Positions 1 to 64,000 of a stretch of 64,000 bases of DNA are shown here, piece by piece. Below the pieces are notes generated by a model that saw only the letters and a list, made by a program, of their open reading frames with translations, was not told the origin of the DNA and did not search any database. The translations under genes and the position numbers were made by a program. Each line of letters opens with the position of its first letter. Position 1 is the first letter of the stretch. Source of the stretch: Lentzea guizhouensis. Its GTDB lineage: Bacteria > Actinomycetota > Actinomycetes > Mycobacteriales > Pseudonocardiaceae. Location of the stretch: positions 8,308,001-8,372,000 of the forward strand of contig NZ_CP016793.1 of NCBI RefSeq assembly GCF_001701025.1, given 5' to 3'.

Positions 1-414
1 GCGGCGGCGATGCCGGACGTGCCGTTCCTGTGCCACTTCCGGCGCGCGGTCGACATCACCGCCGAGGGCCCGTACCCGGAGTTGGCGGAGTACCTGCGCT
101 GGCACAGCCGGCACCGCGTCGACCCGGCGTTCGCCACGCTGTCCTACTTCGACGGCGTCCACTTCGCCCGCCGGGCCACCGCGCCCGCGTTGTTCAGCGT
201 CGCGCTGATGGATCCGGTCTGCCCGCCGTCCACCGTGTACGCGGCGTTCAACCACTACTCCGGCGTGGACAAGACGATGACGGTGTGGCAGTTCGCCGAC
301 CACGGCGGCGGGTACGGCTCCAACTCCGCCGTGCAGCTGGAGTGGCTGCACGAGCGCGGACTCGTACCCGACGCCGGGTGGCGGTCCGGCGATCAGCCGG
401 CGGACACCGAGTAG
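1..414 (+). CDS. Acetylxylan esterase (CE7 family), 3' end only
   Basis: The gene enters from beyond the left edge, so only its last 137 codons are present and the start is missing. The visible part matches the C-terminal half of CE7 acetylxylan esterases/cephalosporin C deacetylases, alpha/beta hydrolases that remove acetyl groups from xylan and xylo-oligosaccharides. It keeps the region of the catalytic acid (DPVCPPSTVYAAFNHY) and of the catalytic histidine (ADHGGGY). The catalytic serine would lie outside the window. The stop codon overlaps the 3' end of the convergent GH12 gene by 22 bases. A hemicellulose side-chain role fits the surrounding cell-wall genes. Substrate beyond small acetyl esters is inferred. 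Confidence 0.8.
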   Translation, partial: AAAMPDVPFLCHFRRAVDITAEGPYPELAEYLRWHSRHRVDPAFATLSYFDGVHFARRATAPALFSVALMDPVCPPSTVYAAFNHYSGVDKTMTVWQFADHGGGYGSNSAVQLEWLHERGLVPDAGWRSGDQPADTE

Positions 415-1085
415 CTGTTGGTGGTGAAGTTCAGGCCACCGCTGGACGAGGTGATCTCGTAGCCGAACTGCACGGCGCCCACCGTCACGTCACCGAACCA
501 GCCGCGGCCGCGGATCCAGTCCATGACGGCCTTGATGTCGACCGTGCCGGACCCGGTGTTGGACGTGCGGACGAACGAGAACACCGCGTTCGAGCCGTTG
601 GAACCGCGGTGGACGTTCCAGCTGTGGCCGCCCACCGTGGCGGAGGCCTGCCACGAGCCGATCGGGCCGACGTTGCCGACCTTGTTCATCCACAACATGA
701 TCTCGTAGGAGTGGTTGTCGGCCCAGATGTCGTACGCGGTGGTGTACGAGCCGGCGTTCGGGTACGTGACGTTGAAGCTGCTGCGCAGGCTGCCGAGCGA
801 GCTGAGCCTGCGGTTCACCATCTTCTCCGAGTGCGGGTACGACTTCACCCCACCGGTGTTCGGTTGGTTCGACCACACGCCCCAGTTGCTGTAGGAGTTG
901 GCCCACACGGTCTGCGGCCCGTGCCCGTTGCCCCACACGTTGTTGCGGACCGTGTAGCCGCCGTTCGACCAGGTGCCCCACCGGTCCGTGGAGCTCCACG
1001 CCGCGGCGAGCGCCGTGCCGGTCACCAGCGACATCGTCAGAGCGGCGACGACCGCGAGAACCACATAACGCGCTTTCCTGTGCAT
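393..1085 (-). CDS. Secreted GH12 endoglucanase/xyloglucanase
   Basis: A 230-residue protein with a signal peptide (about residues 1-27, ending TALA-A) followed by one GH12 jelly-roll domain and no carbohydrate-binding module. GH12 enzymes cut beta-1,4-glucan or xyloglucan chains with retention of configuration. The nucleophile is Glu128 in SYEIMLWM and the acid/base is Glu210 in FGYEI, both at family positions. The ATG at 1085 is preferred over one 13 codons upstream because GGAAGGA lies at the right distance before it and the signal peptide starts there. The 3' end overlaps the convergent acetylxylan esterase. Cellulose versus xyloglucan preference cannot be read from the sequence. Confidence 0.92.
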   Translation of the reverse strand: MHRKARYVVLAVVAALTMSLVTGTALAAAWSSTDRWGTWSNGGYTVRNNVWGNGHGPQTVWANSYSNWGVWSNQPNTGGVKSYPHSEKMVNRRLSSLGSLRSSFNVTYPNAGSYTTAYDIWADNHSYEIMLWMNKVGNVGPIGSWQASATVGGHSWNVHRGSNGSNAVFSFVRTSNTGSGTVDIKAVMDWIRGRGWFGDVTVGAVQFGYEITSSSGGLNFTTNSYSVSAG

Positions 1086-1150
1086 GTCCGGTTCCTTCCG
1101 CACTTCGTTGAACGGAATTCGCACCGCTGGTGTCGAAGCGGTTCACCACG

Positions 1151-1178
1151 AAGCTAACATCGAACCGATCGAACACAA
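1151..1178 (-). promoter_or_regulatory. Possible promoter of the GH12 gene
   Basis: Read on the minus strand there is TTGTGT, a 16-base spacer holding two TTCGAT repeats, then TAGCTT, about 65 bases before the GH12 start. An imperfect operator-like stretch (TCGAAGCGGTTCA, plus-strand 1133-1145) lies just downstream and resembles the perfect palindrome at the neighbouring LacI gene. The spacing is one base short of the usual range, so the call is tentative. Confidence 0.3.
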
Positions 1179-1228
1179 CTACGCGAAACAATTCGACTGC
1201 ATTTGTGGCAAAACCATCTCGGATCAGC

Positions 1229-2221
1229 TCACCGGTGCGGTCCGGTGCGCACGGACAGGTTGGGCTCGAGCAGCGTCAGCGGTGGCGTCTGCTGACCGTT
1301 CAGCTGGGCGACCAGCAGCTCGACCGCCCGCCGCCCCAGCGCCTCGGCCGGGAGCTGGACCGAGGTGAGCCGCAGCCGTTCCGCGAGCTCGTCCGGGCAG
1401 ATCGCCACCACGGCCACGTCGTCGGGCACCCGCCTGCCCTCGGCGCGCAGGCATTCGAGCACCCAGCCGAGCACCGCCTCGTTGTGCACGACCAGCGCGG
1501 TCATCCTGGGCAGCTCGCGCAACAGCGTGCCGACCACCGCCTGCACGGAGTCGTACCGCGGCTCGGCCGGCATCGCGGTCGACGCGACACCGCGCCGCAT
1601 CGCCGCGGAGCTGAAGCCGGCCAGCGTCCGTTGCGCGAAGCCGGTGTTGCGCGCGTAGACCGCGCTCGACGCGCCGAGGAACCCGATGCTGCGGTGGCCG
1701 AGCTCGGCCAGGTGGTCGACACACCGCGCGCCCGCCGCCTCGAAGTCGAGGTCGACGCAGGTCAAGCCCTTGACCGCGGCCGGGTGCCCGAGCAGGACGG
1801 CCGGGCGGCCGAGCTCGCGCAGCACCGGGAGCCGTTCGTCGTCCAGCCCGACGTCCATCATCACGCACCCGTCGACCCGCGCGCAGTGCGCCAGCCGCCG
1901 CAGCCCGGCCGCTCCCTGGTCGGCGGTCACCAGCAGCACGTCCATGTCGTGCCGGCGCGCGGCGGTGACGACCGAGGTGACGAACCGCATGACCACCGGC
2001 AGCTGCACCCCCTCGCGTAGTGGCAGCACCAGGCCGATCACGTTCGACCGGCTGCTCGCCAGCGCCCGCGCACCCGCGTGCGGGTGGTAGCCCAGCAACT
2101 GGATGCTCTCCCGCACCCGCACCCTGGTGCCCGCCGAGACCGGACGGTTGCCGGTCAGCACGTAGGAAACCGTGCTGGGCGCGACTCCCGCGTGCCTCGC
2201 CACGTCGACAATGGTGACCAC
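1229..2221 (-). CDS. LacI-family repressor
   Basis: A 330-residue LacI/GalR regulator. The helix-turn-helix is at residues 2-25 (TIVDVARHAGVAPSTVSYVL), followed by the hinge (ARALASSRS) and a periplasmic-binding-protein-like ligand domain to the C terminus. The family represses carbohydrate genes and releases DNA when a sugar binds. The start is GTG with GGAGGTGA upstream. A perfect palindrome, TCGAAGCGCTTCGA, sits right after its -10 element, so it probably controls itself. It is a close paralogue of the divergent regulator at 2454-3455. GH95 at 4454-6715, which carries the same palindrome, is a likely target. The inducer is unknown. Confidence 0.93.
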   Translation of the reverse strand: MVTIVDVARHAGVAPSTVSYVLTGNRPVSAGTRVRVRESIQLLGYHPHAGARALASSRSNVIGLVLPLREGVQLPVVMRFVTSVVTAARRHDMDVLLVTADQGAAGLRRLAHCARVDGCVMMDVGLDDERLPVLRELGRPAVLLGHPAAVKGLTCVDLDFEAAGARCVDHLAELGHRSIGFLGASSAVYARNTGFAQRTLAGFSSAAMRRGVASTAMPAEPRYDSVQAVVGTLLRELPRMTALVVHNEAVLGWVLECLRAEGRRVPDDVAVVAICPDELAERLRLTSVQLPAEALGRRAVELLVAQLNGQQTPPLTLLEPNLSVRTGPHR

Positions 2222-2239
2222 GCCGTCACCTCCGCAAAA

Positions 2240-2253
2240 TCGAAGCGCTTCGA
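2240..2253. promoter_or_regulatory. LacI-type operator TCGAAGCGCTTCGA
   Basis: A perfect 14-base palindrome with the CG-centred AGCGCT core typical of LacI-family operators. It directly abuts the -10 element and lies 18 bases before the start of the leftward LacI gene. The identical 14-mer occurs again at 6697-6710 just inside the GH95 gene. Confidence 0.8.
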
Positions 2254-2282
2254 ACGTAATTCAGCACCGTGGCACAGTCGAA
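2253..2282 (-). promoter_or_regulatory. Promoter of the leftward LacI gene
   Basis: On the minus strand: TTCGAC (2282-2277), an 18-base spacer, TACGTT (2258-2253). The expected transcription start falls inside the adjacent palindrome, a standard layout for repression. The same TACGTT -10 sequence recurs at two other promoters in this window. Confidence 0.6.
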
Positions 2283-2453
2283 ACGAGGGCGTCAAGAGAA
2301 CGACATCCGTTCGACGGTTTCGACGAATGGTGGCAGGCCTTCGACGGCCCGCCCGTGCCGGCGCGGCCACACCGAAGCCGTCGCACGCGTGCGCGGCGCC
2401 GTTCGCGGCGCACTACGATGATCGCCACACTCGCGGCGACCCGGAGGGCGGGC

Positions 2454-3455
2454 ATGATCACCATCAAAGAGGTCGCCCGCCACGCAGGCGTCTCGATGAG
2501 CACGGTGTCGTACGTGCTCAGCGGGAAGCGCAGCATCTCCGAGGAGACCAAGCGGCGGGTCGAGCAGAGCATCGTCGCGCTGGGCTACCACCCGAACGCC
2601 GGTGCGCGCGCACTCGCGTCGAACCGGTCCCAGGTGCTCGGCCTGGTCGTCCCGCTGAGATCCGACCAGAACATGCCGGTGATCATGCAGTTCGTGTCGT
2701 CGATCGTCGCGTCCGCCCGCGGCTACGACTACGACGTGCTGCTGCTGACCAAGGAGGCCGGCCCGGGCGAGGCCCACCGCGTCACGGCGCGGTCCATGGC
2801 GGACGCGGTCATCATGATGGACGTCGAGAGCGCCGACCCGCGGGTGCCGGAGCTGCGCGCGGTCGACGCCCCGGTGGTGCTGATCGGCATGCCCGACGAC
2901 CACGAGGGCCTCAGCTGCGTCGACCTCGACTTCACCACCGCGGGCAGGCAGATGGCCGCGCACCTGGCCGACCGCGGCCACCGCTCGATCGCGTTGATCG
3001 GCTCGCACCCGTCGGTCTACGAGCGCGGCACCAGCTACGCCGCCCGGCTGCTCGCCGGGTTCCAGGGCGAGACCACCAGGCGGAACCTGCCCGCGTCGGT
3101 GCACTCCTGCGCGCCCGGCTACGACTCGGTCGCGGCGTGCCTGGACGAGGTGCTGCACCCCGACCGCGGCACCACCGGCCTGGTCGTGCACAACGAGGCG
3201 ATCCTCGGCCAGCTGCTGCTCGAGCTGCGCCGCCGCTCGCTGGACGTGCCCGGCGACCTGTCGGTGATCACGCTGTGCCCGGACGACCTCGCGCGGGACC
3301 TGCCCGTCCCGCTCACGTCGATCGCCGTCCCCGCGCAGGAGCTGGGCGTGATCGCGGTCGAGATGGTGATGACCCGGCTCGCGCACGACCACGCGCCGGA
3401 GGTGCGCCTGCTGCAGCCGCGGCTCACCGATCGCGGGAGCACCGCCGCGCTCTGA
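2454..3455 (+). CDS. LacI-family repressor (paralogue)
   Basis: A 333-residue LacI/GalR regulator, divergent from the LacI gene at 1229-2221 and clearly similar to it along the whole length (for example CVDLDF, GYDSV, TxLVVHNEA). The helix-turn-helix is at residues 2-25 (ITIKEVARHAGVSMSTVSYVL) and the hinge reads ARALASNRS. The ATG at 2454 is chosen because GGAGG precedes it by seven bases and the DNA-binding domain begins there; an ATG 12 codons upstream is less likely. The upstream region has several TTCGACG half-sites but no perfect palindrome. Its ligand is unknown; as a pair the two may sense different oligosaccharides. Confidence 0.92.
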   Translation: MITIKEVARHAGVSMSTVSYVLSGKRSISEETKRRVEQSIVALGYHPNAGARALASNRSQVLGLVVPLRSDQNMPVIMQFVSSIVASARGYDYDVLLLTKEAGPGEAHRVTARSMADAVIMMDVESADPRVPELRAVDAPVVLIGMPDDHEGLSCVDLDFTTAGRQMAAHLADRGHRSIALIGSHPSVYERGTSYAARLLAGFQGETTRRNLPASVHSCAPGYDSVAACLDEVLHPDRGTTGLVVHNEAILGQLLLELRRRSLDVPGDLSVITLCPDDLARDLPVPLTSIAVPAQELGVIAVEMVMTRLAHDHAPEVRLLQPRLTDRGSTAAL

Positions 3456-3597
3456 CGGCGACTCCCCCGCGCGTTCGACGGTGCCCGAGCCGAATGTGTC
3501 GAATGTGGACGGTGCGTTCCGATCACGGGAAAGATCTTCCGCATCGCCGCCGACGTCGTGACCTCTCGATCCCGATCGCTCTTGGCGCAGGGGAACG

Positions 3598-4482
3598 ATG
3601 AGAAGACTTCTGGGCGTTGTCCGCACGGACCCCCTCGGCTGGCTGCTCGCCACCGTCGTCCTGCTTGCCGGCGCCGCGAGCGCGTGCAGCGGCGACGACC
3701 GTCCGCCTCCCCCGGCCCAACCGTCGCAGGCGGACGTGCCCATCGTCGAGCCGCCGGACGAGGAGGAGCTGGGCAGGACCGTCCAGGAGGTCGTGGACGT
3801 GCGGACCGTCCAGCTCTCCGACGGCGAGGAGGTCCAGGTCAAGGGTCTGGCCGCGCCCGACGGGTGCTGGGCGGACGCCGCCACCGCGTTCGCGCGGACC
3901 GTGCTGCTCGAGAAGCCGGTCGAACCGACGGCGGCCGGGTCACTGCGGCTGGCCGACGGCACGGACCACGCGGTGCTGGCCGTCGAGCTCGGCATGGTGC
4001 GCAGCGAGGCGGGGGACGACCGCGCGTTGCACGAGGCCGAGGCGTCCGCGTCGGCGAAGCGGCTCGGCCGGTGGGGACCGCCCTGCGTCCTGCCGAACAC
4101 CCGGGATCCGCCGCCGGCACCGGTCCCGGCCACGACCACGGCGCCCGCGCCGCGAGCGGTGACCGGCTGCTCGGTCGAGTACCGCGTCACCCACTCCTGG
4201 CCCGGCGGGTTCCGCACCGACGTCACGATCCGCAACACCGGCACGACCGACGTCACCGGCTGGACGTTGCAGTGGAAGTTCGCCAACGGCCAGACGGTGA
4301 CGGAGATGTGGAACGTGACGCACCGGCAGGCAGGCGCGGACGTCTCCGCGACCGCCCTGTCCTGCAACCGGACGATCCCGCGCGGCGAGTCGGTGCTGAC
4401 CGGCTTCACGGCGAACAGCAGTGGTTCCAGCGCCTCCCCGCGTGCGTTCAGCCTCAACGGGCACGCCTGCTCGGTCGTCTGA
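3598..4482 (+). CDS. Exported protein: degenerate SNase-like domain plus CBM2
   Basis: A 294-residue exported protein with three parts. Residues 1-30 are a hydrophobic signal ending in SAC, a weak lipobox, so it may be a lipoprotein. Residues about 60-163 resemble the staphylococcal nuclease fold: the VVDVRTVQLSDG strand pair, the CWADAATAF helix and a closing AEASASAKRLGRWG stretch. The catalytic positions look lost: the usual GDT reads VRT, and the expected basic residue after the loop is not obvious. After a Pro/Ala/Thr linker (170-187), residues 190-294 form a CBM2 cellulose-binding module with a Cys pair and Trp201, Trp223 and Trp238. A role as a non-enzymatic cellulose-surface protein is inferred. 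Confidence 0.7.
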   Translation: MRRLLGVVRTDPLGWLLATVVLLAGAASACSGDDRPPPPAQPSQADVPIVEPPDEEELGRTVQEVVDVRTVQLSDGEEVQVKGLAAPDGCWADAATAFARTVLLEKPVEPTAAGSLRLADGTDHAVLAVELGMVRSEAGDDRALHEAEASASAKRLGRWGPPCVLPNTRDPPPAPVPATTTAPAPRAVTGCSVEYRVTHSWPGGFRTDVTIRNTGTTDVTGWTLQWKFANGQTVTEMWNVTHRQAGADVSATALSCNRTIPRGESVLTGFTANSSGSSASPRAFSLNGHACSVV

Positions 4483-6715
4483 TCACCTGCTGGCGGAAGA
4501 GGCGGTCGCGGTACCGCACCGCGACCGTTCGCACCATGTTGCCGTGCACCACCAACTCGGTCAGTTCCCCTTCGTCCCAGGCGATGTCGACGGTGAGGCC
4601 ACCGTGGGCGCGCAGTCCGCGCACCTCACCGCGCCGCCAGCTCGGTGGCAGGGCGGGCAGCACCCGCAGCTCGTCCGCGTGGCTCTGCAGGAGCATCTCG
4701 GCGATGGCGGCCGTGATGCCGAAGTTGCCGTCGATCTGGAACGGCGGGTGGGCGCAGAACAGGTTCCGGTAGACGCCACCGCCGCTCTTCGCCGTGACGT
4801 TGGTCAGGAACAACCGCAGCAGCTCACCGGCCCGTTCACCATCGCCCAGCCGGGCCCACAGCGCCGTCTTCCACGCGAGAGACCACCCGGTGCCCGCGTC
4901 ACCCCGGTCCAGCAACGCCTGCCTGGCTGCCGCGGCGAGCTCGGGTGTGCCGTGCACGTCGATCCGGCTGCCGGGGTACAGGCCGACGAGGTGGGACACG
5001 TGCCGGTGGCCGGGTTCGGCGTCCGGCAGTTCGTCGGCCCACTCCAGCAGCTGACCACGGCTGCCGATCGGCGGGGATGGCAGTCGTGGCAACAGTTCCC
5101 TTGCCCTGGCGACGACCTCGTCCTCGGCTTCGAGCACCTCGGCAGCGGCAACGAGACGGGCGAAGAGCTCAGCGATGAGCGTGAGGTCCATTGTGGATCC
5201 GACACCGACCGCGACCGGGCGCCCGGCGGTGTCGAGGTAGTGGTTCTCCGGTGACGTCGACGGCGCGGTGGTGAGCACGCCGTCGTGGTCGACGAGCCAG
5301 GCCGCGCAGAACTCGGCGGCGCCGCGCAGCACCGGCCACGCCTCAGCGCGCAACCACCCCCGGTCGCCGCCGAACTCGAAGTGCTCCCACAGGTGCAGTG
5401 CGAGCCACGCCCCGGCCATCGGCCAGTTCGCCCACGCCGGATCCCCCGTGCCGGCCCCGACCGGGGTGGCGAGGCACCACGGGTCGCTGTTGTGGTGCGC
5501 CGTCCAGCCCGGTGCGCCGTACAGCTCACGTGCAACGTGCTCGCCCTGCGCGGCAAGGCGTTCGACGAACTCCAGCAGCGGCTCGTGGCACTCGGGCAGA
5601 CCGGTGACCTCGACCGGCCAGTAGTTCATCTGCAGGTTGATGTTGAGGGTGTAGTTGCCGCGCCACGGCGGGTCGACGTGCGGGTTCCACACGCCCTGCA
5701 GGTTGGCGGGCAGGGTGCCCGGCCGTGAGCTCGTGATCAGCAGGTACCGCCCGAACCGGAACAGCAGTGCCGACAAGGCCGGGTCGGGGGCCGCGACCCG
5801 TTCGCCGGTGGGCAGGTCCGGTGCGGGACCGAGGTCGATGGTGACCCGGTCGAACGGCTCCCGGTGCGCGGCAACGGCTTCCCGGCGCAACCGGGACCAC
5901 CCGAGCGCGCGGGCCTGTTCGACGCGGTCGGTGGCGAACCGGGCGCACACGACGGGGTCGCGCTCCGGTTCGGAGGCCGGGCCGCGGTAGCCCGCCTCGG
6001 TGGCCGCGTAGAGGGTGACCGTGTGCGCGTCGTCCCGGTGCACGAGGACGGCGGCGGCGTACGCCATGCCCACCCCGCCTGCCACTGTCGCCGACTCGGC
6101 CGAGTCGGCGAACGCGGCAGGGTCGCCTGGCGCGGCACCGGCGAGGCCCACGACCTGCCCGTCCGCGAACTCCTTCGCCCCCAGGGCGTTGCCGAGCCGC
6201 ACCTCCACCCCGACCTCGCCCGGCCGGTCGACCCGCACCCGCCACGCCAGCACGTGCAACCCGGGATGGCACACCGCCTCCCGCACCACCCCCGCTCCAC
6301 CGACCCGGTAGCGCACCGAGTACACCCCGGTCGCCAGGTCGAGCCGCCGCTCGTACTCCCCCACCTCCCCGTCGCCGACCCGCACCTCCAGCCGCAGGTC
6401 GGCGAGCGGCAGGTACCGCGCCGTGTCCGGCCCCTGCACCGTCTTGAGCGACTCCTCCGCCCCGACGGCGTCACCGGCCAGGACACGCTGCCGGGCCCGG
6501 CCGACCACCGCCGGATCCCCCGACACGGCGGCGGCCGGTCCGCCCGACCACAACCGGTCGTCGTTGAGCTGGAACAGCTCGCCGCTCACACCGCCGAACG
6601 CCATCGCGCCCAGCCGGCCCGTTCCCAGCGGCAACGCCTCCTCCCACACCGCCGCCGGCGCGCGGAACCACAGCGCGGTGTCTTCGGCACCCGAAATCGA
6701 AGCGCTTCGATCCAC
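4454..6715 (-). CDS. GH95 alpha-L-fucosidase/galactosidase
   Basis: A 753-residue GH95 enzyme, which inverts alpha-1,2-linked L-fucose or L-galactose from hemicellulose or glycans. It has the N-terminal beta-sandwich (about 14-260) and the (alpha/alpha)6 barrel. Residues matching the catalytic set are present: Asn358 and Asn360 in NINLQMNYW, Glu490 in STSPEN and Asp662 in QIDGNFG. No signal peptide is seen, so it probably acts on imported oligosaccharides. The GTG start has no ribosome site but lies six bases after a -10 element, suggesting a leaderless message; the LacI palindrome covers codons 2-6. Its 3' end overlaps the convergent CBM2 gene by 29 bases. Confidence 0.93.
6697..6710. promoter_or_regulatory. 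LacI-type operator TCGAAGCGCTTCGA at GH95 start
   Basis: A perfect 14-base palindrome, identical to the one at 2240-2253. It occupies codons 2-6 of the GH95 gene, about +6 to +19 of the expected transcript, so a bound repressor would block the start of transcription. This ties GH95 to one or both LacI regulators on its left. Confidence 0.75.
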
Positions 6716-6721
6716 GCGGCA

Positions 6722-6751
6722 AGGTCACCACGAGACGTTCCCCGCCGTCAA
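6722..6751 (-). promoter_or_regulatory. Promoter of GH95 (leaderless)
   Basis: On the minus strand: TTGACG (6751-6746), an 18-base spacer, TGACCT (6727-6722), then six bases to the GTG start. The -35 is good and the -10 is weak. The short gap implies a leaderless transcript, which explains the lack of a ribosome site. Confidence 0.5.
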
Positions 6752-6783
6752 GGAACTGCCGCACCGCGAGTTCGGCGACGTGC

Positions 6784-8223
6784 TCAGCCCGCGGCGACGA
6801 TTCGCCACTGCTGGTTCGTGCTGTTGCTGTCACCCCACTGGCCGAGGTTCGCCGCCGTCGCCGTGCGCCCCATCCCGTCCAGGTACAGCCCGGAGGCGCG
6901 GTTGCGGATGCGCACGTCGTTGCCCCTGGCCTTGCCGGTCACGACGGTCCACTGCTGGCTCGTGGCGGTGCTGCCCGCGCGCTGGCCGGTGTCGGACCCG
7001 TTGGCGGTGCGGCCGGCGCCGTCGAGGTACAGGCCGGTGACGACGTTGCGGAACCGCACGAACGAGCCGGCGTTCTCCACGACCCAGCGCTGGCTGGTGC
7101 TGGTGCCGCCGCTGCCCTGCCCGGCCGCGCCGTCGGTGGTGCGGCCCAGGCCGTCGACGTACCAGCCGGTCGCGATGTTGCGGATCTCGACGGTGGTGGA
7201 GCCGCCGTCGCCGAGGCCCCAGGCGTGGCGCAGCTGCTGGAGGCCGGACGGGTTCGTCAGCGACAGCGCGATGTTCTGCCCGCTGCCGGTGCGGGTGGTC
7301 ATGCTGTACCAGTCGCCGTCGCGCAGGCCCGGCCAGTAGACGCTGCCCATGCCGAGGCTGCGGAGCTTGGTGCTGACCCCGCGGACGTAGTCGGCCATGT
7401 ACGAGCCGCTGGGAACGCCGTAGTCGATCGCGTCGAAGTACACGCCGTTCTTGGTACCGGGCCCCATCGCGCCACCCCACTCGGTGGCGATGGTGCGGCT
7501 CGCGTAGGCACCGATGTAGCCGCCGATGTGGTCGGCCCACTCGGTCTCGCTCTCGTAGCCCGCGAAGAACGAGTAGTCGTGCACGGCGAGCAACGTGCCG
7601 TTGAGCCGGCTGTCGCCGCCGACGGCGGGGACGTTCTGGGCGAGGCCGGCGCCGTCGAGGACCACCCGGCCGCGCGGGACGGACGAGTACCTGTTCAGCC
7701 AGTCGTGGTACATGTTGTTGAGGTCGGTGGTGCTGTAGCCGTGCGGCTCGTTGATGACCTCGAAGTAGGCGTTGGGGTGCGAGCCGTACTTGGCGATCAC
7801 CCGGTCCCACATCTGGTGGAACGCCGCCAGGTTCGGCGGCCGCCCGCCGGTGTGCGCCCAGTACGCGAAGATCACGTTGCCCTTGGTGAGCGCCATGTCG
7901 ATCGCACCGGTGTAGGTGCCCCAGTAGGTCGCCACCGTCGGCTCGTTCACCGGGATCCGCACGGTGTTCGCCCCGGTGGCGGCGTAGAGCCCGCCGACGA
8001 CCCGGTCGGCGACCGCGGCGGCCGAGGAGTAGGTGTCCGACGCGCTCAGCCCCGACGGGTGGAGCACGCCGTTGACGAAGTTGTCCCGCTGGTCGGCCCA
8101 GTTGACGCCCCTGAACCCGGCGGTGGAGGCCTGCGCGGTGCCGGCACCCGCGGTCAGCAGGCCCGCCACGAGGAGAACAGAGGTCAACAGGCGTAATGTG
8201 GTAAGCGCTTTCCGGAGTCTCAT
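6784..8223 (-). CDS. Secreted GH5 cellulase-family enzyme with ricin-type lectin
   Basis: A 479-residue exported enzyme. The signal peptide ends near AQA-S (residue 32). Residues about 35-330 are a GH5-type clan GH-A barrel with acid/base Glu159 (VINEPHG) and nucleophile Glu248 (ATEWGG). Residues about 345-479 form a beta-trefoil with three QRW/QQW repeats (CBM13/ricin B-like). GH5 covers cellulases, mannanases and related enzymes; the substrate is not decided by the motifs. The ATG lies six bases after a -10 element with no ribosome site, so it may be leaderless. An AGCGCT-cored operator-like site lies within codons 4-8. It stands alone, upstream of and in the same direction as GH95. Confidence 0.9.
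   Translation of the reverse strand: MRLRKALTTLRLLTSVLLVAGLLTAGAGTAQASTAGFRGVNWADQRDNFVNGVLHPSGLSASDTYSSAAAVADRVVGGLYAATGANTVRIPVNEPTVATYWGTYTGAIDMALTKGNVIFAYWAHTGGRPPNLAAFHQMWDRVIAKYGSHPNAYFEVINEPHGYSTTDLNNMYHDWLNRYSSVPRGRVVLDGAGLAQNVPAVGGDSRLNGTLLAVHDYSFFAGYESETEWADHIGGYIGAYASRTIATEWGGAMGPGTKNGVYFDAIDYGVPSGSYMADYVRGVSTKLRSLGMGSVYWPGLRDGDWYSMTTRTGSGQNIALSLTNPSGLQQLRHAWGLGDGGSTTVEIRNIATGWYVDGLGRTTDGAAGQGSGGTSTSQRWVVENAGSFVRFRNVVTGLYLDGAGRTANGSDTGQRAGSTATSQQWTVVTGKARGNDVRIRNRASGLYLDGMGRTATAANLGQWGDSNSTNQQWRIVAAG
8200..8213. promoter_or_regulatory. Operator-like site in the GH5 leader
   Basis: Minus-strand GGAAAGCGCTTACC, a near-palindrome with the AGCGCT core, lies at about +10 to +23 of the predicted GH5 transcript. 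This matches the layout of the GH95 operator. The site also encodes ordinary signal-peptide residues (RKALT), so selection as an operator is inferred. Confidence 0.4.
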
Positions 8224-8229
8224 CGGCCC

Positions 8230-8259
8230 ATGAGAGCAGCGTCGCCGAGCGAGCGTCAA
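8230..8259 (-). promoter_or_regulatory. Possible leaderless promoter of GH5
   Basis: On the minus strand: TTGACG (8259-8254), an 18-base spacer, TCTCAT (8235-8230), then six bases to the ATG. The -10 is weak, but spacing and layout repeat those of the GH95 promoter. Confidence 0.4.
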
Positions 8260-8357
8260 GGCGACGAAGGTGTTTGACAGAACGTCGCCACACCCGTTCG
8301 ACAACCGAAGATCCTTTGTGGACTTCACGTGTCGTTCTGGACTGACGGGCGTAGCCG

Positions 8358-9758
8358 TCAGCCCAGCCGGAAGTCCGCGACCCGGATCGGTGACGGCGTC
8401 GTCCCGCTCGACGTCTGCTGGTACTGCACCGACAGGATCCCTTGCGACACAACGCGCGACGTGTCCACGTTGACCTCACCGAACGCCCGCAGCGACGGCC
8501 GGTCGAACACCGTCGTCCAGTCCGTCCACCCGCTCGCGCGCGAGGCCGACACGATCCTCCCGCGCGGCATCACCAGGTAGGCGTTGTCGGCGCGGTCGAA
8601 CACGATCTTCGTGCGCTGGGTGTGCCCTGGCGGGACCGGCACCTCCACCTTCGTCCAGCGGCCGTCGGCGCCGCGGTGGACGTGGAAGGTGCGGCCGTAC
8701 TGGGTGCGCTGCTGCGCATAGCTCGTGACGCACTGGGTGAACCGGCCGGGCACGTAGCTGATCACCACGTGCGGCCGGCCGGAGGAGTCCACGGCCTGGC
8801 TCTCCTGGTTCATCAGGCCGTGGTCCGGGTCGAGCGAGTCGGCGACCAGGCCGGGTGAGCCGACACCCACCGGGGTGCCGCCGGTCGTGCCCACGACGGT
8901 GCCGGCACCGTTGCGCCAGGTGCGGCCGCGGTCGTCGCTGTAGACGTAGCCGGTGTCGTGGTTGGTGAGGCCACCGGGGTTGCACAGCACGCCGGAGTTG
9001 CCCTCGCGCCAGGTGAACGCGGCGTGCAACCGGCCGCCGCGGTCGTAGGTCAGGCCGTGCAGGTACATGTTGCGGGTGGTCGACACGACGCCGTTGGGGC
9101 CGGTGTAGCTGCCGGTCGCCGACGACCACGCACCCAGCTTGCGCCAGGTCCCGCCGGTGTACTCGGCGAGCTCGTTCACGCCGTTGCCGGAGCCTCCGGT
9201 GCGGTAGCTGAACTGCAGCGCGCCCTCCGGCGTGACCACGAACTGCGGGTAGGTCATCGCGCCGAGCTCCACACCGCCCAGCGTGCGCTGCACCGCGCCG
9301 AACGACGCGGCCGTCCACGGTTGCGCGCCGGACGCGAGACCGGGGGCGGAACGAAGGTAGAACAACCGGGTGTTGTGCGTGTCCAGCGCGACGTGGATCG
9401 TGCCGTCCTGCGGCGAGATGCCCAGCGAGATCACGTTGTGCGAGTCGTTGGTGCTGAGCTGGTGCGGCAGCACCACCTTCTCCCAGCTCGCGGCACCCAC
9501 GGTCCGCCGGGCGATCACGGCGTTGCGGCTCGCGGTGTACCAGGTGGCGTACTGCCGTCCCTGGTAGGTGAGGATCGCGTCTTGCTGGAACGAGTTGTTG
9601 TTCACCACCCCGTCGTAGGAGACGAAGTACAGCGCCGAGGCGTCGAGCAGGGTGTCCGCGGCGAGGCTGACACCCGGCGCGGCCTGCGCGGGAACGGGGG
9701 TGCCCAGTGCGGCGACGAGACTGGCCGCGGTCAGCAGGTGCGCGGAAATCCTGGCCAT
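8358..9758 (-). CDS. Secreted BNR_4 beta-propeller protein (lyase- or sialidase-like)
   Basis: A 466-residue exported protein with a signal peptide (about 1-24, ending AQA-A) followed by one domain of the BNR_4 type. Recognisable propeller blades include YATWYTASRNAVIARRT, NDSHNVISLGI, TIHVALDTHNTRLFY and SYVPGRF. BNR_4 proteins include ulvan-type polysaccharide lyases and uncharacterised secreted propellers, so a glycan-degrading role is likely but unproven. No lectin module is attached. The ATG follows directly after a 23-bp inverted repeat with no ribosome site between them. The gene lies just past the EBO operon and may be expressed separately. Confidence 0.75.
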   Translation of the reverse strand: MARISAHLLTAASLVAALGTPVPAQAAPGVSLAADTLLDASALYFVSYDGVVNNNSFQQDAILTYQGRQYATWYTASRNAVIARRTVGAASWEKVVLPHQLSTNDSHNVISLGISPQDGTIHVALDTHNTRLFYLRSAPGLASGAQPWTAASFGAVQRTLGGVELGAMTYPQFVVTPEGALQFSYRTGGSGNGVNELAEYTGGTWRKLGAWSSATGSYTGPNGVVSTTRNMYLHGLTYDRGGRLHAAFTWREGNSGVLCNPGGLTNHDTGYVYSDDRGRTWRNGAGTVVGTTGGTPVGVGSPGLVADSLDPDHGLMNQESQAVDSSGRPHVVISYVPGRFTQCVTSYAQQRTQYGRTFHVHRGADGRWTKVEVPVPPGHTQRTKIVFDRADNAYLVMPRGRIVSASRASGWTDWTTVFDRPSLRAFGEVNVDTSRVVSQGILSVQYQQTSSGTTPSPIRVADFRLG

Positions 9759-9826
9759 GGTCGGCAGCGTGGTGTCGAACGGGAGCGAACGCAAGGGCGC
9801 CGTCGTTCGACACCACGCTGCCGACC
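9759..9826. repeat. Perfect 23-bp inverted repeat (terminator or operator)
   Basis: Arms 9759-9781 and 9804-9826 are exact reverse complements, with a 22-base loop. The repeat lies between the stop of the LuxR-type gene and the start codon of the BNR_4 gene, which it touches. It could end the long EBO operon transcript. There is no T-run after it in either direction, so a regulatory or protein-binding role is equally possible. Confidence 0.7.
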
Positions 9827-9846
9827 GAACCGGCGGGGCGGGCCCG

Positions 9847-10164
9847 TCACTCCCCCACTGCCTGGCGCGGCGGGGACACCACGAGCCACTCCAGCTCAGC
9901 GGCGAGCACACCGAGCTGGAAGCGGGACTGCACGCCCAGCAACGACTGCAGCCGGGCGATCCGCCGGTGCAGGGTGCGCAGGCTGACGTCCAGCTCGCGG
10001 GCGATCGCGCGGTCGGTCGCGCCGGTGCCCATGAGCCGCAACAATCGCCGGGTCGCCGCCGTGGGTTCCTTGCCCACGGCCACGGTGTGGTCCTGGCCCA
10101 CCGCGGGGACCGCCGTCAGGTGGCTGTCCCGCCGGGTGGGGCGCGGCGTGAGCGGTCTGGTCAT
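9847..10164 (-). CDS. Small LuxR-type DNA-binding protein
   Basis: A 105-residue protein whose only recognisable domain is a LuxR-type helix-turn-helix at about residues 38-95 (ATDRAIARELDVSLRTLHRR, then GVQSRFQLG). There is no receiver, ATPase or autoinducer domain, and residues 1-35 are unstructured-looking. Its ATG overlaps the stop codon of the phosphodiesterase gene (ATGA), so it is translated as the last gene of the long EBO operon. A role in feedback control of that operon is inferred from position only. It could instead be the DNA-binding remnant of a larger regulator. Confidence 0.8.
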   Translation of the reverse strand: MTRPLTPRPTRRDSHLTAVPAVGQDHTVAVGKEPTAATRRLLRLMGTGATDRAIARELDVSLRTLHRRIARLQSLLGVQSRFQLGVLAAELEWLVVSPPRQAVGE

Positions 10165-11549
10165 CGGCTGAACTCCTCTGCGGGCATGCCCTGCAGCGCT
10201 AGCAACAGGTTCCGTACTTCGGTCGCGGCGACGCGTCCGGTGCGCTCGACCGACGGCGGTGCCATCGGGTCCGAGCACAGCAGCACCGGCCCGTCGGCCG
10301 CGCGGTCGGGCGGTCTGCCGTGCGTGCCGCGCACGCACGACGGGTCCAGCGGCACGACGTTCATCGCGTACCGCAGACCGAGCTTCTTGCGGACCAGGTT
10401 CAGGCCCGCCTTGGCCTTCGCCAGCGGGTCGGCCGGGTCGAAGAACAGTTCCGCCGGGTCGTAACCCGGCTTGCGGTGGATGTCGACACCGCGGGCGAAG
10501 TCCGGCGCACGGTCGTCGTCGGTCCAGTAGTAGTAGGTGAACCAGGCGTCCGGCTCGGCCACCGCGACCAGCTCGCCGGACCGCTCGTGGTCCAGTCCGA
10601 CGGCCGCCTGCGCCTCGCGGTCGTGGAGCACGTCGACACCCGGCACCTCGGCGAGCACTGCCCGTGTGCGCGGCAGGTCGGCCGGGTCGGCGACGTACAC
10701 GTGCGCGATCTGGTGGTCGGCCACCGCGAACGCGCGGGACGTCCACGGGTCCAGGTACTCCATCCCGGCCTGCGTGTGGACCTCCAGCAACCCGGCGGCC
10801 CGCAGCGCGCGGTTGATGTCGACCGGCCGGCGGGCGTCGGTGATCCCGTACTCCGACAACGCGACCACGGTGGCGTTCGCGGCATCGGCCAGCAACGGCG
10901 CCAGCGCGCGGTCCACGTCCGCCGCAGCCTTCACCGCCTGCGGGGAGGACGGGCCGAACCGCTGCAGGTCGTAGTCCAGGTGTGGCACGTAGACCAGCAG
11001 CAGGTCGGGGCGGTGCTCGGCGAGGACCTGCCGGGCGGCACCGATGATCCACTCACTCGACGCCAGGGTCGCGGTGGGACCCCAGTACTGGAACAACGGG
11101 AACTCGCCCAGGGCACCGACGAGCTCGTCGTGCAGCCGCGGTGGGCGGACGTAGCAGTCCGGTGACTTGCGACCGTCCGCGTGGTAGATCGGCCGGGGCG
11201 TGACGGTGATGTCGGTCGACGCGCCCATCGCGTACCACCAGCAGATGTTGGCAGCGGTGTAGCCGGGCCGGAGGCGGCGGGCGGTCTCCCACAGCTTCTC
11301 GCCGCCGACGAGCCGGTTGTGCTGGCGCCACAGGTGGACCTCGCCGAGGTCGCGGAAGTACCAGCCGTTGCCGACGATCCCGTGCCCGGCCGGGGTGAGG
11401 CCGGTGAGCAACGTGGCCTGCGCGCTGCACGTCACGGCCGGCAGCACCGTGCCGAGCTCGGCCTGCCAGCCCAGCCGCGCGAGGTTCGGCATGTGGGCGA
11501 GCAACGCCGGCGTCATGCCGACGACGTTCAGCACCACCAGCGGTGTCAC
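10161..11549 (-). CDS. Alkaline-phosphatase-fold phosphodiesterase (EboF-like)
   Basis: A 462-residue member of the nucleotide pyrophosphatase/type I phosphodiesterase group. The likely nucleophile is Thr40 in LPAVTCSAQATLLTG, and metal ligands are visible in VPHLDYD (Asp192 region) and further histidine/aspartate stretches. No signal peptide or membrane segment is seen. In EBO clusters of cyanobacteria and other bacteria the matching gene, eboF, is the phosphodiesterase of a metabolite-export set. The start is GTG, overlapping the eboE stop (GTGA), and the stop overlaps the LuxR-type gene. The phosphoester it cleaves is unknown. Confidence 0.82.
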   Translation of the reverse strand: MTPLVVLNVVGMTPALLAHMPNLARLGWQAELGTVLPAVTCSAQATLLTGLTPAGHGIVGNGWYFRDLGEVHLWRQHNRLVGGEKLWETARRLRPGYTAANICWWYAMGASTDITVTPRPIYHADGRKSPDCYVRPPRLHDELVGALGEFPLFQYWGPTATLASSEWIIGAARQVLAEHRPDLLLVYVPHLDYDLQRFGPSSPQAVKAAADVDRALAPLLADAANATVVALSEYGITDARRPVDINRALRAAGLLEVHTQAGMEYLDPWTSRAFAVADHQIAHVYVADPADLPRTRAVLAEVPGVDVLHDREAQAAVGLDHERSGELVAVAEPDAWFTYYYWTDDDRAPDFARGVDIHRKPGYDPAELFFDPADPLAKAKAGLNLVRKKLGLRYAMNVVPLDPSCVRGTHGRPPDRAADGPVLLCSDPMAPPSVERTGRVAATEVRNLLLALQGMPAEEFSR

Positions 11550-12628
11550 GGCGCCACCCCCGCCGCCAGGTGCTCGTGCGCCCACCGCAGCTCCGCCGCG
11601 ATGCCGTCGGCCAGGTCGCCCGCGCCCGGCAGCACGGTCCAGGTGTAGGTCTCGACCTCGACGTGCACACCGGGGTCCACCGCGGCGACCGCGGCCACGA
11701 GCACGTCGGTGGTCGACGTGAGCGGTGCGGGCGGAACGGCGTGCAGCGGCACGTGGAAGTGCACGCGCCACGGGTGCTCGGCGGGCAGCGCGTCGAACGC
11801 CTCCGGCAGGTCGTCCGCGGCCAGCACGCCACCGGGGGCGTTCTCCCGCACCTGGTGCAGGTAGCGGGGCTCGCTGTAGGCCGCGACCGCCCGCCTGCCC
11901 TCCTCGGTGCCGGGTTCCGCGACCTCCAACGCCGCCGACGCCTGCACCTTCACCACCGCGAGCCCCGCCCGGCGGATCGACTCGACCGTCTCCACGGGAT
12001 CGGCGAACGACACCGCGAGGTGGCACGTGTCCAGGCAGATCCCGACGAACTCCGGGTCCACCCGCCCGGCGAGCCAGCCGACCGCGTCGGCGACGGTGTC
12101 GAGCACACAACCCGGTTCCGGTTCGACGGCCAGCTTGATCGGCCGGTCGGGCCGCTCGCGCAGGAACCGGGTGAGCTCGGCCAGCGCCGTCGCCGCGGTG
12201 CCGTCGTCCATCAACGTCCACGGCTCCCGCCACGCCAGCGGCAGGGTGGAGACGCTGCCGTACCCAGCGGTGTCGGGCAACAGGTCGGCCAGCACCGTCG
12301 CGCAGTCCTTCGTGTACTCAAGTCGGCGCGGGTCGGTCCACGTCGGGAAGTACACCTTGTGCTTGACGACCTCCTCGTGGAAGTCGCCGTACGGGAACGC
12401 GTTCAGCGTCGACACCGTCAGTCCGCGCGCCGCCAGTTCGGCGGCGAAGGCGCGCCGAGCGGACCGGTCCTCGGTCAGACCGCGAGCGACCGGCGCGGGG
12501 AGCCACAGCCCCAGCGGCAGCGTGTCGGCGTCCAGCGCCTCCCGCACGGGCACCGCGTACCGGTCGAGCTGCGTGAGGATGCCGGACAGGTCGGGCGCCG
12601 GGTGGACGTTGGTGCAGTAGGCGATCAC
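11546..12628 (-). CDS. eboE: Metabolite traffic protein EboE (TIM barrel)
   Basis: A 360-residue xylose-isomerase-like TIM barrel of the EboE type. Diagnostic stretches are the N-terminal MIAYCTNVHP, TLNAFPYGDFH, YTKDCATVLADLLP, LAVEPEPGCVLDT and GICLDTCHLAV, and the C-terminal HFHVPLHA. Metal ligands typical of the superfamily (Glu in VEPEPG, Asp/His in DTCHL) are present. EboE is part of the EBO set, needed in cyanobacteria for moving a scytonemin precursor out of the cytoplasm. The start is GTG, overlapping the TatD gene, and the stop overlaps the phosphodiesterase gene. The compound handled in this organism is not known. Confidence 0.9.
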   Translation of the reverse strand: MIAYCTNVHPAPDLSGILTQLDRYAVPVREALDADTLPLGLWLPAPVARGLTEDRSARRAFAAELAARGLTVSTLNAFPYGDFHEEVVKHKVYFPTWTDPRRLEYTKDCATVLADLLPDTAGYGSVSTLPLAWREPWTLMDDGTAATALAELTRFLRERPDRPIKLAVEPEPGCVLDTVADAVGWLAGRVDPEFVGICLDTCHLAVSFADPVETVESIRRAGLAVVKVQASAALEVAEPGTEEGRRAVAAYSEPRYLHQVRENAPGGVLAADDLPEAFDALPAEHPWRVHFHVPLHAVPPAPLTSTTDVLVAAVAAVDPGVHVEVETYTWTVLPGAGDLADGIAAELRWAHEHLAAGVAP

Positions 12629-13479
12629 CGCTCACCCCGCAGCACCGAGCTGCCGGTGGCCGCGTCGACCGCGCCCGCCGCCACCGGGTCGAGCGCGAGC
12701 CGGCCGCTCTGGCCGTAGAACTCAACCGGGTTGTGCCACAACACCTTCTCGACGTCGGCGGCGCTGAACCCCGCGTCGAGCATCGCCAGCCCGGTCTTGC
12801 GGGTCTTCAACGGGTCCGAGCGGCCCCAGTCGGCCGCGGAGTTGACCAGCATCCGGTCGGTGCCGTGCTCGGTGAGCAGCGCGACCATCCGCTTCTCGTC
12901 CATCTTCGTGTCGGGGTAGACGGAGAACCCCGTCCAGCAGCCCGCGTCCGCGACCATCCGCACGGTGGTCTCGTTGAGGTGGTCGACGAGCACCCGCTCC
13001 GGTGCCAGGCCGGACTCGCGGACCACGTCGAGCGTCCGCCGGGTGCCCGCCTGCTTGTCGCGGTGCGGCGTGTGCACGAGCACCGGGAGGTCGTGCCGCA
13101 CGGCCAGTTCCAGCTGGTGGGCGAACGCGTCGTCCTCCTCCGGCGTCATCGAGTCGTAGCCGACCTCGCCGACCGCGACCACGCCGTCCTTGGCCAGGTA
13201 GCGCGGCAGCACGTCGAGCACCTCGACGCACCGCGGGTCGTTGGCCTCCTTGGGGTTCAACGCGAGCGCGCAGTGGTGGGCGATTCCGAACTGGGCGGCG
13301 CGGAAGCGTTCCCACCCGAGCAGGGCGTCGAAGTAGTCGACGAACGACCCGACGCTTGTGCGCGGCTGGCCGAGCCAGAACGCGGGCTCGACGAGTGCCT
13401 CCACCCCGGCGTCGCGCATGGCCTCGTAGTCGTCGGTCGTGCGGGACGTCATGTGGATGTGCGGGTCGAAGATGCGCAT
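12625..13479 (-). CDS. TatD-family metal hydrolase (EboB-like)
   Basis: A 284-residue amidohydrolase-fold protein related to TatD. It has the metal-binding HxH near the N terminus (DPHIHMTS), VGEVGYD with the bridging Glu, HTPHRDK, DHLNE and the late Asp in NSAADWGRSD. The corresponding EBO gene is eboB. Its ATG overlaps the EboA stop by one base (TGATG) and its stop overlaps the EboE GTG. The reading frame also continues open upstream into the isomerase, but the start here is set by the conserved N terminus MRIFDPHIH. The substrate is unknown. Confidence 0.87.
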   Translation of the reverse strand: MRIFDPHIHMTSRTTDDYEAMRDAGVEALVEPAFWLGQPRTSVGSFVDYFDALLGWERFRAAQFGIAHHCALALNPKEANDPRCVEVLDVLPRYLAKDGVVAVGEVGYDSMTPEEDDAFAHQLELAVRHDLPVLVHTPHRDKQAGTRRTLDVVRESGLAPERVLVDHLNETTVRMVADAGCWTGFSVYPDTKMDEKRMVALLTEHGTDRMLVNSAADWGRSDPLKTRKTGLAMLDAGFSAADVEKVLWHNPVEFYGQSGRLALDPVAAGAVDAATGSSVLRGER

Positions 13480-14012
13480 CACGAAGCCTTTCCGAGCAGG
13501 GCCAGGGCGTCGGCGGGCACGGGACGGCCGGCGGCTCGGCGTTCCTCGGCGAACGCGGCCACCATGCGCAGCAGCTCGGGGTCCGACTGCCGGTCCAGGC
13601 CGTCGACCACGGTCAGCGGGATGCCCATGAACAGGCACTTGAGCACGCCGTGGCGCCACGCGTGCCGGCCCAGGTGCCGGGTGGCGAACGCGCCGAGCGC
13701 CGCGGCGACCAGGCCGGTCTCGTTGCTGCGCAACGCGTCCTCGACCAGCGCGACACCGGCGGGAGCCCGGTCGCCCAGCTCGGCGAGGCCGTGCAGGACA
13801 CCGCGCCGTTCGGCGGAGGTGCCGTACCGGTAGAGCCGGGTGAGGCCGTCGACCGGGTCCTCGGACGCCTCGGCGAACGCGGTGAGCAGCCGGACCTGGC
13901 CGCGTCCTCCCCGCGCCGACCGCCCTGCCACGGCCGGGAACAGGGTGTCGATCGCGTCCGGATCGGCCCGCACCGCCCGTTCGGCCTCGGCCAGCCACCG
14001 CGCGGCCCGCAA
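13479..14012 (-). CDS. eboA: EboA domain protein, start unclear
   Basis: About 177 residues matching the EboA helical family: RWLAEAERAVRADPDAI, TLFPAVAGR, LTRLYRYGTSAERRGVL, VEDALRSNETGLVAAALG and HAWRHGVLKCLFMGIPL. EboA is of unknown biochemistry but always travels with the EBO genes. No ATG or GTG fits its N terminus; a TTG at 14012 or CTG at 14021 are the only nearby starts. The upstream isomerase frame runs into this point without a stop. A one-base shift near 14020 would join the two into one protein. So this is a fusion broken by a frameshift, an unusual start, or a sequence error. Confidence 0.72.
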   Translation of the reverse strand: MRAARWLAEAERAVRADPDAIDTLFPAVAGRSARGGRGQVRLLTAFAEASEDPVDGLTRLYRYGTSAERRGVLHGLAELGDRAPAGVALVEDALRSNETGLVAAALGAFATRHLGRHAWRHGVLKCLFMGIPLTVVDGLDRQSDPELLRMVAAFAEERRAAGRPVPADALALLGKAS

Positions 14013-14022
14013 CGCCCGCAGC

Positions 14023-14799
14023 GCGGGCCGCCACGTCCGGCGCGGCGTGGCTGTGCCGGGGCAGCTCGACCGCGGCGACGCCGGTGTAGCCGATGTCGGT
14101 GAGCGCGCCGAGGGTGGCGGGCAGGTCGAGGTGCCCGTCGCCGAACTCCAGGTGCTCGTGCACGCCGGGCAGCATGTCGTCGAGCTGCACGTTGACCAGC
14201 AGCTCGCCCGCCTGCCGGATGCACGCCGCCGCGTCCTGCGGTTCGACGGCGACGCAGTGGCCGACGTCGAGGGTGACCCGCAGCTGCTCGGGGTCGCCGA
14301 GCTCGGTGCGCAGCCGCAGCGCCTGCTCCAGCCACTGCACGACCATGCCGGGTTCCGGTTCGAGTCCGATGGGGACGGACGGGCCGTTCTCCAGCACCGC
14401 GGCCACACCCGAGCGCAGGTGGTCCCAGTCGTCCGGCGAGCCGGTGCCCGACCAGAACGACACGCAGTCCGCGCCGAGGTCCGCCGCGATCCGCTTGGCC
14501 CGCACCAGGAAGTCGACCCGGCGGTCCTGGCCGGTGCTCACCAGCGTCGGGTGGTGCTTGCGGCGCGGGTCGAGCAGGTACCGGGCGCCGGTCTCCACCA
14601 CGACGCGCAGACCGAGCTGCTGCAGGCGGGTGGCGACACGTTCTGTCTGCCGGGTGACGTCGTCGGCGAACGGGTCGAGGTGGTGGTGGTCGAGGGTCAG
14701 CGCCACGGCGGTGTACCCGAGATCGGCGATCACGGCGAGCGCGTCGTCGAGGCGGTGGTTGCTGAACCCGTTGGTGCCGTAGCCGAGGTGGAACGTCAT
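14023..14799 (-). CDS. TIM-barrel sugar phosphate isomerase/epimerase, no stop seen
   Basis: About 259 residues of an AP-endonuclease-2-type TIM barrel: YGTNGFSNHRLDDAL, LTLDHHHLDPFAD, CVSFWSGTGSPDDW, GLEPEPGMVVQW, TLDVGHCVAVEP, VQLDDM and VELPRHSHAAPDVA. Metal ligands (Glu in LEPEPG, Asp/His in DVGH, Gln in VQLDD, Glu in VELPRH) are intact. The ATG overlaps the UbiA stop (ATGA). Similarity ends at about 14023 without a stop codon; the same frame stays open through the EboA region into the TatD gene, which cannot reflect a real protein there. This gene is the second TIM barrel of the EBO set. Confidence 0.78.
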
Positions 14800-15573
14800 G
14801 TCGGGCTCACCCTCCTGCTCAGCGCCTGCGCCAGCGGCAGCACGACCGGCAGCGCGGCACCGTGCTCGGCGAGCGCGGACTGCAGCAGCACCATGCCGTG
14901 GACGCCCTCCTTCGTGGCGGTGCGGACCTTCTGCGCGGTGGGGTCGCGGACCACGTCCCACTGCGCGCGTCCGACCGCCACCGCGTAGCCCAGCGCCGCC
15001 GCGATCCCGGGGATCCGCCGGGACGACACGGCCGCGGCGACCGCGGTGAGGACCGTGCCCGACAACACCGCCTTCGCCGTGGCGGGAGACGTGCCGTGCA
15101 CCTCGCCGCGCGACAGCACCGTGACGCCCAGGGTGTGCGCGGCCATCAGCCCGGCAGGCAGCACGGCCCGCCCACCCAGCAGGACGTCGAGCGCGCGGCA
15201 CGCGGCCATCGCGAACGGGCCGGCGGGCGTGGCCTTCAACGCGGTGTCATAGGCCCACACGGCCGGCGAGCGGCAGTGCGTTGCGCCCGGCGGCCGCGGC
15301 GAGACCGACACCGAGCGCGGTCAGGCCCGCCGCCGTCGCGAGCGCCGCGTCCGGTGCGACCCGCCCGGACGGGATCGGGCGCTCCGGCCGTTCGACCGCG
15401 TCCAGCTCCCGGTCCGCCCAGTCGTTGAGCGCCATCCCGGCCCAGTACAGCGACACCGACGCCAGCGGCAGCAACAGACCTCTGCCCCGCAGCGGTTGCC
15501 GTGCACCGATCAGGGTGTCGCCCAGCACGGTGAGCGCCGCCGGCGCGCGCACCAGCTCCACGTACGCCTTCAT
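14796..15573 (-). pseudogene. UbiA prenyltransferase (EboC/SCO3242 type), frameshifted
   Basis: A membrane prenyltransferase split by a one-base insertion (or two-base loss) in the GGCCGGC run at 15261-15267. The first part holds the start MKAYVELVRAPAALTVLGD, two hydrophobic segments and the first Asp-rich motif NDWADRELD. The second part, in another frame, continues with VWAYDTALKATPAGP, ALDVLLGG, HTLGVTVLSRGEVHG and an intact C terminus. Joined, it would have about 259 residues, normal for this family. UbiA enzymes transfer isoprenoid chains to aromatic or sugar acceptors; EboC has this role in EBO clusters. The start lies eight bases after the binding-protein gene and the stop overlaps the isomerase ATG. 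Confidence 0.82.
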
Positions 15574-15581
15574 CACCCCGG

Positions 15582-16775
15582 TCACTTCCACGGCGCGGGG
15601 TAACCGGGCATCTGCTCACAACCGCACATCGCGTAGTGCAGCGGTGGCATGTCCTGCTTGATGAAGTCCTTCAGCGTGTCCTGGGTGACCTTCGGCTGCG
15701 GCAGCACCCACTCGCGCGGCACCTGCCTGCCGCCGAGCACGCGCAGCGCGGCGATGACCGGTGTGCGCCACTGGTAGGTCGGGTAGGTCGGGGCGACCGC
15801 CGTCATTCCCTCGTCGGCCCAGATGCGCAGGAAGTCCTGCTGGTCCTCGCCCACGAACGGCGGAATGGCCACGCCGGCGTCCTGGAACGCCTCGACCGCG
15901 GCGACGGCGGTGGCACCGGCGTCCATCCAGACGCCGTCGATCTTGCCCTCGCGCTGGATGTACTCGTTGACGATGCTCTTGGTCTTGGCGGCGTCGCCGT
16001 CGGTGAACTCGACCCCGACGACCTTCACCTGGCTGCCGGAGAAGACCTCGTCGGCCGCGGCCCAGCGCTGCTCCAGCACGTCCACGCCGGGCAGGATGCG
16101 CAGCGCGAGGACCTTGCCTCCCGGAGCCACCTTCTCCTTGAGGAACTCGGCGCCGTCGGCACCGAACGCGAACCCGCCGATCGGGTGGATGAACGTGACC
16201 GGGCAGCTCGTCTTGACGCCGCGGTCGAACACGATCACCGGCACGCCCGTCGCGCACGCGGCCTCGACCGCCGGGGTGAGCGTGGCGGTGGTGTTCGGCG
16301 AGACGACGAGCGCGCTGCAGCCCTGGGAGGCGAGCGACTGGATGTCGCTGATCTGCTTGTCGTCCTTGGCCTCCGCGTCCAGCACGGTGAACTTGGTGAT
16401 CTCCGGGTGCAGCTTCACCTCCTCCTGCATGGTCTTGAACCCGACCTGCCGCCACGGGTTGTCGACCGAGGCGTTGGAGAAGCAGAGGTGGTACCCGCCG
16501 CCGGGCTTGGCGTACTTGGCCGTGTCGACGAGCTCGGGTTCGAGCGCCTGCTCCCAGGGCCCGGCCGTGCCGTCCTGGCCGTCGAGCCCGGTCGCCTTGG
16601 CGGTGCGGAACCGCAGCTGGCGCGCGAACTCGGTCTGGTCGAAGAACTCCGACTTGGCGTTCGCCTTCGCCGGTCCGGAGCTGCCGCCGGTGCCGGTGTC
16701 GGCGGGAAGGTCGCTGGAGCACCCGGCCAACGCCAACGCACCGGCCAGTGCCACAACGGGCCAATTCCTCTTCAT
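15582..16775 (-). CDS. Sugar ABC importer substrate-binding lipoprotein
   Basis: A 397-residue binding protein with a clear lipobox (ALAGC, Cys19) after the signal MKRNWPVVALAGALA. The rest is a ribose-binding-type two-lobe fold (LCFSNASVDNPWRQVG, VSPNTTATLTP, VIVFDRG, DGVWMDAGATAVAAVEA). It delivers a sugar-like ligand to the two permeases encoded just upstream. The ATG has GAGGAG before it. It sits between the permease genes and the UbiA gene, so importer and EBO genes share one transcript. The ligand cannot be told from sequence; several extra cysteines near the C terminus (MCGCEQM) are unusual for the family. Confidence 0.9.
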   Translation of the reverse strand: MKRNWPVVALAGALALAGCSSDLPADTGTGGSSGPAKANAKSEFFDQTEFARQLRFRTAKATGLDGQDGTAGPWEQALEPELVDTAKYAKPGGGYHLCFSNASVDNPWRQVGFKTMQEEVKLHPEITKFTVLDAEAKDDKQISDIQSLASQGCSALVVSPNTTATLTPAVEAACATGVPVIVFDRGVKTSCPVTFIHPIGGFAFGADGAEFLKEKVAPGGKVLALRILPGVDVLEQRWAAADEVFSGSQVKVVGVEFTDGDAAKTKSIVNEYIQREGKIDGVWMDAGATAVAAVEAFQDAGVAIPPFVGEDQQDFLRIWADEGMTAVAPTYPTYQWRTPVIAALRVLGGRQVPREWVLPQPKVTQDTLKDFIKQDMPPLHYAMCGCEQMPGYPAPWK

Positions 16776-16834
16776 GTGCTGCTCCTCGGCTTCTTCGACG
16801 GGGCTCAGACGTGTGGTCGGGACAGGTGGTGCGG

Positions 16835-17836
16835 TCAGATTCTGTCCACAGTGGACGGTTTCGCAGTGGGTCGGCGCCGCGGGAACAACCGGCGCAGTGC
16901 GGCACCGCGGGCGGCGTAGGCCACGGCGGCGATGATGATCACGCCCTGCACCGCGGACTCCAGCGCGCCGGACACACCGAGCAGGTTCAACAGGGAGAAC
17001 AGCGCTTCCAGCGTCACCGCGCCGGCGGCAGCGGCGACCACCGAACCCCGGCCGCCACCGAGCACGACCCCGCCGAGCACCACCGCGGTGATGGCGCGGA
17101 ACTCGAGCCCCTGGCCGACCTGGGCGGAGACCCCGGCGAACCCGGCGAGCAGGATCGCCGCGACCGTGGCGAGCAGCGCCGACAGCACGAACGCGAGCAG
17201 CCGCAACCGGTCGACCCGGCCGCCCGCGAGCCGGACGGCCTTCTCGTTGTCCCCCACCGCGACGAGCAGGCGCCCGGTCGGGCCGCGCATGAACCACACC
17301 GCCGCGCCGACCACGACCAGCAGGACGACCACCGACCACGGCACCTGCCCGAGCAGTGGCACGTCGGCACCGCCCCGGCCGGCCACGCGGAACGACGGCG
17401 ACAGCGCACCGCGCGGTGCGCCACCGGTCCACAGGAACACCGCACCGTCGAGGACCAGCAGCATCCCGAGCGTCACGATGAACGACGGCACCAGCAGCTT
17501 CGTGGTGACCAGCCCGTTGACCAGGCCGACCAGCAGCCCGAAGCCGAGCAGCAGCGCGATCACCCACGAGGTGTTCGCGTCGTCACCGTCGACGAGCCGG
17601 GCCGCGATCACCACCTCGGCCGTGACGAGCGAGCCGACCGAGAGGTCGAACCCACCCGACACGACGACGAAGTACTGCCCCACCGCGAGCACCACCAGCG
17701 GCGCCGCTCGCTTCAGCAACGCGAGGTAACCGCTCGGCTCGGCGTACGCGGGACCGGCGAAAGCCAGTGCCGCCAGCAGGACCACCAGCACGACCAGCAC
17801 GGGTGCCGTGCCGTCGGCGAGCCGCAGCCGGGTCAC
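16835..17836 (-). CDS. Sugar ABC importer permease (RbsC type)
   Basis: A 333-residue integral membrane protein with eight to ten hydrophobic segments and the BPD_transp_2 signature (GGFDLSVGS near residue 65, then VGDNEKAVRLAG and VLGGVVLGGGRG). It forms the channel with the second permease at 17833. The GTG start overlaps the stop of that gene (GTGA). A 59-base gap follows before the binding protein gene. The C terminus is strongly basic, as expected for a cytoplasmic tail. Confidence 0.9.
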   Translation of the reverse strand: MTRLRLADGTAPVLVVLVVLLAALAFAGPAYAEPSGYLALLKRAAPLVVLAVGQYFVVVSGGFDLSVGSLVTAEVVIAARLVDGDDANTSWVIALLLGFGLLVGLVNGLVTTKLLVPSFIVTLGMLLVLDGAVFLWTGGAPRGALSPSFRVAGRGGADVPLLGQVPWSVVVLLVVVGAAVWFMRGPTGRLLVAVGDNEKAVRLAGGRVDRLRLLAFVLSALLATVAAILLAGFAGVSAQVGQGLEFRAITAVVLGGVVLGGGRGSVVAAAAGAVTLEALFSLLNLLGVSGALESAVQGVIIIAAVAYAARGAALRRLFPRRRPTAKPSTVDRI

Positions 17837-18834
17837 GCCTGCCTCCCCGTGTGCCGGCCGCGGGCGTACAGCGCCACCGCCACGACGAGCACGACACCGC
17901 GCACGACGTCCTTGAAGAACGAGTTCACCCCGAGGTCGTCGAAGATCGTGTCCAGCGTGGCCAGGATCAGCACCCCGCCGATGGTCCCGGCCACTCCGCC
18001 GCGACCGCCCGCGAGCGCTGTGCCGCCGAGCACGACGGCGGCGATGGACTCCAGGTCGTAGCCGGCGTCGGTGCCGACGTACGGTGCGCCGGAACCCAGC
18101 CGCGAGGCCAGGAACACCCCGGCGAGACCGGCCATGACGGCGCACACGACGTGCGCCGTGACGATCGTCCGCCCGGTGCGCACCCCGGACAGCCGGGCCA
18201 CGTCGATGTCACCGCCGACGGCGTACATGTGGTAGCCGGTGCGGGTGCGCCGCAGGTACCACCAGGCCGCCGCCGCGAGCGCCAGCATCAGCAGCGCGGA
18301 CACCGGGACGGGGCCGATGCGGTCGTAGCCGACGTGCTGGAACGCACGCGGCACGCTGCCGGCCGGTCCGGTGTAGTTGTGCTCCAGATAGCCGCGCAGC
18401 ACCAGCGCGACGCCCAGCGTGGCGATGAACGCGTTCGCCTTCAGGACGGTGATCACCAAACCGTTGACCAGTCCGACCACTGCCGCGACGGCCAGCGCCG
18501 CCAGCACGCCGGGCACGATCATGGCCGTGCTGCCCGCCATGGTCTCGGCGGCGACGAGCGAGCACAGGCCCGCGAGGTAGGCCACGGACAGGTCGAGCGA
18601 GCCGGTGACGATCACCAGCGTCTGCCCGATCGCGACCAGGCCGAGCACCGTGCTGCGGGTGAGGATGTTGAGGACGCCGCCGTGGTCGAGGAGCACTCCC
18701 CCGTCGAGCGCCACCAGCACGCTGCCGACGACGAGCAACGCCGCCAGCGCCAGGTAGACGACCACGACCGGGGTGAACGCGAACGCGCGGTGCCGCACGG
18801 GCAGCTCGCGGGCCGCCACGCCTGCGGCGCTCAC
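17833..18834 (-). CDS. Sugar ABC importer permease (RbsC type)
   Basis: A 333-residue BPD_transp_2 permease, the partner of the 16835 gene. Visible signatures are GSLDLSVAYLAG, LKANAFIATLGVALVLRG, MYAVGGDIDVARLSGV and VLGGTALAGGRGGVAGT. Two different permease genes with one ATPase indicate a heterodimeric channel. The GTG start overlaps the end of the ATPase gene (GTGA), so the three are translationally coupled. Confidence 0.9.
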   Translation of the reverse strand: MSAAGVAARELPVRHRAFAFTPVVVVYLALAALLVVGSVLVALDGGVLLDHGGVLNILTRSTVLGLVAIGQTLVIVTGSLDLSVAYLAGLCSLVAAETMAGSTAMIVPGVLAALAVAAVVGLVNGLVITVLKANAFIATLGVALVLRGYLEHNYTGPAGSVPRAFQHVGYDRIGPVPVSALLMLALAAAAWWYLRRTRTGYHMYAVGGDIDVARLSGVRTGRTIVTAHVVCAVMAGLAGVFLASRLGSGAPYVGTDAGYDLESIAAVVLGGTALAGGRGGVAGTIGGVLILATLDTIFDDLGVNSFFKDVVRGVVLVVAVALYARGRHTGRQA

Positions 18835-20313
18835 GCGGGTTCTCCGACCAGGTGGCCGGTGGCCAGGCCCATCACGGTCTCCTCGTCGGCACCGGCGGGC
18901 AGCTCGCCCGCGAGAGTTCCCTCGCGCATCACGAGGATCCGGTCGCTCAGCCCGATCAGCTCCGGCAGCTCGGAGGAGATCAGCAGGATCGCGAGGCCTT
19001 CCGCCGCCAGGTCGCGCAACAGCCGGTACAGCGCGTGCTTCGCGCCGACGTCGACACCGCGGGTCGGCTCGTCCACGAGCAGCACGCGCGGCCGCACGGC
19101 GAGCCACCTGGCCAGCACGACCTTCTGCTGGTTGCCGCCGGAGAGGTAGCGCACCTCCTGGTGCGGACCCCGTGCGACGACGGCGACCGAGTCGAGGAGC
19201 GACCGCAGGTCGGTGTCACGGCGGGAGGCCGCGCCCCGAGCGGTCGCGCGGCGGACCAGCAAGGTGTTGTCCCGCACCGACTGCCGCAACGCGAGCCCTT
19301 CGCCCTTGCGGTCCTCGGTGACGAAGCCGATGCCCTTGCGCACCGCCGTCCGCGGACCGGTGACGCGGGTCGGCACGCCGTCGAGCTCCAGCGTCCCGGT
19401 GGTGAACGGCTCCACGCCCCAGATCGCCCGCGCGATCGCGGACCGGCCGGAGCCCTGCAGCCCGGCGACACCGACGACCTCGCCCGCCCGCACCTCGAAC
19501 GTCAGGTCCCGCACCCGGCTGTTGCCCGCGGCGCGCACCGCCAGCCGCACCTCACCGGGCTCGGTGACGCGCCCGGGATAGAGCGTCTCGAGTGGACGGC
19601 CGACCATGTGCCGCACGACCTGGTCGGTGGTCAGCTCGGCGGTCGGCGCGGAGGTGACGAACGCGCCGTCCTTGAGCACCGTGATCCGCGAGCTGAGGTC
19701 GAACACCTCGCGCATCCGGTGCGACACGTACAGAACGGCGATCCCGCGGTCGCGCAGCCTGCGCACCAGGCCGTACAGCAGCTCGACCTCGCCGTCGGCC
19801 AGCGCGGCGGTCGGCTCGTCCATCGCGAGGACCGTGGCGTCCGCCGACAGCGCCTTGACGATCTCCACGACCTGCTTGCGCGCCACGGACAGCCGCGCCA
19901 CCTCGGTGCCGGGCTCGATCCCCTCCTCGCCCAGCCAGCCGAGCAGCCGCCGGGTCTCCGCCTCCATCGCGCGCCGGTCCACCTGGCCGCGGCGCACGGG
20001 TTCGCGCCCGAGGAAGACGTTCTCGGCCACCGCGGTGCTCGAGCAGCGTGAGCTCCTGGTGGATGATCGCGATGCCCGCGGCCTGCGCGTCCCGCGGCGC
20101 GGCGAACGACACCTCCTCGCCGCCGACGACGACCCGGCCCTCGTCCGGCCGGTGCACGCCCGCCAGCACCTTGAGCAGGGTGGACTTGCCCGCGCCGTTC
20201 TCCCCCACCAGCGCGTGGACCTCTCCTGCCCGCAGGACGAGGTCGACGCCGCGCAGCACCGGCACGCCGAAGAAGCTCTTGCCGATCCCCTCCAGCCGCA
20301 CGACGTCCGTCAT
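18831..20313 (-). pseudogene. Sugar ABC importer ATPase (RbsA type), frameshifted
   Basis: A double-domain sugar-import ATPase broken after residue 93. The first part holds MTDVVRLEGIGKSF, Walker A GENGAGKST and IHQELTLLEH; the rest resumes in another frame with AVAENVFLGREPVRRG, then MDEPTAAL, LYVSHRM, the second nucleotide domain, LSGGNQQKVVLAR and LLVDEPTRGVDVG. The break is in the CGCGG stretch at 20031-20036 and is best explained by loss of two bases from a CG repeat. Repaired, the protein would have about 493 residues, normal for RbsA/MglA. It is the first large gene of the operon; its ATG overlaps the stop of a 12-codon leader ORF. Confidence 0.85.
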
Positions 20314-20348
20314 GCCGCCACCCCCGGTGTTACGCGGGTCACAGTCAT
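20310..20348 (-). CDS. 12-codon leader ORF coupled to the importer operon
   Basis: A short reading frame, ATG to TGA, encodes MTVTRVTPGVAA. Its ATG lies six bases after the -10 TACGTT, so it would be at the very 5' end of the message, and its TGA overlaps the ATG of the ATPase gene (ATGA). That geometry suggests a leaderless ORF that delivers ribosomes to the ATPase start. The peptide itself shows no run of rare or repeated codons that would mark an attenuator. No homologue is known to me. Confidence 0.45.
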   Translation of the reverse strand: MTVTRVTPGVAA

Positions 20349-20354
20349 GAGGCG

Positions 20355-20384
20355 AACGTAGAGCCGACTATTGGCGGCTGTCAA
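20355..20384 (-). promoter_or_regulatory. Promoter of the importer-EBO operon
   Basis: On the minus strand: TTGACA (20384-20379), an 18-base spacer, TACGTT (20360-20355), then six bases to an ATG. This is a near-consensus housekeeping promoter. It overlaps TTGGCG repeats that probably bind the divergent ROK regulator. Confidence 0.75.
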
Positions 20385-20409
20385 TCAAAAGTTGGCGATT
20401 CACTGCCAA
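20371..20409. promoter_or_regulatory. TTGGCG repeats, probable ROK operator
   Basis: The divergent control region holds TTGGCGG at 20371 and an inverted pair TTGGC-N8-GCCAA at 20392-20409. They overlap the -35 of the leftward operon and the -35/spacer of the ROK gene, so one bound regulator could shut both. CCGCCAAA also occurs at 27857, upstream of the operon next to the second ROK gene. Confidence 0.5.
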
Positions 20410-20427
20410 AGCACACATGTCTTCGGG

Positions 20428-21645
20428 ATGAACATCGCCATTACTCCGTCTATTTGGTTCACTGATCCGGTGCCGGACGTACCTTGGGCCCCTGCGGCGT
20501 CTCCTGGACAGCTGCTGCGGCTGCTGCTCGACGGAGTGCCACGCACCCGCGCCGAGCTGGCGAACCAGACGGGCCTGACCCGTGCCGCGGTCCGGACCCG
20601 GCTCGACGCGTTGCAGGGGGCGGGGTTCCTCACCGACGGCGTGATCACGGTGGCGACCGGTGGCCGGCCGGCCGGGCGGCTCGCGTTCAACGCGGGCGCG
20701 CGCACGGTCCTGGCCGCCGACGTCGGCGCCAGCCACGCCACGGTCGCCGTCACCGACCTCGCCGGTGGCCTGCTGGCGTCCCGCCGGCTCGCCCTGGACG
20801 TGGCGACGGGCCCGGAACGCGTCCTGGGGGCGCTGGCCAGGACCTGGCGGGAGATGGTGAGCGAGGCCGGGCTGTCCGCGGTGTCGCTCGCCGGTGTCGG
20901 CATCGGTCTGCCCGGTCCGGTCGAGCACTCCACCGGGCGGCCGAACAACCCGCCGATCATGCCGACCTGGAACGGCTTCGACGTGCCCGGCCACCTGCGG
21001 GCCGAGTTCGGCGTGCCGGTGCTGGTGGACAACGAGGTCAACCTGATGGCGCTGGGCGAGCACGCGCACTCGTTCCCCGGCACCGACCACATGATCGTGG
21101 TGAAGGTGGCGACCGGCATCGGCTCCGGCTTCATCAGCAACGGCGTCCTGCACCGCGGCGCGGCCGGCGCGGCGGGGGACCTCGGCCACATCCGGGTGCC
21201 CGACGGCGACGACGCCGACTGCGGCTGCGGCAACTCCGGCTGTCTGGAGGCCGTCGCGAGCGGGTCCGCGGTCGCGGCCCGGCTGCGTGCCAAGGGAGTC
21301 GACGCGCACACGAGCGCCGACGTGGTCGCACTGGTCCGCGCGGGCAACGTCGAGGCGGGCCAGGCGATCCGGCAGGCCGGCCGCACCATCGGCGAGGTGC
21401 TCGCCGCGTGCGTCAGCATGGTCAACCCCTCGCTCATCGTGGTCGGCGGCGACCTCGCCGCGGCCGGCGAGATGCTGCTGGCCGGGGTGCGGGAGGCGGT
21501 CTACCGGCGTTCGCTGCCGCTGGCCACGGAAAACCTGCGCATCGTGCCGTCACGGACCGGCGAGGTGGCCGGCGTGCTCGGTGCGGCGGCCATGGTGATC
21601 CACCACGTCCTGTCCCCCGCCGTCGTGGACCAGCAGCTGGGCTGA
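20428..21645 (+). CDS. ROK-family transcriptional regulator
   Basis: A 405-residue regulator: an N-terminal winged helix (about 28-75: RTRAELANQTGLTRAAVRTR) and a ROK sugar-kinase-like domain with DVGASHATVAVTD and the zinc motif CGCGNSGCLE. ROK repressors bind a sugar and release DNA. ATG 20428 is chosen because TTGGCG-N17-ACATGT ends seven bases before it; TTG 20371 and GTG 20470 are in-frame alternatives. It is divergent from the importer-EBO operon, its likely target. It is a close paralogue of the ROK gene at 27852; both contain PGPVEHSTGRPNNPPIMP. Its 3' end faces the polyprenyl synthetase gene at 18 bases. Confidence 0.9.
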   Translation: MNIAITPSIWFTDPVPDVPWAPAASPGQLLRLLLDGVPRTRAELANQTGLTRAAVRTRLDALQGAGFLTDGVITVATGGRPAGRLAFNAGARTVLAADVGASHATVAVTDLAGGLLASRRLALDVATGPERVLGALARTWREMVSEAGLSAVSLAGVGIGLPGPVEHSTGRPNNPPIMPTWNGFDVPGHLRAEFGVPVLVDNEVNLMALGEHAHSFPGTDHMIVVKVATGIGSGFISNGVLHRGAAGAAGDLGHIRVPDGDDADCGCGNSGCLEAVASGSAVAARLRAKGVDAHTSADVVALVRAGNVEAGQAIRQAGRTIGEVLAACVSMVNPSLIVVGGDLAAAGEMLLAGVREAVYRRSLPLATENLRIVPSRTGEVAGVLGAAAMVIHHVLSPAVVDQQLG

Positions 21646-21663
21646 GGTGTGCGGCCGAGGACG

Positions 21664-22661
21664 TCAGCGGTCCCTCGCCACGACCAGCCTGGCCAGTGCG
21701 TGCAGTTCCGCGGCGCCGGCGGGGTGCGGGTGCGCCTGCCGGAGGCAGTCGAACGCCTGCCGCACCCGGCGGTCCGCCTCGGCCTCCGCCAGGCCCGTCC
21801 GCCGGCTTCGGCCACGAGGCGGGCGATCTCCTCCGGTCCCCCGGTGTCCTCCGGCCGGTGGGCCTCGCCGTAGAGCCGCGCCACCCTGCGCGCCTCCGGC
21901 GAGTCCGCGGCGAGCGCCGCCACGACGGGCAAGGACCGGCGGCGCGCACGGATGTCGGCGTGGGCCGGTTTCCCGGTCCTGGCCGGGTCGCCCCAGATGC
22001 CGAGCAGGTCGTCAACCGCCTGGAACGCGACCCCCAGGTGCACACCGAACCCGCGGTGGTGCTCGGCCACGCACTCGTCGGCCCCCGCGGCCACGGCCCC
22101 GAGCCGGCACGCCGCACCGAGCAACGCACCCGTCTTGCGCTCCGCCGTCACGAGGCAGTCCGCCGGCGACGCCGACAGCGCCGCCACGTCCGCCGACTGC
22201 CCCTCGCACAGCTCGACCAGCACGTCCGCGAGCACCCGAGCCACCTCGGGCGGGACCTGGCGCAGCGCGAGACCGATCAACGCGTCCCCGGCGAGGATCG
22301 CCGCCGTGGTCCCGAACGCCACCCACGCGGACGGCCGGTGCCGCCGCGTCTCATCGCCGTCCATGACGTCGTCGTGCAGGAGCGAGAAGTCGTGCAGCAG
22401 CTCGACCGCTGTGGCCGCCGCGACCACATCGGACGAGACCCCACCGCCGGCCGCACGAGCACTCGCGAGCGTCAGCGCGGGACGCAACGCCTTCCCCGTC
22501 GCCCGCGCAGGCCGTCCGTCCGCGTCCCACCACCCGATGTGGTACCCGGCGACCCGCCGCAACGCGGGCCCGAGCCCGTCGACCGCCGCCCGCTGCACCG
22601 GGTCGACCACCGCACGTGCCTCGGTCAGGAGCCGCACCGGGTCAACCGCGAGATCTCCCAC
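21664..22661 (-). CDS. Polyprenyl synthetase, C-terminal frameshift
   Basis: A trans-isoprenyl diphosphate synthase that builds chains from IPP. It has the region ATGKALRPAL, the first Asp-rich motif LLHDDVMDGDE and the second VDDLLGIWGD. Up to about residue 290 the frame is normal; at 21794-21797 a G appears lost from a short run, after which the correct C terminus (GLAEAEADRR, then LHALARLVVARDR and stop at 21664) reads in another frame. Uncorrected, translation would run about 96 unrelated residues to 21501. The GTG start lies three bases after the stop of the membrane coiled-coil gene, so the two are one operon. It could supply the nearby UbiA enzyme. Confidence 0.82.
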
Positions 22662-22664
22662 CGG

Positions 22665-23333
22665 TCACCGCCCGCTCCCCTCCGGCGCACCGTCGACCGC
22701 GAGCCCACCGGTGTCCCCGTCGGTCGAGAGCTGCACGTGCACATGTCCGCGCCCGGCCTCGATGTTGATGACGTCGAGCTGCACGGCCGCCACCGACCAC
22801 GTCCGCACCGCGAGCGTCCGCTGCTCCCGCGCCAACGCCACCAGCACGCCGCGGCCCGGTTCCTGCTGACCGGCCGCCAGCTCGAAAGTCTTCACCGCCG
22901 CAGCCAGTTGCTGTACCGCCGTCCGCATTCCGGACCGCGCCACGTTGATCCCGTTGCCCGCCGACGGCGACTGCTCGTACGTCCGAGCCACCTCCGCCAC
23001 GACGTCCCGCCAGCCGCTCACCACCTCGGCGGTGGGCGTCGCCTCGGCCTGGGCCATCGCCGCCAGCACCGGGGCCAACCGGTCCCGCGTCTGCCTGGCC
23101 TGGTCGGTCAGCGGGCCGAGCTGGGCGGCGTCGCGGTCGGCCTCCTCGCGTTCGAGCTCGGCGATCCGCTGCTGCGTCGCGTCCGGGCCGGTCCACGAAC
23201 CGACCAGGAACGCCACCGCCAGCCCGAGCAGGAACGCGGTGACGAACGCCGCCCACACCCGCCCCTGCGACCGCGGGGCGGGAACGGCACGCGCGACCGG
23301 TTTGACCGCACGGGTCCGCACGGTTCTGCCCAT
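22665..23333 (-). CDS. Membrane-anchored coiled-coil protein of unknown function
   Basis: A 222-residue protein I do not recognise. Residues 1-25 are basic and likely cytoplasmic, residues about 27-47 form one membrane segment (WAAFVTAFLLGLAVAFLVGS), and the rest is a mainly helical outer or periplasm-facing domain starting with a heptad-like stretch (QQRIAELEREEADRD) and ending in an acidic, Gly-rich tail. The ATG has AGGAGG before it. It is the first gene of a two-gene operon with polyprenyl synthetase. A structural role next to isoprenoid synthesis is only a guess from position. Confidence 0.6.
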   Translation of the reverse strand: MGRTVRTRAVKPVARAVPAPRSQGRVWAAFVTAFLLGLAVAFLVGSWTGPDATQQRIAELEREEADRDAAQLGPLTDQARQTRDRLAPVLAAMAQAEATPTAEVVSGWRDVVAEVARTYEQSPSAGNGINVARSGMRTAVQQLAAAVKTFELAAGQQEPGRGVLVALAREQRTLAVRTWSVAAVQLDVINIEAGRGHVHVQLSTDGDTGGLAVDGAPEGSGR

Positions 23334-23364
23334 CGTGTCCTCCTCGACGCACCTCGACGTGCGA

Positions 23365-23406
23365 GAAGGGCGGCCGGCGGTACCTGAGAGCCGCCGGCCG
23401 CCCTTC
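23365..23406. terminator. 16-bp hairpin terminator after the ThuA-dehydrogenase gene
   Basis: Arms 23365-23380 and 23391-23406 are perfect reverse complements around a 10-base loop, three bases past the stop of the gene at 23409. It is very GC-rich and lacks a clear T-run, as is common in high-GC genomes. It separates the ThuA operon from the coiled-coil/polyprenyl synthetase operon. Confidence 0.75.
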
Positions 23407-23408
23407 CG

Positions 23409-26400
23409 CTAGCGGAAGGTCCACCTCTGGTTCGTCCCGCTGTGACAGGTCCAGATGATGAGCTGGGTCCCGTCCGCGGAGCCGGCGCCGTTGGCGTCCA
23501 GGCACTTGGAGCCGTTGCGGATCGTGCCGTCGGACTGCGCGGTCCAGTTCTGGCCCGACCCGCCGTTGCACGTCCACAGCCGGACGGCCGTGCCGTCGGT
23601 CTGGCTGTTGCCGGTGACCTCGAGGCACTTGTCCAAGGCGCGCACCGTGGTGCCGTTCTGCGTCCACTTCTGGTTGGCGCCGCCGTTGCACGTCCACAGC
23701 TGCACCTTGGCGCCGTCGGTCGAGCTGGCGCCGTTCACGTCGACGCACTTGCCGGAAGCGCCGACGATCTCCTTCGCGCCACCGCCACCGCCGCCAGTGC
23801 CCACACCCGGCCCGACGTAGGTGATCGAGTCGAGGTCGAAGCTCGTCGACGAGGAGGTGCGGAACACCGCGAACAGCTCGACGGAACCGGACGGCGCGGT
23901 CACGTTCACCGCGGGCAGGCTGACGTAGTTGTCCCAGCCGCCGGTGCTCGACACCGGAGCCGACGCGACCAGCGCGCCCGTCGGCGAACCCGACCGCAGC
24001 TCGATGGTCCCGCCGCCGCCCGACGGCGCCGACACCCGGAACGACACCTGGTTGATGCCGGTGAAGCTGACCGGGGTGAACGAGATCCAGTCGCCGTTGC
24101 CGATGTCACCGATCCGGGCGCCCGACTCGGCACCCGGCTGCGACACCACCCGCACACCGGACTGGCCGGTGAAGAACTCGGCCTGCTTCTGCTTGGGCTG
24201 CAGCACGACCTGGGCGCCGCCGGTCAGCGCGGGCACCCCGCTCGCCCCACCGTCGGTGTACTCGGCCGACCCGATGACGTGCACGTTGAGCCCCTGGTGC
24301 CCGGAGTCGACGCTCGTCTGCAGCGTTCCCGTGCAGCCGCTCGCCGGTGAACCGATCGGGTGCTTGTGCGAGTCGTGGCCCATGTTCGACTGCACGGTGA
24401 CCCTGGAGCAGTCGATCGTCCCGTCCTCCGGGTCGGTCACCGACACCGTGTACGGGACGGTGTCACCGAAGTTCACCATCCCGCCGTTCGCGGGACCGGT
24501 GAACCGCACGACCGGCTCGGTGTTGCCCGACGTCACCGTCACGTTCGCGGTGCCCGTCTTGCCCTTCGCGTTGGTGACGGTGAGCTGGGCGGTGAACCGG
24601 CCGCGGCCGGTGTAGGTGTGCGTGGGGTTCGCCTCGGCCGACGTGGTGCCGTCGCCGAACACCCACCGGTAGGTCAGTGCGGAGCCACCGGGGTCGCTCG
24701 ACCCGGCGCTGGAGAACCGCACCGTCAACGGCGAGCCGCCGGACAACGGCGTCGCCGAGGCCTGCGCGACCGGGCTCTGCTCACCGGACGCGGTGTAGTC
24801 GATGCGCCACAACCCGGCTCCCGGCAGCGGTTTGTTGTCGTCCCAGCCCGTGCCCCAGGTCAGCAGGTACATCGACCCGTCAGGGCCGAACTTCGCGTCC
24901 ATCGGCGAGGCGAAGGACATGTTCGACAGGAAGTTGTTGATTTTCAACAGGTTCCCGGACGAGTCGAGCCGGAACTCCCACATCCGGTTGCGCGACCACT
25001 CGCCGAAGAACGGCGTCTGGTCGAAGTAGGCCGGGAACTTCGTGGTGGACGGGTTGTTCGGGTTGTACTGGTAGGCGGGGAACGCCATCGGTGCCTCGCC
25101 GCCGGTGCCCATCTCGGGCCACACGTTGCCGTTGGACCCGTTGCCGTACCACATGTCCGCCGCGCGAGCCGCGGGCAAGGTGGTGAGACCGGTGTTGTTC
25201 GGCGAGTTGTTCACCGGCGCCGCGCAGTTGAACTTGGCACCGGAGGTGTTGTTGGCGAAGTTCCAGTCGTTGTAGGCGATGTTGTTCGCCACGCAGTACG
25301 GCCAGCCGTAGTTGCCGGGCGACTTGATGACGTTCCACTCCACCAGGCCCGCGGGACCGCGGTTGGGGTTGTCCGAGCCCGCGTCCGGGCCGTAGTCGGC
25401 CGCGTAGACCACGCCGGTGGTCGGGTGCACGCTGAAGCGGAACGCGTTGCGGAAGCCCATCGCGTAGATCTCCGGCCGGGTCCTGGCCGTGCCCGGCGCG
25501 AACATGTTGCCCGCCGGGACCGTGTAGGTGCCGTCGGCCTCCGGGTGGATCCGCAGGATCTTGCCGCGCAGGTCGTTGGTGTTGGCCGCGGTGCCCTGCG
25601 CGTCGTAGAGCGACCGGCCGGAGCGCTCGTCGATCGGCGCGTAGCCTGCCGAGTCGCCGTTGGGGTTCGTGTCGTCGCCGACGCTGATGTAGAGGTTGCC
25701 GTTCGGACCGAACGCGAGCTGACCACCGGTGTGGCCCGGTTCCTCCCGCCGCGACGCGGGCAGGGTCAGCAGGACCTTCTCGGTCGAGGTGTCGAGCCGG
25801 TCGCCGTTCATCGTGAACCGGGAGATCCGCGCGATCTCCTGCGACCCGGACGGCGAGTAGTTCAGGTACACCCACCGGTTCGTGGCGAACGCCGGGTCGA
25901 GCGCGAGACCGACGAGACCGTCCTCCGAGGTCTGCCCGCCGCCGTAGACGCTGAGCGTGCCCGCGACGACCGTGCTCCTGGTGTCCGGCTTGTAGATCTT
26001 GAGGTTGCCGTTGTACTCGGTGAAGAACACCCGGCCGTCCGGTGCGACGTCGAGCGTGCTCGGCGCGATGGTGGAGCTGTCGAGCTGCACCTTCTGGAAG
26101 CTGCCCCACACCGTGGGACCGCAGTCGGCCGCCACCGTGCCACCGGCGGTCTCGACGCCGCCGGTGATGTGCTGGCGGAACAGGGGTTCGGAGTAGCTCG
26201 ACGCCTGGTGCCCCATGCCGGTGGCCCACACCCGGCCGCCCTCGAAGTTGCGGCACCAGGAGATCGGGTGGTCGACGCCCATCCTGGACGGCCCGGGGTC
26301 GTAGGTCGACTCGTCCGCGGTGGCGAGCACGTGCACGTCACCGCGTGCGGAGCGGGTGAAGTTGTACCACTCCTCGGTGCGCGTCCACCGGTCAGGAAGA

Positions 26401-26900
26401 CCGGCTCCGGACGGGTGCTTGCGGTCAGCGACCTTCACCGTGCCGGACACGATCGACGAGTGCTGCGTCATCGTCATGCCGAGCATCTGGTCCCACCACG
26501 GGAACTGCGACTCGATGTTCATGTCGGTGGCGTTGTGGATCGCGACCACGCCACCGCCGTTGCGCATGTACGTCTGCATCGCGGTGCGCTGCGCGGCGGT
26601 GTCCCACACCATGCCCGAGGTCTGCAGCATCACGACGACGTTGAACGTGGCGAGCGTGGCGTCGTTGAAGACCGACGCGTCCTCGCTCTTGGTGAGCTCC
26701 CAGCCGCGTTCGGCGGCCAGCTGCTCGAACATCGTGATGCCGGCGGGAATGGAGTCGTGCCGGTAGGCGCCCGAGGCGGTCTTCGAGAACAACAGGACAT
26801 GCAGGCCGTGGGCTTGGGCCGGGGTTATCGGCACCACGAGCCCCATCACCACCAGCACACCGGCCACCACTGACAGTAATCGCGTGATTCTGCGTTGCAT
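23409..26900 (-). CDS. Secreted ThuA + PQQ-type sugar dehydrogenase + PKD + CBM6 + ricin lectin
   Basis: A 1163-residue exported multidomain protein. After a signal peptide (about 1-32), residues 33-250 are a ThuA domain (VLLFSKTASGAYRHDSIPAG, VAIHNATDM, HPISWCRNFEGG). Residues about 265-715 are a glucose/sorbosone dehydrogenase-type propeller (VGLALDPAFATNRWVYLNYS, LAFGPNGNLYISVGDDTNP, YAMGFRNAFRFSVHP). Then come a PKD domain (730-820), a linking domain with GHDSHKHP, a CBM6-like module (930-1025) and a three-repeat ricin-type lectin. Such proteins are thought to oxidise or bind sugars at the cell surface. The ATG at 26900 has GGAGG at seven bases; a GTG two codons earlier is too close. It follows a TIM-barrel gene in one operon. 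Confidence 0.88.
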   Translation of the reverse strand: MQRRITRLLSVVAGVLVVMGLVVPITPAQAHGLHVLLFSKTASGAYRHDSIPAGITMFEQLAAERGWELTKSEDASVFNDATLATFNVVVMLQTSGMVWDTAAQRTAMQTYMRNGGGVVAIHNATDMNIESQFPWWDQMLGMTMTQHSSIVSGTVKVADRKHPSGAGLPDRWTRTEEWYNFTRSARGDVHVLATADESTYDPGPSRMGVDHPISWCRNFEGGRVWATGMGHQASSYSEPLFRQHITGGVETAGGTVAADCGPTVWGSFQKVQLDSSTIAPSTLDVAPDGRVFFTEYNGNLKIYKPDTRSTVVAGTLSVYGGGQTSEDGLVGLALDPAFATNRWVYLNYSPSGSQEIARISRFTMNGDRLDTSTEKVLLTLPASRREEPGHTGGQLAFGPNGNLYISVGDDTNPNGDSAGYAPIDERSGRSLYDAQGTAANTNDLRGKILRIHPEADGTYTVPAGNMFAPGTARTRPEIYAMGFRNAFRFSVHPTTGVVYAADYGPDAGSDNPNRGPAGLVEWNVIKSPGNYGWPYCVANNIAYNDWNFANNTSGAKFNCAAPVNNSPNNTGLTTLPAARAADMWYGNGSNGNVWPEMGTGGEAPMAFPAYQYNPNNPSTTKFPAYFDQTPFFGEWSRNRMWEFRLDSSGNLLKINNFLSNMSFASPMDAKFGPDGSMYLLTWGTGWDDNKPLPGAGLWRIDYTASGEQSPVAQASATPLSGGSPLTVRFSSAGSSDPGGSALTYRWVFGDGTTSAEANPTHTYTGRGRFTAQLTVTNAKGKTGTANVTVTSGNTEPVVRFTGPANGGMVNFGDTVPYTVSVTDPEDGTIDCSRVTVQSNMGHDSHKHPIGSPASGCTGTLQTSVDSGHQGLNVHVIGSAEYTDGGASGVPALTGGAQVVLQPKQKQAEFFTGQSGVRVVSQPGAESGARIGDIGNGDWISFTPVSFTGINQVSFRVSAPSGGGGTIELRSGSPTGALVASAPVSSTGGWDNYVSLPAVNVTAPSGSVELFAVFRTSSSTSFDLDSITYVGPGVGTGGGGGGAKEIVGASGKCVDVNGASSTDGAKVQLWTCNGGANQKWTQNGTTVRALDKCLEVTGNSQTDGTAVRLWTCNGGSGQNWTAQSDGTIRNGSKCLDANGAGSADGTQLIIWTCHSGTNQRWTFR

Positions 26901-26931
26901 TGCCACTCCTCCGGGGTGGTGATGCGGTCGG

Positions 26932-27777
26932 CTAACAGGTGCGGGCGGCGGCGCGCAGGAAGGCCAGGCCTTCGACGGCGAGGGCGTCCGGTGACTCGGC
27001 CAGCGGCCGCCAGATCGAGGCGGCGGTGGCGATGGCGGCGTTGTCCGGGGTGAACGACTCGATGCAGAGCGCTCCTCGGTAGCCGGCCCCGGAGAGGGCG
27101 CCCAGCAGGGCCGGCCAGTCCTGGTGGTCGCGGCCCGGTGTGCCGCGGTCGTTGGCGCACACCTGCACGTGCGCGATCCGCGACCCGGCGGCGAGGACCG
27201 CCTTCGCCGGCGCCGCTTCCTCGATGTTGAGGTGGTAGGTGTCGAGTGCCAGCCCGCAGCCCTCGTCCGGCAGGCCCGCCAAGGCCTCCAGCGCCTGCTC
27301 CACCGTGTTCAGCAGGCTGGTCTCGTAGCGGTTCAACGGCTCCACGGCGACGCGGACGCCCTGTGCGGCGGCGTGCTCGACCACCGGTGTCAGGTTCGCG
27401 CGCAGCTCCGCGTACACCCGCGGCCGGTCGTCGACGCGCCACGTGCGGCCGACGGAGCTGTACGCGGGGCCGGCGATGACCGGGCTGCCCACGACCCCCG
27501 CGACGTCGACCACGTGCCGCAGGTAGTCCTGCGTCTCCCGCACGGTGCCGGCGGCGACCAGCTCGCGGCCCGGTGGCATGACGAGGCAGACCGTGGCGCG
27601 CAGGCCGAGCGCGGCCAGCAGGTCGGCGGCGCGGTGCGGGTCCCAGTCACCCGGCTGCTCGACCGGCAGCTCGATGACGTCGAACCCCCACTCGCGGACC
27701 TTCGGTGCGAGGGCGGCCAACCCGTCGTCGGTGAGCGGCGACGTCCAAACCCATGTGTTGACGCCAATGTCCCACAT
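26932..27777 (-). CDS. TIM-barrel sugar isomerase/epimerase (leaderless)
   Basis: A 281-residue AP-endonuclease-2-type TIM barrel resembling D-psicose/tagatose 3-epimerases and 3-ketosugar isomerases. Motifs include GVNTWVW, FDVIELPVEQPGDWD, RVAVEPLNRYETSLLNT, GLALDTYHLNIEE, HVQVCANDRGTPG and CIESFTPD, holding the four expected metal ligands. It is cytoplasmic. It begins an operon that continues into the secreted ThuA-dehydrogenase gene 31 bases downstream. The ATG has no ribosome site and lies seven bases after TACGTT, so a leaderless message is likely. Epimerisation at C3 or handling of a ketosugar is inferred from the family. Confidence 0.85.
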   Translation of the reverse strand: MWDIGVNTWVWTSPLTDDGLAALAPKVREWGFDVIELPVEQPGDWDPHRAADLLAALGLRATVCLVMPPGRELVAAGTVRETQDYLRHVVDVAGVVGSPVIAGPAYSSVGRTWRVDDRPRVYAELRANLTPVVEHAAAQGVRVAVEPLNRYETSLLNTVEQALEALAGLPDEGCGLALDTYHLNIEEAAPAKAVLAAGSRIAHVQVCANDRGTPGRDHQDWPALLGALSGAGYRGALCIESFTPDNAAIATAASIWRPLAESPDALAVEGLAFLRAAARTC

Positions 27778-27784
27778 GAGTCTG

Positions 27785-27814
27785 AACGTAGGCCCGGTGA
27801 TATGACCGGGTCAA
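27785..27814 (-). promoter_or_regulatory. Promoter of the isomerase-ThuA operon
   Basis: On the minus strand: TTGACC (27814-27809), an 18-base spacer, TACGTT (27790-27785), then seven bases to the ATG. The spacer contains a CCCGGT/ACCGGG inverted repeat (27793-27810), a good place for a repressor. The -10 and spacing equal those of the importer-EBO promoter. Confidence 0.65.
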
Positions 27815-27851
27815 TGCAGAAGAGCGACGCTTCTGGCGTAACTTATGACGA

Positions 27852-29072
27852 CTATCCGCCAAAAGTGCCGTGGACCTCTGCGGCGGCGGCTCCGGCAGCC
27901 ACCGCACCCAGCCGGGCGTCCAGCACCTCCGGCGACAGCACGTGCCGCACGACCATCGCCGCCGCGCCGAGCGCACCGGCGGTCACCCCGGCGCCCGACG
28001 CGACGATCCTCAGGTCCTCCGTGGCCAGCGGCAACGACCGCCGGTAGATCGACTCGCGCACCCCGGCGAGCAGCATCTCCCCCGCTTCGGCGAGCAGCCC
28101 GCCGATGACCACGAGCGAGGGGTTGAACATGCTCACGCACCCGGCGAGCACCTCGCCGATGTCCCGGCCGGCCTGCCGCACGACCCGGCCCGCCTCGAGG
28201 TTGCCGGACCGCACCAGGTGGACGACGTCGGCCGTGGAGTGCGCGGGCAGGCCCAGCTCCCGCAGCTTCGCCGCCAGTGCGGGCCCGCCGGCGACCGCCT
28301 CCAGGCACTCGGTGTTGCCGCACCGGCACAGCACCTCACCGCCCTGCGGCACCCGGATGTGGCCGAGGTCGCCCGCCGCGCCCGCCGCACCGCGGTGCAG
28401 CACGCCGTTGCTGATCAGCCCGGCACCGATGCCGGTCGCCGCCTTCACCACGATCATGTGCCGCACGTCGGGGTGCGAGGCGGTGTGCTCGCCCAGCGCC
28501 ATCAGGTTGACCTCGTTGTCGACGAGCACGGGCGCGTCGAACTCCGCCTCGATCGCCGCGGGCACGTCGAACCCGTCCCAGCCCGGCATGATCGGCGGGT
28601 TGTTCGGCCGCCCGGTGGAGTGCTCGACCGGGCCGGGCAACCCGATGCCGACACCGGCGATCTCGGCCGGGTCCACCGAGCTCAGCAGCTCCCGCCAGGT
28701 CGCCACCAGCAGCGGCAGGATCACCGCGGGCCCGTCCGCCACGTCGAGACCGACCTGCTCGACGGCGAGCAGGCGGCACCCGAGGTCCGCCACGGCGACG
28801 GTGGCATGCGTGGCGCCCACCTCGGCCGCCAGCACGAGGTGCGCGCCGGGGTTGAACCCGAACCGGCCGGCCGGGCGCCCGCCGGTGGACTCACCCGTGC
28901 CGTTGCCGGTCACCAGCCCCGCTGCCACGAGCAGGTCCAGCCTCGCCCGCACCGTGGAACGGGCCAGGCCGGTCGCCGCGACGATCTCCGCTCGGGTGCG
29001 CGGCCTGCCGTCCATCAGCATGCGCAGCACAGCGGCCGGCGAACCCGCCTCGATGCCCTGGGTGCTCTCCAT
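27852..29072 (-). CDS. ROK-family transcriptional regulator (paralogue)
   Basis: A 406-residue ROK repressor with an N-terminal winged helix (about 14-60: RTRAEIVAATGLARSTVRAR) and a ROK domain with the zinc motif CRCGNTECLE. It shares long identical stretches with the ROK protein at 20428, such as GVGIGLPGPVEHSTGRPNNP and VLVDNEVNLMALGEH. It is transcribed in the same direction as, and just upstream of, the isomerase-ThuA operon, whose promoter lies immediately past its stop. The ATG has no clear ribosome site; GACAAT six bases upstream could serve as a -10 for a leaderless message, but no -35 is obvious. Confidence 0.9.
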   Translation of the reverse strand: MESTQGIEAGSPAAVLRMLMDGRPRTRAEIVAATGLARSTVRARLDLLVAAGLVTGNGTGESTGGRPAGRFGFNPGAHLVLAAEVGATHATVAVADLGCRLLAVEQVGLDVADGPAVILPLLVATWRELLSSVDPAEIAGVGIGLPGPVEHSTGRPNNPPIMPGWDGFDVPAAIEAEFDAPVLVDNEVNLMALGEHTASHPDVRHMIVVKAATGIGAGLISNGVLHRGAAGAAGDLGHIRVPQGGEVLCRCGNTECLEAVAGGPALAAKLRELGLPAHSTADVVHLVRSGNLEAGRVVRQAGRDIGEVLAGCVSMFNPSLVVIGGLLAEAGEMLLAGVRESIYRRSLPLATEDLRIVASGAGVTAGALGAAAMVVRHVLSPEVLDARLGAVAAGAAAAEVHGTFGG

Positions 29073-29114
29073 CAGGCAATTGTCACATCGCCACCGAAAG
29101 TCCGGGTGCAGCTG

Positions 29115-29834
29115 TCATGGCCGCGTGTCATCGCCGCCCGAACCCGTGGCGTCGCGGTGCCGCGCGAACAACGTCGTGTAGTCGGCCTCCAGTCCGGCCA
29201 GTGCGGTGCGCAGCGCCTGGTGCACCCACCCGGTCGGCGACCCGTACCGGTCCAGCTTGGTGAGCAGCAACAGCCGGGTCGCACCGATGACGACCAGGGT
29301 GGCGCCACTGGCCGAGATCGTGCCGTCGAACGCGACCACGCGGGTGACGCCCTCACAGCCCAGGACGCCGCCGGGCGACGGCGAGGAGCCGCGCAGGTTC
29401 AGGTAGCCGGAGCCGTTGCTCACCGTGGCCCTGCTGGTGAACGGCACGCCGTCGAGCGCGGTGCCGACGCTCAGGGTGGTGTCGACCGTGCGGCCGGGCG
29501 CGGGCAGCAGCTCGTGCACGACCACCTGGTCCACCCTGGACGCGAACGCCCGGCGGGCCCAGATGCCGTAGCCGTCGATCCAGGTGGAGATGACCTCACC
29601 GGTGCGGTAGTCGGTGATCCGGCCGTAGCCCTCGACCGCGGCCATGCCGGGGCTGGAGATCCGGAACTCGTAGGCGGGGTCGCAGTCCGGGTGGTCGAAG
29701 ACCACCTTCTCCATCGCGGGCATCCCGTACAGCAGGGCGCCGCACTCGTCGTTGACCGTGCGGAAGCCGTCGGTCCTGCACACGGCCGGGCTGCTGTCGT
29801 GCCGGCCGCGCTCGCGGTCCACGGGTGCGCGCAT
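29115..29834 (-). CDS. Truncated GH95-like protein lacking the catalytic barrel
   Basis: A 239-residue protein matching only the N-terminal beta-sandwich and linker of GH95/GH65-like hydrolases: DECGALLYGMPAMEKVVF, YEFRISSPGMAAVEGYGR, DYRTGEVISTWIDGYG, ARRAFASRVDQVVVHEL and the linker LEADYTTLFARH. The next part in full-length enzymes would be the (alpha/alpha)6 catalytic barrel, but a stop follows within 14 residues and only 42 bases remain before the ROK gene. No signal peptide is seen. ATG 29834 is chosen for its GAAGGAG site. It may be a remnant of a deleted fucosidase-type gene or a stand-alone sugar-binding domain. Confidence 0.6.
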   Translation of the reverse strand: MRAPVDRERGRHDSSPAVCRTDGFRTVNDECGALLYGMPAMEKVVFDHPDCDPAYEFRISSPGMAAVEGYGRITDYRTGEVISTWIDGYGIWARRAFASRVDQVVVHELLPAPGRTVDTTLSVGTALDGVPFTSRATVSNGSGYLNLRGSSPSPGGVLGCEGVTRVVAFDGTISASGATLVVIGATRLLLLTKLDRYGSPTGWVHQALRTALAGLEADYTTLFARHRDATGSGGDDTRP

Positions 29835-29969
29835 CACACGACTCCTTCGTCCGTGATGGGTGGTCATGGCAAAACGCGGCGTTGGAACGGTGCCAGTCGT
29901 ACCACGGGTGGCACGACCGGCACCGGTCCGTTCGACAGTTCGACTCATCAGGCTCGCACCGCGAACCCG

Positions 29970-31290
29970 TCACTGGAACTGGGCGAAGAACCTCCAGATC
30001 TCGGCCTTGGTCCACGTCCTGGCGCCGTCGTCACAGCCGCAGCCCTCCACCGGCGGGCGCGTGGCCCCCGTCGTAGGCGGCCCACTGCACCGGGTACCCG
30101 GCCCGGCACGAGTAGGTGGTCGTGACGTGCGTGCGGCTGCCCACCGCCGGTTCCCGCGGGCTCTGGGCGGCACAGCCGTTGTTGCGCACGAACCGGTCGC
30201 GCAACGACCGGCCCTGGCCGATGCCCAGCACGTTGTCGCTGATGCCGTGCAGACCGAAGTACGCGACGGGCTGCGTGCCACCGCTGCACCCGCTGATCTC
30301 ACCACCGGAGATGACGGCGACCGCCCGGATCGCGGTCGGCCGCGCGCAGGCGAGGGCGTAGCTCATGCCGCCGCCCCAGCTGAACCCGGTGGCGAACCGC
30401 TGCGCCGGGTTGACGCACAGGTCACCCTCGATCCGCCGGATGAGGTCGTCGATGAACGTGACGTCCTCGCCGCCGGGGTTGGCCCAGCCGTTGCCCTGTC
30501 CCTGCGGGGCGACCAGGACCTCGGTGTTGTTCGACTGCTCCTGCTGCCCGTAGTAGGCCCAGGCCGCACCGCTGCTGCCACCGGACGCGACGTCGTTGGC
30601 AGTGCCACCGCGCCAGTGCAGGCCGATGATCAGCTTGTAGCGGGTGGTGTTGGTGTAGTTGTCGGGGATCCGCAGGATGAAGCTGCGGGTCTTGCCGCCG
30701 CTCTGGATCGTGTGCGTGCCGTTGCGCAAGGTCGGTGCCTTGCCACAGCCGCCGGCCCCCGGTTCACCGCCACCGGACAGCTTGACGAGCTGCCACTGCT
30801 GGCTGGCGGCACCGGTGTCGGTGTTCTGGACGATGTCGGCGTTGTCCGCCGTCGACCCGCCGCGCACGTCCACCGCCTTGGCGCTGTGCCTGGCGATCAG
30901 CCGGACGTGGCCGCCGTCCGAGTCGGCGGGCCGGAACTGCTGGTTCGGCCCGTTGTTGTCCGACCACTGCACCACCGAGGCACCGTCGGCCGTCGACGCG
31001 CCGGACACGTCGAGGACCTTGCCTGAGCTCCTGGACCTGATCCGGTAGTGGCCGCCGCCGGAGTCGACGAACTGCCACTGCTGGTTCGCGGCGTCAGTGC
31101 GGCTCCACTGGATGATCCGCGCCCCGTCACCGGCCGAGGCGCCGGACACGTCCAGCGCCTTGCCGCTGTTGCGGTCGACGAGGACGTACCAGGCGGTGGT
31201 GTCGATCGTCGCCGCCGACGCCGGTGGGCCCGCAGCGACGACCGTCCCGGCCACGACGAGTACCGCCACCGCCGCGCTCACCCGCCTCAC
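29970..31290 (-). CDS. Secreted ricin-lectin/alpha-beta hydrolase esterase, 3' frameshift
   Basis: An exported esterase of the PHB-depolymerase/feruloyl esterase type. After a signal peptide (about 1-26), residues 28-168 form a ricin-type lectin (three QQW/QQF repeats). The hydrolase follows, with LIIGLHWRGG, the nucleophile in GFSWGGGMSYA, an HGISDN stretch and the expected His in AAYDGGHAP. Near 30051 an extra base shifts the frame: as written the protein ends with GGGLRL at 30031, but the normal C terminus (GARTWTKAEIWRFF) follows in another frame to 29970. The start is GTG overlapping the ThuA gene stop (GTGA). Likely substrates are acetyl or feruloyl esters on xylan. Confidence 0.82.
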
Positions 31291-32990
31291 GGCAGGGTCC
31301 AGCGCTGGTTGGTGCCACCGTGGCAGCTCCAGATGATCAACGACGTGCCGTCGGCGGAGCTACCGCCGTTGGCGTCCAGGCACCGGCCGGACTGCTGGTT
31401 GACCAGCGAGCCGTTCGCGCCCGCCGTCCAGTTCTGCGTGCCGCTGCCGTTGCACGTCTGCAGCTGCACCTGCGCGCCGTTGGCGGTGCTGCCGCCCGCG
31501 ATTCCCATGCACTTGTTGAACGCGCGCAACGTGTTCCCGTTCACCGTCCACTGCTGGGCGGCGTTCGTGTTGCAGGTCCACAGCTGGATGCGGGTTCCGT
31601 CCGCACTGCTGCCGCCCGCCACGTCCACGCACTTGCCGGACCCACCGGTGATCCGGCCGGCGCGCGGGGTCGTCCCGCCGAGCTCCTTGACCCGGATGTT
31701 GCGGAACGACACGTCGTCGCCGGTCCCGTGGTTCTGGATGCCGATGTGGCCGGAGGTCAGCGACCGCGCCGGGTCGGTGTTCGTGAAGTCGTTGATCTTC
31801 ACGCCGTTCAGGAACACCTGCAGCCGCTCACCCTCGACGAGCAGCTCGTAGGTGTTCCACTCGCCCGGCGGGTTCAGCGCGGCGTCCCTGGCGGCGATGT
31901 CCGCGCTCTTGACCCCGTAGATCGCACCCGTGGTCCGGTCGGCGCTGTCGGTCGCGTCGATCTGGACCTCGTACCCGGTGGCCAGCGCCGAGTCCGGGGT
32001 GCTGCCGGCCGGGAAGCCGAGCACGACACCGGAGTTGTCGTCACCGGCCACCTGCCAGTCCAGCTTGAGCGAGTAGGACCGCAGCTCCTTGGCGCTGTAC
32101 CAGAGCATGCCCATGCCGTCGTACGACGTCAGCGTGCCGTTGTTATTGGTGAAACCGCCTGGTCCCGCCTGCGTCCACCCAGTGGTCGAGCCGTTGTAGA
32201 GGGCGGTGTAGCCGGTCTCGGGCCGGCAGTCGGCCTTGGTGCGGTTCGCCGCGTACCGGATGCCGCCGAGGACCATCGAGCGGAACGCCGGGTCGGCGTA
32301 GCTCTCCCTGGTGTGGCCGGCGCCGGTGTAGAACGACCGGCCGCCGCTCATGGTCTTGCACCAGGTGATCGGGTGGTCGGCGCCCATCGACCCGCCGGAG
32401 TAGGTCGACTCGTCCAAAGTGGACAGCACGCGCGCGGTGGAGCGCGGGTTGCTGCGGTAGTTGTACCACTCGTCGGTGCGCACCCAGGCCGGGCTCAGGT
32501 GCGCGGTGGCCGCGTGCGCCCGGTTCTCCGTGCGGACCGTGGCCTGCTGGATCGCCGGGTGCGAGGCGAAGTACGCGCCGACCAGCTCACCGTAGAACGG
32601 CCAGTCGTACTCGGTGTCGGCCGCCGAGTGGACGCCGACGTAGCCGCCGCCACCGCGGACGTAGGACTCGAACGCGGTCTGCTGGGACGCGTTCAGCACG
32701 TCCCCGGTGGTGTTGAGGAAGACCACGGCCTCGTACTGCGCGAGGTTCGAGGTCGTGAACTGCGCCGAGTCCTCGGTGGCGGTCACGGTGAAGTTGTTGC
32801 CGGCGCCCAGGTCGCGGACCAGCTGGATGCCGGTGGGGATGGCGTCGTGCCGGAAGCCCGCGGTCTTGGAGAACACCAGCACGTCGTACGGTGCGTCGGC
32901 AGCCGCCGCCGGTGGCGCGGTGACGACCGCCCCGGCGACCAGTGCCGCGGCGGTCGCGCTCAGCGCCCGCCGGAGTGCCTGGTACCTCAT
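31287..32990 (-). CDS. Secreted ThuA + 3-keto-disaccharide-hydrolase-like (DUF1080) + ricin lectin
   Basis: A 567-residue exported protein. After a signal peptide (about 1-31), residues 34-245 are a ThuA domain (VLVFSKTAGFRHDAIPTG, YVGVHSAADTEYDWPFYG, HPITWCKTMSGGRSFYTG). Residues about 258-425 are a DUF1080/3-keto-disaccharide hydrolase-like jelly roll (GEWNTYELLVEGERLQVFLN, GHIGIQNHGTGDDVSFRNI). Residues about 440-567 are a ricin-type lectin with QQW, QNW and QRW repeats. ThuA proteins are linked to 3-keto-trehalose metabolism in rhizobia, and DUF1080 enzymes cleave 3-keto-glycosides, so the two fit together. It follows the dehydrogenase gene by 37 bases and overlaps the esterase GTG. Confidence 0.9.
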   Translation of the reverse strand: MRYQALRRALSATAAALVAGAVVTAPPAAAADAPYDVLVFSKTAGFRHDAIPTGIQLVRDLGAGNNFTVTATEDSAQFTTSNLAQYEAVVFLNTTGDVLNASQQTAFESYVRGGGGYVGVHSAADTEYDWPFYGELVGAYFASHPAIQQATVRTENRAHAATAHLSPAWVRTDEWYNYRSNPRSTARVLSTLDESTYSGGSMGADHPITWCKTMSGGRSFYTGAGHTRESYADPAFRSMVLGGIRYAANRTKADCRPETGYTALYNGSTTGWTQAGPGGFTNNNGTLTSYDGMGMLWYSAKELRSYSLKLDWQVAGDDNSGVVLGFPAGSTPDSALATGYEVQIDATDSADRTTGAIYGVKSADIAARDAALNPPGEWNTYELLVEGERLQVFLNGVKINDFTNTDPARSLTSGHIGIQNHGTGDDVSFRNIRVKELGGTTPRAGRITGGSGKCVDVAGGSSADGTRIQLWTCNTNAAQQWTVNGNTLRAFNKCMGIAGGSTANGAQVQLQTCNGSGTQNWTAGANGSLVNQQSGRCLDANGGSSADGTSLIIWSCHGGTNQRWTLP

Positions 32991-33027
32991 CTCATCCTCC
33001 TTGATGGTGAAGCAGGCGGCGGTGTCG

Positions 33028-35865
33028 TCACGGCAACGTCCAGCGCTGGTTCGTGCCGCCGTGGCAGTTCCAGATGATCAGCGCGGTGCCGTCGGCGGTG
33101 CTCGCGCCGTTGGCGTCCAGGCACTTGCCCGACTTGGTGTTGACCACGGAGCCGTTGGCACCCGCGGACCAGTTCTGGCTCGTGGCGCCGTTGCAGGTGG
33201 TCAGCTGCACGGCGGTGCCGTCGGCGGTGGCTCCCCCGGCGGTGTCCATGCACTTGGACAGAGCCCGCAACGTGGTCGCCTCGACGGTCCAGCGCTGGTT
33301 CGTGCCGCTGTTGCACGTCCACAGCTGGATGCGGGTGCCGTCGGCGCTGCTGCCGCCGGTCACGTCGGCGCACTTGCTGCCCGCGCCGGTGATCGGCCCG
33401 GTGCGGCCACCGCCGGTGGACGTGTCGAACGTGAACGAGTCGACGTCGAACAGGTTGCCCGTGCCGCTACCGGCGAAGGTCAGGTACAGCCGCCCGGTGG
33501 TCGTGGGCACGGAGGTGAGCGCGGTGGAGACGTTGGTGAACGTCTCCCAGCTGCCGGTCACCGGCACGGTCACCGTGGCGATCGCGGTGCCGGTCGGAGA
33601 ACCGGTGCGCACCGAGATCGTGCCGCCCGAGCCGGCCGAGGAGACCCGTGCGGTGAACCGGTTCGCGCCGCTGAGATTGTAGGTGTCGAACGCGATCCAG
33701 TCGCCGTTGTGGACGTCGCCGACGGTCCGGCCGCCCTCCGCGGGCGTCTTGTCGAACAGGCCGGTGCCCGACTGGGTCGTGTGGTGCTCGGCCTGGCGGT
33801 GCCGCGGCTGCAGCACGTGCTGCGTGTGCGTGGTCGCCGGGGGAACCCCGTTCGCACCGTTGTCGGTGTACTCGGCGTCGAAGACCGCGAAGATGTTCGC
33901 CGCCGTGTCGTGCTCACCGTCGACGGGGATCTGCAGGGTGCCGGAGCAGCCGGTCTTCGAGGTGATCGGGTGGCCGTGGCTGTCGTGGCCGAGGATGTAG
34001 GACAGCTTCACCCGCGAGCAGTCGATCGTGCCGTCCTCGGCGTCGGTGACCGTGATCGTGTACGGGATGGTGTCGCCGAAGCTGAACAGGCTGCCGTTGA
34101 GCGGGGTGTTCAGCGTGACGACGGGTGCGGTGTTGCCGACGGTGACCACCACGCTGGTGCTGGCCGTGAGCCCGCCGGGGTCGGTCACCGTGAGCGTGAC
34201 CGTGTACTGGCCGTTCGTGGTGTAGGTGTGGCTCGGGTTGGCCGCGGTGGAGGTGCTGCCGTTGCCGAAGTTCCACGAGTAGGTCAGCGCGCCGTTCTCC
34301 GGGTCGGACGAGCCCGCGGACGAGAAGTTCACGGTCAGCGGAGCGGCACCGGAGGTGCGGTCCGCGCTCGCCTTCGCGATCGGCGCCCGGTTGCCCGACG
34401 GCACGTACTCGATGCGGTAGAGCGCGGAGCTCGCGTCACCGCTGCCCCAGCCGGTGCCGTAGTCGAGCACGTAGAGCGCGCCGTCCGGGCCGAAGGCGGC
34501 GTCCATGACCTGGGTGCCGCGCCAGGGGAAGTCGCCGATCTGCCCGGCGGAGCCGTCGGAGTTGACGTCGATCGTCTTGATCCAGCGCCGGCCGAACTCG
34601 GTGGCGAACACGTGCCCGTCCAGGGAGGCCGGGAACTTGACCGTCGACGGGTTGGTCGAGTCGTAGCGGTACACCGGGGCGGCCATCGGTGACTCGGACC
34701 CGCAGCCGAACGCGGCGAGGGAGCAGTTGTCGTACTTGATCCACGACGCGCGCGCCGGGGGGAGGTTCGTCAGGCCGGTGTTGTGCGGCGAGTTGTTGAC
34801 CGGTGCGGCGCAGTTGAACCGGTTGCCCGACGGACCGGACGGGAACGTGTAGTCCACGTAGGTCTCGTTGGTGGTGTTCGTGCCGGTGCAGTACGGCCAG
34901 CCGTAGTTGCCGGCCGAGGTGATCCGGTTGAACTCCACCTGCCCGGCGGGTCCGCGGGTCGAGGTCGTCGACCCGGCGTCCGGGCCGTAGTCGCCGAGGT
35001 AGATCGTGCCGGTGGCCTTGTCCACGTTGAACCGGAACGGGTTGCGCAGGCCCATCGCGTAGATCTCCGGGCGCGTGCGGGCCGTTCCCGGCGCGAACAG
35101 GTTGCCCGCCGGGATCGAGTACGACCCGTCGGCGTTCACCTTGATCCGCAGCACCTTGCCGCGCAGGTCGTTGGTGTTGCCGGCGCTGCGCTGCGCGTCG
35201 TAGGCGGGGTTGCGGCCGGAGCGCTCGTCGATCGGCGTGTAGCCCGCCGAGTCGAACGGGTTCGTGTCGTCGCCGGTGGACAGGTAGAGGTTGCCGGCGG
35301 CGTCGAAGTCCATGTCACCGCCGACGTGGCAGCACATGCCGCGGCTGGTCGGCACGTCGAGCACGGTCACCTGGCTCGCCGTGTTGACGGTGAAGTCGGA
35401 GTTGAGGGTGAAGCGGGACAACCGGTTCACACCGTTCCACGCGGAGAAGTCCGAGCCGGTGTTCGGCGCGTCCCCGCCGGGGGTCGACAGCGGTGGCGCG
35501 TAGAAGAGGTAGATGTGCCGGTTGGTGGCGAAACCGGGGTCCGCCGCGACGCCCTGCAGCCCCTCCTCGTCGTGGGTGTAGACCGGGATGTTCGCGATCA
35601 CGCTCGTGGCGCCGCCCGCGGTGGTGCGGCGCAGCGTGCCGTTGCGGGAGGTGTGCAGGACCGACCGGTCCGGCAGCACGGTCATCGACATCGGCTCGCC
35701 CATCTCGGCGACGCCCTTGGCGAGTTCCACCTGCTGGAAGTCGGCGGGGTTGACCACGTGGGCCGCGGCCGGTGGCGCGGTGGCGACGGAGGCGGCCGTG
35801 ACGGCCACCGCGGTGGCCACGGTCAGCAGTGCGGCGGACAGCGCCGCCGGGAGACGTTTTCTCAT
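33028..35865 (-). CDS. Secreted PQQ-type sugar dehydrogenase + PKD + CBM6 + ricin lectin
   Basis: A 945-residue exported protein. The signal peptide ends near residue 35 (APPAAAH). Residues about 40-490 are a glucose/sorbosone dehydrogenase-type propeller (GLQGVAADPGFATNRHIYLF, GGDMDFDAAGNLYLSTGDDT, YAMGLRNPFRFNV). Then a PKD domain (about 500-590), a GHDSHGHP-containing domain, a CBM6-like module (690-810) and a ricin-type lectin (822-945). It equals the C-terminal four-fifths of the ThuA fusion at 23409. It is the first gene of an operon with the ThuA-DUF1080 and esterase genes. A perfect CebR/CelR-type box upstream suggests induction on cellulose. Actual PQQ use is not shown by sequence alone. 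Confidence 0.88.
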   Translation of the reverse strand: MRKRLPAALSAALLTVATAVAVTAASVATAPPAAAHVVNPADFQQVELAKGVAEMGEPMSMTVLPDRSVLHTSRNGTLRRTTAGGATSVIANIPVYTHDEEGLQGVAADPGFATNRHIYLFYAPPLSTPGGDAPNTGSDFSAWNGVNRLSRFTLNSDFTVNTASQVTVLDVPTSRGMCCHVGGDMDFDAAGNLYLSTGDDTNPFDSAGYTPIDERSGRNPAYDAQRSAGNTNDLRGKVLRIKVNADGSYSIPAGNLFAPGTARTRPEIYAMGLRNPFRFNVDKATGTIYLGDYGPDAGSTTSTRGPAGQVEFNRITSAGNYGWPYCTGTNTTNETYVDYTFPSGPSGNRFNCAAPVNNSPHNTGLTNLPPARASWIKYDNCSLAAFGCGSESPMAAPVYRYDSTNPSTVKFPASLDGHVFATEFGRRWIKTIDVNSDGSAGQIGDFPWRGTQVMDAAFGPDGALYVLDYGTGWGSGDASSALYRIEYVPSGNRAPIAKASADRTSGAAPLTVNFSSAGSSDPENGALTYSWNFGNGSTSTAANPSHTYTTNGQYTVTLTVTDPGGLTASTSVVVTVGNTAPVVTLNTPLNGSLFSFGDTIPYTITVTDAEDGTIDCSRVKLSYILGHDSHGHPITSKTGCSGTLQIPVDGEHDTAANIFAVFDAEYTDNGANGVPPATTHTQHVLQPRHRQAEHHTTQSGTGLFDKTPAEGGRTVGDVHNGDWIAFDTYNLSGANRFTARVSSAGSGGTISVRTGSPTGTAIATVTVPVTGSWETFTNVSTALTSVPTTTGRLYLTFAGSGTGNLFDVDSFTFDTSTGGGRTGPITGAGSKCADVTGGSSADGTRIQLWTCNSGTNQRWTVEATTLRALSKCMDTAGGATADGTAVQLTTCNGATSQNWSAGANGSVVNTKSGKCLDANGASTADGTALIIWNCHGGTNQRWTLP

Positions 35866-36203
35866 GGCAGGTCAGTACCTTCGGTGTCTGCGCGCGCGGG
35901 CAGCGCGCGGTCCGCTGTGGACGGTCAGGGCGTCGGCGCGTCGAGCCGGTCCGTGAGCAGGCGCGTTCGCCACGGGTGACCCCGAATCTCTCTGGGAGCG
36001 CTCCCAGAAGAGAGGGGGCTGACCAGCCCGGTCCCTCGACGGGAACACGGGCCGGAAGGGGGTGCTACGAGCGGGACGAGGAGGTGCCGGAGAGCGGGAC
36101 GACTCCTCGGGGGCGGACGCGCCGCCATGACGTTCTGTTCACGCTTGGCTCCTTCGCAAGGGAAAGGGTCGCGCAGCGGAAGCGAACCGGAACGGTCGGT
36201 GGG
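35866..36203. other. 338-base intergenic region with a cellulose-regulon operator
   Basis: The gap lies between the 3' end of the inositol-phosphate synthase gene and the 5' end of the dehydrogenase gene. It holds the CebR/CelR-type palindrome at 35991-36008 and small GC hairpins such as GGGCT-GACC-AGCCC near 36016. I see no credible gene in it and no clear -35/-10 pair for the dehydrogenase operon. Confidence 0.6.
35991..36008. promoter_or_regulatory. CebR/CelR-type operator
   Basis: An 18-base perfect palindrome, TCTGGGAGCGCTCCCAGA, containing TGGGAGCGCTCCCA, the box known for the cellobiose-responsive repressors CebR (Streptomyces) and CelR (Thermobifida). It lies about 125 bases before the dehydrogenase start. 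The repressor is not encoded nearby. Confidence 0.85.
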
Positions 36204-37367
36204 TCAGTCGGTCTCGCGTGCGCGCGGGTCATCCAGTCCCCGCGCCCACTCGTGCAGTTCCCGGGCCTGTTCGGCGAGCCGGTGCTCGTCGCTGCCCAGC
36301 GGGTCCTTGAAGAAGAACGCGAGCGCGCCCTGCGCACCGGTGCGGCCGGCCGCGTGGGCGGCGGCGAGCAGGCGGGCGAGGTCGAGCACGAGCGGGGCGG
36401 CCAGGGACGAGTCCAGGCCGCTCCAGGTGAGCTGCAACGACATCCGCGCGCCCAGGAAGCCCTCGAACGACACGTGGTCCCACGCGGTCTTGCGTTCGCC
36501 GAGGTCGGGCACGTGGTCGATGTGCAACGGCGCGGTCACCTCCGCGCCGAGCAGGGCGGCCAGTCCCCTGGCCTTGGACGCGAGCTTGCTGCCGGCGTGC
36601 GCCGGGTCCTCCAGCGTCGCGCCGTCACCGCCGCCGAGCAGGTTGGTGCCGGTCCAGGACAGGACCTTGAGCGCCCGCGAGGTGAACATCGGCGCGATCG
36701 CCGCGCGCAGCAACGTCTCCCCCGTCTTGCCGTCGCGTCCGGCATAGGGCAACGACCGCTCCCGCGCCAGCTCGTCCAGCGCGGGCAGCGCGACGCCGGT
36801 GGACGGCGTGAAGTCCACGAAGGGGCAGCCAGCCTGGAACGCGGCGTACGCGACGAGCGAGCTCGGTGGCAGCACGGCGTTCCCCGGCACGGCGAGCGCT
36901 TCCTCCAGCTCCGCCAGCGACTCGTGCGGGACGTGCACGGGCGGTTCGGTCGAGGCCACGTTCACCACGACCACCCGCGCGAGCCCGTGCCGGGTGCGGA
37001 AGTCGTCGATGTCGGCGGCCAGCCGCCGGGCGACCCCTGCCTGGCTGCCGGAGAACGCGGCGGGGTCGTGGCCGGGCCGGATCTCCGCGTCCACGGCGTC
37101 CAGCCCGTCCGCCACCCACCCCGCCAGGTCGTGCGGCAGCACCCCGTCGCGCACGAGGCTCTCGACGCGCTTGACCAGCGGGGTGTCCACGACGTCGTGC
37201 CCGCCGACCACGAACGCCTCCCACGGCGGCAGGTCGGCGTCGAGCAGTTCGGAGGCGCAGCCCGTGGGCGGCACGAGCCCCTCGCGCAGGGCGAGCAGCC
37301 CGCTGACGGCTGTCGTCGCCACCGACCCCCTGGCACCGTTCAGCCACAGGCCGATCCGTCCGGTCAC
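36204..37367 (-). CDS. Inositol-3-phosphate synthase
   Basis: A 387-residue protein of the actinobacterial inositol-3-phosphate synthase group (NAD-dependent cyclisation of glucose 6-phosphate). The dinucleotide-binding start is GLWLNGARGSVATTAVSG; further signatures are VVVNVASTEPP, FVDFTPSTGVALPAL, GRDGKTGETLLRAAIAPMF and VLSWTGTNLLGGGDGATLED. The start is GTG with AGGAG before it. It is the last gene of a leftward operon with a TIM-barrel isomerase, a Gfo/Idh/MocA dehydrogenase and a sugar importer. In many EBO-type clusters a sugar-phosphate cyclase accompanies the UbiA and TIM-barrel genes; here it is 20 kb from them. Confidence 0.88.
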   Translation of the reverse strand: MTGRIGLWLNGARGSVATTAVSGLLALREGLVPPTGCASELLDADLPPWEAFVVGGHDVVDTPLVKRVESLVRDGVLPHDLAGWVADGLDAVDAEIRPGHDPAAFSGSQAGVARRLAADIDDFRTRHGLARVVVVNVASTEPPVHVPHESLAELEEALAVPGNAVLPPSSLVAYAAFQAGCPFVDFTPSTGVALPALDELARERSLPYAGRDGKTGETLLRAAIAPMFTSRALKVLSWTGTNLLGGGDGATLEDPAHAGSKLASKARGLAALLGAEVTAPLHIDHVPDLGERKTAWDHVSFEGFLGARMSLQLTWSGLDSSLAAPLVLDLARLLAAAHAAGRTGAQGALAFFFKDPLGSDEHRLAEQARELHEWARGLDDPRARETD

Positions 37368-37404
37368 GACTGTCTCCTCTCGTCAGCGGGCACTCGCCCG
37401 CGCG

Positions 37405-38412
37405 TCACCCGCCAGAGCTGAACGCGGCGTCGAAGGAGGCCGACGGCGGGTCGAAGGCGTTGCGGCGGATGAACTCCAGCGCCTCGGGCGCGCCGACGAG
37501 TCGGTCCATGCCGGCGTCCTCCCACTCGACGCTGATCGGACCGGAGTACCCGATGGTGTTGAGCATCCGGAACGACTGCTCCCACGGCACGTCACCGCGT
37601 CCGGTCGAGACGAAGTCCCAGCCGCGCCGCGGGTCCGCCCACGCCAGGTGCGAGCCCATCCGGCCGTTGCGGCCGTTGCCGACCTGGCGCCGGGCGTCCT
37701 TGCAGTCGACGTGGTAGATCCGGTCGCGGAAGTCCCACAGGAACCCGACCGGGTCGAGGTCCTGCCAGACGAAGTGCGACGGGTCCCAGTTGAGGCCGAA
37801 CGCGGGCCGGTGCCCGATGGCCTCCAGCGCCTGCACGGTCGTCCAGTAGTCGTAGGCGATCTCGGACGGGTGCACCTCGTGCGCGAACCGGACGCCGACC
37901 TCGTCGAACACGTCCAGGATCGGGTTCCACCGGTCGGCGAAGTCCTGGTAGCCGGCGTCGATCATCGACTGGGGCGCCGGCGGGAACATCGCGACGGCCT
38001 TCCAGATCGAGGAGCCGGTGAAGCCCACGACGGTGTCGACGCCGAGCTTGGCCGCGGCCCGCGCCGTCATCTTCATCTCCTCGGCCGCGCGCTGCCGCAC
38101 GCCCTCGGGGTCGCCGTCACCCCAGTTGCGGGCGGACAGGATGCCCTGGTGCCGCTCGTCGATCGGGTCGTCGCAGACGGCCTGACCGGTGAGGTGGTTG
38201 GAGATCGTCCACACCTTGAGGTCGTGCTTGGCGAGGATGGCGAGCCGGTCGGCGACGTAGTCGTCGTCCTCCGCGGCCCGCCACGGGTCGAGGTGGTCGC
38301 CCCAGCAGGCGATCTCCAGGCCGTCGTAGCCCCAGCCCGAGGCCAGCCGGCAGACCTCCTCGAACGGCAGGTCGGCCCACTGGCCGGTGAACAGCGTGAT
38401 CGGGCGTGCCAT
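37405..38412 (-). CDS. TIM-barrel sugar isomerase/epimerase
   Basis: A 335-residue xylose-isomerase-like TIM barrel: [93 protein letters not shown] and SVEWEDAGM. The metal ligands Glu (HEVHP), Asp and His (WDPSHF), Asp (HVDCKD) and Glu (VEWED) are all present. Proteins of this length and pattern sit beside Gfo/Idh/MocA dehydrogenases and act on ketosugars or inosose-like compounds. The ATG has GAGGAGAG upstream. Cytoplasmic. The exact reaction cannot be assigned. Confidence 0.88.
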
Positions 38413-38440
38413 CTCGGTCCCTCTCCTCCTCGTGCTCTGC

Positions 38441-39598
38441 TCAGACCTGTTGCCACGTGCGGGACTCGGCGCTCGTCTCCACCGCGGCGAGGACGCGCTG
38501 CACCTGCAGCCCGTCGGCGAACGAGGGCGAGGGGTCGGTGCCCTCGGCCACGGCCCGCACGAGGTCCACGGCCTGATGGGTGAAAGCGTGCTCGTAGCCC
38601 AGGCCGTGCCCGGCCGGCCACCACGCGGACACGTACGGGTGCTGCGGCTCGGTGACCACGATCCGGCGGAACCCGGCGACGGACGCGTCCTCGGTGCCGT
38701 CGAAGAACTGCAGGACGTTCATGTCCTCGAAGTCGAACGCCAGGCTGCCCGCGGAGCCGTTGACCTCGATGCGCAGCGCGTTCTTGCGGCCGTTGGCGAA
38801 GCGGGTCGCCTCGAACGAGCCGAGCGCGCCGCCGGCGAAGCGGGCCAGGAACAACGCGGCGTCGTCCACGGTGACCGGACCGGTCTCGCCGGACACCGCG
38901 GTGCCGGACAGCCCGGAGTGGGCGGCCGCGACGGGCCGCTGCGGCACGAACGTCTCCATCGTCCCGGTCACCTCGGCGATGGTGTCGCCGAGGATGAACT
39001 GGGTGGCGTCCACGATGTGCGCGCCGATGTCGCCCAGCGCACCGGAGCCGGCCTTGTCCTTGTCCAGCCGCCACGACAGCGGTGCGGCCGGGTCGACGAT
39101 CCAGTCCTGCAGGTACTGGGCCCGCACGTGGTGGACGCGCCCGAGCCTGCCCTGCGCGACCAGGTCGCGGGCCAGGGCGAGGGCGGGCACCCGCCGGTAG
39201 CTGAAGCCCACCATCGCCCGCACCCCGCGTTCGGCGGCGCGTGCGGCCGCCTCCGCCATGGCGACCGCCTCGGCGACGCTGTTGGCCAGCGGCTTCTCGC
39301 ACAGCACGTGCTTGCCCGCCTCCAGGGCGGCGACCGCGATCTCGGCGTGCGTGTCACCCGGCGTGCAGATGTCCACCAGGTGCACGTCGTCGCGGTCCAG
39401 CACGGACTTCCAGTCGGTCACGGCGTCGGCCCAGCCGAGGCGGCCGGCGGCCCGCGTGCGGCCGGGGTCCCGGCCGCACAGCACCGCCATCACCGGCTGC
39501 ACCGGCAGGTCGAAGAAGCGGGGGGCGACCCGCCACGCCTGGGAGTGCGCGGCTCCCATGAACGCGTGGCCGACCATTGCGATGCCCAGCGTCGTCAC
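38441..39598 (-). CDS. Gfo/Idh/MocA-family NAD(P)-dependent sugar dehydrogenase
   Basis: A 385-residue oxidoreductase. Residues 1-125 form the Rossmann domain ([49 protein letters not shown] with the catalytic Lys-Pro), and the rest is the substrate domain ([30 protein letters not shown] with the conserved His). Such enzymes oxidise or reduce a hydroxyl of sugars, inositols or glycosides, often giving 3-keto products. The start is GTG, 13 bases after the binding-protein stop. With the TIM barrel next to it, it forms a typical oxidise-then-isomerise pair; the substrate is unknown. Confidence 0.92.
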
Positions 39599-39611
39599 AG
39601 TGCGTTCCCTC

Positions 39612-40655
39612 TCAGGACTCGAAGGCGGTCGGCAGGTAGCGGTCGACGTTGTCCTTCGTCACGACCGGCGCGAACAGCTGCACCTCGCGCGGGACCTCGA
39701 CCTCGACCAGGTCGCCGAGCGCTTTGCCCTGCACCGCGAGCCTGGCCAGCCGGATGCCGTCCGCGCCCTGGGTGGACGGGTAGATCACCGTCGCCTTGTG
39801 CGGCCCGTTGTCCGCCTTGATCTCGCGCATGACGTTCGCCGAGCCCGCGCCGCCGACCATGAAGAACTCGCCGCGGCCGGAGTTCTTGATCGCGGCCGCG
39901 ACGCCGACGCCCTGGTCGTCGTCGTGGTTCCAGATGGCGTCGATCTTGCGCGCGGCCTGCAGCAGGTTCGCCGCGGCCCGCTCGCCGCTCTCCACGGTGA
40001 ACTCGGCGGCCACGCGGTTGGCCACCTTGAGCCCGCAGCCCGAGAGCGCGTCCGCGAAGCCCTTGCTGCGGTCCTGGGTCAGCGGCAGCGAGTCGATCCC
40101 GGCGATCTCCGCGACGACCGCGTCCGACTTGCCCTTGAGCCGGTCGCAGACGTACGTGCCGGCGGAGACGCCCATGCCGTAGTTGTCGCCCAGCACGGTC
40201 GACCGCGCGGCGAACGGGCTGTCGAACTCGCGGTCGACGTTGATCACGGTGATGCCGGCCTTCATGGCCTTGAGCGCGACCGGGGTGAGCGCGGCGCCGT
40301 CGAACGGCAGCAGGACGATCGCGTCCACCTTGTCGTTGATGAACGTCTCGACCTGGCTGATCTGGAGGTTGACGTCGTTGGTGCCCTCGACGACCTTCAG
40401 CTCCACGTCGGAGTACTTGCCGGCCTCCGCCTTGGCGGCGTTGGTGATCGCGGCCATCCAGCCGTGGTCGGCGGCCGGTGCGGAGAAGCCGATGACGACC
40501 TTCTTGCCCGGTTCGTCGTTGGCGACCCTCGCCCCGCCCTGGTTGGTGCCGCCTCCGGTGTTCTGCGGCGTGTTGCCGGTGCACGCGGTCAGCGCGACAC
40601 CGAGCGTCAGTGTCGCCGCGACCGCGGCGATGCGGGTGGTTCTCTTGTGCGGCAT
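39612..40655 (-). CDS. Sugar ABC importer substrate-binding lipoprotein
   Basis: A 347-residue ribose-type binding protein with lipobox LTAC (Cys25) and a Gly/Asn-rich linker before the two-lobe domain (VVIGFSAPAADHGWMAAITN, VDAIVLLPFDGAALTPVALK, TVINVDREFDSPFAARSTVL, IWNHDDDQGVGVAAA). It feeds the RbsC-type permease upstream. Conserved aspartates and arginines in INVDREF and NHDDDQG are those that bind sugars or cyclitols in this class. The ATG is preceded by GAGGAG at 12 bases. Its operon partners suggest a polyol, inositol-like or glycoside ligand. Confidence 0.92.
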   Translation of the reverse strand: MPHKRTTRIAAVAATLTLGVALTACTGNTPQNTGGGTNQGGARVANDEPGKKVVIGFSAPAADHGWMAAITNAAKAEAGKYSDVELKVVEGTNDVNLQISQVETFINDKVDAIVLLPFDGAALTPVALKAMKAGITVINVDREFDSPFAARSTVLGDNYGMGVSAGTYVCDRLKGKSDAVVAEIAGIDSLPLTQDRSKGFADALSGCGLKVANRVAAEFTVESGERAAANLLQAARKIDAIWNHDDDQGVGVAAAIKNSGRGEFFMVGGAGSANVMREIKADNGPHKATVIYPSTQGADGIRLARLAVQGKALGDLVEVEVPREVQLFAPVVTKDNVDRYLPTAFES

Positions 40656-40699
40656 GACTTTCTTGTCTCCTCGGGTGGCAGCGGTCTGGAGGGGCGGCG

Positions 40700-41731
40700 T
40701 CAAGCGCCGCTGCGTCGGGCGAGCCGCTGCTGCAGGAGGACGGCGACCACGATGATCGCGCCCTTCGCGACGGCCTGGGCGGAGATGGAGAGGTTGTTGA
40801 GGGTGAAGACGTTCGACAGCGTGGTGAAGATCAGGACACCGAAGACGGTGCCCGCGATCGTGCCGCGGCCGCCGGAGAGCAGCGTGCCGCCGATGACGAC
40901 AGCGGCGATGGCGTCGAGCTCGTACAACCCGCCGTGGGTGGCGCTGCCCGTGGTGGTGCGGGCGATGAGCATGACCGCGGCCAGCCCGCAGCACAGGCCG
41001 AGCAGCGAGTAGAGCATCACGGTGTGCCGCCGCACGTCGATGCCGGCGAGCCGGGCGGCCTCCGGGTTGCCGCCGACGGCGAACGTCCTGCGCCCGAACG
41101 TGGTGCGGTTGAGCAGCACCCACCCGCCGACCGCCACCAGCGCGAAGATCACCACGAGCACCGGTACCCCCAGCACCGATGCGTCGAAGAAGGCGGCGAA
41201 GCCCGGCACGTTCACGATCTGCGTCTTGCGGTTGGAGATGATCTCGGCCAGGCCGCGTGCGGCGGCCAGGCTCGCCAGGGTCGCGATGAACGCCACGACC
41301 CGGCCGTAGGCGATCAGCACCCCGTTGACCAGCCCGCAGGCCCCGCCCACCAGCAGCGCGGTGAAGACCATGACGATCCAGTGGGTGCCGGTGGCCATCC
41401 CCTGCGTGGCCAGCGTGGTGGCCCACACCGACGACAGCGCGACGATCGCGCCCACCGACAGGTCGATCCCGCCCCCGGTGATCACGAACGTCATTCCGAT
41501 GCTCACCACGCCGATCACGGCCGCGAGCCGCAGGATCGTGAGCACGTTGTCGATGTCGGCGAACCGGTCCCCGGCGGTGACCACACCGCCCGCGCACAGC
41601 AGGACCAGTGCGACCACGAGGCCGGTGTTGCGCCCGGCGGCGGAGCCCAGCAGGCCCGCGATGCCGGTCTCCTTCGCAGCGGGCGCTCTGCCCTGTGTCC
41701 GCGCGGGCACGGCGGCGGTGTCCTCGCTCAT
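40700..41731 (-). CDS. Sugar ABC importer permease (RbsC type)
   Basis: A 343-residue integral membrane protein with about eight to ten hydrophobic segments after a 35-residue soluble N terminus. BPD_transp_2 signatures are GGGIDLSVGAIVALSSVW, VAFIATLASLAAARGL, FAVGGNPEAARLAGIDV and AVVIGGTLLSGGRGTIAGT. There is only one permease gene, so the channel is probably a homodimer. Its ATG overlaps the ATPase stop (ATGA). Confidence 0.93.
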   Translation of the reverse strand: MSEDTAAVPARTQGRAPAAKETGIAGLLGSAAGRNTGLVVALVLLCAGGVVTAGDRFADIDNVLTILRLAAVIGVVSIGMTFVITGGGIDLSVGAIVALSSVWATTLATQGMATGTHWIVMVFTALLVGGACGLVNGVLIAYGRVVAFIATLASLAAARGLAEIISNRKTQIVNVPGFAAFFDASVLGVPVLVVIFALVAVGGWVLLNRTTFGRRTFAVGGNPEAARLAGIDVRRHTVMLYSLLGLCCGLAAVMLIARTTTGSATHGGLYELDAIAAVVIGGTLLSGGRGTIAGTVFGVLIFTTLSNVFTLNNLSISAQAVAKGAIIVVAVLLQQRLARRSGA

Positions 41732-43242
41732 GCGGCGTGTCCTTCCATGACCAGGTCGAGGACCCGGGACTCGTCGATCTCGTCGGCAGGCCCGTCGTGG
41801 ACCACCCGGCCCTCGCGCACCACGAGGACCCGGTCGGCCAGCCCCAGGACCTCCTCCACGTCGCTCGACACGACGACCACGGCCACTCCCCTGGTGGCCA
41901 GCTCGCGGATCAGCTCGTAGATCTCGTTGCGCGCACCCACGTCGACCCCGCGCGTGGGTTCGTCCAGCAGCAGCACCCGGCACTCCCGCAGCAGCCACCG
42001 GGCGAGCACGACCTTCTGCTGGTTGCCGCCGGACAGCCCGCGCACCACGCGGTCCACCCCGGCCGGGCGCACGTCCAGCGCCGCGGTGAGGGCGGCCGAG
42101 CGGGTGCGTTCGGCGCGGTCGTCGAGGAACCCGAACCGCGCGAACGACGACATCGACGACATGGTGATGTTGCGGTAGACGGCCTGGTCCAGCAGCAGTC
42201 CCTGGCTCTTGCGCTCCTCCGGGCACAGCCCCATGCCCGCGCGCACCGCCGGTCCGACGCCACCGCGCCGCAACGGCCTGCCGTCCACCTCGACGGTGCC
42301 GCCGACCCGTTTCCGGGCGCCGTAGACGGTCTCCACGATCTCCGAGCGGCCCGACCCGACGAGCCCGGCGAGCCCGACCACCTCACCGGCGCGGACCGTG
42401 AGGTCCACGTCGCGGAAGCGGTCGCCGTCGGTCAGCCCGCGCACCACCAGCACCTCCGGCGCGGCGGGGTCGACCGGTGGCCGGTCGGGGTAGACGTTGT
42501 CGATGTCGCGCCCGGTCATCAACGCGATCAGCTCCGCGGTGCGCACCTCGCGCGCGGGCAGGCCGGTCGCGACGGTGCGGCCGTCCTTGAGCACGGTGAC
42601 CCGGTCGCCGATCTCCCTGATCTCGGCGAGCCGGTGGGAGATGTAGACGACGGCCACTCCCTGGGCGGTCAGCTCGCGGATGATGCCGAAGAGCACCCGC
42701 ACCTCGTCCGGGTCGAGCACGGCCGACGGCTCGTCCATGATCAGCAGCTGGCCGTCCAGCGACAGCGCCCGCGCCATGCTGACGACCTGCTGGTGGGCCA
42801 CGGACAACCGGCCGACGTCCCGGTCCGGCGCGATGTCGGGGTGGCCCAGCCGGTCGAGCAGCGCGCGGGTCCTGCGGCGGGCCTCGGCCCGCCGGGTGAA
42901 GCCCGCAGTGGACAGTTCGTGCCCGAGGAAGACGTTGTCGGCCACCGAGAGACCCGCGACCAGGTCGAGCTCCTGGTAGATGGCGGCCACCCCGCTGCGC
43001 ATCGCGGCGGTGGGGTTGCCGAACGACACGACCTCGCCGCGCCAGCGGATCTCGCCCTCGTCGGGGCGGTGAGCGCCGGACAGGACCTTGATCAGCGTCG
43101 ACTTGCCGGCCCCGTTCTGCCCGAGCAGGCAGTGCACCTCACCCGCGCGGACGTCGAAGTCCACCCCGCCCAGGGCCGTCACACCGGGGAAGCGCTTGAC
43201 CAGACCCCGGACCGACAGCAGAGCCGCTGCCGGGACCGTCAT
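41728..43242 (-). CDS. Sugar ABC importer ATPase (RbsA type)
   Basis: A 504-residue ATPase with two nucleotide-binding domains, as usual for ribose/galactose-type importers. The first has Walker A GQNGAGKST, IYQELDLVAGLSVADNVFLG and Walker B MDEPSAVL; the second has GLVGSGRSEIVE, LSGGNQQKVVLARWL and LLLDEPTRGVDVG. ATG 43242 is chosen over a GTG six codons upstream because GGGAG lies eight bases before it. It is the first gene of the importer-dehydrogenase-isomerase-synthase operon. The gene is intact here, unlike its paralogue at 18831. Confidence 0.93.
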   Translation of the reverse strand: MTVPAAALLSVRGLVKRFPGVTALGGVDFDVRAGEVHCLLGQNGAGKSTLIKVLSGAHRPDEGEIRWRGEVVSFGNPTAAMRSGVAAIYQELDLVAGLSVADNVFLGHELSTAGFTRRAEARRRTRALLDRLGHPDIAPDRDVGRLSVAHQQVVSMARALSLDGQLLIMDEPSAVLDPDEVRVLFGIIRELTAQGVAVVYISHRLAEIREIGDRVTVLKDGRTVATGLPAREVRTAELIALMTGRDIDNVYPDRPPVDPAAPEVLVVRGLTDGDRFRDVDLTVRAGEVVGLAGLVGSGRSEIVETVYGARKRVGGTVEVDGRPLRRGGVGPAVRAGMGLCPEERKSQGLLLDQAVYRNITMSSMSSFARFGFLDDRAERTRSAALTAALDVRPAGVDRVVRGLSGGNQQKVVLARWLLRECRVLLLDEPTRGVDVGARNEIYELIRELATRGVAVVVVSSDVEEVLGLADRVLVVREGRVVHDGPADEIDESRVLDLVMEGHAA

Positions 43243-43361
43243 CCGGTCACTCCCGTCCACAGCCGACCAGGCACGCGACCGCGCACAGGTGAGCCAACCA
43301 TCGAGTCCTCCGAGCCCGGCAACCGCTGTGCCAACAAGAAAATCAAGCCTTCCGAACCGTC

Positions 43362-43390
43362 AACCTAAGTTCGGTCCGACCTGCGGACAA
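43362..43390 (-). promoter_or_regulatory. Promoter of the second importer operon
   Basis: On the minus strand: TTGTCC (43390-43385), a 17-base spacer that holds GGTCGGACC, then TAGGTT (43367-43362). It leaves a leader of roughly 110 bases before the ATPase gene. A short inverted repeat (TGACCGG-AGG-CCGGTCA, 43428-43444) lies further upstream. Confidence 0.5.
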
Positions 43391-43427
43391 GGCTGTGGAG
43401 GTGGCACATATCGGCCAATTTTTCCCT

Positions 43428-43444
43428 TGACCGGAGGCCGGTCA
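43428..43444. repeat. Short inverted repeat between PfpI and importer genes
   Basis: Seven-base arms (TGACCGG/CCGGTCA) around three bases. It lies past the PfpI stop and above the importer promoter. In the PfpI direction it is followed by an A-run, not a T-run, so a regulator site is as likely as a terminator. Confidence 0.4.
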
Positions 43445-43523
43445 GGAGCGATGGCGACACGCGTCCGCCGCGGCCTGGGAGCCGTCACCGACCGCGGCGG
43501 ACGTGCGGTTCCAGTGTGGAGGA

Positions 43524-44084
43524 TCAGCTGCCGTTCGTCTTCGCGAGAACGCGCAGGAATGCCTTGGACCACTGGGGCAGGTCCGGCCAGCCGCGGCAGG
43601 AGACCATCACGCCGTCCACGACGTCCGGCCCGTCGGCGAAGGTGCCGCCGGCCTGCTCGACATCGGCCCGCAGCGGCGGGTAGGCGGCCGTCGTCCTGCC
43701 GCGCAGCAGGCCCAGCGCCGCCGGGACCTGCGGGCCGTGGCAGATCGTCCCGACCGGGCGGTCGTGGGCGAAGAAGTGCTGGACGATCCGGGCCACCTCC
43801 GGGTCCGTGCGGATGTACTCCGGCGCCCGGCCGCCCGGGATCACCAGCGCGTCGAACTCCTCAGGCCGCACGTCCGCGAACGCCAGGTCCACGGGCAGCC
43901 GGCGGCCGGGTTTCTCCGTGTAGGCGTCACACCCCGGTTCGAAGTCGTGCACCACCAGCTGGACCGGACGTGTGCTGGGCGCGGCCACCACGACCTCGTG
44001 GTCGTCCTCCCGCAACCGGAACAGCGGGTACATCGAGTCGAGCTCCTCGGCCGCGTCGCCCACCAGCATCAGCACTCGTGCCAT
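43524..44084 (-). CDS. DJ-1/PfpI-family protein
   Basis: A 186-residue class I glutamine-amidotransferase-like protein of the DJ-1/PfpI superfamily. It has the nucleophile elbow with Cys in TICHGPQV, the upstream Glu in AEELDSMYP and the VIPGGRAPEYI strand-loop. Family members are proteases, glyoxalases or stress proteins; which applies is unclear. ATG 44084 is chosen over a GTG two codons upstream because GAGGAG fits it best. It is transcribed alone, between the second importer operon and the divergent SGNH esterase. Confidence 0.9.
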   Translation of the reverse strand: MARVLMLVGDAAEELDSMYPLFRLREDDHEVVVAAPSTRPVQLVVHDFEPGCDAYTEKPGRRLPVDLAFADVRPEEFDALVIPGGRAPEYIRTDPEVARIVQHFFAHDRPVGTICHGPQVPAALGLLRGRTTAAYPPLRADVEQAGGTFADGPDVVDGVMVSCRGWPDLPQWSKAFLRVLAKTNGS

Positions 44085-44411
44085 GCGCACTCCTCATCAC
44101 CATCGACTGCGGACACGGTGGTCCTGCGGCGGAGGTGTCGGCGACACCGGACGATTCGCGTCCACAATGGACTAAATGGTCGTCGGCAGAACACGTTCCA
44201 CGGTAGGACCGCCACCACTCCCGGTCAACAGGCCGAGGTGGCAGATGCAGGCCATCTCCGCCACCGCCGGAAGGCAGCGCGAAACACACCTCCGGCCCCC
44301 GCCCGGCACACAGGTGTTTCGGCGATTTCCCTTGTGTCACTTCATTGACGGCGTCGCCGCACCCCTCCTAGGTTCGATTCCGAACGCCATCCACGGCGAA
44401 GGGTTGGGACA
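44085..44411. other. 327-base divergent intergenic region
   Basis: This gap separates the leftward PfpI gene and the rightward SGNH esterase gene. It contains the esterase promoter at 44345-44374. I see no convincing promoter for PfpI, no gene and no strong hairpin. Confidence 0.5.
44345..44374 (+). promoter_or_regulatory. Promoter of the SGNH esterase gene
   Basis: TTGACG (44345-44350), an 18-base spacer and TAGGTT (44369-44374), 37 bases before the ATG. This is close to the actinobacterial housekeeping consensus and leaves a short leader with a GAAGGG ribosome site. Confidence 0.65.
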
Positions 44412-45677
44412 ATGCGCAGACGGTCGTTCCTCGGTGCCGCGGCCGTCACGGTCGTCGCCGGATCCACCAGCACCGCGGAGGCGAGCACGCCACGGCGGGC
44501 TCGCGAACGCTGGGTCGGCACGTGGGCGTCGATGCCCCAGCTGACCGAGCCCCACAACATGCCGCCGGCGCCGTTCACCCAGGACGGGCTCGTGCTCGCG
44601 AACGCGACGCTGCGCCAGACCGTCCGGGTGACGATCGGCGGGCGGCGGCTGCGGTTGCGCTTCTCCAACGCGTTCGGCGGCGCGACCTTGCCGATCACCG
44701 CGGTCACCGTCGCGCTCCCCGCGGGGGGCCGGGCCGGCGTGAGCGCCGTCGAGCCCGGTTCGGTACGCCGGGTGACGTTCAACGGCTCGCCCTCCGCGGA
44801 CCTCACGCCCGGCATGCTCGTGGTGTCCGACCCGCTCGACTTCCCGCTGACCGCCGGGTCGAACCTCACCGTCACCACGTACCTCGCCACCGGGCAGGCG
44901 TCGAACGACATCACCTCGCACCCCGGTTCGCGCACCACGTCCCACCTCCTGGCCGGCGACCACGTCGACGCCGGCGACCTGCCCGGCGCCACCCCCACCG
45001 ACCACTGGTACTTCCTCAGCGGCGTCGAGGTGCTCGCCGGTGCGGACGCCTCCGCGCTCGTCGTGATCGGCGACTCGCTGACCGACGGCCGCGGTTCCAC
45101 CACCAACGGCAACGACCGCTGGCCGGACCGGCTCGCCGACCGGCTGCGCGCGACCGCCGCACGGCCGCGCGCGGTGCTGAACCAGGCGGCCGGCGGCAAC
45201 CGGGTGCTGGACAACGGCCTGGGCCCGAGCGTGCTGGCGCGGCTCGACCGCGACCTGCTGGCGCAGAGCCGGGTCGAGTGGCTGCTGCTGTTCGAGGGCG
45301 TCAACGACATCGGCACGGCCGCCGCGGACCAGGCGTCCCAGCAGCGCACCGCCGAGCGCCTCATCGCGGGCTACCAGCAGGTCCTCGACCGGGCCCACGC
45401 GCACGACCTGCACGTGTACGGCGCGACGCTGCTCCCGTTCGGCGGCAGCTTCTACGACGACGCCGGCGGGTTCCGCGAGACGGCGCGGCAGGCGGTGAAC
45501 CGGTGGATCCGGACCAGCCGCCGCTTCGACGCCGTGCTCGACTTCGACGCCGTCGTGCGCGACCCGGCCGCGCCGCGACAGCTGCTGACCGCGTTCGACG
45601 TGGGAGACCACCTGCACCTGAACCCGGCCGGTTACCGGGCCCTCGCCGAGGCGGTCCCCCTTCGTCTGTTCCACTGA
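44412..45677 (+). CDS. Secreted SGNH/GDSL hydrolase
   Basis: A 421-residue exported esterase. The N terminus MRRRSFLGAAAVTVVAG has twin arginines and looks Tat-type. A beta-sandwich lead-in domain (about 34-215, starting WVGTWASMPQ) precedes the SGNH domain: block I VIGDSLTDGRG with the catalytic Ser, the Gly block AAGGNRVLDNG, the Asn block EGVNDIG and the Asp/His block DVGDHLHLNPAGY. The family deacetylates polysaccharides or cleaves lipids. Next to the xylan genes a deacetylase role is likely. It converges on the GH43 gene with a shared hairpin between the two stops. Confidence 0.9.
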   Translation: MRRRSFLGAAAVTVVAGSTSTAEASTPRRARERWVGTWASMPQLTEPHNMPPAPFTQDGLVLANATLRQTVRVTIGGRRLRLRFSNAFGGATLPITAVTVALPAGGRAGVSAVEPGSVRRVTFNGSPSADLTPGMLVVSDPLDFPLTAGSNLTVTTYLATGQASNDITSHPGSRTTSHLLAGDHVDAGDLPGATPTDHWYFLSGVEVLAGADASALVVIGDSLTDGRGSTTNGNDRWPDRLADRLRATAARPRAVLNQAAGGNRVLDNGLGPSVLARLDRDLLAQSRVEWLLLFEGVNDIGTAAADQASQQRTAERLIAGYQQVLDRAHAHDLHVYGATLLPFGGSFYDDAGGFRETARQAVNRWIRTSRRFDAVLDFDAVVRDPAAPRQLLTAFDVGDHLHLNPAGYRALAEAVPLRLFH

Positions 45678-45691
45678 TCAGCTCCTGGGCG

Positions 45692-45714
45692 GCCGGTGCC
45701 GTGGCGGCACCGGC
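45692..45714. terminator. Bidirectional hairpin terminator
   Basis: Nine-base perfect arms (GCCGGTGCC at 45692-45700, GGCACCGGC at 45706-45714) with a five-base loop, between the convergent SGNH and GH43 genes and reaching the GH43 stop codon. Confidence 0.6.
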
Positions 45715-47255
45715 TACTCCAGGCCCCGGTAGGTGAAGCTGTCGAAGTCGGCCCACGACTCGCTCGGTGCCCCCTCCGAGGACGCGTACAGTCCGATGTG
45801 GACGCCGGTGAACCCGCCGGCGACCGGCGTGCTCAGCACCCGCCCGTCGAACGGGTCACCGAGCAGCCGCCACCCCTCGGAGCCCGCGGCGACCAGCGCC
45901 TGCACGTCCTGGCCGACCGCCTCCAGGCACAGCCGCACCACGCCCTCCCCCACCGACGTCCGCGCGATCTCCTCGTCCTTGCCGCCGAAGCGGCGCACGA
46001 GGGTGACCTCGCGGTCCGCGCCGAGCAGCAGCCGGACGTGGTGCTCGTCGTTCTGCAGCAGCACCAGGCCCGCCGCCTCCGCCGGTCCGGCCGCCGTGAA
46101 CTCGAGCGCACAAGACGCGTGGAAGCTTCGGTGCTGCTGGCGCCGCACGACGATGCTCGGCGTGACCGGCTCGGTGACCGACTCCGGCCGGACGCGCAGC
46201 CGCAGGTGCCCTGGCCGATCGGTGAGTGAGACGAACGGCTCCTCCGGCGTGCGCAGGAACATCCACGCGAGGTCGAGCTCCGGCGCGTCGAAGTCGTCGG
46301 TCTGCGGCGGCACCGGCCAGGGGTGCGGCAGCAGGTCGGGCACGTCGTAGCTCTCCTCGACCCGGCCGGTGCCGGGGCTGAACACCGGGCCGCCCGCCTC
46401 CCACACCACCGGCACGAGGAACGTCTCGCGGCCGAGGTTGTAGTAGTAGCCGCCGTACGGCCTGGTCGCGAGCAGCACGGCGTACCACTGGCCGTTCTGG
46501 GTGCACACCAGGTCCGCGTGCCCGGCCGCCGCGACCGGGTGGTCGCGGCCGAGGTGGCGGTGGGTCAGCACGGGGTTGAGCGGTGAGCCCCGGTACGGGC
46601 CGGTGACGTGGTCCGCCGTCGCCACGACCACGGAGTGCTCGAAGTCCGTGCCGCCCTCCGCGGTCAGCAGCACGTAGCGGCCGTCCACTTTGTACACGTG
46701 GGGTGCTTCCGGCCAGACCGCGTCCCGCAGCGCGCCGCGCCACACCACGTGCTCGTCACCGACCAGACTGAGGGAGACCGGGTCGAACTCGCGCAGCCAG
46801 ACCTCGGTCTCACCCGGCGGGCGCACCAGCCGGGTCGCCGTCCACCACGCACGGCCGTCGTCGTCGAAGAACAGCGACGGGTCGAACCCGTCCGCCTCCG
46901 GCAACCACGTCGGCTCGGACCACGGACCGGCCGGGTCGGTCGCGGTCACGACGAAGTTGCCGGACTCCCGGTTGCCGTGCACCAACGTGCAGACAACGTA
47001 GAACACCCCGTCGTGGTGCCGGATCGTCGGTGCGTAAAGACCACCGGACGCCGGCACGCCCTGCAACGGCAGCTGCGACGGCCGGTCGAGCACGTGGCCC
47101 AGCAGCCGCCAGTGCACCAAGTCCCGGCTGTGGTGGAGGGGCAGGCCGGGGAAGTACTCGAAGGTCGAGGTCACCAGGTAGTAGTCCGGTCCCACCCGGC
47201 ACACCGAAGGATCGGGGTGCGAGCCGGGCAGGACCGGGTTCGAGAACTGTGCCAA
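45714..47255 (-). CDS. GH43 beta-xylosidase/arabinofuranosidase
   Basis: A 513-residue GH43 enzyme without signal peptide, so probably cytoplasmic. Residues about 5-310 are the five-blade propeller with the base Asp15 (SHPDPSV), Asp125 (GFDPSLFF) and acid Glu183 (WPEAPHVY); residues about 325-513 form the C-terminal beta-sandwich typical of XynB-type beta-xylosidases. It would hydrolyse imported xylo- or arabinoxylo-oligosaccharides. No ATG or GTG is available; TTG at 47255 is chosen because GGGAG precedes it by about seven bases, and the domain starts right there (LAQFSNPVLPG). It follows a GH10 gene by 13 bases and ends the xylan operon. Confidence 0.9.
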   Translation of the reverse strand: MAQFSNPVLPGSHPDPSVCRVGPDYYLVTSTFEYFPGLPLHHSRDLVHWRLLGHVLDRPSQLPLQGVPASGGLYAPTIRHHDGVFYVVCTLVHGNRESGNFVVTATDPAGPWSEPTWLPEADGFDPSLFFDDDGRAWWTATRLVRPPGETEVWLREFDPVSLSLVGDEHVVWRGALRDAVWPEAPHVYKVDGRYVLLTAEGGTDFEHSVVVATADHVTGPYRGSPLNPVLTHRHLGRDHPVAAAGHADLVCTQNGQWYAVLLATRPYGGYYYNLGRETFLVPVVWEAGGPVFSPGTGRVEESYDVPDLLPHPWPVPPQTDDFDAPELDLAWMFLRTPEEPFVSLTDRPGHLRLRVRPESVTEPVTPSIVVRRQQHRSFHASCALEFTAAGPAEAAGLVLLQNDEHHVRLLLGADREVTLVRRFGGKDEEIARTSVGEGVVRLCLEAVGQDVQALVAAGSEGWRLLGDPFDGRVLSTPVAGGFTGVHIGLYASSEGAPSESWADFDSFTYRGLE

Positions 47256-47268
47256 GTGGGGGCTCCCG

Positions 47269-48279
47269 CTAGGGGTTGATGCGGTGGTAGGCGGGCTTCG
47301 GCCGCAGGTCCTCGTCGAACAGGCACGCGTCGTCCTCGCCGGGGAACACACCGGGCACCCACGAGTGCCGGTCGGTGAAGCCCCACGTCGTGAACTCCAC
47401 GCACCGCCGCACGGCGTGGCAGGCGTCCCAGGCCTGCTCGTAGAAGTCGGCCTGCGCCTCGAGCTTCGCCGCGTCGGTCGGCTGCGGGATGCGCACGTCG
47501 GCCTCGGTGATCGCCACGTCGACGCCGAGCCTCGCGAACCGCTCGATGTTCTCCCGCATGGTCGTCGGGAAGCCGTACTGCAGCGCGAGGTGCGTCTGAA
47601 TGCCGACGCCCTCGATCGGCACACCCTTCTTCTTCAACGACCGCACGAGCTCGTACACCGCGTCGCTCTTGGGGTTGATGCCCTCGATGTTGTAGTCGTT
47701 GATGTAGAGCTTGGCCCGCGGGTCGGCCGCGTGCGCCAGCCGGAACGCCTCGGCGATGTAGCCGTCGCCGAGCTTCTGCTGGAACACCGTCTCCCGGCGG
47801 GTGCCGTCCTCGTTGAACGCCTCGATGACGACGTCCCACGCGCGGATCTTGCCCTTGAACCGGCTGACCGTGGTCTTGATGTGCTTCTTGACCGTGCTGC
47901 GCAGCTCACCGGCCTCCAGGTCGTCGACCCAGTCGGGCAGCTGGCTGTGCCACACGAGCGTGTGCCCGCGCACGGACTTCCCGGTCCGCTTGGCATAGCT
48001 CACGATCGCGTCGGCGCCGGACCAGTCGTACTGGCCGCGGGTCGCCTCGACGACGCCCCACTTCATCTCGTTCTCCGGCGTGACGCTGTCGAACTCGCGG
48101 GTCAGCACCGCGCGGTAGTCCGCCTCGTCGGCCAGCGGCCCGGCGGCCACCGCGCTGCCGACCCATCTGTTCGTCGTGTTCTTCAACGGTCCCGCCGCCG
48201 ACGCGGGCACCGCCTGGCTCGCCACCATCACGGCCGCCGCCGCCGCGATCGCGAGGACCCGGGGTAAGCGCAACATCAT
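47269..48279 (-). CDS. Secreted GH10 xylanase-like protein with altered active site
   Basis: A 336-residue exported GH10 protein (signal peptide about 1-29, ASA-A) of minimal length, without a binding module. It keeps the nucleophile Glu259 (AITEADVRI), the acid/base Glu153, His in LVWHSQLPDW and WGFTDRHSW. However, the residue before the acid/base, Asn in nearly all clan GH-A enzymes (WDVVNEA), is Ile152 here (WDVVIEA, codon ATC). The tandem paralogue at 48389 has the normal Asn. Activity may therefore be low or changed. ATG 48279 is chosen (MMLRLPR) for its AAGGAG site. It lies between the paralogue and GH43. Confidence 0.9.
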   Translation of the reverse strand: MMLRLPRVLAIAAAAAVMVASQAVPASAAGPLKNTTNRWVGSAVAAGPLADEADYRAVLTREFDSVTPENEMKWGVVEATRGQYDWSGADAIVSYAKRTGKSVRGHTLVWHSQLPDWVDDLEAGELRSTVKKHIKTTVSRFKGKIRAWDVVIEAFNEDGTRRETVFQQKLGDGYIAEAFRLAHAADPRAKLYINDYNIEGINPKSDAVYELVRSLKKKGVPIEGVGIQTHLALQYGFPTTMRENIERFARLGVDVAITEADVRIPQPTDAAKLEAQADFYEQAWDACHAVRRCVEFTTWGFTDRHSWVPGVFPGEDDACLFDEDLRPKPAYHRINP

Positions 48280-48321
48280 CGTCGCTGTCTCCTTGGTGTG
48301 GTTGCTGCTCCGTGCGGTCCG

Positions 48322-48370
48322 CCCGGTCCTGCCCGGCACCACCGGGAACGGCGTGCCGGGCAGGACCGGG
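48322..48370. terminator. 18-bp perfect hairpin between the two GH10 genes
   Basis: Arms 48322-48339 and 48353-48370 are exact reverse complements with a 13-base loop, starting 18 bases past the stop of the GH10 gene at 48389. It would weaken or stabilise the transcript inside the xylan operon, giving less of the downstream GH10 and GH43. No T-run follows. Confidence 0.65.
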
Positions 48371-48388
48371 TGCGCGGACCGGGTCGGC

Positions 48389-49408
48389 CTAGGGGTTGAT
48401 CCGGCTGTAGGCGGGTTTCGGCCTCAGGTTCGAGTCGAAGAGGCAGGCAGCGCCCTCACCGGGGAAGGTCCCCGGCACCCACGAGTGGCGGTCCGTGTAC
48501 CCCCACGTCGTGAACTCCACGCACCGCGAGACGGCGTGGCACGCGTCCCAGATCTGCTTGTAGTAGTTGGCCTGCTGGTTCAGCTTGGTCGAGTCGACCG
48601 GCAGCTGGACGCGGACGTCGGCCTCGGTGATCGCGATGTCGACGCCGAGCGCGGCCAGCCGTTCGATGTTCTGCCGGAAGCTCGACGGGAAGCCGTACCG
48701 GGTGGCGAGGTGCGTCTGGATGCCGACGCCGTCGATCGGCACACCCTGTTGCTTCAGCGTGCGGACCAGGTTGTAGACCGCGTCGCTCTTGGCGTTGATG
48801 CCCTCGGTGTTGTAGTCGTTGATGTAGAGCTTGGCCGACGGGTCGGCGGCGCGCGCCCAGCGGAACGCGTCGGCGACGAACCCGTCACCCATGCGCGTCT
48901 GGAAGATCGACTGCCTGCGCGAGCCGTTCTCCTCGAAGATCTCGTTGACGACGTCCCACGCGCGGATCTTGCCGCGGTACCGGCCCATCTCGGTGTTGAT
49001 GTGCTGCTGGGTCACGCTGCGCAGCTCGGCGGCACCGAGGTTGTTGAGCCAGCCCGGGTACTGGCTGTGCCACACCAGGGTGTGCCCGCGCACGGACTTC
49101 CCGTTCTGCTGCGCGTAGTTGACGATCGCGTCGGCACCGGACCAGTTGAACTGGCCGCGGTCGGGTTCGACCACGGCCCACTTCATCTCGTTCTCGGGGG
49201 TCACGCTGTCGAACTCGCGGGTCAGCACCGAGCGGTAGTCGGCCTGGCTGCCCAGCGGCCCCGCCGCCACCGCGCTGCCGACCCACCTGGTCGTGATGTC
49301 CTTCAACGGCCCAGCAGCCGAGGCCGGGACCACCTGGCCGGCCGCGATCGCGGCCGCCGCCGCCGCGATCGCGAGCAACCTCGTGGTCCTGGTCGAGTGC
49401 AACTTCAT
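48389..49408 (-). CDS. Secreted GH10 endo-beta-1,4-xylanase
   Basis: A 339-residue exported GH10 enzyme (signal peptide about 1-32). All key residues are in place: Asn155-Glu156 in WDVVNEIF (acid/base), nucleophile Glu262 in AITEADVRV, LVWHSQYPGW and WGYTDRHSW. It cleaves the xylan backbone outside the cell; no binding module is attached. It is a tandem duplicate of the gene at 47269 (the last 40 residues are nearly identical). The ATG has AAGGGAG upstream and lies 19 bases after the GH115 stop. Confidence 0.95.
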   Translation of the reverse strand: MKLHSTRTTRLLAIAAAAAAIAAGQVVPASAAGPLKDITTRWVGSAVAAGPLGSQADYRSVLTREFDSVTPENEMKWAVVEPDRGQFNWSGADAIVNYAQQNGKSVRGHTLVWHSQYPGWLNNLGAAELRSVTQQHINTEMGRYRGKIRAWDVVNEIFEENGSRRQSIFQTRMGDGFVADAFRWARAADPSAKLYINDYNTEGINAKSDAVYNLVRTLKQQGVPIDGVGIQTHLATRYGFPSSFRQNIERLAALGVDIAITEADVRVQLPVDSTKLNQQANYYKQIWDACHAVSRCVEFTTWGYTDRHSWVPGTFPGEGAACLFDSNLRPKPAYSRINP

Positions 49409-49427
49409 CGTCGCTCCCTTGGATTGA

Positions 49428-52400
49428 CTACATGCGCTTGCTCTCCGGCGGTCCGAGGTAGCTCGCGCGCAGCCCGCCGGTGTCCACGACCAGCTTCTGC
49501 ACCACGAGCGTGGGGTCGACCATCCAGAACCGGAGCACGTGCGGACCGGGCGTGGAGATCACGTGCCTGGTGGCGGTGCGGTTGACGTTGTCGGAGGTCA
49601 TGCGCTCCCACGGCTTGTTCATCAGCGAGTGGTCGGCGCCGTGCACCTTGATCGCGTCCACGACCTGGGGGACCTCGTCGTCGAACGACACCGCGTACCG
49701 CAGACCCGGTGTCGGCAGCACCCCGGCGCGGGGCGAGAGGTAGGCCCACACCGTCACGTCACCGATGGTGAAGAGCGTCATCCGGTACTCGAGCCGCGGT
49801 CCGCGGCCGGGTTCCCGGCTCGCGGCGGTGACCGGGAACGGCTTGAGGCCCGCTCCCGTCCTGCCGAGGTCGGGAACCCGCTTCCACCGCACACCGCCGA
49901 CGCCGACGTTGGCGCTGTGGTGCTCGGCCTCGATCGACACGTACCCGCCGGCCTCCATGAACCCGTTGCGCCACGAGTGCGGCACGGCCGGGTTCCCGAT
50001 CGGGGCCTGCACGGTCACCGTGCGCCCGGCGCCGGACACCACGACCGGCACGCTGGTGGTGCCCTTCGGTGCCCGCGACCAGTCGACCGTGATGCCCGCC
50101 CGCAGCTGCTTGTCCACCCGGCCCGACGCCGGCCGCACGACCAGCCACGGCGCGCCGGAGCGGATCGTGCAGTCGAACGGCTCGGTGCCGCGGTTGAAGA
50201 CGTCGATGAACGGCGCCGGCGCGGTGGAGAACGGGCTGAGCTCCGGCAGCACCGGTGTGTCCGGGGAGGACGGCCACCACTGCTCGGACCCGTCGACCGC
50301 GACGCCCATCTCGGCCGGCTGCGCCACGGTGATCCGCCGCACCGGCGGGAAGATCTCGTCGGGCAGCGCGACGTGGTCCTTCTCCGGCTGCTGCCACGGC
50401 GCGTTCGGCCCGTACCGTTCGACGTCGCCGTACCCGATGTGCGGCTGGGTCTGGAACCCGCGCCACTTTCCGCCCGCGACGACGTTGTTGAACCTGTCCG
50501 CGAGCGCGAGGTCATCGGCGAACCGCGCCTCGGTCGTCGTGGCGAGGTCGTTGGCCAGCGCCCGGCCCTGCGCCGCGTAGAACAGGTTCGTGAACTCCGC
50601 GTGCCGCAGCTCGTACAGGTTCGCGGTGGCCTTCACCTGGTACAGCACCAGCTCGAAGTACGCGTCCCGGTAGGCGGCGGGCAGCCGGGCGCCGATCTGC
50701 TCGGCCCGCTCGCCCAGCCGCTTCCACTCGTCCGTCACGCGGTCGATCTCGCGGTAGTTCACCAGGCTGAACGGGGTGGCCTTGTCGTCGTAGACGATCG
50801 TGGTGCCGTCCGTGCTGATCTTGCGGTTGAGCAGCTCCGGCTTGCGCCGCGCCTGCAGCGTGCCGTAGGTGTGCAGCACCTCGGCGATCGCGGTGGCCTC
50901 CCGCCGGCCGAAGTTCTGCTCCGCGTACGCACGCTCCCAGGTGGACAGTGCCTCCAGCGGCAACGACTCGGGGTTCCACGCGTAGTCCAGGAAGAACTGG
51001 GTGGGCAGCTCGTTGCTCTTGAAGTCGCCGACGTTGGCCACCCACAGCCGGGAGACGCCGTACTCAGCCGCCTGGTGCAGCTGCTCCCACAGGTTGGCGA
51101 GCGCGCAGGTGTCGACCCACTTGTAGTTGCGGCCGCCTCCGACGTAGTCGAAGTGGTAGTACAGGCCGTACCCGCCGGCGCGCGGGGGCAGCGAGCGGTC
51201 CGGCAGCTTGCACAGGTTGCCCCAGTTGTCGTCGGGGAAGACGACGGTGACGTGGTCCGGTGGCCGCAGTCCCTTGTCCCAGTACCGCAGCACCTCCTTG
51301 TACAGCGTCCACACCTGGGGGATCTCCGCCGGGTCGCGGCCGGTGACCCGCGCCAGCACCTCCTGCTCGGTGGCGAGGATCGACTGCATCAGCTCGATGC
51401 TGTCGCCGTCGGGCAGCTGGGTGTCGCCGTTGCCGCGCATGCCGACCGTGACGACACCCTCGAAGTCCTGCTCCACCATGCGTTTGATGCCGTCGGCCCA
51501 GTACGCCTTGATCGCGTCGGCGTTGCGGCGGAAGCTCCACTCCCCCGTGCCGCCGTACGGGTCGTGGCCGGGCGTGACGATGTTGCCGTTCGCATCGCGC
51601 ACCGCGGCCTTGGCGTGCCGGTTCCACTCCTCGATGCCGCGCATCATCGGCGCCTCGTGCGAGGTGCCCATGACGATGCCGTACCGGGTGGCGGTGGCGT
51701 GGTTGAGCGGGTCGTCCTCGGCGAACGCCCTGCCCCACACCGCGGGCCAGACGTAGTTGCCCTTCAGCCGCAGGACGGTCTCGAAGACCTTCTCCCAGAA
51801 CAGGTGGTTGAAGCCGCCTGGGTAGCCGGGCGCGTGGCCGGGACCGAAGTAGGCAGGCGCCCACGTGCCGAGGGCCGGGTTCTCGTCGTTGATGAAGATG
51901 CCGCGGTACTTCACGAACGGCGTGCCGAGGCTGTGCCGCTCCGACCGCACGTGCAGCTCGTCGCGGTGCTCCGGTGGCACGTCGTCCCACCAGTACCAGG
52001 GCGAGACGCCGATGGCGCGGGACAGGTCGTAGGTGCCGTAGATCGTGCCGCGCTGGTCGCTGCCGGTGATCACCAGCACGCGCCGGCGGCCGAGGCGGAC
52101 CTCCTGGGTGAGCGAGGTCTCCCACTTGCCCCTGATGCCGGTGACGTCGAGCTTCCCGGCCTTCACCAGGTCGTCGACCAGCGGGCTGCCGAGCGAGCCG
52201 ATCAGCACCACGTCGCCCTGGTCGGGCAACCCGTTCACCAGCGCGGGCTTGACGCCGGTGACCCGCTGCACGTCGGCCTGCAGGTCACCGGCGACCCGCA
52301 CGACGCCGGGGTGGTCGGCGGCGCTCACCACGAGCGTCGCCGCCTTCCTCCGCGACACCAGCGGGAAGCGCCCGGAACCGCCCTGTGCCGAGACGAGCTC

Positions 52401-52490
52401 GGCCGCCGACGCTGTTCCGGTGACGCTCGCACCCGCCGTCAGCGCGGCGAGCAGTTGTAAGAAGTGTCGTCGGGCGAGGGACGAGTTCAT
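49428..52490 (-). CDS. Secreted GH115 xylan alpha-1,2-glucuronidase
   Basis: A 1020-residue exported enzyme of the GH115 family, which removes (4-O-methyl)glucuronic acid from intact xylan. The N terminus (ARRHFLQLLAAL) looks Tat-type. Family stretches include GTIYGTYDLSRAIGVSPWYW, VKYRGIFINDENPALGTWA, NYVWPAVWGRAF, GTSHEAPMMRG, VGMRGNGD and WVANVGDFKSNELP. Length and domain order (small N domain, barrel, helical insert, C-terminal beta domains) are normal. It lies between the importer genes and the xylanases, and with them strips and cuts glucuronoxylan. Confidence 0.94.
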   Translation of the reverse strand: MNSSLARRHFLQLLAALTAGASVTGTASAAELVSAQGGSGRFPLVSRRKAATLVVSAADHPGVVRVAGDLQADVQRVTGVKPALVNGLPDQGDVVLIGSLGSPLVDDLVKAGKLDVTGIRGKWETSLTQEVRLGRRRVLVITGSDQRGTIYGTYDLSRAIGVSPWYWWDDVPPEHRDELHVRSERHSLGTPFVKYRGIFINDENPALGTWAPAYFGPGHAPGYPGGFNHLFWEKVFETVLRLKGNYVWPAVWGRAFAEDDPLNHATATRYGIVMGTSHEAPMMRGIEEWNRHAKAAVRDANGNIVTPGHDPYGGTGEWSFRRNADAIKAYWADGIKRMVEQDFEGVVTVGMRGNGDTQLPDGDSIELMQSILATEQEVLARVTGRDPAEIPQVWTLYKEVLRYWDKGLRPPDHVTVVFPDDNWGNLCKLPDRSLPPRAGGYGLYYHFDYVGGGRNYKWVDTCALANLWEQLHQAAEYGVSRLWVANVGDFKSNELPTQFFLDYAWNPESLPLEALSTWERAYAEQNFGRREATAIAEVLHTYGTLQARRKPELLNRKISTDGTTIVYDDKATPFSLVNYREIDRVTDEWKRLGERAEQIGARLPAAYRDAYFELVLYQVKATANLYELRHAEFTNLFYAAQGRALANDLATTTEARFADDLALADRFNNVVAGGKWRGFQTQPHIGYGDVERYGPNAPWQQPEKDHVALPDEIFPPVRRITVAQPAEMGVAVDGSEQWWPSSPDTPVLPELSPFSTAPAPFIDVFNRGTEPFDCTIRSGAPWLVVRPASGRVDKQLRAGITVDWSRAPKGTTSVPVVVSGAGRTVTVQAPIGNPAVPHSWRNGFMEAGGYVSIEAEHHSANVGVGGVRWKRVPDLGRTGAGLKPFPVTAASREPGRGPRLEYRMTLFTIGDVTVWAYLSPRAGVLPTPGLRYAVSFDDEVPQVVDAIKVHGADHSLMNKPWERMTSDNVNRTATRHVISTPGPHVLRFWMVDPTLVVQKLVVDTGGLRASYLGPPESKRM

Positions 52491-52523
52491 CGTTGAGCTC
52501 CTCCTAGTGCCGTGCCGGGATCG

Positions 52524-53339
52524 TCAGCCCTTCACCGAGCCGGTGAGACCGCCGACCATCCGGCGTTCGGCGAGCACGAAGAACGTGAGCGCCGGGATCA
52601 TGGACAACGCGGTGAAGGCGAGCACCTTCGCGGTGTCCTGGGTGTGTTCCGACTGGAACATCGCAACGCCCAGGGGAAGCGTGAAGTTGCTGGAGTCGTT
52701 GAACACCAGCAGTGGCAGCAGGAAGAAGTTCCAGCTGCTGACGAACGCGAGCACGGACACCGTCGAGAGCGCCGGCCGCGACAGCGGCAGCAGGATCCGC
52801 CAGAAGAACCCGAGCTTGGCGGCGCCGTCGAGCAGCGCGGCGTCCTCCAGCTCGGCCGGGATGGCGTGCATGAACGGCCGCAGGATCACGATCGTGATCG
52901 GCAGCGAGAACGCCGCCTCCGGGATCGCGACACCGAGCGGGTTCTCCAGCAGCCCGAGCTGGCGCAGCCACAGGTACAGCGGCAGCGTCGCCACGCCCAG
53001 CGGGAACAGCAGGCCGAGCGTGAACAGCGTGTAGAACGCCTCCCTGCCGCGGAAGGCGTAGCGGGACAACGCGAACGCCGCCATCGCGCCGAACACGACC
53101 GCCAGGGTCGTGGCGATCACGGCGATCAGCGCGCTGTTGCCGAGCAGCCGCCAGAACACCGGCGAGGTCGCCACCTCGACGTAGTTGTCCCACACCCACG
53201 GCCCTGGGAGCCCCGCCGGTGAGGAGTTGATCTGCGCCGTGGTGCGGAAACCGCCCAGCAGCACGAACAGCAGCGGCACCACGGTGATGCCCACCACGGC
53301 GAACGCGGCGAGGTAGCCGGCGGTGTTGCGACGTGCCAT
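52524..53339 (-). CDS. Xylo-oligosaccharide ABC permease (MalG type)
   Basis: A 271-residue membrane protein with six predicted segments and the BPD_transp_1 EAA loop (PAELEDAALLDGAAKLGFFW). It pairs with the MalF-type permease one base upstream. No ATPase gene is present, as usual for actinobacterial CUT1 importers served by a shared MsiK-type ATPase. Gene order matches BxlG in Streptomyces bxl loci. Confidence 0.92.
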   Translation of the reverse strand: MARRNTAGYLAAFAVVGITVVPLLFVLLGGFRTTAQINSSPAGLPGPWVWDNYVEVATSPVFWRLLGNSALIAVIATTLAVVFGAMAAFALSRYAFRGREAFYTLFTLGLLFPLGVATLPLYLWLRQLGLLENPLGVAIPEAAFSLPITIVILRPFMHAIPAELEDAALLDGAAKLGFFWRILLPLSRPALSTVSVLAFVSSWNFFLLPLLVFNDSSNFTLPLGVAMFQSEHTQDTAKVLAFTALSMIPALTFFVLAERRMVGGLTGSVKG

Positions 53340-53340
53340 G

Positions 53341-54318
53341 TCAGCTCACCGCCCTGGTCAACGCGCCCTCGGTGTCCCGGCGCAACGCGAACCGCTGGTA
53401 GAACAACGCGAACGTGAAGCAGATGATGAACAGGATCACCGCTACCGCACTGCCGAAGCCGAACTCGTAGCGCTTGAACCCGTGGTCGATCAGGTAGGTC
53501 GCCATGGTCGTCGACGCGTTGGCGGGCCCACCGAGCGTCATGATCCAGACCAGGTCGAACAGCTGCAGCGACCCGATCACCGACAGGAAGATCCACACGC
53601 GGATCGTGGGCCCCAGCAACGGGAGCACCACGTGCCGGGTGGTCTGCCAGGCGGTCGCGCCGTCGAGCGCGGCGGCCTCCCGCAGCTCCGACGGCACGCC
53701 CTGGAGCCCGGCCAGCAGCAGGATCACACCGAACCCGATGTACTTCCACGTGATCACCACGAACAGCGTGTAGAGCACGATCGCGGGATCGGCCAGCCAC
53801 TGCTGCACGAGCCCGCCGAGGCCGACGTTGCGCAGCACCTGGTCGACGAACCCGCCCGGCTGCAGCATCAGCAGCCAGATCACCGCGGTCACGGCCTCCG
53901 ACAACACGTACGGTGCGAAGACCACCATCCGCAGGAACGCCCGGCCGCGCAGCTTCCGGTTGAGCAGCAGCGCGAGTCCGATGCTGAGCGGGAGCTGCAC
54001 GATGATCGACAGCGACGCGATGATCAGGTTGTGCCCGATGGCGCTCTGGAACACGTCACCGGACAACGCCTCGACGTAGTTCTTCAGCCCGACGAAATCG
54101 GTCAGCGGGCCGAAGCCGTTCCAGGAGTACAGGCTGTAGACCCCCGCCACCCCGATCGGCACCAGCACGAACCCGGTGAACAACACCAGGCCCGGTGTGA
54201 GGAGGAGGGCGAGCTCGAGACGGGTGCGGGTGCGGGACCGCCGCCGGGTGCCCCCAGCCGCTGGCGCGGGCGGACTGGGGGCGGTCAACGGCCGCGAACT
54301 GGTCGCGGTGCTCATCAT
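53341..54318 (-). CDS. Xylo-oligosaccharide ABC permease (MalF type)
   Basis: A 325-residue membrane protein with a soluble Pro-rich N terminus (1-30) and six segments. The EAA loop reads SELREAAALDGATAWQTTR. It corresponds in order to BxlF. The start overlaps the stop of the binding-protein gene (ATGATGA), giving two adjacent in-frame ATG codons at 54318 and 54315. Confidence 0.92.
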   Translation of the reverse strand: MMSTATSSRPLTAPSPPAPAAGGTRRRSRTRTRLELALLLTPGLVLFTGFVLVPIGVAGVYSLYSWNGFGPLTDFVGLKNYVEALSGDVFQSAIGHNLIIASLSIIVQLPLSIGLALLLNRKLRGRAFLRMVVFAPYVLSEAVTAVIWLLMLQPGGFVDQVLRNVGLGGLVQQWLADPAIVLYTLFVVITWKYIGFGVILLLAGLQGVPSELREAAALDGATAWQTTRHVVLPLLGPTIRVWIFLSVIGSLQLFDLVWIMTLGGPANASTTMATYLIDHGFKRYEFGFGSAVAVILFIICFTFALFYQRFALRRDTEGALTRAVS

Positions 54319-55601
54319 TTGTTCCCGGCGGCTGCCTTGGTCACCGACTGCACGATGGTGTCAGGACCACCCTGGCCGGCGAAGAAGTTGGCGATGGCGT
54401 CGTTCAGGGCCTGGCCGACGTTGGTCGGGAAGGCGATGTCGAAGTAGAACTGCAGGTGCGGCGAGTCCGACACGTACTTGGAGATCTCCTTGTGCGTCTC
54501 GGTCTTCAGCGACGCCACCGCGTTGGGGTGCACCGGCAGACCGGACCCGGTCGCGGCGAGCTTCTTCTGCACCTCTTCGCTCACGAGGTGACCCAGGAAC
54601 TCCGTGCACGCCTTGGCCGCCCGCGAGGTGCAGGAGAAGCCGTCACCGCCACCGAGAACCGCCTTCGGGTCGCCCTGACCGCCCGGCACCGAGGGGAACG
54701 GGAACCAGCCGATCTTCGAGTCCAGGTCCTTGTCCTCGGTCAACGCCTGCATCACGTCCGGGTTCCAGTCGCCCTGCAGCTCCATGGCGGCCTTGCCGGT
54801 GGCGAGCAGGCCCGCCGAGCTGCCGGCGCCCTGCTGGGCCGGCGTGCCGACGAACCCCTCCTGGAACGGCTTGGTGTCGATGAACGCCTTGAGGTTCTCG
54901 CCCGCCTTGGTGAAGCACGGGTCGGTCAGCTCGGTCTTCTCCACGGCCTTCTTCAGCGCATCGACCGAACACTGCCGGATCGCGAAGTAGTTGTAGTAGA
55001 AGGCGTCCGGCCAGCGGTCCTTGCCGCCGACCGCGATCGGCACCAGGTTCGCCGCCTTCAGCTTGGCCACCGCCGCGTTCAGCTCGTCCAACGTGGACGG
55101 CGGGCTGGTGACGCCCGCGGTGGCGAAGAGGTCCTTGCGGTACCAGAACCCGACCGCGTGCATCTGGTACGGCACACCGTACTGCTTGCCCTTGACCTGC
55201 CAGCCCTGCGCGGCCTGGCCGAGCGGGCCGATCCAGCTCGAGGACGCCTGCGTGATGTCGGCGATCTTGCCGGAGCTCAGCTGCGAGGCGAGGCCACCGC
55301 CACCCCACTGCTGGAAGATGTCCGGTGGTGTGCTGCCCTGCAGCGCGAGCGGCACCTTCGTCTGGAACTGCTCGTTCTGGATCGGTTCGATCGTGAACGA
55401 CACGTCCTGGTGTGTCTTGTGGAAGTCGTCGGCGATCTGCTGCCAGATCGACTTCATCGGTTCGGTGGTCCGGTTGTGCCACCAGGTTAGCGTGACCGGA
55501 CCGTCGGCGGATGCGTCACCGCCGGAGCCGCCGCTGCACGCGGCCAGCACGAGTGTCGCTGCTGCGGCGAGAGCGACGGACAACTTGTGCACAGAACGCA
55601 T
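54315..55601 (-). CDS. Xylo-oligosaccharide-binding lipoprotein (BxlE-like)
   Basis: A 428-residue family 1 extracellular solute-binding protein with lipobox LAAC (Cys22). Conserved parts include TLTWWHNRTTEP, GSTPPDIFQQWGGG, AVGFWYRKDLF, AAMELQGDWNPDV and FVSEE-like LGHLVSEEVQKKL. It is the first gene of the xylan importer-hydrolase operon and is divergent from the LacI gene. The order binding protein, two permeases, regulator, beta-xylosidase equals that of Streptomyces bxlEFG-bxlR-bxlA, so xylobiose or longer xylo-oligosaccharides are the expected ligands. Confidence 0.9.
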   Translation of the reverse strand: MRSVHKLSVALAAAATLVLAACSGGSGGDASADGPVTLTWWHNRTTEPMKSIWQQIADDFHKTHQDVSFTIEPIQNEQFQTKVPLALQGSTPPDIFQQWGGGGLASQLSSGKIADITQASSSWIGPLGQAAQGWQVKGKQYGVPYQMHAVGFWYRKDLFATAGVTSPPSTLDELNAAVAKLKAANLVPIAVGGKDRWPDAFYYNYFAIRQCSVDALKKAVEKTELTDPCFTKAGENLKAFIDTKPFQEGFVGTPAQQGAGSSAGLLATGKAAMELQGDWNPDVMQALTEDKDLDSKIGWFPFPSVPGGQGDPKAVLGGGDGFSCTSRAAKACTEFLGHLVSEEVQKKLAATGSGLPVHPNAVASLKTETHKEISKYVSDSPHLQFYFDIAFPTNVGQALNDAIANFFAGQGGPDTIVQSVTKAAAGNK

Positions 55602-55702
55602 TGGGGGTCCACTCCTGACGACATCGGCCGAGTAGGACGGGGCGAGGTGATGCCCTGCGATTGGCTAGAGAGAATTCCGCGTCGATCCCGCTGTGTCAAT
55701 CG

Positions 55703-55731
55703 TTGTCGATAACGTTTTACACGGCTAGTCT
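55703..55731 (+). promoter_or_regulatory. Promoter/operator of the LacI-GH3 operon
   Basis: TTGTCG (55703-55708), a 17-base spacer centred on the operator-like GATAACGTTTTAC, then TAGTCT (55726-55731) and six bases to the GTG start. A leaderless message under self-repression is likely. On the other strand, TTGACA (55699-55694) may be the -35 of the importer operon, so one operator could control both directions. Confidence 0.6.
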
Positions 55732-55737
55732 CGCCTC

Positions 55738-56751
55738 GTGCCTCCACGCTCCCGTGTCACGATCCGCGACGTCGCCGCTCAGGCAGGCGTCTCGGTGGCC
55801 ACCGTGTCCAAGGTCCTCAACCAGCGCTACGGCGTCTCCGCCGACACGTTCGCGCGGGTGACGGCGGTGATCAAGGAGCTCGGCTACGAGGCGAGCCTGG
55901 TCGCGCAGAGCCTCCGCAACCACCGCACGAACGTCATCGGCATCCTCGTCGCCGACATCGAGCCGTTCAGCACCGAGCTGCTCAAGGGTGCGGCGGACGC
56001 CATCCGCGGCACCGGTTTCGAGCTCGTCGTCTACTCGGCGGGCGGCCGGACCGGTGACCCGCAGGGCTGGGAACGCCGCTACCTCAGCAGGTTGAGCGGC
56101 ACCCTGGTCGACGGCGCCGTGCTCGTCACGCCCGCGGTCGACCTGGAAGGCCTGCCGGGAACGCCGGTGGTGGCGGTCGACCCGCACACCGGCCGCGCGG
56201 CGCTGCCCACCGTCGACTCCGACAACCTGACCGGTGGCAGGCTCGCGACCGAGCACCTGCTCGCGCTCGGCCACCGGCGGATCGCGCTGCTCACCGGCCG
56301 CGCGGACCTGAAGTCGGCCCAGCAACGCGAGACCGGCTACCGCAGGGCGCTCGCCGGTGCGGGCGTCGACGTGGACGAGGACCTGATCCGGCGCGGTGAC
56401 TACGACCACGACGTGGCCGCGGCGTCCGCGCGCGAGCTGCTCACCGGGCCGGACCGGCCCACGGCCGTGTTCGCCGCCAACGACATCACCGCGATCGCGA
56501 CCATCGAGACCGCTGTCGCGCTGGGGATGCGCGTGCCGGAGGACCTGTCGGTGGTCGGCTTCGACAACATCCCCGAGTCCGCGCTGTGCACGCCCGCGCT
56601 GACCACGGTGCAGCAGCCGATCCGCGAGATGGGCCACCGGGCGGTCACGCTGCTGGTGCGGCTCATCAACGGCGAGACCCCGGACAACACGCACATCACG
56701 CTCGGCACCGAGCTGATCGCACGGCACTCCACCCGAGCGCTGTCCTCCTGA
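55738..56751 (+). CDS. LacI-family repressor of the xylan locus (BxlR-like)
   Basis: A 337-residue LacI/GalR regulator: helix-turn-helix at residues 7-30 (VTIRDVAAQAGVSVATVSKV), hinge LVAQSLRNHRTNVIG, and a ligand domain with FAANDITAIATIETA and VVGFDNIPES. The GTG start has no ribosome site and lies six bases after TAGTCT, suggesting leaderless translation. It is divergent from the xylan importer and 14 bases before the GH3 beta-xylosidase gene, so it probably represses both and responds to xylobiose or xylose. It is not close to the LacI pair at 1.2-3.5 kb. Confidence 0.92.
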   Translation: MPPRSRVTIRDVAAQAGVSVATVSKVLNQRYGVSADTFARVTAVIKELGYEASLVAQSLRNHRTNVIGILVADIEPFSTELLKGAADAIRGTGFELVVYSAGGRTGDPQGWERRYLSRLSGTLVDGAVLVTPAVDLEGLPGTPVVAVDPHTGRAALPTVDSDNLTGGRLATEHLLALGHRRIALLTGRADLKSAQQRETGYRRALAGAGVDVDEDLIRRGDYDHDVAAASARELLTGPDRPTAVFAANDITAIATIETAVALGMRVPEDLSVVGFDNIPESALCTPALTTVQQPIREMGHRAVTLLVRLINGETPDNTHITLGTELIARHSTRALSS

Positions 56752-56765
56752 CCTCTGGAGATCAT

Positions 56766-59075
56766 GTGACGACCGAAGCCACCACCCCGGCAGAGCTCTG
56801 GCGCGACCCGCGCGCCGCCGTCGACGACCGCGTCAGCGACCTCGTGGCGAGGATGAGCCTGCCGGAGAAGATCGCGCAGCTGCAGGGCGTCTGGGTCGGC
56901 ATCGACTCGGCCGGCGAGATGGCGCCGCACCAGCACGACCTGATCGTGGAGCCGCCGGACTTCGACGAGCTGACCCGCCACGGCATCGGCCAGCTGACCC
57001 GCGTGTTCGGCACCCGGCCGATCGCGCCGGAGGTGGGCGCGCACAGCCTCGCCCGCAGCCAGCGGCAGATCATCGCGAGCACCCGGTTCGGCATCCCGGC
57101 GATGGTGCACGAGGAGTGCCTCACCGGTCTGGCCGCGTGGCAGGCGACCGCGTACCCGTCACCGCTGTGCTGGGGCGCGTCGTTCGAGCCGGACCTGGTG
57201 CGGCGCATGACGTCGCTGATCGGCCGGTCGATGCGCAGGCTCGGCGTGCACCAGGGTCTCGCTCCCGTCCTCGACGTCGCGCGCGACCTGCGGTGGGGCC
57301 GCGTCGAGGAGACCATCGCCGAGGACCCGCACCTGGTCGGCACGATCGGCGCCGCCTACGTCGCGGGCCTGGAGTCGGCCGGGATCGTGGCGACGCTGAA
57401 GCACTTCGCGGGTTACTCGGCGTCCAGGGCGGGCCGCAACCTCGCCCCGGTGTCGATCGGCCCGCGCGAGCTCGCGGACGTGATCCTGCCGCCGTTCGAG
57501 ATGGCCCTGCACGCGGGCGCGCGCTCGGTGATGAACTCCTACACCGACAACGACGGCGTGCCGGTGGCGGCCGATCCGGCGATGCTGACCGACCTGCTGC
57601 GCAACCGCTTCGGCTTCACCGGGACGGTGGTCGCGGACTACTTCGCGGTGCCGTTCCTGTACCGGTTGCACGCCGTCGCGGTCGACCGCGCGGACGCCGC
57701 CGCCCAGGCGTTGTTCGCGGGCATCGACGTCGAACTGCCCACTGTGGACTGCTACGGCGAGCCGTTGCTGAACGCGGTCTCCGCCGGTGACGTCGACGAG
57801 GCGCTCGTGGACCGCGCGCTCGTGCGGGTGCTGCGGCAGAAGTTCGAGCTGGGCCTGCTCGACCCGGACTTCTCCCCCGAGCCTGACAACGATGCCAACG
57901 TCGACCTGGACGACGACGAGTCCCGCGCGGTCGCCCGTGAGCTGGCGGAACGCTCGATCGTCCTGCTGCACAACGACGGTGTGCTCCCGCTGACCGAACG
58001 CCGCCGTCTCGCCGTGGTCGGCCCACGCGCGCACGACCCCGGTGCGATGCTGGGCTGCTACTCGTTCCCGTTGCACGTCGGCAAGCACCACCCGGAGGTG
58101 CCGATGGGCATCGACGTGCCGACGGTGCTGGACGCGCTGAGCTCGGTGCACGACGTGGAGTACGCCCCCGGCTGCACGGTCGTCGGCGGCACCGACTCCG
58201 ACCTGCTCGCCGCCGTCGAGGCCGCCAGCCGCGCCGAGGTCTGCGTCGCGGTGCTGGGCGACGAGGCGGGCCTGTTCGGTGGCGGCACGTCCGGTGAGGG
58301 TTGCGACGCCGCCGACCTGAGGCTGCCCGGCCGCCAGGAGGAGCTGCTCGAAGCACTCATCGCCACCGGCACCCCGGTCGTGCTGGTGCTGCTGTCGGGC
58401 CGCCCGTACGAGCTGTCCCGCCAGATCGACCGCCTGGCCGCGGTCGTGGCGGGCTTCTACCCCGGTGAGGAGGGCGCCACGGCGGTGTCGAAGGTCCTCA
58501 GTGGACAGGTCAACCCGTCCGGCCGCCTGCCGGTCAGCTTCCCGGCCGCCGGTGCCAGCCAGCCGTCGACCTACCTGACCGCACCGCTCGGCGCGCGCAG
58601 CGACGTGAGCACGGTCGACCCGACCCCGCTCTTCCCGTTCGGCCACGGCCTGTCCTACGCGCCCGCCACCTGGGTGTCGGTCGAGGGCGACACGGGCGAC
58701 TGGCCCACCGACGGCACCACCCGCGTGGTCACCACGCTGCGCAACGACACCTCCCGCGCCACCACCGAGGTCGTGCAGATCTACCTGCACGACCCGGTGG
58801 CCGAGGTGGCCCGCCCGGTCCAGCAGCTGGTGGGTGCGCTGAAGGTCGACCTGGAACCCGGCCAGACCCGGACCGTCACGGCGGTGCTGCACGCCGACCT
58901 GACCGCGTACACCGGTAGGGCCGGCCGGCGCCAGGTGGATCCGGGGGCGGTCGAGCTGCGGGTGGGGCGGTCGAGTGCGGACGTCCACACGGCGGTGGGG
59001 CTGACGGTGACCGGGGAGCGCCGGTACGTCGGGTTCGACCGGGTGTTCACGCCAACCTTCGAGGTGAGCTCGTAG
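56766..59075 (+). CDS. GH3 beta-xylosidase/beta-glucosidase
   Basis: A 769-residue GH3 enzyme with all three domains: TIM barrel (about 20-330) with the nucleophile Asp in GTVVADYFAV, the alpha/beta sandwich (about 380-600) and the C-terminal fibronectin-III-like domain (TEVVQIYLHDP onward). No signal peptide is seen, so it acts in the cytoplasm on imported xylo-oligosaccharides. The GTG at 56766 is chosen because GGAG lies five bases before it; an overlapping ATG leads straight to a stop. It is co-transcribed with the LacI gene. Confidence 0.93.
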   Translation: MTTEATTPAELWRDPRAAVDDRVSDLVARMSLPEKIAQLQGVWVGIDSAGEMAPHQHDLIVEPPDFDELTRHGIGQLTRVFGTRPIAPEVGAHSLARSQRQIIASTRFGIPAMVHEECLTGLAAWQATAYPSPLCWGASFEPDLVRRMTSLIGRSMRRLGVHQGLAPVLDVARDLRWGRVEETIAEDPHLVGTIGAAYVAGLESAGIVATLKHFAGYSASRAGRNLAPVSIGPRELADVILPPFEMALHAGARSVMNSYTDNDGVPVAADPAMLTDLLRNRFGFTGTVVADYFAVPFLYRLHAVAVDRADAAAQALFAGIDVELPTVDCYGEPLLNAVSAGDVDEALVDRALVRVLRQKFELGLLDPDFSPEPDNDANVDLDDDESRAVARELAERSIVLLHNDGVLPLTERRRLAVVGPRAHDPGAMLGCYSFPLHVGKHHPEVPMGIDVPTVLDALSSVHDVEYAPGCTVVGGTDSDLLAAVEAASRAEVCVAVLGDEAGLFGGGTSGEGCDAADLRLPGRQEELLEALIATGTPVVLVLLSGRPYELSRQIDRLAAVVAGFYPGEEGATAVSKVLSGQVNPSGRLPVSFPAAGASQPSTYLTAPLGARSDVSTVDPTPLFPFGHGLSYAPATWVSVEGDTGDWPTDGTTRVVTTLRNDTSRATTEVVQIYLHDPVAEVARPVQQLVGALKVDLEPGQTRTVTAVLHADLTAYTGRAGRRQVDPGAVELRVGRSSADVHTAVGLTVTGERRYVGFDRVFTPTFEVSS

Positions 59076-59095
59076 ACCGTCATCCCCGTTGATGC

Positions 59096-59134
59096 GTGAG
59101 CCCTCTCCCGCCACCGCCGCCGGAGAGGGCTCAC
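59096..59134. terminator. Bidirectional hairpin terminator
   Basis: Perfect 13-base arms (59096-59108 and 59122-59134) around a 13-base loop between the convergent GH3 and GH6 genes. Confidence 0.75.
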
Positions 59135-59141
59135 CGCTGGA

Positions 59142-60845
<1,704 letters not shown>

Positions 60846-61892
60846 TCAGGACGCGACCGGAACCGCCGGCGCCACCGAGGCGGCCGGCGGGGCGTCGGCG
60901 CGGTTCCAGTGCATCCGCGACCACGGCAGGTCCATGTCGGCCAGCGCCGAGATCTCGTGCGGCTCCAGCTCCTCCAGCGGTAACGCCTGCTCGTGCCGCG
61001 AGTAGGCCGCGTCGACGTACCGGTGCCCGGTGTCCGGTGCCAGCAGCACGACCTGCCGGTCCGGCTCGACCCGCTGCTCCCAGCGCGCCGCCAGGTAGGC
61101 CGCGCCCGCCGACAACCCGGCGAAGATCGCGTGCTCGCGCAGCAACGCCACCGCGCCTGACAGCGCCGCGTCGAACCCGACCCAGTGCACGGTGTCGTAC
61201 AGCGTGTGGTCGACGTTGCCGAACGGGATCGAGCTGCCGATCCCGGCGATGATGATCTCCGGGTCGTGCACGTGCTCGCTGCCGAACGTCACGCTGTCGA
61301 ACGGTTGCACGCCGACGAGCTCCACGTCCGGCGAGGTCTCCCGCAGGAACTTCGCCAGCGCCCCGGTCGACGCGCCGGTCCCCACCCCGCCGACGACCGT
61401 CAGCGGCACCGGACCGAGCTCGGCGCGCACCACGTCGGCGATCGGCCGGTACCCGAGGTAGTGCACGTCGTCGTGGTACTGCCGCATCCAGTGGTGGCGC
61501 GGGTTGTCGCGCAGGATCTCCCGCACCCGCGCGACCCGCCGGCTCTGGTCGAGCTTCAGGCTCGCGGTGGCGGGCATGGGTTCCACGGTCGCGCCGAGGA
61601 TCTCCAGCTGGGCGCGCAACGTCTTGTCCACGGTGGTGGAGGCGACGATGTGGCAGTGCAGGCCGTGCCGGTGACAGGCCAGCGCCAGTGCGTGGGCGTA
61701 GATGCCGCTGGAGCTGTCGACGAGCGTGTCGCCGGCGCCGACGGTGCCGCACTCCAGCAGGTGCCGGACGGCGGCCAGTGCGGAGGCGACCTTCATGGTC
61801 TCGAAGCGCAGGCAGGTGGTGTGGGGGTCGAGGCGTACCAGGGCGGGTCGGCTGAGTGTGTCGGCGATGTGGTGGTCCACTGTTCGGCTCAC
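60846..61892 (-). CDS. PLP-dependent cysteine-synthase-like enzyme
   Basis: A 348-residue fold-type II PLP enzyme. The PLP lysine is Lys34 in FETMKVASALAAV, the substrate loop is VDSSSGIYAHALALACH, and the phosphate-binding loop is GVGTGASTGALAKFL. It lacks the N-terminal part of true O-acetylserine sulfhydrylases and resembles SbnA-like enzymes of metal-chelator pathways (forming 2,3-diaminopropionate or ethylenediamine-type units). The GTG start overlaps the DUF364 gene stop, and the operon includes FecCD-type transport genes, so a metallophore role is inferred. A housekeeping cysteine synthase is less likely in this setting. Confidence 0.78.
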   Translation of the reverse strand: MSRTVDHHIADTLSRPALVRLDPHTTCLRFETMKVASALAAVRHLLECGTVGAGDTLVDSSSGIYAHALALACHRHGLHCHIVASTTVDKTLRAQLEILGATVEPMPATASLKLDQSRRVARVREILRDNPRHHWMRQYHDDVHYLGYRPIADVVRAELGPVPLTVVGGVGTGASTGALAKFLRETSPDVELVGVQPFDSVTFGSEHVHDPEIIIAGIGSSIPFGNVDHTLYDTVHWVGFDAALSGAVALLREHAIFAGLSAGAAYLAARWEQRVEPDRQVVLLAPDTGHRYVDAAYSRHEQALPLEELEPHEISALADMDLPWSRMHWNRADAPPAASVAPAVPVAS

Positions 61893-62689
61893 GTCCGGGC
61901 TCGGTAGCGGTACAGGGCTGTCTCGTCGGCGCTGAACTGGGAGAACGGGAAGGGTTCCGCGGACAGCGCGGTCACCCCTTCGCCCAGGAACTGCCGGGCG
62001 ACGGCACTGGCGGTCTGCGCGTAGACCACCAGCGGTATCTCCCGCGTACGGCAGGTGCGCAGGATCTCGTCGAACGTGCCGTTGCCGATCGTCATGCCGG
62101 TGGCCACGACCGCGTCAGCCACGTCGAGCACGTCGCGCATGTCCGGGGTCACCGGGTCGCCCCACTGGGTCGTGCGCAACGACAGGTCGCACGGCAGGCA
62201 CTCGGCCCCGCGCTCCCGGATCGCCGCCACCAGCGGGTTCACCACCCCGATCAACGCGACCTTGGCGCCCGGCGAGACGTCCAGCAGCCCCGCGACCGCC
62301 GCGTCCCGGGCACGGGCCCGTTCCTCCGGCGTGCCGACCGGAAGCACGACCCGTTCCGCGTCCGAGGTCCGATGTGGACGGACCGAGGCGAGGTACGCGT
62401 CCAGCGCCGCGACCCGCACCGGGGCCGGTGCCTCGGTCAGCAACGAGGCCACCGGCGCGCCGCTGTAGTTCGCGCACACCGCCGGGTCGGCCTCGCCCTC
62501 GGCGAACGCGCAGGCCCCGAACGCCGTGCCGATCCGCACCAGCACGTACTGGTTGCGGTAGGTGGTGTCACCGCCGGCCAGCCGGGTGCCGTGGTGCACC
62601 CAGAACACACTGGTCGCCACCACGGTGCCCGGATCAGGCCCGTGCCTGTTCGCGAGCACCTCGGCGACCAAACCATCCACAGTGGTCAC
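61889..62689 (-). CDS. DUF364/DUF4213-type Rossmann-like protein
   Basis: A 266-residue protein of the DUF4213/DUF364 group (putative heavy-metal chelation proteins). Seen are VHHGTRLAGGDTTYRNQYVL, GACAFAEGEADPAVCANYSG, the Rossmann-like VALIGVVNPLVAAIRERGAE, DVADAVVATGMTIGNGTFDE and PLVVYAQTAS. The biochemical role is not established. GTG 62689 is chosen, close behind an AGGGGGAG site; a GTG three codons further in is possible. It overlaps the cysteine-synthase-like gene and follows the ABC ATPase gene by ten bases, so it belongs to the same metal-uptake-type operon. Confidence 0.78.
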   Translation of the reverse strand: MTTVDGLVAEVLANRHGPDPGTVVATSVFWVHHGTRLAGGDTTYRNQYVLVRIGTAFGACAFAEGEADPAVCANYSGAPVASLLTEAPAPVRVAALDAYLASVRPHRTSDAERVVLPVGTPEERARARDAAVAGLLDVSPGAKVALIGVVNPLVAAIRERGAECLPCDLSLRTTQWGDPVTPDMRDVLDVADAVVATGMTIGNGTFDEILRTCRTREIPLVVYAQTASAVARQFLGEGVTALSAEPFPFSQFSADETALYRYRART

Positions 62690-62699
62690 AACTCCCCCT

Positions 62700-63467
62700 T
62701 CAGCGAGCCGGTTCGCGATAGCCGACGGCCAGGTGTCCCAGGCTGTCGCGACCGATCTCGGCGTCCACTTCGAACACTTCACGCAACAACGGCGCGGTCA
62801 GCACCTCGGTGGCGGAGCCCTGCGCCACCAGGCTGCCGCCGTGCATCAGCACCAGCCGGTCGCAGTACCTGGCGGCCTGGGCGAGGTCGTGCAACGCCAC
62901 CACGACGGTCTGCGGGGTGCCGCTGACCAGTTCCATCAGCTCCAGCTGGTGCCGGACGTCCAGGTGGTTGGTGGGCTCGTCGAGCAGCAACGCGGCCGTC
63001 TCCTGGGCGAGCGCGCGGGCCAGGTGGGTGCGCTGGCGTTCGCCGCCGGACAGCTGCTTCCACGGCCGGTCGGCCAGCGCGCCCAGGTCGAGCCGGGTCA
63101 GCGCGGCCTCGACGACCTCCCGGTCGTGCGCGTCCGGGCCGCGCCAGCGCGACCGGTGCGCGGTGCGGCCAAGCATCACGACGTCGGCGACCCGCAGGTC
63201 GCTGTCGGTGTCGGCGGTCTGCTCGACGAAAGCCAGCCGCAGCGCGCGTTCCCGGGGGTTGCGCGACGCCACGTCGGTGCCGTTCCAGCGCACGGTCCCG
63301 GCGACCGGCGTGCGCAACCCGGCCAGGCAGCGCAACAACGACGACTTGCCGGAACCGTTGGGACCGATCAAGCCCACGGTCTCGCCGGGCGCGACGACCA
63401 GCTCCACGTCCCGCACGATGACCTTGCCGGGGACACCCCAGCTCAGGTGTTCCGCCTCGATCCTCAC
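62700..63467 (-). CDS. Iron-siderophore-type ABC ATPase (FecE/FhuC type)
   Basis: A 255-residue ATPase with Walker A GPNGSGKSSL, the signature QLSGGERQRTHLARAL, Walker B LLLDEPTNHLD and the switch His in VVVALHDLAQAARYCDRLVL. It powers import by the FecCD-type permease upstream. The GTG start overlaps the permease stop (GTGA). DUF364 and PLP genes downstream suggest the cargo is a metal bound to a small chelator, possibly made by the same operon. Confidence 0.93.
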   Translation of the reverse strand: MRIEAEHLSWGVPGKVIVRDVELVVAPGETVGLIGPNGSGKSSLLRCLAGLRTPVAGTVRWNGTDVASRNPRERALRLAFVEQTADTDSDLRVADVVMLGRTAHRSRWRGPDAHDREVVEAALTRLDLGALADRPWKQLSGGERQRTHLARALAQETAALLLDEPTNHLDVRHQLELMELVSGTPQTVVVALHDLAQAARYCDRLVLMHGGSLVAQGSATEVLTAPLLREVFEVDAEIGRDSLGHLAVGYREPAR

Positions 63468-64000
63468 AGCTCTCCCCTCCTGCGCAGGATCAACAGGAAG
63501 AGCGGCACGCCCAGCAGCGCCGTGAAGACGCCGACCGGCACCTCCAGCGGCGAGAACACCACGCGGGTCAACGCGTCGGTCCACACCAGGAACACCGCGC
63601 CGACCACCGCCGACAACGGCAGCAACCGCCGGTGCAACGGCCCGACGAGGAACCTCACGCCGTGCGGCACGATCAACCCGACGAACCCGACAGCACCCAC
63701 GGCGGCCACGGCGACCGCGGTCAGCACCGACGTCGTCACCAGCAACACGATCCGAGTGGTCCGGACGTCCACGCCGAGCGAGGCCGCGGTGTCGGTGCCG
63801 AACGCGAACCCGTCCAACGCCGACGAGCACAGCCACACGACCAGCAACCCCACGGCGAGCACGACCGCGCACACCGCCACCGACGTCCACCGGGCCGACG
63901 CGAGCGACCCGAGCAGCCAGTGGGTCACCGCACGGATGCTGTCCGCGTCACCGGACGACAGCAGGATCAACGACGTCAACGCCGCGAACAACTGCCCCAC
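63464..64000 (-). CDS. FecCD-family ABC permease, C-terminal part
   Basis: The gene runs off the right edge; the last 178 residues are visible. They contain hydrophobic segments and the FecCD signatures AASLGVDVRTTRIVLL, GAVGFVGLIVPHGVRFLVGP and FSPLEVPVGVFTALLGVPLF. It would carry an iron- or metal-chelate across the membrane. The binding protein expected for this importer is not in the window and may lie to the right. Confidence 0.92.
   Translation of the reverse strand: MGQLFAALTSLILLSSGDADSIRAVTHWLLGSLASARWTSVAVCAVVLAVGLLVVWLCSSALDGFAFGTDTAASLGVDVRTTRIVLLVTTSVLTAVAVAAVGAVGFVGLIVPHGVRFLVGPLHRRLLPLSAVVGAVFLVWTDALTRVVFSPLEVPVGVFTALLGVPLFLLILRRRGEL

Follow-up and report, generated by a model that had tools for sequence, protein, structure and literature searches.

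An operon joining a ribose-type importer to EBO genes in Lentzea guizhouensis, and the association of EBO loci with an inositol-phosphate synthase gene

Positions 9847–20348 of the window (the 64,000-nucleotide stretch of Lentzea guizhouensis DNA analysed here) carry genes for a CUT2/ribose-type importer and EBO genes in one close-packed leftward run. We take this operon, with a probability of about 0.5, to be the Lentzea version of an EBO variant found in actinobacteria, one that has a dedicated inositol-phosphate synthase, INO1, in place of EboD, the sugar phosphate cyclase of other EBO clusters, and that would build an isoprenoid-inositol lipid with an accessory glycoside module. The best-kept partner of actinobacterial EBO genes is INO1, not the importer; by tblastn, INO1 was found in 94 of 111 distinct actinobacterial EBO loci and in 0 of 40 control stretches.

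Gene organization of the operon and its surroundings

The operon genes and the two features upstream of them are the following (strand in parentheses):

18831–20313 (−), ATPase of importer 1, CUT2/ribose-type, AraG/RbsA-like with scores below the equivalog cut-offs; a 2-bp gap near 20032 interrupts the frame
17833–18834 (−), CUT2 permease 1, PF02653 (BPD_transp_2); GTGA overlap with the ATPase gene
16835–17836 (−), CUT2 permease 2, PF02653 (BPD_transp_2); GTGA overlap
15582–16775 (−), sugar-binding protein SBP1, PF13407 (Peripla_BP_4)
14796–15573 (−), EboC-like UbiA-type intramembrane prenyltransferase; C-terminal piece 140.6 bits with NF045897; 2-bp gap near 15264
13479–14799 (−), ketose-3-epimerase-like TIM barrel and EboA helical domain in one fused gene (PF01261, NF035938); 2-bp gap near 14024
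12625–13479 (−), EboB-like TatD-family metal hydrolase (PF01026)
11546–12628 (−), EboE, xylose-isomerase-like TIM barrel (NF035939, 399.9 bits, cut-off 250)
10161–11549 (−), EboF-like phosphodiesterase/pyrophosphatase (PF01663, 1e-61)
9847–10164 (−), small LuxR-type HTH protein of 105 aa, PF00196 (GerE) exactly at the cut-off
20379–20384 (−), TTGACA in a conserved, promoter-like block upstream of importer 1, from the alignment of loci
20371–21645 (+), divergent ROK-family regulator (PF00480, 1.5e-58); start codon uncertain

Read from the sequence, the junctions from the ATPase to the HTH gene are −4, −4, +59, +8, −4, −1, −4, −4 and −4, so that seven of nine overlap, in keeping with the first-pass annotation, which had placed ATGA/GTGA overlaps at nearly all joins. 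Its eleven genes are in fact ten, the TIM barrel and EboA being one protein split by a 2-bp deletion; the UbiA-type, TIM-barrel, EboA, TatD-type, EboE, PF01663 phosphodiesterase and HTH proteins that it named were all found. The HTH gene is present in 8 of the 9 other Lentzea loci. A two-domain ATPase, two BPD_transp_2 permeases and a Peripla_BP_4 binding protein occur together, as in a CUT2 importer, but the importer described as "complete" is broken in this assembly, in its ATPase frame. The best PDB relatives of SBP1 are ribose/sugar-binding proteins (E about 1e-16), too distant for its ligand to be deduced.

A ROK-family gene does diverge from the operon, as had been noted, and gene calls place one near importer 1 at eight of the nine other Lentzea loci (G211 being the exception); in locus G213a a Gfo-like gene lies between the ROK gene and importer 1. 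The TTGACA block before the ATPase gene was kept in 9 of 10 aligned loci, the window included, with G213a differing. A scan revealed no terminator-like site within the operon, the single one detected lying upstream of it; the region of the 59-bp gap folded no better than shuffled sequences (194 of 200 shuffles folded at least as well), and a strict promoter scan gave no match, either between the importer and EBO halves or at the TTGACA block. Thus no internal terminator or promoter separating the two halves was found, and the importer–EBO adjacency is not unique to this strain (see below); a strong internal terminator and promoter, or uniqueness to the strain, were the observations that the first-pass annotation had named as refuting its proposal.

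The operon is real, but the system extends beyond the end first assigned to it, related genes continuing to 43.3 kb. The resulting supercluster spans ~33 kb, and INO1 lies inside it, 16 kb away from the operon. The region at 21.6–43.3 kb comprises the following:

21650–22661 (−), polyprenyl diphosphate synthase (PF00348; NF041169 and NF045549 both below cut-off); the 3′ portion out of frame and the end coordinate an estimate
23409–26906 (−), ThuA + GSDH + PKD + CBM6 + ricin protein, probably secreted (PF06283, PF07995)
26932–27777 (−), ketose 3-epimerase-like TIM barrel
31287–32990 (−), ThuA + 3-keto-disaccharide hydrolase + ricin protein, probably secreted (PF06283, 1.4e-80; PF06439, 1.1e-40)
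33028–35865 (−), glucose/sorbosone dehydrogenase (GSDH) with PKD, CBM6 and ricin domains, probably secreted (PF07995)
36204–37367 (−), INO1, archaeal-type inositol-phosphate synthase (PF07994 and PF01658)
37405–38412 (−), TIM barrel related to 2-hydroxy-3-keto-glucal hydratase, SCO6571-like (2zds, which is SCO6571 by its PDB title, 6e-177; 8ro4, 4e-38 over residues 18–333)
38441–39598 (−), Gfo/Idh/MocA oxidoreductase, levoglucosan-dehydrogenase-like (NF052479, 368.7 bits, cut-off 650; 4h3v, 6a3f)
39612–40655 (−), sugar-binding protein SBP2 of a second CUT2 importer (PF13407)
40700–41731 (−), permease of the second CUT2 importer (PF02653)
41728–43260 (−), ATPase of the second CUT2 importer (PF00005)

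Comparison with relatives revealed that the 2-bp gaps in the ATPase, UbiA and TIM-EboA genes occur only in the window, and together with the off-frame 3′ end of the prenyl synthase gene they could be taken to mean that the operon is decaying and non-functional in this strain. We consider this quite improbable, since gaps of the same type were encountered twice more in about 17 kb of randomly chosen sequence from elsewhere in this genome, making a systematic assembly error likelier than decay; the frequency is rough because only one of the two random stretches checked was syntenic with a relative and hence comparable. Besides, the remaining operon frames are open, and all nine other Lentzea loci encode the ATPase (488–504 aa) and the TIM-EboA protein (440–442 aa) each in a single whole ORF. 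The three deletions are probably assembly errors. Loss of CGCG-type hexamers as their cause gained no support, motif counts in the window and in relatives being without clear difference.

INO1 and the EBO proteins in actinobacterial loci

The loci came from two sets, of 80 and of 49 (the latter selected by us), from which 12 and 2, respectively, were dropped for having under 5.5 kb of sequence on the upstream side of EboE, and removal of four duplicates left 111. EboE was detected in 49 genomes of the search, six of which were left out of the sample. Excluded from the 49-locus set were L050, L053, L055–L058 and L064, which have EboE and no further EBO gene; L106, a disrupted EBO locus in which no INO1 was found; and the 18 stretches of the nine Lentzea loci. 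Outside the 111 are also L280–L284 and two further EBO loci, L108 and L110, each of which has INO1, Gfo and parts of an importer; L109, L111 and L285–L287 were left out of counts and L107 is a 10-base stub. Control stretches were hand-picked at round-number positions in 15 genomes, G012 with only a sub-cut-off EboE among them. Presence was scored at tblastn thresholds set by us (150 bits for INO1, 80 for UbiA, 200 for the hydratase-like TIM barrel, 200 for Gfo and 120 for GSDH/ThuA); an importer required two of ATPase (150), permease (80) and SBP (80).

INO1 was located directly upstream of UbiA, usually overlapping the UbiA start. Wherever a locus held both, they were on the same strand and in this order (54/54 in the first locus set, 45/45 in the second), with start/stop overlaps of −1 or −4 in 45 of those 54 and 36 of those 45. 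The second locus of Lentzea nigeriaca has a single run of ATPase, permease, permease, SBP, INO1, UbiA, TIM-EboA, TatD, EboE, phosphodiesterase (PDE) and hydratase-like TIM barrel, in which INO1-UbiA and PDE-TIM each overlap by 4. The 17 loci without INO1 over the threshold belonged to Lentzea (2, with INO1 further upstream) and Streptomyces (12, six of them with an inositol-monophosphatase gene, as also found in L093), the others being L093, L061 (a weak INO1 of 58 bits) and L090, which has EboD.

The window INO1 has both Pfam domains of a myo-inositol-phosphate synthase (MIPS) and the active-site N and four K, which were kept in 28 of 28 cluster INO1 proteins; its closest PDB entry is the archaeal MIPS 1u1i (A. 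fulgidus, E 5e-59). Deposited variants of 1u1i carry mutations at three of these five sites, and the remaining two, both K, we take to be catalytic. A MIPS relative, 6k96, is named five-membered-cyclitol-phosphate synthase, i.e., it makes another cyclitol. The window INO1 is a second copy in the genome, the other lying elsewhere; likewise, another INO1-family gene was present in 15 of 15 INO1-EBO genomes checked, and an EboD-type genome had one copy only. Support for the cluster INO1 as one clade was only 54/30, owing to one long-branch row.

With one EboD query, tblastn gave no match in the window or in any INO1-type locus (among 129 loci plus those of family f56); EboD was found only in L090 among the 129, and in L280. 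With EboD absent and INO1 present, the operon is classed as an EBO variant and not as a canonical EBO cluster, the EboD-type side of the comparison resting on published work and two loci, and the genomes compared all falling within the phylum. It was also noticed that one bacterial family, f56, holds both types: EboD without INO1 in L090 and in L280, where the contig begins immediately ahead of EboD, and INO1 without EboD in L282 and L283, the fifth locus, L281, having EboE alone.

The eboABCDEF clusters are known from cyanobacteria, Bacteroidetes and eustigmatophyte plastids (PMC5133447, PMC6282210). The actinobacterial form resembles them in having an EboA domain and homologues of TatD-type EboB, UbiA-type EboC, EboE and PF01663 EboF in a tight operon, but differs in that EboD is missing with INO1 in its stead, the TIM barrel and EboA form one protein, as earlier work had mentioned for Actinobacteria (PMC5133447, data not shown there), and a CUT2 importer and glycoside genes are attached. 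While EboE passes its family model, the EboA domain scored 144 bits with NF035938 (cut-off 50) and 48 with the subfamily model NF035937 (cut-off 320); EboB and EboF carry their Pfam domains, their orthology being judged from the neighbourhood. The TatD-type gene occurs in 110 of 111 loci. AlphaFold2 modelled the G215 orthologue of the TIM-EboA fusion with a pLDDT of 92 and the EboA domain with 97; the best PDB match to the EboA fold was no better than E 0.36, the matches being mostly helical repeats.

An intact UbiA orthologue in G215 scored 305.9 bits with the model for SCO3242-family prenyltransferases (NF045897, cut-off 260) and 123.3 bits with that for EboC (cut-off 250), so the protein appears to represent a sister family of EboC and not EboC proper. 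Among the models ranking next is geranylgeranylglycerol-phosphate geranylgeranyltransferase, at 57 bits and far under its cut-off, and the PDB match to DGGGP synthase (6m31) is weak (E 5e-4). Across 12 aligned sequences NDxxDxxxD is invariant; the position that we take to be the second Asp-rich motif is not kept. No function was found for this actinobacterial family in a literature listing in which only transcriptome papers named SCO3242 or SCO3243. To describe EBO as without known enzymology, as the first-pass annotation did, is a little too strong, since an isoprenoid-cyclitol product has been proposed (PMC5133447) and UbiA enzymes of EBO-type clusters have been assayed (PMC9235831).

The importer and the glycoside module

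The importer and EBO genes form one conserved unit in the genus, being adjacent at all nine other Lentzea loci, and at least two CUT2 importer parts were found in 28 of the 111 loci and in 0 of the 40 controls. The join as a peculiarity of the strain was therefore rejected. SBP1 and UbiA are separated by 8 bp in the window and by 2–12 bp in the eight Lentzea loci having both adjacent; in the ninth, G213a, INO1 lies between them. This conserved run, the absence of importers from controls, and lone EboE-family proteins ≤10 kb from CUT2 genes (L050, L056, L281) would all suit the earlier proposal that the importer brings in a sugar or cyclitol which EBO enzymes prenylate or otherwise modify. However, 26 of the 28 importer loci also carry INO1, so that a home-made cyclitol is at hand; no importer was in the stretch seen at 83 of the 111 loci, and the importer's neighbours resemble 3-keto-glycoside enzymes. 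Given INO1 in 94 loci against an importer in 28, import as the source of the EBO cyclitol was not retained as the main reading, and the imported compound is unlikely to be the EBO substrate. The cyclitol is probably made in-house: with INO1 so frequent and coupled to UbiA, and the importer so often out of view, that used by UbiA is best explained as derived from glucose-6-phosphate.

The importer itself looks like part of an accessory glycoside module, judging from its ThuA/3-keto-disaccharide-hydrolase, levoglucosan-dehydrogenase-like and 3-keto-glucal-hydratase-like neighbours, whose sequences suggest that a glycoside is taken up and cleaved by a 3-keto-type route. Published 3-keto-glycoside sets include lgdA-B1-B2-C with a sugar ABC transporter (PMC7676230) and AtOGE/AtHYD (PMC10628242), levoglucosan being degraded by oxidation, elimination, hydration and reduction beside such a transporter (both sources). 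The window shares with that pathway a Gfo oxidoreductase, sugar-phosphate-isomerase-like TIM barrels and a sugar ABC importer and has a 3-keto-disaccharide hydrolase domain as well; unlike there, its genes are embedded with INO1 and EBO genes, and its Gfo protein falls short of the cut-off for levoglucosan dehydrogenase. The matches of a 239-aa TIM barrel from Amycolatopsis (L116) include 8tcs, 8tcd and 8bvk, which are presumably eliminases.

GSDH/ThuA genes were found in 63, the hydratase-like TIM barrel in 45 and Gfo in 31 of the 111 loci, each in 0 of 40 controls; a prenyl-synthase-related gene lay near 25 loci. The link of the module to the EBO genes is one of neighbourhood, and a 3-keto-glycoside catabolic operon and an EBO pathway could be independent, sharing a neighbourhood or regulator and no metabolite, in line with the 39 of 111 loci without any of the four module markers, the many without an importer, and Arthrobacter-like loci where the importer lies roughly 6–10 kb from the EBO genes on mixed strands. 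Such independence seems rather unlikely to us, as 72 of 111 loci have at least one marker, in several genera the INO1-UbiA-EBO block has Gfo on one side and GSDH/hydratase-like genes on the other, and overlaps of 1 or 4 between the PDE and hydratase-like TIM genes were seen in 11 loci, counted without removing duplicates.

A possible isoprenoid-inositol lipid pathway

For the isoprenoid-inositol reading, INO1, its active-site residues kept, would convert glucose-6-phosphate to inositol phosphate, and the polyprenyl synthase would supply a prenyl diphosphate. By analogy with DGGGP synthase, which prenylates a phosphorylated polyol, the EboC-like UbiA protein may join the prenyl chain to inositol (phosphate) in the membrane; 1u1i and 6m31 are archaeal lipid enzymes, whereas the window genes are bacterial. 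EboF might remove a phosphate, and EboE, the TIM-EboA fusion and TatD might reshape the cyclitol, with EboA as a helical scaffold, to give the isoprenoid-inositol lipid. The CUT2 importer(s), Gfo, the hydratase-like TIM barrel, ThuA/3-keto-disaccharide hydrolase and GSDH would act via 3-keto sugars as the accessory module, most simply feeding glucose to the INO1 step or recycling a lipid sugar; in Lentzea, an additional importer comes first and the EBO half follows it, both downstream of a single promoter-like block next to the ROK gene. Against this reading, EboF occurs in both the EboD and INO1 types, yet a phosphate stays on the ring with INO1 alone.

In cyanobacteria, ebo genes move the scytonemin monomer to the periplasm, for which a lipid-carrier model was put forward (PMC6282210). 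By analogy, EBO could make a lipid that carries a metabolite across the membrane, here serving a secreted GSDH/ThuA step, and the frequency of GSDH/ThuA genes at EBO loci would fit; the metabolite transported here being only putative, we hold this to be improbable. The carrier could itself be an isoprenoid-inositol product, with which the model is compatible.

Extending the isoprenoid-inositol reading, we propose tentatively, and with more doubt than conviction, that EBO is a general isoprenoid-cyclitol lipid pathway with an interchangeable ring-maker (EboD in cyanobacteria and Bacteroidetes, INO1 in Actinobacteria), the actinobacterial product being a prenyl-inositol (phosphate) lipid, with the coupled 3-keto-glycoside import module building or recycling its sugar part. 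The INO1/EboD swap itself is evidence at the level of sequence, from which the product is inferred. A ring-maker of another family that replaces EboD and is tied to the prenyltransferase lends independent support to the published isoprenoid-cyclitol proposal, and INO1 names the likely ring as inositol, in culturable actinobacteria. The vague label of "metabolite traffic" may thus give way to a short testable list, namely INO1 activity, inositol as prenyl acceptor and a mutant-dependent lipid. If true, an actinobacterial prenyl-inositol (phosphate) lipid would be an archaeal-lipid-like molecule in bacteria.

Layout of the operon and of the larger unit

The genome around the window is a single contig of 10 Mb, in which the EBO operon was preceded on the same strand by a larger set of genes, as follows.

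9847–20313, leftward: CUT2 ATPase, two permeases and sugar-binding protein (importer 1), then UbiA-type protein, TIM barrel:EboA fusion, TatD/EboB-like protein, EboE, PF01663 phosphodiesterase (EboF-like; PDE) and small HTH protein
21650–22661, leftward: prenyl synthase
further upstream, leftward: ThuA/GSDH proteins and second ROK gene
36204–37367, leftward: INO1, archaeal-type inositol-phosphate synthase
further upstream to 43260, leftward: hydratase-like TIM barrel, Gfo oxidoreductase and second CUT2 importer (importer 2)

In the window sequence, seven of the nine operon junctions overlapped, and the importer half was separated from the EBO half by 8 bp. A divergent ROK gene was located upstream of the operon, and a block with TTGACA before the ATPase was kept in 9 of 10 Lentzea loci. 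Downstream of the operon (4454–9911), genes labelled GH95, GH5/ricin and BNR_4 were observed; among the nine other Lentzea loci read, these labels were found in that of the relative G215 alone.

Of the nine other Lentzea loci, seven showed most of the larger unit again within the length of their stretches, the remaining two being that of genome G200, with an early contig end, and the second locus of Lentzea nigeriaca, with a different order in which importer 1, INO1 and the EBO genes were contiguous. The order in Amycolatopsis (L116 and L117) and genus g25 was importer 2, Gfo, INO1, UbiA, TIM:EboA, TatD, EboE, PDE, GSDH/ThuA and hydratase-like TIM, with the prenyl synthase of g25 placed after PDE. 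Based on these orders, the window layout looks like a split, enlarged version of a common layout. It was also noticed that the best NCBIfam score of the window prenyl synthase was to the family 2 encapsulin cargo polyprenyl transferase model, below its cut-off, and that a multicopper-oxidase gene followed the EBO/glycoside genes in Amycolatopsis (L116, 17647–18663).

The frames of the ATPase, UbiA and TIM-EboA were broken by three 2-bp gaps seen in this assembly alone. In all nine other Lentzea loci the ATPase was 488–504 aa and TIM-EboA was a single protein of 440–442 aa; EboA, which the first-pass annotation had listed separately, is therefore not a gene of its own. UbiA was called at 232–261 aa in eight of these loci and at 137 aa in G205. 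A random syntenic stretch of about 17 kb from the same genome contained two further 2-bp gaps, which points to assembly error. Compared with the nearest relative, recurrent 2-bp deletions were located at GC-rich spots (window 14024, 15264, 20032 and 30056; stretch L229, 6163 and 6883), and it is possible that they represent a systematic error of this assembly. The barrel part of TIM-EboA was ketose-3-epimerase-like, and the predicted model of EboA had helical repeats with no firm structural match. In the EBO locus of [Actinomadura] parvosata (L171), the TIM and PDE labels each appeared twice, perhaps as split genes. A TIM barrel-EboA fusion in Actinobacteria is already mentioned, as data not shown, in PMC5133447.

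INO1 in EBO loci

According to PMC5133447, EBO clusters elsewhere usually contain EboD, a sugar phosphate cyclase, which is absent from a few; in a tblastn search with one EboD query, no EboD was found in the window. Within family f56, L282 and L283 had INO1-UbiA-TIM-EboA-TatD-EboE-PDE and no EboD (L283 with, in addition, parts of a CUT2 importer and a gene resembling Gfo at 188 bits), L090 and L280 had EboD-h100-TatD-EboE-UbiA-PDE, INO1 being absent from the sequence seen (that of L280 starts at a contig end), and L281 had EboE without other EBO genes.

The nearest PDB relative of the cluster INO1 was A. fulgidus MIPS, and its identity to the other INO1 copy in the genome was 22.7%. Five tested active-site residues were kept in 28 of 28 cluster INO1 sequences. 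Another INO1-family gene was present in all 15 INO1-EBO genomes checked, that of G271 being of a different type. In the INO1 tree, a fully supported branch had 16 canonical copies on one side and, on the other, the 28 cluster copies together with one odd row (L249); support for the 28 alone as one clade was 54/30.

Genomes with EboE above the family cut-off numbered 44 of 200 in the order, 9 of 24 in the genus and 18 of 396 in the phylum sample; two more classes gave 5 of 249 and 5 of 66. These samples overlap one another. Gene classes were counted in 111 distinct actinobacterial EBO loci for which the upstream sequence was long enough; Streptomyces and Amycolatopsis were present in large number, so that the locus counts are not independent events.

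Gene classes in 111 EBO loci
UbiA: 109
INO1: 94
GSDH/ThuA: 63
hydratase-like TIM: 45
Gfo: 31
CUT2 importer (at least two parts): 28
prenyl synthase: 25

In 40 control stretches of 20 kb, every counted class gave 0 except prenyl synthase (1), and a single importer part was found in one stretch. INO1 and UbiA had constant order and strand in 54/54 and 45/45 loci containing both (two locus sets), overlapping in 45 and 36 of them, respectively. INO1-bearing loci of an 80-locus set represented 35 genera, as counted from record titles and matches.

Among the matches listed, from a literature with few subscription papers and without preprints, no paper tied EBO to INO1; the word "inositol" was absent from PMC6282210 and PMC9235831, as was "myo-inositol" from PMC5133447.

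Observations at odds with the proposed isoprenoid-inositol product

Several features count against the reading that INO1 stands in place of EboD for an isoprenoid-inositol lipid. EboF occurs in both EboD-type and INO1-type loci; the intact UbiA is a member of the SCO3242 family, under the EboC cut-off, and has weak similarity to DGGGP synthase; and the second Asp motif was not retained in the aligned UbiA sequences. No INO1 was in view at twelve Streptomyces loci and L093, L061 had a weak match at most, and none was found in the broken EBO locus L106. Upstream of six of the twelve Streptomyces loci (L150, L158, L159, L161, L163 and L185) and of L093 were inositol-monophosphatase and amine-oxidase-like genes. 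The monophosphatase near these EBO genes is compatible with inositol, without being proof of it, and these loci perhaps make a different product. Several of the seven also had a P450 downstream.

The importer and its companion genes

Three TIM barrels that scored above the EboE family cut-off lay apart from other EBO genes (L050, 9371–10528; L056, 9387–10589; L281, 9442–10644), each with CUT2 importer genes within about 10 kb, and zinc-type alcohol dehydrogenase genes were located nearby in L050 and L056. Imported polyols may be substrates of EboE relatives.

Among the importer companion genes, one was levoglucosan dehydrogenase-like, one was 2-hydroxy-3-keto-glucal hydratase-like, one carried a 3-keto-disaccharide hydrolase-like domain fused to ThuA, and one, in L116, resembled the TIM barrels 8tcs/8tcd/8bvk. 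These resemblances match the oxidation-elimination-hydration-reduction logic published in PMC7676230 and PMC10628242. We infer the manner in which the importer would serve the EBO genes; based on the likeness of its companions to 3-keto-glycoside enzymes and the match to the published logic, the importer is best regarded as one component of an accessory glycoside module.
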